Origin: a virus
DNA: 30,687 nt
Strand: one strand, 5' to 3'
IMG/VR virus record: IMGVR_UViG_3300047552_002923
Coordinates: 1-30,687 of that record
Shown here in pieces: positions 1-30,687 of this stretch. Both the position numbers and the translations under genes were made by a program. The stretch's first letter is position 1. The number at the start of each line of letters is the position of its first letter. The notes beneath the pieces are model-generated. The model searched no databases. It saw only the letters and a list, made by a program, of their open reading frames with translations, and was not told where the DNA came from.

Positions 1-885
1 TTAGTCATTGAATAATAATTGTATAGATTTTTCTATTTCTTGGAATGTCGGATGTCTATTGTTAAAAAAATGGTGTTCATTTGCTATTATACCATCGAAT
101 CCATTTTCTTTCAATCTAATGCCGTTACCGCTGACCAAACCTAATGCACCCTCAACCCCACCTAATATCTTTGATCCATATTTTTGCTTCATAGTTTTAC
201 ACCAATTAGACCCATCTGAGGTGTTGTTCATTAATAATATGTCACACTTTAACTTTTTAACATATTCTTCAAAAATACCACTGGAATGTATGTTTGAACA
301 ATTAAAGGATTTATCAATTCTAAAAGATATCGGTATTACATATTTATTATCAAATCTATCTAAGAAATCAAATCTACTCATGAAATTTTGAAATATTATA
401 TCTTGATACTTTAACCACTCATCGGTATCTTTTTTATTAAAAACATTCATACAGTATGGTAATGATATATTATTCTGCCCTAAAAAAATCTTACTGTATT
501 TGTCTGTAAACGGATTAATATGGAATTCGGAACCATCTGTTACTTTTTCATGCTTTATCATTACATACCAAGGTATATCAGTAACTATATATTCATCTAT
601 TAAATTTTTATATTCGTCGAAATCTTCACATACTTTTTCTTCGAATATTTTTTCCATACCAAATGAAAATTGGTTTGTATCGGTGAATACTTCATTATTT
701 TTGGTTTCATTAAGGATATGTGGGAAAAGAGAAGTTACTCTAAATCCAAAATCTTTACATTTTTTATAGAAATCTTTATCTTTCTTTTTCCAAATGCTAA
801 TATTGGTAACTTTGAATTTTTTTAACAATTCTAATTCACGGTTATCAATTTCATTAACTCCCCACACATGAATATGGAATAGCAT
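1..885 (-). CDS. Unrecognised 294-aa protein
   Basis: Complete ORF with an ATG at 883-885 and a TAA at 1-3. The leader has an AAGG about 9 bases before the ATG, just after the stop of the poly-serine gene (23-base gap), so it is probably co-transcribed with it. I do not recognise the family. The protein has no obvious signal peptide, membrane segment or repeat. Short hydrophobic strands alternate with helical stretches (for example residues near the N-terminus reading VTNISIW, and a C-terminal FDGIIANEHHFF), which would suit an alpha/beta enzyme-like fold, but this is only an impression. Its place after virion-type genes would fit an accessory virion or host-modification protein. No function is assigned. 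Confidence 0.75.
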   Translation of the reverse strand: MLFHIHVWGVNEIDNRELELLKKFKVTNISIWKKKDKDFYKKCKDFGFRVTSLFPHILNETKNNEVFTDTNQFSFGMEKIFEEKVCEDFDEYKNLIDEYIVTDIPWYVMIKHEKVTDGSEFHINPFTDKYSKIFLGQNNISLPYCMNVFNKKDTDEWLKYQDIIFQNFMSRFDFLDRFDNKYVIPISFRIDKSFNCSNIHSSGIFEEYVKKLKCDILLMNNTSDGSNWCKTMKQKYGSKILGGVEGALGLVSGNGIRLKENGFDGIIANEHHFFNNRHPTFQEIEKSIQLLFND

Positions 886-908
886 TATTTTATGCCTTTA
901 CTACACAT

Positions 909-3326
909 TTATATCCATTCAACATATGAATATTGACATACATTCGTTACCGGATCCAGAGGACCAGTTCTACAGTAACCGTACCACTCTTTTCCAGAAG
1001 GATTTGGAACTCCAATATAATCAACCATATCATCACCGCGGTCACAATTACAATCACCGTTAGATCCACTACTGTTCCAATCTGTTGCTAAAGGTCCCCC
1101 TAGTTCGGGAGGGGTGCATGGTGGACCACCTACCGAACTGCTTGAAGAACTGCTGCTACTGCTACTGCTGCTGCTTGAAGAACTACTGCTGCTACTGCTG
1201 CTAGAGGAACTACTGCTGCTAGAGGAACTGCTGCTACTGCTGCTTGAAGAACTACTGCTGCTAGAAGAACTACTGCTAGAGGAACTGCTGCTGCTAGAAG
1301 AACTACTGCTACTGCTGCTACTGCTGCTAGAAGAACTACTGCTGCTAGAGGAACTGCTGCTAGAAGAACTACTGCTACTGCTGCTAGAGGAACTGCTGCT
1401 AGAAGAACTACTGCTGCTAGAAGAACTACTGCTAGAGGAACTGCTGCTGCTAGAAGAACTACTGCTACTGCTGCTACTGCTGCTAGAAGAACTACTGCTA
1501 CTGCTGCTAGAAGAACTACTGCTGCTAGAGGAACTGCTGCTTGAAGAACTACTGCTGCTGCTACTGCTGCTGCTTGAAGAACTACTGCTGCTACTGCTGC
1601 TAGAGGAACTACTGCTGCTAGAGGAACTGCTGCTTGAAGAACTACTGCTGCTACTGCTGCTAGAAGAACTACTGCTGCTAGAGGAACTGCTGCTTGAAGA
1701 ACTACTGCTACTGCTGCTAGAGGAACTGCTGCTAGAAGAACTACTGCTACTGCTGCTACTGCTGCTAGAAGAACTACTGCTGCTGCTAGAAGAACTGTTA
1801 TGTTGACTTGATGAAGAACTGCTGCTACTTGAACTACTGCTAGAGGAGCTACTGGATGAACTGCTGCTACTAGAACTGCTACTGCTACTAGAACTGCTAC
1901 TGCTGCTTGAACTGCTACTTGAACTACTGCTAGAGGAACTGCTGCTAGAAGAAGAACTACTTGAAGATGACGAACTAGATGGGGTAACTCCTGGTATCTG
2001 ATCCGGGAAATCACAAAAACAGCACGATTCATCGGATTCAAAAACTAAATTACCATGTTCATTTATGCCAATATTAAAACAATCCCCAGGTTTTACGCGC
2101 CTAATCCAATGTATATAGTGCGCCTTTCCATATATTTTATTATACCATCTCGTGGTTGTTCTGGTATACCACCCAACATCTTTAAATCTCGGATGATCCG
2201 AAAATGATGAAACTTCCTTATAGTAATCGTTATATAAAGCGTCATCCTCACCAATATACTTAGCACCTGAAGAGTTTTCACTCAGCACATCTTCCAATAA
2301 ATGGACCTTCCACTTATCCTCACCAACTTCAACAACAGTCCCCTCCCACGATATAATGTTGTCAGGGGTGTAAACATCCATCGGACCGCGCACATTGTCA
2401 ACCGGAAATCTCCAAGCAATAAGTTTGATATCCTTGGTATATTCCGCTTTTATTTCCTTACCCTCTTTTACGTCTTTTGGAATATCCGCTTCAGGTGAAT
2501 AATAACTTCCATCTATAGCAAAACTGGAAACTTTACAATCCTTATTCGTATAGTCGGTATTCTTATCAATACTTGTCGATAAATTATAGGAAAAGAATAT
2601 AGTTCCAAATGACCATTTATATCTATCACCCAAATCCCAATCAAACTTATTATCATTTGTATAACCAATACTAACATTATTTCCAATGTTGTATATATTA
2701 AATTTTCCGTTATACCATGTATCTACATTTAAACTATCCTGGTGGAGAACGGGGACACCAACCCCCGTTGTCTTCATCATCATATTCAAACCATTTATTT
2801 TTATAAACTTATCGTCAAATATATTCTGCTCAACGAATAGAACTTGATACTTATTATCAGCGTCGTTTGGCAACCTCGGGGGCGCTGGGGAGTATGGTAC
2901 TCTTTCCGGACCAGGGGATTTTGTTACTATACCAGAGTCAGGTCTTCTACTATTAACCACATTTGCAAAAAGAAATATTTTGCTACACTCTTTAACTTCA
3001 TCGCTATAAAAGTGTGAAGGGTCTATTATATATGGATTTGAGTATATGAATTCCTGTGTTGGATTTAGTGGGTTGCCAAGAAATATCGGCGCTATTACAC
3101 CAGTTGCCAATGTTGGATGGTCTGAAACCGGAACATTGTATCGTGTTGTTGTTTTTATACCTTCATTAATTGGAATATCATCACTCGGTAACGCTTTGGC
3201 ATTCTTAAATTCCAAATCTACCTGGGGGTAAGGTAAAACGGTTTTAATCGGGGTGGAACTTACTCCCCCCGATCCATACTTTGTAACCCTTTCTATCTTA
3301 CGTGTTCCTCTTCCCCGTAGTGACAT
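909..3326 (-). CDS. Virion-type protein with a giant poly-serine linker (805 aa)
   Basis: ATG at 3324-3326 is preceded by AAGGA. There are three parts: a 449-residue N-terminal region rich in aromatic, Gly and Asp residues that looks beta-rich; residues 450-731, which are serine except for one Q-H-N interruption at 508-510 (58 Ser, then 221 Ser); and a 74-residue C-terminal part with several cysteines and an aromatic tail. A domain-linker-domain layout next to baseplate genes suggests an exposed tail or adsorption protein with a long flexible spacer, but neither terminal domain is a family I recognise. The neighbouring 159-aa gene is built on the same plan with a Gly/Ser/Thr/Pro linker. The ORF is intact through 846 bases of repeat-like DNA, so it is probably expressed. 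The role is inferred from architecture and position only. Confidence 0.85.
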   Translation of the reverse strand: MSLRGRGTRKIERVTKYGSGGVSSTPIKTVLPYPQVDLEFKNAKALPSDDIPINEGIKTTTRYNVPVSDHPTLATGVIAPIFLGNPLNPTQEFIYSNPYIIDPSHFYSDEVKECSKIFLFANVVNSRRPDSGIVTKSPGPERVPYSPAPPRLPNDADNKYQVLFVEQNIFDDKFIKINGLNMMMKTTGVGVPVLHQDSLNVDTWYNGKFNIYNIGNNVSIGYTNDNKFDWDLGDRYKWSFGTIFFSYNLSTSIDKNTDYTNKDCKVSSFAIDGSYYSPEADIPKDVKEGKEIKAEYTKDIKLIAWRFPVDNVRGPMDVYTPDNIISWEGTVVEVGEDKWKVHLLEDVLSENSSGAKYIGEDDALYNDYYKEVSSFSDHPRFKDVGWYTRTTTRWYNKIYGKAHYIHWIRRVKPGDCFNIGINEHGNLVFESDESCCFCDFPDQIPGVTPSSSSSSSSSSSSSSSSSSSSSSSSSSSSSSSSSSSSSSSSSSSSSSSSSSSSSSSSSSQHNSSSSSSSSSSSSSSSSSSSSSSSSSSSSSSSSSSSSSSSSSSSSSSSSSSSSSSSSSSSSSSSSSSSSSSSSSSSSSSSSSSSSSSSSSSSSSSSSSSSSSSSSSSSSSSSSSSSSSSSSSSSSSSSSSSSSSSSSSSSSSSSSSSSSSSSSSSSSSSSSSSSSSSSSSSSSSSSSSSSSSSSSSSSSSSSSSSSSSSSSSSSSSSSSSSSSSSSSSSSSSVGGPPCTPPELGGPLATDWNSSGSNGDCNCDRGDDMVDYIGVPNPSGKEWYGYCRTGPLDPVTNVCQYSYVEWI
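1134..1979 (-). repeat. Poly-serine coding tract, 282 codons (279 Ser)
   Basis: An imperfect, short-period repeat encodes serine almost exclusively. The codons are a shuffled mixture of AGC, AGT, TCT, TCC and TCA; I noticed TCG only close to the two ends. The only non-serine codons are the Q-H-N triplet at 1797-1805. Because AGY and TCN serine codons differ at two positions, the mixture cannot come from expanding a single triplet. It looks like repeated in-frame duplication of mixed-codon units, with serine maintained by selection. Confidence 0.95.
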
Positions 3327-3334
3327 TTATTTCC

Positions 3335-3688
3335 TTATTTCGGAGCGGTATCGGTTGTTGTTTCTGTATTCATTAAGTGATTTTCTAACTTATCCTGTGG
3401 TATATTTATCTTGAAGAAAAATGGAATATCCTCTATATTTGATAAATCCAATCCCAAATCAACACTAACAACCTCATCATCACCCAATCTCTGCTTGACC
3501 AAATCGGTTACTTTAACGCGTAGATAATGTATAGAATCGGCGGTAAATTGTTTTGTTTGTTGAACATACTCTGATAGAACTTCTTGAATACAGCGTTCAA
3601 CTATCTTTCTGGTAACTGGATTTAGCACCTTGGAAGTGTCCACTGGTTGGGAAGCATTTTCATTTTGCGTTGTTTCATTTTCACTCAT
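3335..3688 (-). CDS. Small unrecognised protein (117 aa)
   Basis: I place the start at the ATG at 3686-3688 (protein begins MSENETTQNE) because AAGGAG lies 7-8 bases upstream. An in-frame ATG further up, at 3718, has no such site and overlaps the end of the preceding gene. The N-terminal 25 residues are polar and probably disordered. The middle (about 25-70) is predicted helical by eye, and the C-terminal part has short hydrophobic strands ending in a Thr-rich tail. Its stop lies only 8 bases before the poly-serine gene. It could be a small virion protein or an assembly factor for its neighbours; no family recognised. Confidence 0.75.
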   Translation of the reverse strand: MSENETTQNENASQPVDTSKVLNPVTRKIVERCIQEVLSEYVQQTKQFTADSIHYLRVKVTDLVKQRLGDDEVVSVDLGLDLSNIEDIPFFFKINIPQDKLENHLMNTETTTDTAPK

Positions 3689-3724
3689 TATTTTCTCCTT
3701 GAATAATATTATATACAATAATCA

Positions 3725-4870
3725 TTATAGTCCCCCGCCAGATTCCATAGAATCGTCCATACCATCTTCACCGATGTCACCGCCTTCATCTCCCCCACCG
3801 GAAGATTCTTCATTACCGGAATCATCCCCACCACCGCCATCGTCGGTTGGAGCGGATTCCTCTGTAAAATTAGGATCGTTAACAACACAATATACAGATA
3901 TACGAGAAGAACCCTCTCCACCCTCCGAATAATCGTTTATAAAGGTTCTAAAAAGCGGACTTTTCTTATTTTCCTGTGAATCTATATTGTCATTTATGAA
4001 TTTATCTATGGAACTTGGTAGGGGAGCATATAACTTGTTAAAAGCAATAATGCCTTTTTTTCCATCTGGTTGAAAATAGGATATAGGTATTAAATTCGGT
4101 CTAATACGCTTTTCCTCGGAGAAATTTATTTTTATGTTCTGCAAGAAATTTATTGATTTTTTATTATCAACCCAATCCTCGCCAAAACTTTTATTCATAA
4201 ACTTCTCTATCTTATCAATAGCATTAGACATATCTTTTTTATGAGATATGTTTCTATTGACGCCGTTCTCGTCTTTATAAAACATAGGAACGTTTGAATT
4301 ATAGATTATTATTTTTCTTTCACGGGATGCTATTTGTGGAAACTCCTGGCGAAGTTCTTTATTCTTTTGGAGATATAACTGGTATTGGTCTGGAGTTAAT
4401 CTGGATTCGAGTTTATCGGACCTAACACCTATTTTCTTCTCATCATCGGTCATCAGAGTAATAGGGTCTATACCAGCGTATTTGAATTTAAACCTCGCCA
4501 AACGAACATTAGGTTCGGATGTTAATGAATAATCCACTTTAGGATCACCTATATCCGAGAAAAGTTGTCGTATTTTTTCCTGGTCGGATACTACCTGTTG
4601 ATTGGAGTTGGGCATACTGCCACTATCCCCACCACCGTCTTCATTATCTCCACTGTTATCAGTTTCAGATTCACCGTCACCGGCCCCCTCGGCAGCAGCA
4701 TCTAAATCTTCTTGACTAAATATATCATCACCTTCACCATCGTCACCATCGTCACCATCATCAGATGTTTTATCGGATTCATTTGATTCATCTTTCCCAT
4801 CCGATTCTTCCGTGAGAATACCAAGACGGTACTTAATGTTAGTTTCTATATACTTGGTTAAGTCATCCAT
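3725..4870 (-). CDS. Acidic protein with disordered ends (381 aa)
   Basis: ATG at 4868-4870 with an AGGA about 9 bases upstream and an exact late promoter motif in the 50-base leader. Residues about 22-95 and the last 45 residues are dominated by Asp, Glu, Gly and Ser, so both ends are strongly acidic and probably disordered. The core (about 100-330) looks like a normal folded domain with mixed charge. I do not recognise the core. Its own late promoter implies strong late expression, as for a virion component or morphogenesis factor. Acidic tails can mimic DNA or keep an assembly partner soluble, but nothing here proves either. Confidence 0.75.
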   Translation of the reverse strand: MDDLTKYIETNIKYRLGILTEESDGKDESNESDKTSDDGDDGDDGEGDDIFSQEDLDAAAEGAGDGESETDNSGDNEDGGGDSGSMPNSNQQVVSDQEKIRQLFSDIGDPKVDYSLTSEPNVRLARFKFKYAGIDPITLMTDDEKKIGVRSDKLESRLTPDQYQLYLQKNKELRQEFPQIASRERKIIIYNSNVPMFYKDENGVNRNISHKKDMSNAIDKIEKFMNKSFGEDWVDNKKSINFLQNIKINFSEEKRIRPNLIPISYFQPDGKKGIIAFNKLYAPLPSSIDKFINDNIDSQENKKSPLFRTFINDYSEGGEGSSRISVYCVVNDPNFTEESAPTDDGGGGDDSGNEESSGGGDEGGDIGEDGMDDSMESGGGL

Positions 4871-4903
4871 ATTGTTTGTTTCCTAAGATAAAGGTATCTC
4901 CTT

Positions 4904-4911
4904 TATTTATA
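4904..4911 (-). promoter_or_regulatory. T4-type late promoter (TATAAATA)
   Basis: Exact TATAAATA on the minus strand in the 50-base intergenic leader of the 381-aa acidic protein gene. T4 late promoters are defined by this octamer centred near -10 and read by the phage sigma factor gp55 with the gp45 clamp. Transcription would start near 4897, leaving a leader of about 27 bases containing the AGGA site. Confidence 0.7.
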
Positions 4912-4920
4912 AGAAACCAA

Positions 4921-5565
4921 TTATATCCTCTTTATAACTTTATAATCATCGCTCGGTGTTATTGTGGAGTATATCCAAGTAACGGGAATAATAACTTTCT
5001 GAGCATCTTGGTAATTTAAATCAACCTGACCCATATTCTGAGGGTGTAAATCTCTAAATTCAAACTCCATAACTTTTTCATGATGGTTGTTTAATAGCAA
5101 TAATTTACCACTTATATAAAAGTTTTTATAATAATCCATGGTAGTAAGTTTATTGAATTCTTCAGGATTACTGGCAGCGTAGAACCAATATAGTAACATT
5201 CTATATATAAACCAATTTTCATCACCCATAACATTGGTATTAAGAGTACCAAATTCTAATTTACCAGTTATAGCCTTTAAAGCGGCAAATGAAGTGTCAA
5301 TTGTAGCAGTATATAGATTTAAATCTGGAAGAGTAACTGATTGTAGAAAAAGTGCAAAGTTTTGTGTATCCTGATTAGATTCACGTATATAATCTATTCC
5401 ACTTTTACTTATAGATTCAATAGTACCATCTAATTTAAATTTTTTATCATTTCCAAACTTTGACATTAAAAATGAAGAAGGTATTCTCTCCAAAACAAAT
5501 ATAAAATTATTATTATGTGCTTCGTTTAGAAATATTTCATTGTTGTTTACTACATGACAGGGCAT
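4921..5565 (-). CDS. Tail-tube-fold baseplate/tail protein (214 aa)
   Basis: ATG at 5563-5565, with AAGGAG directly upstream at the end of the previous gene. The order of motifs resembles the gp19 tail-tube fold: an early FIFVLERIP strand (compare FQVNIP in gp19), an FLQSVTLPD segment (compare RTTKLPQY), a central W-rich helix region (WFIYRMLLYWFY), then FEFRDLHPQNMGQVDL, matching the YQFVGLFPKTVGEIAL block of gp19, and a final strand VIIPVTWIYS. In T4, gp48 and gp54 at the tube-baseplate junction share this fold. I infer a tube-initiation or baseplate role; the exact T4 counterpart is uncertain and sequence identity is low. Confidence 0.6.
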   Translation of the reverse strand: MPCHVVNNNEIFLNEAHNNNFIFVLERIPSSFLMSKFGNDKKFKLDGTIESISKSGIDYIRESNQDTQNFALFLQSVTLPDLNLYTATIDTSFAALKAITGKLEFGTLNTNVMGDENWFIYRMLLYWFYAASNPEEFNKLTTMDYYKNFYISGKLLLLNNHHEKVMEFEFRDLHPQNMGQVDLNYQDAQKVIIPVTWIYSTITPSDDYKVIKRI

Positions 5566-5567
5566 TA

Positions 5568-6047
5568 TTATCTCCTTGGATTAACTCTGAAGTAATAAAC
5601 TGCTACATCAGAGCAATCGGTATACCCAGGGGATCCAGATGTCCCAGACGTCCCAGAGGTAGCGGGCGATCCAGAGGTCCCCGAAGTGGCGGGTGAACCA
5701 GAGGTCCCAGAGGTAGCGGGAGATGCCGATGCACCGGTTGTAGATATTGAATAACAATCATCAACAACGGTTGTCATGGTTATTTCCGTTTTAAATATAC
5801 CAATTCCACCGCAATCGCAATTTGTTTTATATCTATATGAATACCAACCAACTTTGTCAGCAATCGGACACATATCACCATCAACCACCATTACACCATT
5901 TTCATTGAATATTTGAATTTTTGCCGAATCCGCCCACCGGTAATCATTTACCTGCGATTGGACTGTCATATCGGTATACGGTTTATTTGATGCTATTATA
6001 GTGATAACATCCCCGCAATAAAAATCAACTGTTGCTACTGCTGCCAT
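5568..6047 (-). CDS. Small virion-type protein with Gly/Ser/Thr/Pro repeat linker (159 aa)
   Basis: ATG at 6045-6047, placed one base after the preceding stop, with AAGG just upstream. Residues 1-102 look like a beta-sandwich-style domain with six cysteines, including a C-D-C pair near 77-79. Residues about 104-141 are a low-complexity linker built from repeats of the type SPATSGTSG. The last 18 residues form a short strand-rich tail. Such linkers are frequent in tail fibre and baseplate decoration proteins of marine T4-like phages. I infer a surface or adsorption-related virion protein; no specific family recognised. Confidence 0.7.
   Translation of the reverse strand: MAAVATVDFYCGDVITIIASNKPYTDMTVQSQVNDYRWADSAKIQIFNENGVMVVDGDMCPIADKVGWYSYRYKTNCDCGGIGIFKTEITMTTVVDDCYSISTTGASASPATSGTSGSPATSGTSGSPATSGTSGTSGSPGYTDCSDVAVYYFRVNPRR
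5628..5732 (-). repeat. In-frame GSPATSGTS-type tandem repeat
   Basis: Degenerate 27-base tandem units within the 159-aa gene encode three to four copies of a Gly/Ser/Pro/Ala/Thr linker. The copies differ mostly at synonymous positions. Confidence 0.85.
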
Positions 6048-6048
6048 T

Positions 6049-6282
6049 TTATCCCTTCCTAAAAAATACTTCTATTTCCGTACACTTTGAAAACATAACT
6101 TCTTTTATCCTCGGGCAATACTTTTGCAAATCGGGGGAACCGGTTGGTGATGGTGTTGTTGGGTTTCCAGATATTGATACACATTCACCCCTATCGTATT
6201 TGTTTCTCCAAATATCAATTCTATTATACGATTCCTCATTCCAAGCATCCCAATCAATTGTTCTACCAGATGTATTTGGCAT
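6049..6282 (-). CDS. Small unrecognised protein (77 aa)
   Basis: ATG at 6280-6282 is preceded by AAGGG about 8 bases upstream. The N-terminal 33 residues are rich in Trp, Tyr, Asp and Arg. Residues about 38-51 form a Pro/Ser/Thr/Gly linker (GNPTTPSPTGSP), and the C-terminal part is a short, two-cysteine, strand-rich tail. The plan of head, linker and short tail is like the next two linker-bearing genes, so I infer a minor virion protein. Confidence 0.6.
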   Translation of the reverse strand: MPNTSGRTIDWDAWNEESYNRIDIWRNKYDRGECVSISGNPTTPSPTGSPDLQKYCPRIKEVMFSKCTEIEVFFRKG

Positions 6283-6297
6283 AAATTATCCCTTCTA

Positions 6298-7719
6298 CTA
6301 TTTAGACGGCGGTTGTAGATGATCCATACTGGTTAGGTCTGGGTTATATGCCAAACTCTCAAATCCATCTTTGACACATATTACATAAGAAGCGGCAGCA
6401 GCACCGATTCCAGCAAGACAATCTACCTGACTCCATATTAACCACTTACCAGACATCATCCTATCTATATTTGTGTCCTTCATAGGCGATTTAAAAACTA
6501 TATCGGCAATCTGACCTGGACGGCGCAACTCATTAAGAGTCATGTCTAATTGACATGATATGGCAGATTGAATTGTGGCATATGCATATTCATTCTGCTT
6601 CATAGACAATAAACGCTTTGGTTCGTTGAAGGAATGGTGACGAAATCTGGACCACTGATTTCCATAATTCATAGAATGAAGAGAATATTGACCAAGACCA
6701 GAGTAATTATTTTTAAATGTATCGTAATCTAAACCAACATACTTGTTATCATTTATATAGTCAAAAGTAAAGAATGTTTCACCAGATAAATTTCCGAAAG
6801 AGGATTTTATTCTATTGAAATAATTAAATCTGGTTTCACGAATAGTATTAGTTATATCATACTTGTCAGTCTGTCCTTCATTTATATCCCTAACAGGTTC
6901 GGTAGAACCTTGTGGCGACCTATTTGTATGTTGTGCGAATTGACTTGAAAACACATGATATTCTTTTGTTTTCATCAGTGTGTATATAGACTTACAAACA
7001 AGTGTAGGTTTATTTCCAAATTTTTTAGGAGGATCTATGTAGCAGACATAATAAGGCATTCCATCTTTATTGACTGCAAATTTCCTTAGATAATTTAAAG
7101 TTTTTAAAGGTGTCCAATTCGGTATAAAGAAATTTATCTTGTCGGATTCTGTATCGGCGGTCTGTTCAATATCTATCTCATACCAGTTTCTTATGTTTGG
7201 TATAAGGTTTATAGTATCATTCATTAAATCATATATGCTTTTAGATCTTTTTGGATATGCTGATTTAGATCCACCATCCCAACTATATGATTTATAAACA
7301 GAATTAGCGGAGAGAAAATAATGAATTGGTGCTTCTACAAGACTAATCTGTAATAGATTGCTACCACGATCCCATTCTTTTGGATTTTTTACTTCCCTTA
7401 TATCGTTTATGAAAAAATGTAATATCTTTTCGGGAACGCCATCTGGGTGAATGGAATTCTTATATCTAATGGATATTATTTCATTTCCAGTCAATGGCAT
7501 ATATTCTCTTGATGCGAATCTATCATGGCATATCATTTTAGCGGTTTTAAAATACATGTCCACTGATTCATAAATCTCAAATTTAATTACAGTATCACCA
7601 ATGGTTTTTTCAAAGAAATCTGTGGAACTATACGATGAAGTAAAGTCACTGACTCTTGCAATCCCAACGGTATACCCGCAATTATTTACCGCCTCAAATG
7701 GTGAAACATTACTAGACAT
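6298..7719 (-). CDS. Baseplate hub-like protein (gp27/gpD-type), 473 aa
   Basis: ATG at 7717-7719 overlaps the stop of the gp53-like gene by 8 bases, and GAGGG lies about 7 bases upstream. Length and position (after the tape measure, tube-cap and gp53/LysM-like genes) match the hub protein that forms the central trimeric ring in contractile tails. The N-terminal half is strand-rich, with a pattern (FEIYES, KMICHDRFASREYMPLTGNE, RYKNSI, HFFINDI) typical of the beta-barrel displacement domains of hub proteins. The C-terminal half includes DIVFKSP and KWLIWSQV, like the final barrel where such proteins bind the spike. I rank this as the T4 gp27 counterpart with moderate confidence; another baseplate component remains possible. 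Confidence 0.55.
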   Translation of the reverse strand: MSSNVSPFEAVNNCGYTVGIARVSDFTSSYSSTDFFEKTIGDTVIKFEIYESVDMYFKTAKMICHDRFASREYMPLTGNEIISIRYKNSIHPDGVPEKILHFFINDIREVKNPKEWDRGSNLLQISLVEAPIHYFLSANSVYKSYSWDGGSKSAYPKRSKSIYDLMNDTINLIPNIRNWYEIDIEQTADTESDKINFFIPNWTPLKTLNYLRKFAVNKDGMPYYVCYIDPPKKFGNKPTLVCKSIYTLMKTKEYHVFSSQFAQHTNRSPQGSTEPVRDINEGQTDKYDITNTIRETRFNYFNRIKSSFGNLSGETFFTFDYINDNKYVGLDYDTFKNNYSGLGQYSLHSMNYGNQWSRFRHHSFNEPKRLLSMKQNEYAYATIQSAISCQLDMTLNELRRPGQIADIVFKSPMKDTNIDRMMSGKWLIWSQVDCLAGIGAAAASYVICVKDGFESLAYNPDLTSMDHLQPPSK

Positions 7720-8143
7720 TATCGCCCTCTGTCAAGTTTATTTTATCGAAAACAGATTTATAAAATATCATATCTTTCTTTATTTGTGGGAGGTATATAT
7801 CTTTTATTATTTTAATTGTTTTATTTTTACTTGGGCCGCCTGGATGTTCGCCATTTAAAACCGAATCCAAGAAAGTTGAAGGATCCGGGTAATCGTTTAC
7901 AAGAGGAACCAACCACCATAACTCTATTGTTCCATAATATCTTTCGGAAATGGAGTATAAAGTGTCTTTTGGTGAAACTGGATGGTAGATAAAACAATTA
8001 CCAGAAGAATCATCTGGGAAAACAACAGTTCTATAATTTCTCCAGATATCTAATATTGGCGAAGATACTTCCGTCTTATCATAGTATATTTTAGGAAATA
8101 GATTTGTAAAACTATTCGCAGAAAGTATTTGCTCATATGGCAT
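7712..8143 (-). CDS. 53: gp53-like baseplate wedge protein with LysM-like domain (143 aa)
   Basis: ATG at 8141-8143 with AAGGAA upstream. The protein has an N-terminal DIWRNYR motif around residues 32-38, matching the DIFRNYK of T4 gp53, followed by a LysM-like stretch (VSPKDTLYSISERYYGT, near 56-72) leading into an aromatic segment IELWWLVPLVNDY that parallels the LYWVLLMCND block of gp53. In T4, gp53 joins neighbouring wedges around the hub. At 143 aa this copy is shorter than T4 gp53 (196 aa), lacking C-terminal sequence. The gene lies between the tube-cap-like and hub-like genes, which fits a small wedge/hub connector. Confidence 0.75.
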   Translation of the reverse strand: MPYEQILSANSFTNLFPKIYYDKTEVSSPILDIWRNYRTVVFPDDSSGNCFIYHPVSPKDTLYSISERYYGTIELWWLVPLVNDYPDPSTFLDSVLNGEHPGGPSKNKTIKIIKDIYLPQIKKDMIFYKSVFDKINLTEGDNV

Positions 8144-8161
8144 ACATTATTCCTTTACCTA

Positions 8162-9340
8162 TCATACACGGGTTTTTAGAACATTGACGATGCCACTGGA
8201 CACCCCGCCGCCGCCACGAGCGGCGAGGAGCGGCGATTGCTCAAACATTGCTATCCAATCGTCAGCATACATTTTTTCAATTACCTTTATCTCCAACTCA
8301 CATCTCGCCACCATTGGTATTGTTACATCCAACAGTTGTCTCTCTTGGTCTGTTATTTTTTGGGTAGGTGGTACGAGTGAGTATGCTTTAACCCAGGGAC
8401 CTTCAAAAGAGTAACTAAAATTTGTTATGGCGCATACATTATACTGGAAAAATCCAGAAGAATGGGTAACTCTAACATAACTCGGAGGTTCTGATATAGC
8501 AACTCTCATTCCCGGATATGATGAAAGCATTTTTATAGCCTCTTCTTGTAACCCCCCACCAGCACCACCTCCACCTCCACCACCCCCACCAGCGGCGGAC
8601 GCTAAATCACCAACGCCAAGATTTGAAGCGTCTTTTCCACCGATAATACCAGTTGCCCTCTTAGGATGTGACCACGCCGTTATGGTTAAAAGTGGGGCAT
8701 AAACATCCTCCACCCACTGTTCTATTGGATTTTTATTTCCATTAGTCGGAGTTCCAGCACTAAATAAAATAAATGGCAACTTAAAAGAAACTTTATCGGT
8801 CTTTTGATAAGTATCTTGCTTATCCAATGTTACCTTTTTTCTAGATTGTGGGGTTCCCATACCAGCAGCAGCTCCGGCATTTTGAGCGGTGTTTACCAAA
8901 CCACTCGCAGTATCAACAAGACTAGCCACGGTATCTAATATTCTGGATACAATACCATCACCCTCACCCCACTCATGAGCGAAATTGAATTTCAACCAAT
9001 CAGTCGTGGATGGTGCTATTCTAATGGTATAGAGATTCTTTTGTATTTCTTTCTGCTCTATTTCCATCTTTACTATCCCACCCTCAGTCTTGGGTTTGAT
9101 AGATACCGGTTTATTTCCAATAAATTCCAATATAACTTCTTCTACAACATTTTCATATTCTGTTGGCTCTGGCGTTGCGACCTTTATACCTTTAAACTGT
9201 GGACCTTTTAAGAAGGAAGATGTTTCCGTTATTTTCTTAGACCCTGTGCGATTTATACCAAAAGCATTACACGCCGCTATACTTGGGACCATTAAATCCG
9301 CTTTGAGCGATTTGGCGGTGCTAAAAGTGTTCTCACTCAT
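8162..9340 (-). CDS. gp48-like tail-tube cap/baseplate protein (392 aa)
   Basis: The start ATG at 9338-9340 overlaps the tape measure stop in an ATGA arrangement, with GGGAG about 6 bases upstream inside the tape measure gene, so translation is probably coupled. Two folded parts flank a small-residue, Ala/Gly-rich middle (including a run of nine glycines near residues 252-260). The C-terminal part, with PSYVRVTHSSG, CAITNFSYSFEGPW and MVARCELEIKVIE, follows the same order as the C-terminal tube-like domain of T4 gp48. In T4 the gene order is also 29 (tape measure) then 48. I therefore propose the protein that caps the baseplate and nucleates the tube. The identification rests on order and weak motif matches. 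Confidence 0.55.
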   Translation of the reverse strand: MSENTFSTAKSLKADLMVPSIAACNAFGINRTGSKKITETSSFLKGPQFKGIKVATPEPTEYENVVEEVILEFIGNKPVSIKPKTEGGIVKMEIEQKEIQKNLYTIRIAPSTTDWLKFNFAHEWGEGDGIVSRILDTVASLVDTASGLVNTAQNAGAAAGMGTPQSRKKVTLDKQDTYQKTDKVSFKLPFILFSAGTPTNGNKNPIEQWVEDVYAPLLTITAWSHPKRATGIIGGKDASNLGVGDLASAAGGGGGGGGGAGGGLQEEAIKMLSSYPGMRVAISEPPSYVRVTHSSGFFQYNVCAITNFSYSFEGPWVKAYSLVPPTQKITDQERQLLDVTIPMVARCELEIKVIEKMYADDWIAMFEQSPLLAARGGGGVSSGIVNVLKTRV

Positions 9341-12300
9341 ATTCTACTCCCATTAAAGTTTGACCTACTTATGAATTTGAGCATTTCAAATTGCGTATCG
9401 TTTGCGGGTTGCACACTACCGCCACCATCACCACCAATATTTCCTATAGATTTACCTACTTCATCTATCTTACTTGATAAAGTTTCAATACCTTTATGAA
9501 TTGATTCAATTCCATTTTGCAACGAACGAGCAAATTCCGGAACTTCCATTTTCTCAGACGATCCCGAAACGAAGTCTTTAACATCCTTGAAGGTTGGATT
9601 AACAATTGGTCCCTTTGAAACATCCAATGTGGTTATTTGTGCTTTATCTTTACCAACAACACTTAACATTGGCATATCACCAATCTCACCGCTTATCAAA
9701 CTGACAAAAGCAGCATTATCAACCGCCGACACCGATTTTCCACCAGATCCACCTCCAGATGGAGATGTCATTTTTGATAACATGTCTGCGAATATCCCAC
9801 CACCCAACCACTGTGGTAAATTGGAAAGACCTGATATTATGGAATATACTACTGAATATATCGCATCCATAACAGATTGCATTATGGGTAAGTATGGTTT
9901 AAAGTTATCCCATAAAAATGTTATAAGCGGTTTGAAGAATGGTAAAAATGTATCAAAGAAACTATTAAGAACCCCCATGAGCGTATTATTACCGCTACCA
10001 CTGAGGGGAAGAACTGCCTCAGGTCCCGCTTCACCTATAACCGCCTGGGTGGGACCGGTTACAATACCACCATCAGCAAACCAATTAAATGGATTCAACG
10101 CTTTACCAAGACCACCTACGACATCCTTAACACCACCGAGTAACTTTCCAGGTATATCGGTTATAAAATTAAACACCTTCTGTAAGCTTGCCCATATGCC
10201 ATCAATAACCAATTTAACACTATCCCATCCTATCTTAAATATACCAATAATCCAATCATATACTTCAGATATTATTTTGGAATAGTAATCCCATGCGACT
10301 TTGAAAGAATCCCACAACCAAGAAATTGGTATCATCAGACTATTGCCCAAATCTTGCAAAATTATTAAAACACTAATAATTTTCTCAACTAAGAAATTAA
10401 CAATTCTATCAAACATATTGGAAACTATAACCATTGCCCCACTAAAATCACCACTGAAAATAGCTTTTATCAAACTTATCGCATCTTTAAAATTGTCCCA
10501 TATAACGGATATACCATCTTTGATGAATGAATATGTCCACTTAAACGCTTCTATGAAGAATCTCATAAAAGGCATGAGAATATCAAATAGGAATTTAAAT
10601 ACAGGTCCTATTATGGGGAGTTTGGATAAAAAGTCCCCGAAGTGTTGAAATATATTAAATATAGTTTCAAACGTTGATGATATATAACTAACAATCCTAT
10701 CCATAAGTCTTGATACTATCTTCATAGCACCTGTAAAGTCCCCACTGAAAATAGCATCAATAAAATCATAAACATCTACGAGCACACCCCATACGAATTT
10801 AACAGTGTCCCATATCCAAAAAACAACCTCTTTAAGAATATTCCACACCATTACTATATAATTAACAACATGCTCCTTAATAAAATCCCAAAACTGTTTT
10901 ATATATTTACCAAAGTGTTTCCACACTAAGAATAACGTTATAACAGTTAATATAACTATTCCCAAAACCATAAGAATAACCGGTAAGACGGTCATAAAGA
11001 AAGTAACAGCAAGACTTACTAATGTCGGTATTATAGTTTTCCACATTAAACTAATTATTCTACCCACTGTGGTAAATATTGTTTTAATGAACCCTAATGG
11101 GTTAGAAACAAAGTTTACCAGTGATTTAAATCTTTTCTTTATATTTTGATCAAATGATAAGAGTTTATTTTCTACTCCTAATAACTTTTGACCAATACGA
11201 AATTCGGAAAGTTTTTGGTGTCTTTGAATATCGGATACACAATCACCCACATGATCCGGCAAATTATCCATCTTGGTTAATATTTCAAACTGTTCATCTG
11301 ATAGTTTGTTAAGCAATTCCATCGTGTCTTCTTTTGATAGACTTTGATTGGAAATTTTTGAAATCATTGAATTGACAATATTATTATTCTTTAACATCTC
11401 ATCAATAAAATGATCACCATCGTCATTCTTATTGTTTAAAGAAAATATATGATTTTTAATACTTAACAACTCTACATAACCCATATAAACATACTTAAAG
11501 ATTTCGTCTAAAATAGAATTTACCATTTCCGATATAGGATTCATCTTTGACAAATCTACAGGTGGGGCAGAAAAATTGACTACTGGAGTTGGAACATTAA
11601 CTATAGGTTCCGGCAAGTTTATTTTAGTAGCATCGACAACGGGTGCTGGAACATTAACTATAGGTTCTGGTAAGTTAACTATCGGTTCTGGTAAATTTAT
11701 TTTAGTAGCATCAACAACCGGTGTTGGAATGTTATTAATAAATGCATCGGAATTTTTACTGTTTAATTCTTTAAAATCTTCACTTAAAGACGGAACAATA
11801 TCGCTAACATTTGATGTTGTCTTTAAATTTTGACTTGATATATTCTCAAGGTCGCTATTGATTGCTTGATTGTTTTCAGCAACATCACGTTTAAAATCTA
11901 TTGTTAGATTTTTCAAAAAAATTATATTTGATAATATATTTTGAAAATGGAATCCATGAATCTGTAAAATATCATAATGAATAAACTTTAAATAGTTTAT
12001 TATATTCTTTATTTCAGTATATGTCTTTGTTACAGTGTTTCTTATTCCACCTGACATACTAATAAGTATATCATCTTCTTCAGAGTCGGAAGATTCATCT
12101 TCGTTTTTTTCTTTTTTGTTTCTAACAATGTTTATCAGACTGCTTATGATACCACTTGATTGATTTATATTATTTGTAGTATTTTTAGCAACTTCTTCTA
12201 CCAAATCCTGGGTATCGGAATTTGATTCTAATATATCATCTGTAATATGTAAACTTTTTAAATTCTGCTTAATATCCAATATTTCTTTTTTGAGGGAATT

Positions 12301-12477
12301 TGTTTTTTCATCATTATTTTTAACAATATATTCTTTAGATTCTTCTATCTTTTTTCCCAAAATTCCTACTTGCGAAATGACATCTTTTACAAGAGGATCT
12401 TTTTTATCCTCTTGTCTTTTAGAATTACTGCTATGAACTAATTTCATAGCCATTGCCATGTCTATCCCGTCTGCCAT
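9337..12477 (-). CDS. Tail tape measure protein (1046 aa; T4 gp29 role)
   Basis: ATG at 12475-12477 with AGGAAG upstream. The N-terminal half is highly charged and coiled-coil-like. Residues about 251-300 hold INLPEPIVN / PVVDATK repeats, residues about 485-522 are strongly hydrophobic, and residues about 572 and 670 start two copies of an AIFSGDF(T/S)GAM module. Near 800-826 is GGIVTGPTQAVIGEAGPEA, a motif I recognise from many tape measure proteins. Tape measure proteins set tail length and may help DNA cross the membrane. At 1046 residues it is well over the 590 of T4 gp29, which by the usual 1.5 angstrom per residue rule suggests a tail near 150 nm. It follows the chaperone/frameshift cassette, as expected for the family. 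Confidence 0.9.
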   Translation of the reverse strand: MADGIDMAMAMKLVHSSNSKRQEDKKDPLVKDVISQVGILGKKIEESKEYIVKNNDEKTNSLKKEILDIKQNLKSLHITDDILESNSDTQDLVEEVAKNTTNNINQSSGIISSLINIVRNKKEKNEDESSDSEEDDILISMSGGIRNTVTKTYTEIKNIINYLKFIHYDILQIHGFHFQNILSNIIFLKNLTIDFKRDVAENNQAINSDLENISSQNLKTTSNVSDIVPSLSEDFKELNSKNSDAFINNIPTPVVDATKINLPEPIVNLPEPIVNVPAPVVDATKINLPEPIVNVPTPVVNFSAPPVDLSKMNPISEMVNSILDEIFKYVYMGYVELLSIKNHIFSLNNKNDDGDHFIDEMLKNNNIVNSMISKISNQSLSKEDTMELLNKLSDEQFEILTKMDNLPDHVGDCVSDIQRHQKLSEFRIGQKLLGVENKLLSFDQNIKKRFKSLVNFVSNPLGFIKTIFTTVGRIISLMWKTIIPTLVSLAVTFFMTVLPVILMVLGIVILTVITLFLVWKHFGKYIKQFWDFIKEHVVNYIVMVWNILKEVVFWIWDTVKFVWGVLVDVYDFIDAIFSGDFTGAMKIVSRLMDRIVSYISSTFETIFNIFQHFGDFLSKLPIIGPVFKFLFDILMPFMRFFIEAFKWTYSFIKDGISVIWDNFKDAISLIKAIFSGDFSGAMVIVSNMFDRIVNFLVEKIISVLIILQDLGNSLMIPISWLWDSFKVAWDYYSKIISEVYDWIIGIFKIGWDSVKLVIDGIWASLQKVFNFITDIPGKLLGGVKDVVGGLGKALNPFNWFADGGIVTGPTQAVIGEAGPEAVLPLSGSGNNTLMGVLNSFFDTFLPFFKPLITFLWDNFKPYLPIMQSVMDAIYSVVYSIISGLSNLPQWLGGGIFADMLSKMTSPSGGGSGGKSVSAVDNAAFVSLISGEIGDMPMLSVVGKDKAQITTLDVSKGPIVNPTFKDVKDFVSGSSEKMEVPEFARSLQNGIESIHKGIETLSSKIDEVGKSIGNIGGDGGGSVQPANDTQFEMLKFISRSNFNGSRI
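11578..11727 (-). repeat. INLPEPIVN / PVVDATK repeat inside the tape measure gene
   Basis: Imperfect tandem units within the tape measure gene encode alternating INLPEPIVN, VPAPVVDATK and related segments at about residues 251-300. The seven-residue PVVDATK followed by INLPEPIVN occurs twice exactly at protein level. The units are proline-rich, probably forming an extended rod-like stretch. Confidence 0.8.
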
Positions 12478-12483
12478 ATTGCT

Positions 12484-12768
12484 TTACTTCCTAATAGGTG
12501 AATTCAAACCGCCCAGACCCCCGCCCCAAACATTTGCTATAGTCTTGCATATAATCTCAACTGCCTTCTTAGCAAACTCAAAGGTGTTCTTGATGAATTC
12601 ATTCTTGTTTTCGATTTCTTTCTCAAACTTCTCTTTGAAAATCTTTTTATAATACTCGAACTCTACACAAGATAATTCTTCAGCCTCCCATATATTTATA
12701 GAAGGCGAAGAATAAATTAGAATTTCGGCAATATCATTGAGCACCTGTTGATAGGCGCTCATCTGCAT
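12484..12768 (-). CDS. Short ORF downstream of the gp26-like gene; frameshift extension and/or own start (94 aa)
   Basis: This frame can be entered in two ways. It has its own ATG at 12766-12768 sharing a base with the upstream stop (TAATG), which suggests coupled reinitiation. It can also be reached by a -1 slip on the U-run at 12777-12784 of the upstream gene, which would add 97 residues to the first 260 of that protein (357-aa fusion). I reject the longer in-frame start at 12822 because it lies deep in the upstream gene and has no ribosome site of its own. The protein is acidic and mostly helical by eye, with a short Gly-rich end. Directly before the tape measure gene, this is the position of the second ORF (T of G/GT) in tail-chaperone pairs. 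Confidence 0.7.
   Translation of the reverse strand: MQMSAYQQVLNDIAEILIYSSPSINIWEAEELSCVEFEYYKKIFKEKFEKEIENKNEFIKNTFEFAKKAVEIICKTIANVWGGGLGGLNSPIRK
12693..12700 (-). promoter_or_regulatory. Possible intragenic late promoter motif (TATAAATA)
   Basis: Exact TATAAATA on the minus strand, but inside the coding sequence of the short ORF (Ser-Ile-Asn-Ile codons). It could supply extra transcript for the tape measure gene about 215 bases downstream, or be a chance match in AT-rich coding DNA. Confidence 0.3.
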
Positions 12769-12802
12769 TAACTGATAAAAAAAACTGCCACATTTGCCTC
12801 CT
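12739..12802 (-). promoter_or_regulatory. Candidate programmed -1 frameshift cassette
   Basis: In transcription order there are three elements. AGGAGG at 12802-12797 is an internal Shine-Dalgarno. After 12 bases comes a run of eight U (12784-12777) in which the last two frame-0 codons are UUU UUU preceded by U, so U UUU UUU has the canonical slippery phase. After a further 16 bases an inverted repeat at 12760-12739 can form an 8-bp stem (one G-U pair) with a 6-base loop. A -1 slip bypasses the UAA three codons later and enters the short ORF frame. The spacing of the first two elements resembles E. coli dnaX; the stem is further away than usual. Confidence 0.65.
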
Positions 12803-13556
12803 CGTCGGCAGTATGTCCACACTTCTCACACTTAAATTTGAATGGAAGTTTGACTCCAAACTCAGTGTTCCTTATATAATCGGTTATCTTTTCCAAGTCA
12901 CTGGCTCTCAAATTCTCAAAGAAATCTATCTTTTCTTCTATTTTCATTGGAACTTCTGCTATTATATCGTTCTGAGATATGAATATTTTATTAATATAAC
13001 CCGCCATCATGGTGAACTGTCTCTCAGACACTAATGTTATTTTCTTATCGAAGATAATCTTTTCCAACTTACGCTCATCAGAGCGCCTAATTGGTCCTAA
13101 AATAACCTTTATGTTACCGTTTGCAACCTCAATTGTAGATTGGTCTTCAGGACATTCATAGTTTTTTGTTACTATATTTTCCATATTAAATGGTATGTCT
13201 TTGTTAACATGTTCGCAACTTGGGCACTGGTGGGCAAGTTTTGCGGTATCGCCAGCAGCGGCCCTTCTTATAGACACGAGAATTTGATACCTTTCCTGGA
13301 CAGTTAAATCGTCTGTGCTACGATCACCATCCAATGTCACATATTTCTCTATAATCTCGTCAAAAACCCTCTGAATAAGTTTCTCGTCTTTAGATTCTAT
13401 AGACTTAAGAATATCTTTCTTATCTCTAACCTTCATCGGTTTAACAAATGCTTTATTACCAGTGTAACAAAGGTCTATTGCCATTTCATCTGCGCTTGGG
13501 GTGGCATACAATTTCTTCAAATCAGAAAAATTAAACGATGCTTTGTCGTCTGACAT
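12768..13556 (-). CDS. 26: gp26-like baseplate/tail assembly chaperone with two zinc-type CxxC pairs (262 aa)
   Basis: ATG at 13554-13556 with AGGAG about 7 bases upstream. Two CxxC pairs (residues 111-114, CPSC, and 243-246, CEKC) and the surrounding layout match the T4 gp26 baseplate family found in T4-like phages, where a zinc-binding core is flanked by helices. The gene directly precedes a short ORF and then the tape measure gene, which is the normal site of tail assembly chaperones. It ends AVFFIS-stop, and the FF codons are the slippery U-run. I infer that this short form and a frameshifted 357-aa form chaperone the tape measure protein, as gpG and gpGT do in lambda. Family assignment is fairly secure; the chaperone role is inferred from position. 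Confidence 0.7.
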   Translation of the reverse strand: MSDDKASFNFSDLKKLYATPSADEMAIDLCYTGNKAFVKPMKVRDKKDILKSIESKDEKLIQRVFDEIIEKYVTLDGDRSTDDLTVQERYQILVSIRRAAAGDTAKLAHQCPSCEHVNKDIPFNMENIVTKNYECPEDQSTIEVANGNIKVILGPIRRSDERKLEKIIFDKKITLVSERQFTMMAGYINKIFISQNDIIAEVPMKIEEKIDFFENLRASDLEKITDYIRNTEFGVKLPFKFKCEKCGHTADEEANVAVFFIS

Positions 13557-13576
13557 ATCATATCTCCTATATAATT

Positions 13577-13585
13577 ATTATAGCA
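13577..13585 (-). promoter_or_regulatory. Possible extended -10 host-type promoter (TGCTATAAT)
   Basis: In the 50-base gap before the gp26-like gene the minus strand reads TGCTATAAT, an exact extended -10 (TGn then TATAAT). I see no good -35. The transcript would begin close to the AGGAG ribosome site, leaving a very short leader. It may be chance in AT-rich DNA. Confidence 0.25.
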
Positions 13586-13606
13586 TCTTAAAATGTATTT
13601 TTATTA

Positions 13607-14866
13607 TTATTTCTTCGTTGATAACCAATCATATGGTCTTTTTATATTAGGCGCTCGGCGCCTATTGATGCTATTCGAAGAACCAGATCTATACCTTAAA
13701 GGTGGAGAATATCTAAAATTCATCCAGTTTAAAGCATCCATGAATGTCCAGGCGTCAGTGGTGTTAATATCACCATTTCTACCAAACGGATTTAGTTTCT
13801 TTATTTGGTCCTGAAGAAACCCAAGTGGGGATGGTAAAGTATTCCCACGACCGTTGTAGTCTTGGTCGGCATTCCCAGCTTTATCTTTTAGTAAACCTGG
13901 GTTTTTATTAATATCACCACCGCCAGTTACACCCGGAATGGCGGGGATTACGCTGGATACTGCGGATTTTAAAGCGTTTCCAAGTGCCGATCCAGCACCA
14001 CCAAGAGCATTAGATAGAGCCTTTGGCGCATCAGATAGAGCCGAACCACCGCTGTAATCTTTATCAGGATTCCCAGCTTTATCTTTTAGTAAACCATCGT
14101 TAATATTTATTTTTGCATCATTAACTTTTGTAGCATATGATTCGTCGCTTTTTTTCGCATATGAATATCCCGTAGCGTCCAGTTTTGCAAATTCTGGTGA
14201 CTTACCACTGGAGTATTCGGTGTTTACTATAAAGTAATCATAAGCAAATGTTACGGTGAATTTTCCAACATCCATATTGGAATGACTAAGTTGAACCTCA
14301 CCAACTTGCGACGGGTAAAGACCAAAGAATTCAAATCCACTAACAATATCACCATCTCTTGATAATTGTAAGACCTGGATTCCATTCTTTTTATAAGAAC
14401 CCGAAGTATATGGTATTTGTCTTATTGGATCATATATTAACGATTGCCAAGCTAAAAATTTATGCCTTACTTTATGATACTCATCGCATAGAAATGTAAC
14501 ATTCCAATCGTCAAAGGCGGCATTTCCCGCCATTTTATACTTGACTCCCTGGAACTCAAAGGATTTATCCTCTAATTTATATGATGGAAGTATTGTAGAT
14601 TCCGCCAACATTGTCAGCGATTGCGAATCATCATCTATGGGTGGAATAGATATTTGAAATAGATATGATCTTGAAAAATCACCTATCTTGTCTCTAAAAA
14701 CTTTTAGATTGACGCCGTTACTTGATGCCGATGATGCTGCACCGGGTAGCGATGGAACAGATATTCCGGCTGCCTTTAAAGCAGATGCTCCAGGAATGGA
14801 TGAACCAAAACCCCCTCCAGGTGCGGAGGGGGTTGAGCTGCTACTTGTAACAGAAATTAAAGGCAT
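13607..14866 (-). CDS. gp19 tail-tube paralogue with long low-complexity ends (419 aa)
   Basis: ATG at 14864-14866 with AAGGG about 10 bases upstream. Residues about 52-215 align by eye throughout with the true gp19 next door: LKVFRDKIGDFSRSYLFQISIPP against LYNFRTIIGDHSRAHLFQVNIPA, the FLAWQSLIYDPIRQI block against FLQWMGSVYDPERQV, and KFTVTFAYDYFIV against KFTVTFSYDYFAV. A 50-residue Ser/Gly/Ala/Pro leader and a roughly 200-residue tail are added, the latter with two GLLKDKAGN repeats and Ala/Gly-rich segments. The duplication suggests a specialised tube ring, such as a tube terminator or initiator, or a minor tube subunit with protruding appendages. It is not a decayed copy: the ORF is intact and the core is conserved. 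Confidence 0.85.
   Translation of the reverse strand: MPLISVTSSSSTPSAPGGGFGSSIPGASALKAAGISVPSLPGAASSASSNGVNLKVFRDKIGDFSRSYLFQISIPPIDDDSQSLTMLAESTILPSYKLEDKSFEFQGVKYKMAGNAAFDDWNVTFLCDEYHKVRHKFLAWQSLIYDPIRQIPYTSGSYKKNGIQVLQLSRDGDIVSGFEFFGLYPSQVGEVQLSHSNMDVGKFTVTFAYDYFIVNTEYSSGKSPEFAKLDATGYSYAKKSDESYATKVNDAKININDGLLKDKAGNPDKDYSGGSALSDAPKALSNALGGAGSALGNALKSAVSSVIPAIPGVTGGGDINKNPGLLKDKAGNADQDYNGRGNTLPSPLGFLQDQIKKLNPFGRNGDINTTDAWTFMDALNWMNFRYSPPLRYRSGSSNSINRRRAPNIKRPYDWLSTKK
13871..13897 (-). repeat. 27-bp direct repeat, copy 1 (encodes GLLKDKAGN)
   Basis: An exact 27-base match to the copy at 14069-14095, 198 bases (66 codons) away and in the same reading frame of the gp19 paralogue. Confidence 0.95.
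14069..14095 (-). repeat. 27-bp direct repeat, copy 2 (encodes GLLKDKAGN)
   Basis: Partner of the copy at 13871-13897. The flanking codons also encode related residues (D-x-D-Y), so the repeated protein motif is about 17 residues while the DNA identity is confined to 27 bases. Confidence 0.95.
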
Positions 14867-14902
14867 TAATTATTACCCTTCACTTAAGAAGTACGGTATC
14901 TA

Positions 14903-15541
14903 TCAAAGACCAAGGGTTCTTAGAAGACCACCAGTGCTGGCACCAACAATGAAGTTCTCACCCATGAACGGAATATCTGGACTGATTGCGGTTGGGATAG
15001 ATCCAGTCTTAGCACCGGCTCCAGCACGAACAGCAAAGTAATCATATGAGAATGTTACGGTGAATTTCTCAGGATCCTGATTTCCATGGTCGAGAGCAAT
15101 TTCACCAACTGTCTTTGGGAAGAGTCCTACAAACTGATAAACGAATACGGGTTCACCGATACGGTTTAACTGTGAAACAGTGACGTTATCAGACTTATAG
15201 AATAGTGGTGAACCTGCAACTTGACGCTCTGGATCGTAAACAGAACCCATCCACTGTAAGAATCTCAATCTGATTTCATGAGCGTCATCCAGGAGGAATT
15301 CACATTCCCAATCGCCACCCATTTCTGCGGAGGTGGCGACTTTGTAATTTAGACCCTGAAACGCTATATCAGTCGTTTGGATGCTATACTGTGGAAGCTT
15401 TGTAGTTCTGGCGAAACAAGACATTTCAATAGGATCAGAACCGATAGCGGGTATATTCACTTGAAATAGGTGAGCTCTTGAGTGATCACCTATTATGGTT
15501 CTGAAGTTATAAAGATTTCTATTTCCTGTTGGGAATGGCAT
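14903..15541 (-). CDS. 19: Tail tube protein gp19 (212 aa)
   Basis: ATG at 15539-15541 with AGGAG 7 bases upstream. The sequence carries the hallmarks of the T4 gp19 family: an NFRTIIGDHSRAHLFQVNIP start, RFLQWMGSVYDPERQV in the middle, VYQFVGLFPKTVGEIALDHGNQ and a FTVTFSYDYF strand at about 155-170. It is somewhat longer than T4 gp19 (163 aa), with a C-terminal extension after residue 170. Six-membered rings stack to form the inner tube through which DNA passes. It follows gp18 exactly as in T4. In T4 the portal gene 20 follows; here a gp19 paralogue and baseplate genes follow instead. Confidence 0.95.
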   Translation of the reverse strand: MPFPTGNRNLYNFRTIIGDHSRAHLFQVNIPAIGSDPIEMSCFARTTKLPQYSIQTTDIAFQGLNYKVATSAEMGGDWECEFLLDDAHEIRLRFLQWMGSVYDPERQVAGSPLFYKSDNVTVSQLNRIGEPVFVYQFVGLFPKTVGEIALDHGNQDPEKFTVTFSYDYFAVRAGAGAKTGSIPTAISPDIPFMGENFIVGASTGGLLRTLGL

Positions 15542-15578
15542 ATGTATCTCCTATCTGTTATAAATTAATTTATCCGTT

Positions 15579-17600
15579 TCAGCCCTTACCAACAACTTCC
15601 GAGAAGCTAGTACCGGTTCCAACTGCGGTGAATATGAGTTTTATAAATTCTATGACACGATTTGGTTTGACCAATATCTCAGCAACGAATTCATTTCTAT
15701 CTATCACATCAGGGGTGTTGTTTGTACCATCTGCAACAACGAGATAATCAGTTACACCACGACGGGCCTTTATTTCAGCAAGGAATCCATTAACAAGTCC
15801 AGAGAATCTGGCTCTTGTTATATCATCATTAAACTCAAAGAGGAAGTATCTTGCCAACTTTTCTATCGAACGCTCCATGTGTAGGAACAGGCGACGAACG
15901 TTTATTCTATCGAAAGCACTTGGTTTAGCTTGAAGTGTCTTCTGACCCCATATAACAACACCCTGTCCAACAAAGTTTGGAATTGGGTTTATTCTGTTAT
16001 AGTAAAGTATATCTCTATGTGCCTTTGTTGGATTAAGAGCTACTCTATTGATTCCAGAGATAACACCACGATTCAAACCAGCAGGTGCCCACCATGGATC
16101 GTATTGGAAGTCAACACGAGCGATGATTGCGCCGACATATCCAGTCGATGGAACCCAGCGGAACTTCTCATTATAGAAATCGAATATCTCAAAATACTGT
16201 CCGTATATAGCGGAATAAGAAGAATTGATATTCAACTCGGTATTGATATAGTTTGCCATATTTGTATAAACTCTGGCAACTGGTTTGGCATTTGTGACAT
16301 TTATCATCTTACTAACTGGAACGTTGAGAAGTGCCATGCAATCTTTTCTAACATTCTTACAAATATCATCAAGTGAACGCTTCAATATAGTTGGATAATC
16401 TGGGTCTAAGAGAATATCAACTTCAATTTCTTCCTTATTAGTGAAGAAGGTTCTCCATCCGAGTTCAATTTCACCAACAAGGTCAAAGAGATTTTCGGTG
16501 AGAGTGTCGGCGCCAGCGAGGGTGCGGACGCCAGTTGAGAATATATCATAACCAGCGGCAGATTCTTCGCTATATCCAATGAAGAAGTAAATGTAATTTG
16601 AATTGCCATTTACCAATTCAGGCCCGAACATCTTATTGCCCTGACCATCACGCTTGTCTTTCAATTTAGAGCAAAGATACTTCTCTTGTAGAGTACCATC
16701 AGCGTAAACAAACAAAACAAATTCATCTTTCTCAGCGGTTATTTCAGGACCATATTCAAATGCTGTCCACTCAGCAAGGCGACCGCTGTCAACATCCCAT
16801 TCACCAGTTGGTGTTTCCGATGGAGTGAATATCAACTCATCACGAAGAATACTTCCTATTAGATAATCACCGGTATCAGTAAATATTGGATTCGATGATG
16901 GTGGGGGTGTTACTCCACCCCAAACTTCATAACCAGGATCGCCTGAAGTAGTACCTGGAGCATTTCCATAGTAATACTTATAGATTATAGCTTGTGTTTC
17001 CTGAGAAGTTGCCGCTTGAGCAAGTTCTGATTTAAAGGTCAAAAGGGTCTGATAATCTTCAGCGTTTACAACTGCAACCTGAACCCCATCATAATAAGGA
17101 CCCGCACCGACTCCGAATATATGGAAAGTCTCATTATTTCTTGCAATGTCTTGAGCGGTTTGATCAGTTCCACCATTTCCGAAGAAAGGAACTCCACCAT
17201 CTAAAGCGAGGGGAGTTGTATCTGGAATGTTATCATATGTTGCTGGGAAATATTTAGCTTCAAGTGGGGTTGCCCATTCGGAAACCGTTGTTCCACCAGA
17301 CAAACCTATTGTCAAACCTGAGCATAGTGTATCTTCATTCTCAACACGAACAACATAAAGTTGACTAGATCCCTCAAGGAACGCTTTAGCGGTGAAGAAA
17401 TGCCTATAATTAACATCATCAGGTTCACCGAATGTGTCAACATAGTCCTTCTCAGTATTAATGAGGGTTCTTACATTCAAAGGTCCACGACCGGATGCAA
17501 CAACAATGGCACCCGTGGACGATGTGACGGTGGGAATGCGAAGCGAAACATCGCGTTCGATTACATCTACACCAGGGGAAAGGTTTGCTGATCCAGCCAT
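15579..17600 (-). CDS. 18: Tail sheath protein gp18 (673 aa)
   Basis: ATG at 17598-17600 with AAGGAG upstream. The N-terminus (LSPGVDVIERDVS, followed by TSSTGAIVVASGRGP) is the classic start of contractile sheath proteins. The C-terminus, with IWGQKTLQ, FDRINVRRLFLHMERSIEK and LARYFLFEFND, is the conserved domain that forms the intertwined sheath lattice. Length is close to T4 gp18 (659 aa). The middle insertion-rich domains are phage-specific. Sheath contraction drives the tube through the host envelope. Two late promoter motifs lie in the 85-base gap before it, in keeping with its high copy number. Confidence 0.97.
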   Translation of the reverse strand: MAGSANLSPGVDVIERDVSLRIPTVTSSTGAIVVASGRGPLNVRTLINTEKDYVDTFGEPDDVNYRHFFTAKAFLEGSSQLYVVRVENEDTLCSGLTIGLSGGTTVSEWATPLEAKYFPATYDNIPDTTPLALDGGVPFFGNGGTDQTAQDIARNNETFHIFGVGAGPYYDGVQVAVVNAEDYQTLLTFKSELAQAATSQETQAIIYKYYYGNAPGTTSGDPGYEVWGGVTPPPSSNPIFTDTGDYLIGSILRDELIFTPSETPTGEWDVDSGRLAEWTAFEYGPEITAEKDEFVLFVYADGTLQEKYLCSKLKDKRDGQGNKMFGPELVNGNSNYIYFFIGYSEESAAGYDIFSTGVRTLAGADTLTENLFDLVGEIELGWRTFFTNKEEIEVDILLDPDYPTILKRSLDDICKNVRKDCMALLNVPVSKMINVTNAKPVARVYTNMANYINTELNINSSYSAIYGQYFEIFDFYNEKFRWVPSTGYVGAIIARVDFQYDPWWAPAGLNRGVISGINRVALNPTKAHRDILYYNRINPIPNFVGQGVVIWGQKTLQAKPSAFDRINVRRLFLHMERSIEKLARYFLFEFNDDITRARFSGLVNGFLAEIKARRGVTDYLVVADGTNNTPDVIDRNEFVAEILVKPNRVIEFIKLIFTAVGTGTSFSEVVGKG

Positions 17601-17626
17601 ATTGTGCTCCTTTTTAACTCTATAAG

Positions 17627-17634
17627 TATTTATA
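17627..17634 (-). promoter_or_regulatory. T4-type late promoter, proximal to gp18
   Basis: Exact TATAAATA on the minus strand, 26 bases before the gp18 ATG. The start point would be near 17620, giving a short leader that keeps the AAGGAG site. Confidence 0.75.
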
Positions 17635-17677
17635 AGTGTTTTCTAAGTTTCTAATACTTTTTTAAAGCATTCAATAT

Positions 17678-17685
17678 TATTTATA
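17678..17685 (-). promoter_or_regulatory. T4-type late promoter, distal to gp18
   Basis: A second exact TATAAATA, directly abutting the terminase stop codon at 17686 and 51 bases upstream of the proximal copy. Two tandem motifs in one short gap suggest strong late transcription of the sheath and tube genes. Confidence 0.65.
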
Positions 17686-20600
17686 TCATCCCCTTCCCAA
17701 ACTATCCCTAAAGTGCTGTATTTCCGAATCTAAATCAGCAGAAGCACCAAACGATTTCATAAATGTTTGCATAACTTCTTCATCATTTTGCTGTTCATCA
17801 TTCAAATGAGCAGTTTGAACATTTTTACTGAGCATGAAATGTAAATGGTCTTCCCAATATTTAGACCTAAGCGCATATGCTGCCCAATATCCAGATGCCA
17901 CAATATCATCGTGAAAATTTCTACCCTGTCTTGCCTGGAATACACCAGTCTTCACTTCTTCAAAATAAGAAAGTTCAGTAACCATATCGGAAGAATTTAT
18001 TATCATCTTTTTAGTTTCAATATCATCTTTAAAATAAGATAACGCCAAAGGTTTCGTTTTAACAGATGCGTTTACCCCATATTCACCTTTGTCATAATCG
18101 TACCAAGTATTATCATAACCATCTTCATAATAGATATTGTGGACAACGGTGTGCCCAAGATGATTATTTTCTATAATAACAACCGCGTTATTGTATTTTT
18201 TACATATCTCTAATATTTTATCTTTAAAGTCAAAAACAGATATATCGTTTCTACGGAACAATGCCACCTGTTCATATGTTTGTTTAGTGTGCCAATCAGT
18301 GGCATCATACACATTTGCAACATGATAGTCAGTATTAGCGCCTTTAGCAACGTCACAAGATACCAAATATATTCTATTTGGGGCGGGTTTCTTCCACACA
18401 TAAAATCCCTCTTCCGGATAGAATGGTGGATCTATGGTTTTCATATTCTCCAACACCTCACCGTCTATAAGTGTGTATGAGGATCCAGAAAACGCACATG
18501 AATATTCTTGAGCGAATTTTACTTTGCCTATTGCCTGTATCTGTGTTTCTTTCCAAGACTCATCGCGATCAGGGTGGGCGCTCCAAGGGATTTTCATGGT
18601 CTTCCACGAAGTATTTTTTGCAGAGGTAGCGTTCTTCCATAACTCGTAGAATTTACCAGCGGTTCCGTTTGGGGTTGATACTACTACGATATTACCTCCA
18701 GTGTTACTTCCTAATATTCCATTTTGGAGGAAAGTATGTGTTTTTGGACAAGTAAAATCATAAGTATCACAGAATCCACTACTTATATTCTTTACTCTCA
18801 GATAAACACACTTATTATCCACAAATTCTCTTAAATACCCACTTCCTGTTAAATTTGATATTTTTTGCAGGGTATCGATGGGTATATTTTTTGTATTTCC
18901 ATTTAGAATTTTTTCAACCCTAACACCATGTCTTCTGAACCAATAAGCATTCTTACCACTCTCTTGAATTGATAATTTTATGGCATTGATAACATAATCA
19001 TTGGATGGTATATATTCTTGTTTATTTTTATTGTTTTCTTTTATGTTAACACAAATGAGTCTGTTTAACTTACGATGGATACGAAGTCCGAAATTCTTCA
19101 ATTCACCGGCATAACACCGTGATATGGTTAAAATATAAGAATCTTTTAGGGATTTTAATACGGTTCCTTGTGGTAATATATACTTACCTATCTTTTTAGA
19201 TTTATCTATTTTGTTTCTTCTGATTATGGAAACTATTCCCATGTTTATTAGGAGTAGTTGTATTCCAGACAGAATTTTTCTGGAAGTCGATGATATAGTC
19301 GTGTCTCCATGCTTATTAACATGCCCATCAGCGTCTATATATCCTGCTATAAATTGCTGCTGTAGTTCCTTCGGCACAGTAAACACTATCTTTGGGATAT
19401 ATTTGGTATCACATTTCTTTTCAGCAACATCACCGAGAAGATGTTTAAAAAATCTATAAGTTGCATTATCAGAAGATAGTTTTATTGATTTTTTTATTAC
19501 TTCGAACTTTAAATGTGGACTGTTTAAATAAACATCTCTAAACTCATTATCAGAATTTGATATAAGTATCCTATTTTGTGATACCCATCCCTCACCAATA
19601 TATCCACCCAACATATACATGATGTCATTTGTTAAACTTGGTATATTTAAATTGTATTTCCTGTTATTAGGGTAAACACCGTTATCATGATAATTTATTT
19701 CTTTAAAACTACCATATATATTCATACCTAAGTCAACTCTTACAGAATCACCAACTTTTAAATCTTTACTTTTCACCATCCCGACACCGTTATTGTTAAG
19801 AGTCATTATTGGATGATTTAATGTAGATTCATGTATAAATCCATATTCAGTTTCTATTATTTTTGTTTCGGAGTCAGGAGATACATAAAAATGACTGACA
19901 TCCTCCATTCCATTTTTTCCCCACACTGAGAGATTTTTTGTTTCAAAATAATCTCCCTTTTTACAATTAATTGGTATATAGTCACCTATCTCACGATATC
20001 CATCTTTTGTGAGAACCATAGTGTCCTTTGGTAAACATGAAAGAGTGGGATAATTTGCTACCCAAAATTGCTCTGCTATATTTTCAGCGACGAACGCAAA
20101 CTCGTCGAGAAACAACAAAGATATAGATTCGCCTCTTATAGCATCTGGCGATGTTGCTCTTGCAAAAATTCTACTCTCATTCTCAAATTTCATTTCCAAT
20201 TGATCGTATTTTTTAACTCCCGGTTTTAGCCAGGCGGGTAACATTTCATAACCCTTCTTTATATCATCCACGATACCAATGGCGGTTGATTGTTTGTTAG
20301 CAAGAATAGCAATCGTCTTGGAAGGGTTAAATATAGCAAACCAAAGAAGATATATAGATGCGCAGGTTGTATTGTGAGATACTATATTATTAGCGTAGTA
20401 TTGATGACTGTCAGTGCTTACTTCCACATCATACATATTATCTTCATAACCAAGATTATCGCATTTTATACATTTATGAAACCCTGTATCGGTTTTAATT
20501 TCATCACCAATACAAACATCTTTTAACCAAACTTCTTGCGTCTCGGTTTCATTTACTTTTTTATAAACTATATGCTCATCGGCGCCTTTTAGACTGTCCC

Positions 20601-20739
20601 CATTTTCAAGTTCCAGATACCAACATTCATATTTTTCGGTTTTCATTACTTTACTTATAGGTACAAACCCCTCGGGAGATTTTATCAAGTATTTCTCGGG
20701 AACACTATAAATTTCTTCAAACTTTTTTAGTTTCTGCAT
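17686..20739 (-). CDS. 17: Large terminase gp17, C-terminal part: split-intein C-fragment, ATPase, LAGLIDADG intein and nuclease (1017 aa)
   Basis: ATG at 20737-20739 with AGGA upstream, inside the end of the preceding nuclease gene (23-base overlap). In order: residues 1-123, the C-fragment of a split intein ending SHN; 124-234, TerL sequence starting at the TT of the Walker A motif, with Walker B LLFLDE near 208-213; 235-679, a complete intein; 680-1017, TerL with the coupling motif STPNG and a nuclease domain whose acidic residues appear as D796 (SCDVAKG), E857 (IIENN) and D944 (FHDD). Without splicing this polypeptide has no P-loop lysine. Joined to the 83-residue N-extein and freed of both inteins it gives about 532 aa. 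TerL pumps DNA into the head and cuts concatemers. Confidence 0.93.
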   Translation of the reverse strand: MQKLKKFEEIYSVPEKYLIKSPEGFVPISKVMKTEKYECWYLELENGDSLKGADEHIVYKKVNETETQEVWLKDVCIGDEIKTDTGFHKCIKCDNLGYEDNMYDVEVSTDSHQYYANNIVSHNTTCASIYLLWFAIFNPSKTIAILANKQSTAIGIVDDIKKGYEMLPAWLKPGVKKYDQLEMKFENESRIFARATSPDAIRGESISLLFLDEFAFVAENIAEQFWVANYPTLSCLPKDTMVLTKDGYREIGDYIPINCKKGDYFETKNLSVWGKNGMEDVSHFYVSPDSETKIIETEYGFIHESTLNHPIMTLNNNGVGMVKSKDLKVGDSVRVDLGMNIYGSFKEINYHDNGVYPNNRKYNLNIPSLTNDIMYMLGGYIGEGWVSQNRILISNSDNEFRDVYLNSPHLKFEVIKKSIKLSSDNATYRFFKHLLGDVAEKKCDTKYIPKIVFTVPKELQQQFIAGYIDADGHVNKHGDTTISSTSRKILSGIQLLLINMGIVSIIRRNKIDKSKKIGKYILPQGTVLKSLKDSYILTISRCYAGELKNFGLRIHRKLNRLICVNIKENNKNKQEYIPSNDYVINAIKLSIQESGKNAYWFRRHGVRVEKILNGNTKNIPIDTLQKISNLTGSGYLREFVDNKCVYLRVKNISSGFCDTYDFTCPKTHTFLQNGILGSNTGGNIVVVSTPNGTAGKFYELWKNATSAKNTSWKTMKIPWSAHPDRDESWKETQIQAIGKVKFAQEYSCAFSGSSYTLIDGEVLENMKTIDPPFYPEEGFYVWKKPAPNRIYLVSCDVAKGANTDYHVANVYDATDWHTKQTYEQVALFRRNDISVFDFKDKILEICKKYNNAVVIIENNHLGHTVVHNIYYEDGYDNTWYDYDKGEYGVNASVKTKPLALSYFKDDIETKKMIINSSDMVTELSYFEEVKTGVFQARQGRNFHDDIVASGYWAAYALRSKYWEDHLHFMLSKNVQTAHLNDEQQNDEEVMQTFMKSFGASADLDSEIQHFRDSLGRG
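18703..20037 (-). other. Cis-splicing LAGLIDADG intein in TerL (445 aa)
   Basis: It begins at Cys235 (CLPKDTMVLTKDGY, block A), has block B GFIHESTLNHPIMT, two LAGLIDADG motifs (LGGYIGEGW near 377-385 and IAGYIDADGH near 464-473) with both acidic residues kept, and ends in block F/G TYDFTCPKTHTFLQNGILGSN before Thr680. Precise removal restores YPTLS joined to TGGNIVVVSTPNG, a continuous terminase motif. The penultimate residue is Ser rather than the usual His. Residues about 578-640, between the nuclease and block F, look like an extra helix-turn-helix DNA-binding module (NIPIDTLQKISNLTG). Confidence 0.92.
20371..20739 (-). other. Split intein C-fragment (IntC, 123 aa)
   Basis: Residues 1-123 of the downstream terminase gene. 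A block B-like segment (SLKGADEHIVYKK) and block F/G (YDVEVSTDSHQYYANNIVSHN region, near 103-123) are present, ending His-Asn before Thr124. Block A is absent here and found only on the N-fragment gene. This is a long C-fragment paired with a short N-fragment, the reverse of the common split and like the phage terminase intein AceL-TerL. Confidence 0.92.
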
Positions 20740-21916
20740 TTTTTATCCTATTTATTATATCACATGCAATAGTTTCTACAACTTTATCAGGATTTTGTTT
20801 ATAATCTCTCTCCAAAACGTGAATTATTGTTATCCCAGGGTTGTTTTCTTTTATTTTTAATTCTCTTATGTTGTCTCTTTCTTTATTCCCACGCTTCTCA
20901 CCGTGCCAATAATCACCATCGAACTCAACACAATAGTTTATAGAAGGAACGTAGAAGTCTAAGAAAAAACAACTCTGCCGATCTACACTCGTTGTCATAA
21001 ATTCATAATTATCGTTCAAAGAAACTATTTCGCAGTTTGGTTTTGTGGCGTAATATGTTTTTACATTTAGATTAGATATACGTTTATCAATATCAATGAA
21101 TAAACTTTGCGATATTTTAGAATAACCCCTACCATTCCCCATTTTTGCTCTTTGTATTCTTTCTATTTCTTCCACGGGTTTACTTAGTAAGGTTTGCTGC
21201 CACCTTTTCTGCCTATCTTCCCAAATCTTCAATCCTTCAATTTTCCCATGTTTTTCTATCAGATTCTCTTTAGTGAATGTTCGTTGTCTTTCTTTTCTTT
21301 TTTGTTTTGCTTCTTCTTCGCCATATCCTTTACTTATCCAGTATTCCAGTTGAGATGGATTGAGTGAAAAAGTAGGGTCTTGTTTTTTCTTTTTAGATAC
21401 AGTTTCCATTGCTTTTTTTACTCTATTAGTATTCTTGGAATACCATGTTGTAGAACACGAGAAACTACAAAAATCATGAAACCCGGTGTCAAATCTAAAA
21501 CCGGTTTCGTTTCCACATTCTTTGCAACGCATTTCACTTTTATCTTTTATTATATATTTAACATAATAATCTTTTGGAGTTATATCATGATTTTTAGAAA
21601 GGTGCCTTGATAACCAGTTTCTCCCAACAAATGTTTCGCCACAAATTTCACATTTTATGTCTCGTGGTTTTTGATCACGATTTTCCTTATCAATTTGGGA
21701 TTGAGTTTTCATTCCATGAACCTTTGCTTTATGTTCCGATAAAACTCTTTTAGATAAAAACATTTCTCCACAAATATCACATGCAATAGTTTCGACACCT
21801 TCATGTTTTATCTTATATTCTACCATTTTCATTTGATGTTTTGATAAAAGATGTTGATTAAAAGAAGATTTAGGAACTTCTTTGTTGCATTCTTTACACA
21901 AGATAAACTCTGTCAT
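20717..21916 (-). CDS. Zinc-finger/Vsr-like homing endonuclease between the terminase halves (399 aa)
   Basis: I choose the ATG at 21914-21916 because AGGAG lies 6 bases before it; the ATG two codons upstream sits directly on the AGGAG. Three C2H2-type fingers occupy about residues 7-110 (CKEC, CDIC and CEIC each followed by H-x3-H or similar), then a fourth CKECG...C cluster near 131-154. A coiled, basic linker containing an LNPSQLEYWISKGY segment follows. The C-terminal third (about 310-375) has FLDFYVPSINYCVEFDGDYWHG and IIHVLERDY, the layout of Vsr-like nucleases (EDxHD family). A free-standing nuclease gene between intein-split gene halves is the known fractured-gene arrangement. It probably cuts terminase alleles lacking the insertion. 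Its own late promoter lies just upstream. Confidence 0.88.
   Translation of the reverse strand: MTEFILCKECNKEVPKSSFNQHLLSKHQMKMVEYKIKHEGVETIACDICGEMFLSKRVLSEHKAKVHGMKTQSQIDKENRDQKPRDIKCEICGETFVGRNWLSRHLSKNHDITPKDYYVKYIIKDKSEMRCKECGNETGFRFDTGFHDFCSFSCSTTWYSKNTNRVKKAMETVSKKKKQDPTFSLNPSQLEYWISKGYGEEEAKQKRKERQRTFTKENLIEKHGKIEGLKIWEDRQKRWQQTLLSKPVEEIERIQRAKMGNGRGYSKISQSLFIDIDKRISNLNVKTYYATKPNCEIVSLNDNYEFMTTSVDRQSCFFLDFYVPSINYCVEFDGDYWHGEKRGNKERDNIRELKIKENNPGITIIHVLERDYKQNPDKVVETIACDIINRIKNAETKKV
20757..20776 (-). repeat. 20-bp direct repeat, 3' copy
   Basis: An exact match to 21774-21793, 1017 bases away (a multiple of three). Both lie in the same frame of the nuclease gene, encoding ETIACDI. Confidence 0.9.
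21774..21793 (-). repeat. 20-bp direct repeat, 5' copy
   Basis: Partner of 20757-20776. This copy falls in the second zinc finger, while the other falls in the C-terminal helix after the nuclease domain. Confidence 0.9.
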
Positions 21917-21935
21917 AAACATCTCCTATTATAAG

Positions 21936-21943
21936 TATTTATA
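21936..21943 (-). promoter_or_regulatory. T4-type late promoter between terminase halves
   Basis: Exact TATAAATA in the gap between the N-fragment terminase gene and the nuclease gene. Transcription would start near 21929 and cover the nuclease gene and the downstream terminase half, separately from the upstream half. Confidence 0.7.
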
Positions 21944-21969
21944 CCCGCTTATCATATAGGGAAACGAGT

Positions 21970-22320
21970 TTATTCAACCTTTATTTTTTCAAAGAAATCC
22001 CCTATCTTCATTTTAGTCACCTCACCGGTTTCTTTGTTCATTATTTCTACAATAGTGTCAAAATGAACACATTTACCTAATTGTCGTGCTGCCATAATAA
22101 GATTCTGACGGTTATTCCTCATATTTTCCAACATCTCTCGTTGGAATGGAAATAGGTTTATTACCTCTTCACCTCTAACGGGATGAATAATCGTGTAATA
22201 CTTTTCAGCAAAATACGTAATATCAGAAGCACACCTTGCCAATTCTTGCAACATATGAGCTGTAAACTGTATTTGCCTACCCGGCTTAACAATATATCTA
22301 TCATCATACTGAATTGGCAT
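21970..22320 (-). CDS. 17: Large terminase gp17, N-terminal part with split-intein N-fragment (116 aa)
   Basis: ATG at 22318-22320 with GGGAG upstream, inside the 3' end of the preceding nuclease gene (17-base overlap). Residues 1-83 are the terminase N-extein, ending AARQLGK, the same as the Walker A block SRQLGKTT of T4 gp17 up to its lysine. Residues 84-116 are an intein N-fragment starting CVHFDTIVEI and ending at a stop codon. The next terminase residues, TT, occur only in the separate downstream gene after IntC. The product alone cannot bind ATP and must be trans-spliced to the downstream product. The N-terminal region preceding the P-loop includes the usual adenine-binding context (FPFQREML). 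Expression of the two halves must be balanced. Confidence 0.93.
   Translation of the reverse strand: MPIQYDDRYIVKPGRQIQFTAHMLQELARCASDITYFAEKYYTIIHPVRGEEVINLFPFQREMLENMRNNRQNLIMAARQLGKCVHFDTIVEIMNKETGEVTKMKIGDFFEKIKVE
21973..22071 (-). other. Split intein N-fragment (IntN, 33 aa)
   Basis: It starts at Cys84 of the N-terminal terminase gene. Block A is CVHFDTIVEI, followed by a short charged segment and KMKIGDFFEKI. This resembles the N-fragment of AceL-TerL (C-V-x-x-D-T-x-V-E then K-I-K-I-x-D). The fragment holds only block A, so the split lies between blocks A and B. Confidence 0.9.
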
Positions 22321-24016
22321 TAATATTCTCCCAAATATATCTTATTTTACCACAATCATATATTTTATAGTAATTACTTCTACTCATAGCCATTTCTTCA
22401 GTTTCACCGTCCTCAATCATGTTCTTTTTCTTGAGGGCATCTTTTCTGAATCCAAATCTATGGTATCTTATAAGAGATGTCTTATCAACATAAAAGTAGC
22501 TAGGAGGCGATACACCATCATTTTTAAATCCAAGCACATCATACAAATTGCCATCTGAAAAAGAGTAGTCGGCATATGAAACTATATTTTTTGGATTATG
22601 AACATTAATGAAATGTTTAAGTAGTTTGGATGCTCCACCAGTTACAATCGAGTCCCTAACAGTTGCATATCTGACCAACTCCCATTCATACTTTTTTCTC
22701 TTGACTACATTTGAGAAAGACATTAAAGCCACCAGAACTTTATCGTAATATAATCCATAAGAAACTTTTGAAAACGTCCACCCCTGAATATGATTTTGTT
22801 CGTAAAAATCCTTTTGTGCTTTAATATCTTCAACTAAATGTATTTCACATTTCCTAGCAAATATTTTTGAACTGGTATATCCCAATATATTTCTTATTTT
22901 ATATTTTATAATGTCTTTTTTGTGTATCCACTCATCTTCAAATAGATGTATTAATCTTATGTTTTTATCGGCACATTTAAGTGTCTTATCTAGGTGGTAT
23001 GAATTTGTCTTTGATTCGGAGTTGTGCCAAAATACTCCGTTGAATTCTATTCCTATTCTCTTTTCCGGAATGAAAATATCTATCTCTTTTCCAATGATAT
23101 CTCTAACATTAGATTGTATATCTCCATCATAAAATGATTTTATATATTCTATTATTTCCTTTTCATATGATGAAACCGATGACTGGAGCGGGTGGCAAGT
23201 CAAACAAAGCGGTATGTTTCTCTTTATTCTATTTCCTATGTGTTTGGTGCTATATTCTGATATTGATTGGCAATCTTTGCATTTTATAGATATATTTTCA
23301 CTTTGGTATGCGTCTATTTCACAATTAAAGTGCGGAAGAGTTTCTTCTAAAAATTTAATGTATTTTTTCTTCTTGGATTCTATGGTATTTTTTCTAAGTT
23401 TTATAACTTCTTCTTCACTCTTCAATGACCAAGTTTTCTTAAACCTTTCACGGTTTGTAAAGTTTTTATCACCATACTTATTTAATTTAGTTTCTTTTGC
23501 CTTTTCAATATTAACATAATTACAGTCGCCATATTTCTCCATTTTTGTTTTCATTATACTATCTTTTATATCTTTATTATTCATCCTGCAATTTAAATCG
23601 CTACAATATTCGTGATATCCTTTAGATATACTAATAAACCCCTTTTCTTTCCCACATTCAGCACATACATTCTCATTATCTTTAATAAGATACATATCAT
23701 AGTATTGTTTACCATTTAAATTATGTTCTTTTATTAAATGGTTACTAACAAATACTTTATACCCTGTATATGGCGTTTTTTTCTGACAGTGTAAACACAC
23801 TATTCCATTTGAAAGATGTTCTTTTATCTTGCGGTTTATTTGTTCGTTTTTGTTGTTTTTATCAGCAATTAGTTTATCCACTTCGTCTTTATTGAAGTAG
23901 AAAGTGTTGTCAATTTTTATAAATGATAACTTTTTTACTTTACGCCAATAATCAACATTCTGAGATTTCACATTACAATATTCAGCAACTTCCGACGTTT
24001 TCATAGTATATTTCAT
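22304..24016 (-). CDS. Vsr-like homing endonuclease with GNAT-like C-terminal domain (570 aa)
   Basis: Lies between gp16 and the first terminase half and ends 17 bases inside the latter. Residues 5-50 form a MerR-like helix-turn-helix (MKTSEVAEYCNVKSQNVDYWRK). Several Cys/His clusters follow (about 74-98, 118-143), then KYGDxN-type repeats near 160-190 like NUMOD3 DNA-binding motifs, and another zinc pair (246-274). The nuclease core is at about 284-375: EIDIFIPEKRIGIEFNGVFWH and LIHLFEDEW. Residues about 385-570 (NHIQG, VTGGASKLLKHF, YADYSFSDG, LYDVLGF) resemble a GNAT acyltransferase-like fold. The ATG at 24014-24016 has no Shine-Dalgarno; Met5 (24004) is an alternative start. A late promoter lies just upstream. 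It is probably a mobile nuclease targeting the terminase region. Confidence 0.87.
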   Translation of the reverse strand: MKYTMKTSEVAEYCNVKSQNVDYWRKVKKLSFIKIDNTFYFNKDEVDKLIADKNNKNEQINRKIKEHLSNGIVCLHCQKKTPYTGYKVFVSNHLIKEHNLNGKQYYDMYLIKDNENVCAECGKEKGFISISKGYHEYCSDLNCRMNNKDIKDSIMKTKMEKYGDCNYVNIEKAKETKLNKYGDKNFTNRERFKKTWSLKSEEEVIKLRKNTIESKKKKYIKFLEETLPHFNCEIDAYQSENISIKCKDCQSISEYSTKHIGNRIKRNIPLCLTCHPLQSSVSSYEKEIIEYIKSFYDGDIQSNVRDIIGKEIDIFIPEKRIGIEFNGVFWHNSESKTNSYHLDKTLKCADKNIRLIHLFEDEWIHKKDIIKYKIRNILGYTSSKIFARKCEIHLVEDIKAQKDFYEQNHIQGWTFSKVSYGLYYDKVLVALMSFSNVVKRKKYEWELVRYATVRDSIVTGGASKLLKHFINVHNPKNIVSYADYSFSDGNLYDVLGFKNDGVSPPSYFYVDKTSLIRYHRFGFRKDALKKKNMIEDGETEEMAMSRSNYYKIYDCGKIRYIWENINANSV

Positions 24017-24022
24017 ATACCA

Positions 24023-24030
24023 TATTTATA
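24023..24030 (-). promoter_or_regulatory. T4-type late promoter at the 570-aa nuclease gene
   Basis: Exact TATAAATA only 6 bases before the ATG at 24016. By T4 spacing the transcript would begin at or within a base or two of that A, making the mRNA leaderless, or leaving about 12 untranslated bases if Met5 is the start. The transcript would continue into the first terminase half. Confidence 0.65.
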
Positions 24031-24068
24031 CTAAATTCCAAAATTATTCAATGATATACTCTGGATTT

Positions 24069-24671
24069 TTAACTATCTTCTTTGAATAAAGTCCCAGGTG
24101 ACTCCTTATTCACAATCTCTTTATCAACTTCGACCTGAACTTCTTTCATATTATCAAACCCCTGTTGTCTGATAGCTTTTAGAGCATCCGACATTGAACC
24201 TATTATCAAAACATTACCAGCACCATTTCCATTTGGTAGTCCTGCGGTGGCAGATTTTTCTTTCAAGTCAACTTTTCTTTTTTCTAGAGATAATTTGGTT
24301 TTATCATTTTCAACATCACCAAGTTGTTTTACAGCAGCGGTCACAGCATTTGCCATAGCGGACATACATTCGCCCATTCGACCCGTTGGATCCAATGTCA
24401 TCTCGTCTTGCATCTGTCTCAAAGAAGTCAAACCGATGGTTGTAATTTCCTTAAGCGCCTCTTTAATAAATCGCTCATCACCAAGATCTTTAACCTTTTC
24501 GAGATTTGCCCGTACTTTGTCGGATTCTTCTTTACGTTCTAAATATCTTTTTCTAGCTTCTTCTTCTTTCATGCTTTGCAATGTTTTAGTAGAAGGACTG
24601 GAATCAAAATCTTTCATCGTATCGGATATATCCAGAATTGAATCTATTTTATCTTTTGATATTTTTCCCAT
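24069..24671 (-). CDS. 16: Small terminase subunit gp16 (200 aa)
   Basis: I choose the ATG at 24669-24671 (MGKISKDKID) because AGGTG lies 6 bases upstream. A GTG three codons earlier is in frame but has no ribosome site and overlaps the gp15 stop. Position between gp15 and gp17 is that of T4 gp16. By eye, DKIDSILDISD near the start matches DINKLLDISD of T4, and NVLIIGSMSDAL near residue 155 matches the ATVFMGSPTELM segment. The centre is a long charged helical region, suiting the coiled oligomer-forming core of small terminases. It recognises DNA and stimulates gp17. At 200 aa it is longer than T4 gp16 (164 aa), mostly in the helical region. Confidence 0.85.
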   Translation of the reverse strand: MGKISKDKIDSILDISDTMKDFDSSPSTKTLQSMKEEEARKRYLERKEESDKVRANLEKVKDLGDERFIKEALKEITTIGLTSLRQMQDEMTLDPTGRMGECMSAMANAVTAAVKQLGDVENDKTKLSLEKRKVDLKEKSATAGLPNGNGAGNVLIIGSMSDALKAIRQQGFDNMKEVQVEVDKEIVNKESPGTLFKEDS

Positions 24672-24676
24672 AGATT

Positions 24677-25648
24677 TCACCTATTATTATTTTCATTATC
24701 CAAACCCCTTTGTATATCGGCATCCGGTATACCATATAGGTAATTTGGTTGTTGTATTTCGTTTGGATTTTGTGGATTTGGGTTTTTTCCAGTAACGGGT
24801 TGATTCGAAGACAACCCATCTCTATATTGCCAACCCATATATTCATTCATATTATTATCAAATTGAACTTTATAACTCCATATCTTAGCATCCATGTCTA
24901 GATAATTTGAAGACCCAGACACATCTGGGAGAGATACGACCGATACCTCCGAACCCTCCACCGTTGGTTCGGGGGCGCCTCGTTTGGTAATATCCATACC
25001 AATACGAGTGCTGATTCTTTTGATGGGTTTGGATATTGGGAGTTGCGGTTTATAAAAGTTACACTCCATTCGGAATCCCAAATTACATTGGAGAACCCTT
25101 CTGTCAGGGTCGGACAATTCAACTACGAAATTAGGAGTAACTGATTCGAGAACAACCTTGACCTGACGCTCGCTACCAACACCACGTTCGTAGAGAGATA
25201 CTGGTGCCTCGGGATTGAAAAATGGAAGTATATTTTCTAAAAGTTGTGCCATGTCTGACATATACTTCGTCCATAGAGTCAACTCTATATTTAAATCATA
25301 TGGAACCGTTTGCATATCCATAATAATATATGGATCTTCCTGTGATTCATAATCAACCAAAACTCTTCTTTTTTCTAATTGTCCCCTTTGCCGCTCTTGA
25401 TTTCTTGATATCCCATTCCAAGTTATAGACATTCGAGGTAGATAGTTTGGAGGATTTTTATCTGGTGTGGACGGGTCCGCCATTAACTCGGATACGACTT
25501 TCTCTTTTGGTGCAAGTGTTACCGGTACGGGTTTCCACCCAATCGCCTTCCCATCCTTATCGTAATTTATAACGGACATTTCATTGAAAATATCTGCAAA
25601 GGACGTGACATGCGTTAATATAACATTATTAAAGAAGTAAGAATACAC
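24677..25648 (-). CDS. 15: Tail completion / sheath stabiliser gp15 (323 aa)
   Basis: The start codon is GTG (25646-25648), supported by AGGAG 9 bases upstream. The N-terminus (YSYFFNNVILTHVTSFADIFNEM) and the middle (MSITWNG, VPYDLNIELTLWTKYMSDMAQLLENILPFF, then YERG) run parallel to T4 gp15 (YELSIFTRYEDDMFQIVEQILPYF). In T4, gp15 caps the finished tail and joins it to the head neck. The C-terminal 100 residues extend beyond T4 gp15 (272 aa), with a Pro/Asn-rich end (PNPQNPNEIQQPNY). The neighbours gp14 and gp16 are as in T4. The gene ends just before the gp16 start. Confidence 0.92.
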   Translation of the reverse strand: MYSYFFNNVILTHVTSFADIFNEMSVINYDKDGKAIGWKPVPVTLAPKEKVVSELMADPSTPDKNPPNYLPRMSITWNGISRNQERQRGQLEKRRVLVDYESQEDPYIIMDMQTVPYDLNIELTLWTKYMSDMAQLLENILPFFNPEAPVSLYERGVGSERQVKVVLESVTPNFVVELSDPDRRVLQCNLGFRMECNFYKPQLPISKPIKRISTRIGMDITKRGAPEPTVEGSEVSVVSLPDVSGSSNYLDMDAKIWSYKVQFDNNMNEYMGWQYRDGLSSNQPVTGKNPNPQNPNEIQQPNYLYGIPDADIQRGLDNENNNR

Positions 25649-25676
25649 TTTTATTGTCTCCTAATATTAGATAATT

Positions 25677-26462
25677 TCACCAATGTCCCCAATCCATTTT
25701 ATCCTTACCACTTCTACTTATTATACCACGACCACCGGGCATCACTGGATTTCCATTCTCATCAACTCCATCTGCTATGTGCTGAATAGCATCGTTATCA
25801 CCATGATACGATCCGCCTTTATTGTCTTTAGTAAGACCTGGGACCTTATATTTCTCTTTTATTTCACCATCAACATTTATCAAGTCCGCTGGAGAGTTTG
25901 GAAGCACATTGCCCTCGCTATCAGTATGTCCATATCTTTCACCATCACCAATCTCAGCGGGAGATATCTCACGCTCCTTAGCAATGATGGTATATGTTGT
26001 TCTATGTCCGAAAATGTTACCCTGAACACCAAGAGTAGATTCGGTTACATGCATAACTTCAAAGACCTGATTCGTTATATCTTTTACGAAAGTAAATTGA
26101 TCAGATGGAAGAGGTTTCCTGCCAACAATATCTCTAAATGATTGATGGTGGAGATGCATGGTGAATTCTACTTTATTCGTCATACCATATTGGTTAAACA
26201 AAACATTTTCTTGGACAGAACCACCTTCAATAATCGCAGTAATCATAACCTTTCTAGGATATTTTTTGTTAGGATCTTCCCCGAATACTTTATTCATTGG
26301 ACTGGTTATATCAACCTCCACTGGATACCATTCACACGGAACACCATATATATTAAATATTTCATTGGCAATATCGTCATAAAATTGAAACTCCGAGGAG
26401 TTCGACATCGCCCCTTTATATTGATCCCAAAAGTTCTTTTGATCTAAGTTATTAATTGACAT
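25677..26462 (-). CDS. 14: Neck protein gp14 (261 aa)
   Basis: ATG at 26460-26462; the ribosome site is weak (GGA about 7 bases upstream) and lies inside the end of the preceding nuclease gene, which overlaps it by 19 bases. The protein matches gp14 neck proteins in length (T4: 256 aa) and layout: FYDDIANEIFNIYGVPCEWYPV near 27-48, a VMITAIIEGG strand, and FTMHLHHQSFRDIVGRKPLPSDQF near 100-120. Residues after about 175 form a polar C-terminal tail. With gp13 it forms the collar to which tail and whiskers bind. The native ribosome site may have been altered by insertion of the nuclease gene. Confidence 0.9.
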   Translation of the reverse strand: MSINNLDQKNFWDQYKGAMSNSSEFQFYDDIANEIFNIYGVPCEWYPVEVDITSPMNKVFGEDPNKKYPRKVMITAIIEGGSVQENVLFNQYGMTNKVEFTMHLHHQSFRDIVGRKPLPSDQFTFVKDITNQVFEVMHVTESTLGVQGNIFGHRTTYTIIAKEREISPAEIGDGERYGHTDSEGNVLPNSPADLINVDGEIKEKYKVPGLTKDNKGGSYHGDNDAIQHIADGVDENGNPVMPGGRGIISRSGKDKMDWGHW

Positions 26463-27532
26463 ATCGTATCCAATATATTATGTATATCACTGTCATTATA
26501 CCAGTATGGTATAACTATCAGATTTATACCGTTACTTTTACAATATTCATTTAGCAAATTGTCTCTATTTTTTTGCTTTTCAAAATTCTTTGCAGCGTGT
26601 TCTGAAGAAATACCACCGAATCTTATAGGTTTATAATGTTGCTCTCCATTACGCTCTATTATAATTTTCTCATTTATGTAAAAATCTACGAATACATTTT
26701 TATTGTCTATTTTTATATTATACTGTGGTATATACTTTATATTCTTTGATATTAGTATATCTTTTATCTTATTTTCAGATTTCTTGTAGCAGCAGGGACA
26801 CCCACGGTCATCGTTTATTATCCTACTTGGATCGGCGTACCATTTATTATCACACTTCTTACAACCGAAAAGAATCTTTCTTTTAGATCCGATATAGTCA
26901 CCTATTCTATATATGGTTTTATGTTTCAAAAGATAGTCCACTCTTTCGTTAGTGTATCTTTCTTTACCGGAACACCTTGGACAACCGTTACCAGAGATTT
27001 TCTTTAGATTTGATAATCTAGCATTCCATATATATCCGTCTCTTTTACAGCATACTTTTATTTTGTCATTACATCCAGTAAACTCACCAACCCGATATAA
27101 TTGTTTATTGTAAAGAATTAAGTCAACATCGGTTAATGGTGTTACTTCACTCCCACCAACATTACAGTTTGTACATCCTTGGTTGTCATTAATGATATGC
27201 GAAGGTGAATTTTTCCACACTTGGTTGCACTTATTACATTGAATTTTTATAGAAACGTTCATATTGATATATTCATCAATAATAGTTAAATTTCTTTTTT
27301 TAAATTCAGTTTTTATAGTATGTATATCTTTTTTATTATTACCTTTACACTTTGCGCACCCTTTTCCCATATATAAATTACTATATCTACACATCCATTG
27401 ATGAGAATCATGAACACATTCCACTAAAAATGAAGTAGATGTATTAACAAAATCCCCCAATCTTCGTATTCCCCTCTCTGTGAGAATACTATCCACTTTT
27501 TCTACAGAAATTCTTTTGTTAATACTAGGCAA
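26444..27532 (-). CDS. Homing-type endonuclease with four zinc-ribbon-like repeats (362 aa)
   Basis: The start is TTG at 27530-27532, supported by AGGAG 8 bases upstream within the last codons of gp13. Four related units of about 61-64 residues end in G-C-x-x-C at 58-62, 119-123, 183-187 and 244-248; units two and four also carry an internal CxxC followed by W. These look like tandem zinc-ribbon/treble-clef DNA-binding modules. Residues about 252-345 form a PD-(D/E)xK/Vsr-like nuclease with FVDFYINEKIIIERNGEQHY and a later LIVIPYW strand. It separates gp13 from gp14, overlapping both, so it probably homes into that boundary. Its zinc-repeat plan differs from the other nucleases here. Confidence 0.85.
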   Translation of the reverse strand: MPSINKRISVEKVDSILTERGIRRLGDFVNTSTSFLVECVHDSHQWMCRYSNLYMGKGCAKCKGNNKKDIHTIKTEFKKRNLTIIDEYINMNVSIKIQCNKCNQVWKNSPSHIINDNQGCTNCNVGGSEVTPLTDVDLILYNKQLYRVGEFTGCNDKIKVCCKRDGYIWNARLSNLKKISGNGCPRCSGKERYTNERVDYLLKHKTIYRIGDYIGSKRKILFGCKKCDNKWYADPSRIINDDRGCPCCYKKSENKIKDILISKNIKYIPQYNIKIDNKNVFVDFYINEKIIIERNGEQHYKPIRFGGISSEHAAKNFEKQKNRDNLLNEYCKSNGINLIVIPYWYNDSDIHNILDTICQLIT

Positions 27533-28490
27533 AATAAAAGCTCCTAGATGGATAATTATATCTATTATCGTCCAATTCCTTTTCTAACTTATCACGTTCT
27601 TCCCTTCCTTCTCTAAGAAAATATTCACCATTAACAGTTGCCCCACCCGGGAATGATATTCCAGTATATTTGGAAACATTTCTACCACACTGTATCATGC
27701 AAAGAGCGGCTATATATCGTCTAATCCATATATTATCAAACAAAACAGCATCTTCAACTCTCGACCATACGGGTAAAATAACTAAACCAACTGCTTTCGG
27801 CGCTGGAGATAATCTTACCTTCTTACTTTCCTCCATAAATTGAACATCCATTTTTATAGTATATCTTTGTTTTATCATTTCTAGATATTGAAGTCCAAGT
27901 TCATAACCGACCAGATCGGCGCCGCCGCCAGCACCACGAGTCCCATCACCACCTCTAGAACCAAATGAATTAAATTGACCAAATGATCCAGGAGTCCACA
28001 TGGAAGTTCCCACCGATCCAAATCCAGCACCCTGTAAACCACCGATTCCCGTGGACATTATTCCAAGACCGTTTAGAGCAAACCCTCTCTCTAACATAGG
28101 TTCGGTGGCATACTGTTGTGTATTCGTGGATCGTGTGGTTGCCATTACGTCACCAACCGCCAATACATTTTTTGGCAGTTGGTATTCTTGCTTATATACC
28201 AAGAATGGTTGAGCGGATATATCCGAACACAATCCAGATTGATCTTCATAATTTCTAGTTTCGAATTTATACTTACCATCTTGACTTAACTGAGTATATT
28301 CAACTGGTTTTGTTTCAATAACTATATAATTTTCTTCATGACCAGTACCACCAGCATGAAAAGTATAATAATCAATAGCCTCATCTATTAGGTTATCTAT
28401 TTGTGATGGGTCTATTGGTGGTTTAACGGCAGGAGCGCCTAATATTTTATAAACCCAATCCGTAAGCGATGCTCTCGTATTAACTTTCAT
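27525..28490 (-). CDS. 13: Neck protein gp13 (321 aa)
   Basis: ATG at 28488-28490 with GGAG about 8 bases upstream. The N-terminus (NTRASLTDWVYKILGAPAVK, then DNLIDEAIDYYTFHAGGTG) is the standard start of gp13 in T4-like phages. The C-terminus (FDNIWIRRYIAALCMIQCGRNVSKYTG, then FPGG and GEYFLREGREERDKLEKEL) matches the conserved end of the family. A Gly-rich loop lies near 160-190. Length is close to T4 gp13 (309 aa). It closes the packaged head together with gp14. The nuclease gene that follows uses gp13's last codons for its ribosome site. Confidence 0.92.
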   Translation of the reverse strand: MKVNTRASLTDWVYKILGAPAVKPPIDPSQIDNLIDEAIDYYTFHAGGTGHEENYIVIETKPVEYTQLSQDGKYKFETRNYEDQSGLCSDISAQPFLVYKQEYQLPKNVLAVGDVMATTRSTNTQQYATEPMLERGFALNGLGIMSTGIGGLQGAGFGSVGTSMWTPGSFGQFNSFGSRGGDGTRGAGGGADLVGYELGLQYLEMIKQRYTIKMDVQFMEESKKVRLSPAPKAVGLVILPVWSRVEDAVLFDNIWIRRYIAALCMIQCGRNVSKYTGISFPGGATVNGEYFLREGREERDKLEKELDDNRYNYPSRSFYFA

Positions 28491-28541
28491 GTATATTACT
28501 CCATCACTTATTTATCAAAGGCGAAGACAACAAATGAAATA

Positions 28542-29177
28542 TTAAGAAATATCTTTAATTATATTAAAAAGAAACTTATATAGACACATTCTATCGTCTT
28601 TGACTTGTGAATAATCTATACCAGCCTTATCCATAATTTCCTTCAATTCACCTTTTTTCACAAGCATCCAATCTTTAGGGGTTTTAGATTTTAAACTTTT
28701 AAGAGTTTCTTCATCAAACCCCCTCAAATCCGATACTTGGGGAACATTGGTATTTACACTGGTAGATGTTTCTTCCGTTTTAAACATAACACAATCACAG
28801 ATTGTCCAGTGTCCAGGACCCCCAAACGATCCTCCAAAGTGATATTTACCTTTACCATTACATTTTGGGCAATCTTTATCGGGATTGGCATTATCCGGCA
28901 TCTGGATATCACCACCATCATCTTGGGGTTTAACATTTTCTTTAATCTGATTTGAACTCGGCATTCCAACAAATGTAAAAACATTTTCATTGAAATTAAT
29001 CATATCATCGGTATTTTGAATAGAATCGCCAAAATTTTCAAACGATATTCCAGGCATACCATTGACAACCTCATAATATGCCACAAACCTCTCACCCTTT
29101 CCTATTTTTCTAGGAACACCTTCAACCTTTAGAGTAATGAAACCATCAGTAACTTTCCTAAATATAGCCTTCCTCAT
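28542..29177 (-). CDS. Unrecognised protein with a zinc-knuckle insert (211 aa)
   Basis: ATG at 29175-29177; AAGGG lies upstream, overlapping the end of the preceding gene, so the two are probably coupled. Residues 1-70 look strand-rich. Residues about 100-131 hold CPKCNGKGKYHFGG and, after a Gly-rich loop, CDC, which resembles one half of a DnaJ-type cysteine-rich zinc domain. The C-terminal third includes KSKTPKDWMLVKKGELKEIMDKAG and is helical. The gene lies at the head of the neck cluster, so a role in virion assembly is possible. I do not recognise a family. Confidence 0.7.
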   Translation of the reverse strand: MRKAIFRKVTDGFITLKVEGVPRKIGKGERFVAYYEVVNGMPGISFENFGDSIQNTDDMINFNENVFTFVGMPSSNQIKENVKPQDDGGDIQMPDNANPDKDCPKCNGKGKYHFGGSFGGPGHWTICDCVMFKTEETSTSVNTNVPQVSDLRGFDEETLKSLKSKTPKDWMLVKKGELKEIMDKAGIDYSQVKDDRMCLYKFLFNIIKDIS

Positions 29178-29178
29178 A

Positions 29179-29550
29179 TCAACCCTTCATTGGACCCAAT
29201 TTATCGTTAAATTCATTAACACCGTCACCAATTTTATCTTTTCTCTCCTTCGCAAGAATCTCAAATTCTCTTAGATTTTTTCTAGCATCATCTACTGCAT
29301 TTTTCTTTTTTTGCTCTGGAATTTCTCCAGAGTTTAAAACGCTTATTTCGCTTTTTAGTCTATCGTATTCTTCTTCCAACTCTTCCCGTCTTTTTCTAAA
29401 AACTGAAGACATCCTAATATCCATATTAGGACCAGACATAGACTCCAACTTCATAGTTGCTATGACAATTCCCTTCTCAACTTCCTCCATCTCAGCATTC
29501 CGACTCTCCAACATATACTTTATAAGTTTGTCTTTTTCTTGTCTGGTCAT
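29179..29550 (-). CDS. Small coiled-coil protein (123 aa)
   Basis: ATG at 29548-29550 with AAGGA about 7 bases upstream. Nearly the whole sequence is charged and helical, with heptad-like spacing in the segments around 60-75 (RKRREELEEEYDRLKSEI) and 85-108. No cysteines, membrane segment or enzymatic motif are seen. It ends one base before the next gene. It could be a small scaffold, chaperone or structural spacer; no family recognised. Confidence 0.7.
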   Translation of the reverse strand: MTRQEKDKLIKYMLESRNAEMEEVEKGIVIATMKLESMSGPNMDIRMSSVFRKRREELEEEYDRLKSEISVLNSGEIPEQKKKNAVDDARKNLREFEILAKERKDKIGDGVNEFNDKLGPMKG

Positions 29551-29577
29551 ATGATATCCTTTTTAATATTATATCAT

Positions 29578-30687
29578 TTATTTTCTAATATACCTTATAT
29601 GACCACAGTCATATATCCGATATAGTCCTAGTTTCTCTGAAAGAGTTGTCTCGGTGTCGTCGTTGGTGTATGGAATACCTAAAGATATACACTTCTTGAC
29701 AAGTTTCTTTTTATCAAATCCAAACTTATGCTTGCGGCACCATCGGGTGTCAACACCACAATAAGTATAGTCAACATCTAGTATTTTGTCTTCTAAAAAT
29801 CCTATTTTTTTATAGAATTCACTGTTACCCCATCTATTATCGGAGAATGTAACTATAGAAATATCTTTATATATTTTAATGAAGTTATTTAATAGTTTTC
29901 CAGCACCACCAGTTACATTACAACCCTTCACGGCAGCATATCTTTGTAACTCCCACTGACAGTCTCCACTTTTTATTTTACCATGTCTAATGGCGAATGA
30001 CATCATACATACTATATTACCGTTATACTTTAACCCATAGCAAAGACCAGACTTCGAAGGTGATCCTTGAATGTGGTTCGCATTAAAAAAATCCCTTGCA
30101 GAATAACTATCAACTTCAACTATTTCACATTTACGAGCATAAACCTTATCGCCACTTTTACCTAATATACTTGTTATTCTAGATTTACATATATCTGTTT
30201 TGTTTTTCCACTCATCATCAAATATAGTTATCAAACGATAACCAACTTCATTACACATATCATATTTCTTTTTATGGTAACTTCTATCATTCTTAAATTT
30301 TGAAGAGTGCCAAATAACCCCACAGAATTCAAATGCCACTTTTTTAGAGTGACATACTATATCTAATTCATATGGTTCTATAGTATTTTTATCGTTTTGG
30401 ACTGCTTCTGGTTCTATGGATTTTATAAAGTCGTAGAATTCACTTTGACTCTTTCTTTTTGTTGAGGTATAACATTTATCACAAGTAATCTTATAGTAGT
30501 TTCCAGTTATACTTGCCCAACTTTTTTTACACACATCGCCACAATTATTACAAACAAATTGAATTGGAGTAGTGATGTCGGTGTATTCTAACTTATTTTT
30601 AGGGTAGAAATTACAATCAATACATATATTTCTAATTTTCTCACACACTCTTATAGAGTCAGTATTCTTTCTACATCCTAAACACCC
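29578..30687 (-). CDS. Vsr-like homing endonuclease with GNAT-like domain, 5'-partial
   Basis: The frame stays open to the right edge. A GTG at 30646-30648 could be taken as the start, but the 13 codons upstream of it read GCLGCRKNTDSIR, which includes another CxxC that fits the zinc clusters following (CIDC, CNNCGDVC, CDKC). I therefore think the true start lies outside the window. The nuclease core has ELDIVCHSKKVAFEFCGVIWH and LITIFDDEW. The C-terminal domain has NHIQG, VTGGAGKLLNNF, FSDNRWGNSEFYKKIGF and YRIYDCGHIRYI, the same order as the end of the 570-aa nuclease at 22304-24016, so the two are paralogues. It is probably a mobile nuclease inserted upstream of the neck gene cluster. Confidence 0.87.
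   Translation of the reverse strand, partial: GCLGCRKNTDSIRVCEKIRNICIDCNFYPKNKLEYTDITTPIQFVCNNCGDVCKKSWASITGNYYKITCDKCYTSTKRKSQSEFYDFIKSIEPEAVQNDKNTIEPYELDIVCHSKKVAFEFCGVIWHSSKFKNDRSYHKKKYDMCNEVGYRLITIFDDEWKNKTDICKSRITSILGKSGDKVYARKCEIVEVDSYSARDFFNANHIQGSPSKSGLCYGLKYNGNIVCMMSFAIRHGKIKSGDCQWELQRYAAVKGCNVTGGAGKLLNNFIKIYKDISIVTFSDNRWGNSEFYKKIGFLEDKILDVDYTYCGVDTRWCRKHKFGFDKKKLVKKCISLGIPYTNDDTETTLSEKLGLYRIYDCGHIRYIRK

Follow-up and report, generated by a model that had tools for sequence, protein, structure and literature searches.

In phage lambda, a short and a long tail assembly chaperone, gpG and gpGT, are produced by means of an overlapping -1 frame in front of the tape measure gene, and the heptamer at which the frame is changed is G GGA AAG. 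Such frameshifted tail chaperones were reportedly treated by Xu, Hendrix and Duda in 2004. A comparable signal occurs in dnaX of E. coli, where the heptamer A AAA AAG is combined with an upstream Shine-Dalgarno (SD)-like element and a hairpin. In T4-like phages, tail assembly chaperone genes are said to have been identified by Vladimirov, Gautam and Davidson, in Virology 566:9-15, in 2022.

Poly-T slippery sites in the TAC-N genes of T4-like phages are credited to this study of 2022 in a passage of the 2025 paper on phage Adele, which also describes a conserved -1 frameshift in the chaperone locus of Vandenendeviridae and Andersonviridae (PMC12846349). Furthermore, a passage on the program PRFect cites the same study for T4-like phages in which a short chaperone gene is accompanied by a long, fused one (PMC10885494). 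These citing passages name no gene, and gp26 and gp51 would be the genes meant. In the initial annotation of the DNA analysed here, a frameshift had been regarded as undescribed for a T4-type gp26 gene; since poly-T sites in T4-like chaperone genes are, according to the passages cited, already in print, this claim of novelty has to be withdrawn.

The window, i.e. the whole stretch of DNA that was analysed, is a virus record of 30,687 bases, and all features treated here lie on its (-) strand. It very probably contains a tail assembly chaperone gene with a -1 frameshift that belongs to a contractile-tailed phage of the T4 superfamily. Among the systems mentioned, the gp26/gp51 pair of T4 has the PF12322 family in common with the window gene. 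T4 possesses two separate genes, whereas in the window one gene with a -1 frameshift would do both, and the C-terminal domain of the window is longer and has diverged. Lambda shows the same overlapping -1 frame before the tape measure gene and the same short and long chaperone, but the gene of the T4 superfamily is larger and possesses CxxC motifs; the two are compared here by layout. The Adele locus, which belongs to phage families other than that of the window, is likewise compared by layout: the TAC-N gene in front of the tape measure gene carries a poly-T motif, GTTTTT, at its end (PMC12846349). With dnaX the window shares an upstream SD-like element, a slippery run and a hairpin, whereas gene and heptamer are different and the hairpin of the window lies further downstream.

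Organization of the locus

The ORF of the gp26-like protein ends with GCA GTT TTT TTT ATC AGT TAA, in which an in-phase heptamer U UUU UUU is part of a run of eight U residues (12777-12784, (-) strand; Table 1). The protein possesses two CxxC motifs (residues 111-114 and 243-246). The 3' end agrees with the initial annotation, and the same holds for the -1 frame, which had been described as open for 97 codons and as ending just before the tape measure gene (stop at 12484; tape measure ATG at 12477), for the TAATG at which the short ORF could start, and for the lengths of the two products predicted from the ORFs (262 aa, 30.1 kDa; -1 fusion 357 aa, 41.2 kDa). The order on one strand, with tail tube gene, gp26-like gene, -1 ORF and tape measure gene, fits the placement of frameshifted chaperones of the lambda G/GT kind.

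Table 1. Positions of the features of the putative chaperone locus and its neighbours in the window.
Feature	Position	Strand	Evidence
Tail sheath protein (T4 gp18-like)	15579..17600	(-)	phrog_23 tail sheath, E 2.2e-103
Second tail tube protein	14903..15541	(-)	phrog_45, E 4.4e-37
Tail tube protein (gp19-like), directly upstream of the gp26-like gene	13607..14866	(-)	phrog_45, E 6.4e-40
TAC-N: gp26-like (T4_baseplate) gene, 262 aa	12768..13556	(-)	PF12322, phrog_150, predicted structure
Shine-Dalgarno-like AGGAGG, presumed -1 stimulator	12797..12802	(-)	12 nt upstream of the U run; duplex energy; excess in clusters
Slippery heptamer U UUU UUU, in phase with gp26	12777..12783	(-)	sequence; in-phase site kept in 99/100 loci
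TAC-C: extension in the -1 frame (97 codons following FF, and stop codon)	12484..12777	(-)	open frame; third-position substitution bias
ATG within the stop/start overlap TRATG, at which reinitiation is possible	12766..12768	(-)	present in 4/4 window-lineage sequences
Downstream hairpin, 5' arm	12753..12760	(-)	inverted repeat; fold z about -3; comparison of 4 sequences
Downstream hairpin, 3' arm	12739..12746	(-)	see 5' arm
Tape measure protein, 1046 aa	9337..12477	(-)	phrog_1272 tail length tape measure, E 1.9e-25, and others

The tail tube family phrog_45 was matched by three ORFs of the window, namely 4921-5565 (-) and the two listed in Table 1. Further upstream, the gene of the terminase large subunit appears to be interrupted (17686-22320, (-)): an N-terminal fragment (21970-22320) is followed by an ORF within the terminase region which putatively encodes a homing endonuclease (20717-21922, (-)), and a 1017-aa ORF showed, beside terminase matches, an intein splicing domain and a LAGLIDADG match within approximately residues 281-676. 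Four homing or HNH endonuclease-like ORFs are spread over about 10 kb of a head-tail module (20717-21922, 22304-24016, 26444-27532 and 29578-30687, all (-)).

Conservation of the slippery site

For the comparison with relatives, gp26 was located by profile. From 115 gp26 rows, two T4 rows were left out and duplicates, defined by identical 120 bases around the stop codon, were removed. The resulting 100 loci comprise the window, 87 loci from IMG/VR and 12 named phages; L020, which ran off its contig, and L021, without a match, are absent from the gp26 set. The IMG/VR part includes 80 loci that represent the best 80 of 595 confirmed relatives. Cyanophage-type sequences dominate such a set, and therefore counts are also given per cluster.

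An in-phase heptamer U UUU UU(U/C/A) near the gp26 stop codon, with the -1 frame open beyond it, was found in 99 of the 100 dereplicated loci. Its last base is U in 58, C in 39 and A in 2 of these. Past the gp26 stop codon the -1 frame of the 99 loci extends over at least 54 codons (median 61), while the median of the +1 frame is 5 codons; two of the -1 ORFs of the gp26 loci run off their contigs. Elsewhere in the same loci, only 20 of 324 Phe-Phe pairs are encoded by such a heptamer, and in nine genes of the window an in-phase U UUU UU occurs at 3 of 5459 codon positions. All members keep the heptamer in 41 of 42 clusters formed at 50% gp26 identity and in 11 of 12 clusters formed at 40%. The slippery site in the gp26-like gene of the window is thus present beyond chance. 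In 90 of the 99 loci, the heptamer is followed by the zero-frame stop codon either directly or after 3 nt, and this stop codon is perhaps part of the signal.

When IMG/VR was scanned, with the window protein and also with a small alignment as queries, closer relatives of the window were found on five contigs, corresponding to three distinct sequences (80%, 76% and 64% identical to the window). All three share with the window the U8 run, the TRATG overlap and the relation of the frames. In the initial annotation, a comparison of related phages had been suggested, and relatives that keep both ORFs and lose the U run had been named as an argument against a -1 programmed frameshift in the gp26-like tail chaperone before the tape measure gene. 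U run and frame relation are kept in 99 of the 100 loci, and the comparison supports the frameshift. The lone exception is Vibrio phage D528 (L112, 2348-3304), in which gp26 ends with CTT TTC AAG TAA and has no canonical heptamer at this position, but the -1 ORF including its MPW motif is still present. In this phage, another shift site or another mechanism may be used.

The domain encoded in the -1 frame

Downstream of the slip site, the substitutions between the window and its three relatives, counted at codon positions 1/2/3 of the -1 frame, amount to 10/2/29, 15/10/50 and 23/20/53. They are concentrated at the third position, and the -1 frame is therefore a coding one.

The -1 domain of the window gave no match in Pfam, none among the PHROGs up to E 0.1 and none by tblastn up to E 1 in the phage collection, and its match with the cyanophage profile had an E as high as 6.1. 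The cyanophage -1 ORF, on the other hand, matches phrog_634 (E 3.1e-23), which it has in common with the C-terminal part that follows the PF12322 domain in T4 gp51; this part of gp51 also matches a profile built from -1 ORFs of this kind. When profiles were aligned with hhalign, the C-terminal domain of the window reached a probability below 1% with both the cyanophage profile and the gp51 C-terminus, and 84.7%, a weak profile match, with a mixed set of other phages. A link of the C-terminal domain of the window to gp51 would depend on this last match.

Putative stimulatory elements

The AGGAGG noticed in the initial annotation 12 bases upstream of the U run was found at this distance, and its best duplex energy with the anti-SD (-11.7 kcal/mol) is the strongest among the nine loci listed. 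In 71 of the 99 loci, if relatedness is ignored, SD-like pairing 8-16 nt upstream exceeds the strength that the codons would predict. Per cluster, an excess over the synonymous expectation was found in 31 of 41 clusters (mean -5.19 versus -4.10 kcal/mol, p 2e-4); with regard to relatedness this is the safer test, yet the clusters themselves are still related to each other. SD-like pairing was not found in Paride and RAS14. According to a review, the distance of an SD element that promotes -1 shifting is 9-14 nt (PMC5009743), and the 12 nt of the window fall within this range of dnaX-type shifting. In the cluster comparison, the signal peaks at about 7-9 nt from the heptamer.

Hairpins that stimulate -1 frameshifting usually begin about 5-9 nt downstream of the heptamer. 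The 8-bp inverted repeat which had been noticed 16 bases downstream was confirmed as a stem of 8 bp with one G-U pair, starting 16 nt after the U run; this spacer is longer than usual and represents the weak item of the signal. In L026 the stem is kept at a distance of 19 nt, which is likewise outside the usual range, and the fold downstream in L004 is unremarkable (z -0.44 to -0.75). In the four sequences of the window lineage, all 32 cells, i.e. eight stem pairs in each sequence, can form. Two pairs are changed on both sides; this covariation is only suggestive, because 28 of 500 shuffles also reached two double changes. Across the loci, the potential for RNA folding peaks just downstream of the heptamer (mean z -1.46 from +5; below -2 in 39 of 98 loci), and z is near zero at -70 and +80.

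The SD-like and structural signals fit a ribosomal -1 frameshift with stimulators resembling those of dnaX. Judged from these sequence features, the AGGAGG upstream and the hairpin downstream probably raise the rate of slippage in the window.

Family and predicted fold of the gp26-like protein

The gp26-like protein of the window is a member of PF12322 (E 1.6e-25; 90.5 bits at a Pfam cut-off of 24.5) and also matched phrog_150, annotated as baseplate hub (E 1.3e-23). AlphaFold models were obtained for the window gp26 (pLDDT 83.7) and a cyanophage-type gp26 (pLDDT 89.2). The N-terminal domain of the window model showed the HK97 tail assembly chaperone 2ob9 as top match (Z 6.5 over 85 residues), followed by 5ir0 with Z 5.5 and then by a row with Z 3.0. 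The top matches of the cyanophage-type model were 3fgx (Z 7.7), 2ob9 (Z 7.4, likewise in the N-terminal domain) and 3klu (Z 7.0), and the next row had a Z of 4.6. Beside the HK97 chaperone, the best matches thus comprise small proteins resembling it. All of these Z values are below 8, and the matches to the chaperone fold are therefore only suggestive. The chaperone-like matches of the predicted models nevertheless stand clear of the rest, and they agree with the gene order.

A plain Foldseek search of the PDB yielded no match with an E of 0.001 or below. Among viral models, 68 matches were obtained; of the 50 listed, most are baseplate hub proteins or phage proteins that are uncharacterised or without a name. 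The gp26 profile was also used to search the sequences of solved structures, and the only two matches, at E 0.4, are meaningless.

Alternative explanations

The overlap of stop and start codon could also point to translational coupling, in which ribosomes would reinitiate at the overlapping ATG after the TAA and produce a free C-terminal protein of 94 aa instead of a fusion. The initial annotation had suggested that reinitiation could coexist with the frameshift. For the window lineage this could hold, as the TRATG overlap is kept in four of four sequences. If GTG and TTG are included, a possible start codon lies before or at most 30 nt past the slip site in 55 of 98 -1 ORFs; in the other 43, none of the three codons is found in this region. 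With ATG alone, however, the first start codon of 75 of the 98 -1 ORFs lies over 30 nt downstream of the slip site, and one further locus is without any ATG. Reinitiation could therefore not make the whole conserved domain and is not the general route. In addition, -1 ORFs that lack early starts still resemble one another from FF onwards, the AGGAGG is situated 28 nt from the ATG and thus too far away to serve it, the U run is left unexplained, and T4 gp51 holds both domains in one protein. As an explanation of the locus in place of the frameshift, coupling is improbable.

Even smaller is the chance that the fusion arises during transcription, i.e. that RNA polymerase adds one U on the U8 run and some of the mRNAs carry the fusion in frame. 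A run of eight T residues, as in the window, is present in 42 of the 99 loci. In 41 of the 99 loci, the run comprises only six T residues, and the same is true of 23 of 41 clusters if the shortest member is taken; transcriptional slippage is therefore unlikely as the shared mechanism, and tandem slippage of the ribosome is favoured. The phase of the heptamer and the SD-like element are ribosomal signatures as well. An error of sequencing or assembly, behind which the true gene would be one continuous ORF or two unrelated genes, has to be considered for a metagenomic contig, and a homopolymer of eight bases is a common site of indels. The same U8 run and the same frames were, however, found in the three other distinct sequences of the window lineage on five contigs, and heptamer and -1 layout occur with different bases in 11 of the 12 named phages. 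Such an error is hardly credible.

Proposed mechanism

From the features of the locus, we infer that most ribosomes would terminate at the TAA and release the gp26-like protein of 262 aa. A minority would slip by -1 on U UUU UUU, with both tRNA-Phe molecules pairing again in the -1 frame, and would continue to a fusion protein of 357 aa carrying the C-terminal domain of 97 residues. These products are best read as a putative pair of chaperones, with gp26 in the role of the short one (TAC-N) and the fusion made by frameshifting in that of the long one (TAC-NC), by analogy with lambda G/GT. In analogy to gpG and gpGT, it is assumed that the short form would coat the tape measure protein, and that the rare long form would bring in the tail tube subunits. 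Chaperones of this kind would not be part of the virion.

Evolution of gp26 and gp51

Both gp26 and gp51 of T4 belong to PF12322, and T4 thus contains two genes of this family, which are separate and in opposite orientation. One PF12322 gene is present in each of the 12 other named phages and in each of the four window-lineage records, which are possibly fragments. In Erwinia phage Cronus (Tevenvirinae), separate genes are annotated as in T4, whereas Aeromonas phage AS-szw (L114; Straboviridae, Emmerichvirinae) has only one PF12322 gene, with the layout of a frameshift. The comparison of AS-szw with T4 and Cronus may date the split of the gene inside the Straboviridae.

It is likely that the -1 frameshift, together with conserved SD-like and hairpin stimulators, is ancestral in the T4 superfamily, and that its two products later became fixed as the separate genes gp26 and gp51 in T4 and phages close to it. 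Read in this way, the ancestral frameshift would probably span the cyanophages, the jumbo phages of Pseudomonas and Stenotrophomonas and the uncultivated lineage of the window.

By Sullivan et al. (2010), the gp51 of cyanophages is described as having about 20% of the usual length and lacking the first approximately 200 residues (PMC3037559). If the frameshift is real, a fusion would explain this short gp51, which would be the part of the fusion encoded in the -1 frame. The short gp51 ORFs in the named cyanophage-type records look like such -1 tails and could be annotated as joined genes.

The findings support the use of a frameshift in the tail chaperone gene of an uncultivated lineage of phages that is remote from the named ones. 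The comparative set, with 99 of 100 loci keeping the site, illustrates the degree to which the mechanism is fixed, and two candidate stimulators are indicated. T4, finally, looks like an exception in which the products of the frameshift have been hard-wired in two genes, and it may serve as a case for studying what the frameshift buys.

What the first reader, a model, noticed from the sequence alone, without database searches (positions are those of the whole stretch)
17686..22320. Terminase fractured at the Walker A motif by an atypical split intein with a nuclease gene between the halves
Seen: one gene ends AARQLGK plus a 33-aa intein N-fragment and a stop. A second gene, about 1.2 kb downstream, starts with a 123-aa intein C-fragment ending SHN and then TTCASIY, so splicing rebuilds ARQLGKTT. 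Between them is a complete zinc-finger/Vsr-like nuclease gene. Known: fractured genes with split inteins and this nuclease type have been described from environmental phage sequences, and the AceL-TerL intein has a similarly short N-fragment. Inferred: each half is inactive until trans-splicing, since the break is right after the catalytic lysine, so packaging depends on the intein. With the extra cis-intein, TerL needs two splicing events.
Basis: partly seen in the sequence, partly recalled or inferred. Interest (0 to 1): 0.87.

Follow-up and report, generated by a model that had tools for sequence, protein, structure and literature searches.

The report
Phage packaging gene split by intein
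A virus of bacteria encodes its DNA-packaging motor as two separate proteins, cut exactly at the motor's ATP-binding site, that must be stitched together by a split self-splicing element carrying its own DNA-cutting gene; relatives show the same break in stages from unbroken, to broken, to scattered across the genome.

Summary
On the minus strand, terL is broken between the Walker A Lys and Thr. TerL-N (83 aa) plus IntN (33 aa) ends in a stop. A 399-401 aa zinc-finger/Vsr-fold nuclease gene follows. Then IntC (123 aa) plus TerL-C, which itself holds a 445-aa LAGLIDADG cis-intein. Four phages with 81-89% identical TerL have uninterrupted terL whose junctions match both predicted splice sites to the codon; a second contig carries an identical arrangement. 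The nuclease model matches I-Bth0305I and Vsr.

Best explanation: a 'fractured gene', an S2-type atypical split intein that trans-splices TerL and spreads by homing. It belongs to a P-loop clade (38 distinct loci found), not the AceL/GOS-TerL clade, which uses another TerL site and Cys+1. Relatives show four states: contiguous mini-intein; fractured; dispersed halves in isolated phages (Vibrio phage vB_VmeM-32, Salicola phage SCTP-2); and three lineages where terL reads through the nuclease gene in another frame with no stops (about 20 expected).

Splicing and cleavage were not tested. New variant of a known kind.

The parts
22072..22320 (-). TerL N-extein, 83 aa, ending at the Walker A lysine (ARQLGK)
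   Evidence: Translation; 78-96% identical to continuous TerL of L002-L005; K83 aligns with T4 gp17 K166
21973..22071 (-). IntN, 33 aa, Cys1, ends after the first predicted helix, then TAA (21970-21972)
   Evidence: 31-38 aa typical in homologous split loci
21923..21969 (-). Short intergenic stretch with TATAAATA (21936-21943; T4-late-promoter-like) and AGGAG before the nuclease gene
   Evidence: same position in L090. TATAAATA is not in excess in the window as a whole, so function is not shown
20717..21922 (-). HEG1: nuclease gene between the halves, C2H2-type zinc fingers plus Vsr/EDxHD-type catalytic domain (401 aa, or 399 aa from Met3)
   Evidence: AlphaFold pLDDT 87.5; Z 9.7 to I-Bth0305I 3r3p, Z 8.0 to Vsr 1cw0; invariant E307, D322, E333, D335, W339, H340, E371 present
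20371..20739 (-). IntC, 123 aa, ends His122-Asn123, followed by Thr+1
   Evidence: profile matches CatC (AceL/GOS consensus intein) E 2.3e-11 and gp41-1 E 8.8e-11 in the PDB
20038..20370 (-). TerL C-extein part 1, 111 aa (Walker A Thr to PTLS)
18703..20037 (-). Cis-intein Int2, 445 aa, with LAGLIDADG homing endonuclease domain; Cys1, ends Ser-Asn before Thr+1
   Evidence: Pfam LAGLIDADG_3 8e-14, Intein_splicing 1e-9; exact empty site in L002-L005
17689..18702 (-). TerL C-extein part 2, 338 aa (end of ATPase plus nuclease domain); stop 17686-17688
22304..24016 (-). HEG2: free-standing homing-type nuclease, 570 aa, upstream of terL and overlapping its start by 17 nt
   Evidence: PHROG_3339 homing endonuclease E 1.7e-107; present in L002/L005 without inteins, absent in L003/L004

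Best explanation
A terminase large-subunit gene fractured by a mobile split intein. Two separately translated proteins, TerL-N-IntN and IntC-TerL-C, associate through the intein fragments; the rebuilt HINT domain (Cys1, His122-Asn123, Thr+1) joins Lys83 to the Walker A Thr, rebuilding ARQLGK-TTC. Independently, the 445-aa cis-intein is removed from TerL-C, giving a 532-aa T4-type TerL. The nuclease gene between the halves is a homing endonuclease that cuts intein-free terL at or near the P-loop, so that repair copies IntN-HEG-IntC (1,701 nt) into the cut allele. Shown here: anatomy, exact empty alleles, intact catalytic residues in intein and nuclease, nuclease fold, patchy distribution, and dependence of two isolated phages on dispersed terL pieces bearing the same intein. 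Inferred: trans-splicing of this very pair, cleavage specificity and homing.
For: Exact in-frame junctions against four intein-free alleles. IntC profile finds CatC, gp41-1, VidaL and NrdJ-1 inteins in the PDB. All 18 aligned P-loop IntC end SHN with Thr/Ser+1. Nuclease fold and invariant active-site residues. 38 distinct TerL P-loop loci with the IntC, nearly all next to this nuclease family. In a TerL tree the window is the only filled member of a 6-row clade (support 100); filled/empty needs 17 changes, at least 12 on supported branches. Isolated phages vB_VmeM-32 and SCTP-2 carry the halves tens to hundreds of kb apart, and I found no intact terL in either record. The unsplit form is an annotated 159-aa intein in Salmonella phage Maynard.
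Against: No splicing or cleavage assay. Only a 30.7-kb fragment, so a second terL elsewhere cannot be excluded. Block B of IntC reads ADEH instead of TxxH, although gp41-1-like inteins tolerate changes there (own knowledge). Int2 has Ser instead of His before its last Asn. In the window lineage, loss in all sisters instead of gain cannot be strictly excluded.
Confidence: 0.88

Rival explanations
1. The halves do not splice. The arrangement is a broken, decaying terL (pseudogene), and another terL or a helper phage provides packaging.
For: The record is a fragment, so another copy is possible. Two inteins and two nuclease genes in or beside one gene could be seen as decay.
Against: All extein and intein frames are open, all splicing residues are kept, TerL residues stay 81-89% identical to intact relatives while synonymous sites are heavily changed, and the same arrangement recurs in 38 distinct loci. 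Isolated phages live with dispersed halves.
Confidence: 0.05
2. The gene is rejoined at RNA level: the interruption is a group I or II intron carrying a nuclease, and the intein resemblance is secondary.
For: terL genes of other phages are split by group I introns (Jug phages, PMC12363816; ICP1, PMC10448857).
Against: No Rfam match at E<=1 in 15000-25500. The segments next to the break are coding and carry the intein catalytic residues; an intron would not need them. Homologues occur as continuous protein-level inteins.
Confidence: 0.02
3. The split intein is real and splices, but the break is now kept because it is hard to reverse or controls packaging timing; the nuclease is no longer an active homing enzyme.
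For: L115, L139, L140 and L145 keep the split with only a remnant of the nuclease; dispersed halves have none. The nuclease gene here has its own TATAAATA/AGGAG upstream, which could unlink expression of the halves.
Against: The window's nuclease is full length with all invariant active-site residues, and its nearest relatives are intein-free, which fits recent mobility.
Confidence: 0.2

Closest known systems
Fractured genes with split inteins and Vsr-related homing endonucleases (Dassa et al. 2009, NAR 37:2560; known to me from its abstract, full text not held)
   Same: Conserved enzyme gene broken by a split intein with a free-standing Vsr-related nuclease gene between the halves, in phage DNA.
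   Different: As I recall the abstract, the original set was DNA synthesis and repair enzymes; here it is the packaging motor, split exactly at Walker A, with a second, cis intein in the same gene.
AceL-TerL, GOS-TerL and Cat-TerL atypical split inteins (PMC11766414, PMC13014065)
   Same: Same atypical S2-type split after the first helix, short IntN (25-37 aa there, 33 here), host protein TerL, detectable sequence kinship of IntC (CatC, E 2.3e-11).
   Different: Thr+1 instead of Cys+1. A different insertion-site clade: CatC falls with inteins at the QEY|C site, not with the P-loop group.
Cis P-loop TerL inteins: TerL1-a of mycobacteriophages (PMC5050341) and Ackermannviridae TerL (Salmonella phage Maynard, KF669654)
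   Same: Same position, between the Walker A Lys and Thr; the Ackermannviridae intein is of the same IntC family.
   Different: Contiguous, one polypeptide; in Maynard no nuclease.
I-Bth0305I / Vsr (EDxHD) nucleases
   Same: Fold of the catalytic domain (Z 9.7 and 8.0).
   Different: Low sequence identity (16-18%), fused here to several zinc fingers; cleavage site unknown.

Membership tests
Fractured gene with split intein and homing endonuclease | Conserved gene broken in two by matching intein halves | tested here: met
Fractured gene with split intein and homing endonuclease | Free-standing endonuclease gene between the halves, Vsr-related | tested here: met
Fractured gene with split intein and homing endonuclease | Control elements brought in with the nuclease gene | tested here: inconclusive
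   TATAAATA plus AGGAG precede HEG1, but TATAAATA is no more frequent in the window than chance
Fractured gene with split intein and homing endonuclease | Homing: cleavage of the intein-free allele | not testable with these tools
   Empty alleles and patchy distribution fit it
Class 1 intein (HINT) | Cys1 or Ser1, penultimate His, terminal Asn, +1 nucleophile | tested here: met
   Cys84, His122, Asn123, Thr+1
Class 1 intein (HINT) | Block B TxxH | tested here: inconclusive
   ADEH; A, D and H invariant in the 18 aligned P-loop IntC
Atypical (S2) split intein of AceL/GOS-TerL type | Short IntN ending after the first helix | tested here: met
   33 aa; in the model of the continuous homologue the first helix starts at residue 23 (low overall confidence); S2 definition in PMC13014065
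Atypical (S2) split intein of AceL/GOS-TerL type | Same insertion-site clade and Cys+1 | tested here: not met
   Thr+1; CatC groups with the other TerL site
Atypical (S2) split intein of AceL/GOS-TerL type | Trans-splicing activity | not testable with these tools
   Needs expression of the two ORFs
I-Bth0305I/Vsr (EDxHD) homing endonuclease | Catalytic-domain fold with conserved active-site residues | tested here: met
   Z 9.7 to 3r3p, 8.0 to 1cw0; invariant E307, D322, E333, D335, H340, E371
T4-type large terminase | Walker A, ATPase and nuclease domains over full length | tested here: met
   Spliced sequence matches T4 gp17, E 7.6e-73 over residues 16-465

The most novel reading that the evidence does not exclude
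The window is one stage of a natural gene-breaking series at the TerL P-loop: a contiguous mini-intein (Ackermannviridae), then invasion of its S2 loop by a Vsr-type nuclease gene that breaks terL (window and about 30 other split loci), and then either dispersal of the halves over the genome (vB_VmeM-32; SCTP-2, three pieces) or re-fusion by overprinting, in which the terL frame has been kept free of stop codons right through the out-of-frame nuclease gene (L121, L130-L135, L206), so that about 840-940 nt encode a nuclease in one frame and an intein spacer in another.
Probability: 0.7. Interest if true: 0.82.

Novelty: new variant of a known kind. Interest (0 to 1): 0.62.

Why it matters
The motor that packages the genome would depend on joining two proteins at the catalytic P-loop, so a selfish element holds an essential function. 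The P-loop family gives a set of natural, atypically split inteins with short N fragments and Thr/Ser+1 at a site distinct from the AceL/GOS type, useful for protein labelling. Because intact, contiguous, fractured, dispersed and overprinted alleles of one gene can be lined up, the long-standing question of how genes become permanently broken by inteins becomes directly testable.

Tried and rejected
Group I/II introns: no Rfam match at E<=1 in 15000-25500. Co-conversion tracts near the site: synonymous differences are spread over all of terL in every comparison, so no tract can be read. TATAAATA as proof of a late promoter: no excess over shuffles. Same allele as AceL-TerL: rejected by insertion site, +1 residue and tree. 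Hidden read-through in the window itself: rejected, 36 stops. Intein-nuclease co-inheritance: IntC, nuclease and TerL distances correlate about equally (r 0.44-0.48; partial r 0.29 for IntC-nuclease), so no clear conclusion. Primary papers on AceL/GOS-TerL and fractured genes are not held. No held paper found on dispersed terL in SCTP-2 or vB_VmeM-32 (titles and abstracts only). Model of the continuous overprinted intein is low confidence (pLDDT 41; best Foldseek matches are inteins).

Full report
Observation. TerL-N (83 aa) is followed in frame by a 33-aa IntN and a stop; 47 nt later a 401-codon nuclease ORF starts; its end overlaps by 23 nt the start of the third ORF, which begins with a 123-aa IntC and goes on as TerL-C. 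TerL-C is interrupted by a 445-aa intein with a LAGLIDADG domain. The spliced protein is 532 aa and matches T4 gp17 over residues 16-465 (E 7.6e-73); the ungapped alignment puts the break between gp17 K166 and T167, inside Walker A.

Empty alleles. A search with the spliced protein found four phages whose TerL is 81-89% identical and uninterrupted. The three extein blocks abut exactly at both predicted junctions, which fixes both inteins to the codon. L002/L005 carry the upstream 570-aa nuclease HEG2 (55% identical) without any intein, and L003/L004 have neither, so HEG2 is an independent insert between the small-terminase position and terL. A separately assembled contig from another IMG sample is identical to the window over 9,390 bp including the whole arrangement.

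Intein. IntN starts with Cys; IntC ends His-Asn before Thr+1. A profile of 18 P-loop IntC finds as best solved structure CatC, the consensus of AceL/GOS-TerL, then gp41-1, VidaL and NrdJ-1. A 33-aa IntN ending after the first helix is the S2 split described for AceL and GOS TerL (PMC13014065). But it is not that allele: in a tree of TerL inteins CatC falls with inteins at a second site (QEY|C), as do L008, L009, L106 and L162, while the P-loop inteins separate from them; +1 is Cys at the former site and in AceL/GOS/Cat (PMC11766414), Thr/Ser at the P-loop. Equating the QEY|C site with the native AceL/GOS site is an inference from this tree and the +1 residue.

Nuclease. The AlphaFold model (27 sequences, pLDDT 87.5) has N-terminal zinc fingers and a C-terminal domain matching I-Bth0305I (Z 9.7) and Vsr (Z 8.0). 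E307, D322, E333, D335, W339, H340 and E371 are invariant in the family and present here.

Family. A scan with HEG1 gave 80 loci. An IntC model built iteratively found an IntC beside most of them; in 38 distinct cases it is followed by the TerL P-loop C-extein. Thirty of the 33 distinct cases with the N half on the contig are split, with IntN of 31-72 aa. The sample is biased towards loci with the nuclease. Four loci keep the split with only a remnant of the nuclease. In a TerL tree of 130 rows the window is the only filled member of a well-supported clade of six; filled and empty need 17 changes, at least 12 on supported branches. This supports mobility, though gain and loss cannot be separated everywhere.

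Other states of the same intein. (1) Contiguous: Ackermannviridae such as Salmonella phage Maynard have it as a 159-aa cis-intein, annotated there as Cys110-Asn268. (2) Dispersed: Vibrio phage vB_VmeM-32 has TerL-N-IntN at 79959-80255 (minus) and IntC-TerL-C at 1102-3216 (plus); Salicola phage SCTP-2 has three genes annotated 'terminase large subunit' (224, 267, 534) at about 216, 256 and 429 kb, the first junction being this intein and gene 267 ending in another intein N fragment. Both are isolated phages and no intact terL was found in either record, which makes trans-splicing of this intein type in nature very likely; this is inference. (3) Overprinted: in L121, L130-L135 and L206 terL is one open frame through IntN, a spacer of roughly 280-310 codons and IntC, with the nuclease in a shifted frame inside it. 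Synonymous recoding of the nuclease (5,000 trials each, four loci) predicts 19-23 stops in the terL frame; observed 0, never reached. Fourteen split loci with the same relative frame have 21-64 stops. Between close pairs changes in the overlap are mostly silent in the nuclease frame (22 to 9) and mostly replacing in the terL frame (3 to 28), as if the spacer only has to stay open.

Mechanism and limits. Trans-splicing of this pair, cleavage by HEG1 and homing were not tested. The record is a fragment, so a second terL cannot be excluded. Int2 has Ser before its last Asn, so its splicing is the less certain of the two. Verdict: a real, well-supported fractured TerL with an atypical split intein, a new variant (Walker A site, Thr+1) of a known kind, and an entry point to a family that shows gene breaking in several stages.

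Noticed in passing
L133:4613-8011, L121:4544-7591, L206:3604-6477 (also L130-L132, L134, L135): terL is one continuous open frame while the Vsr-type nuclease is encoded in a shifted frame inside it: dual coding of about 840-940 nt, 0 stops against 19-23 expected.
   Followed up: partly
L186/L200 (KU160494) and L185/L199/L201 (MF360958); L187/L191 (LR756501): TerL halves with matching intein fragments at distant loci: two pieces in vB_VmeM-32, three in SCTP-2; about 13 kb apart in the uncultured phage LR756501.
   Followed up: partly
L011:64-5467: TerL with four apparent inteins in three polypeptides: a split one at the P-loop, a cis one before Walker B, a split one just after Walker B without nuclease, and a cis one at the QEF|C-type site.
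   Followed up: partly
L009:3848-5953: Split intein at the QEY|C TerL site with a TnpB-type gene (Pfam OrfB_IS605 6e-31) and a zinc-finger nuclease remnant between the halves; L008 has a zinc-finger DUF7487 gene there.
   Followed up: partly
L007:227-988 and L009:2389-3066: TerL-like ATPase-only ORFs with degenerate Walker A just upstream of the full terL.
   Followed up: no
L007:1581-4187: LAGLIDADG cis-intein at the same P-loop K|T site that starts with Ala instead of Cys.
   Followed up: no
26444-27532 and 29578-30648: Two more homing-type nuclease ORFs among neck and tail genes: treble-clef DUF4379 repeats, and a relative of HEG2 (about 37-40% identity to HEG2 and its homologue), so four nuclease genes plus a LAGLIDADG intein in 31 kb.
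   Followed up: no
909-3326: 805-aa ORF holding a run of more than 200 serines, almost unbroken.
   Followed up: no
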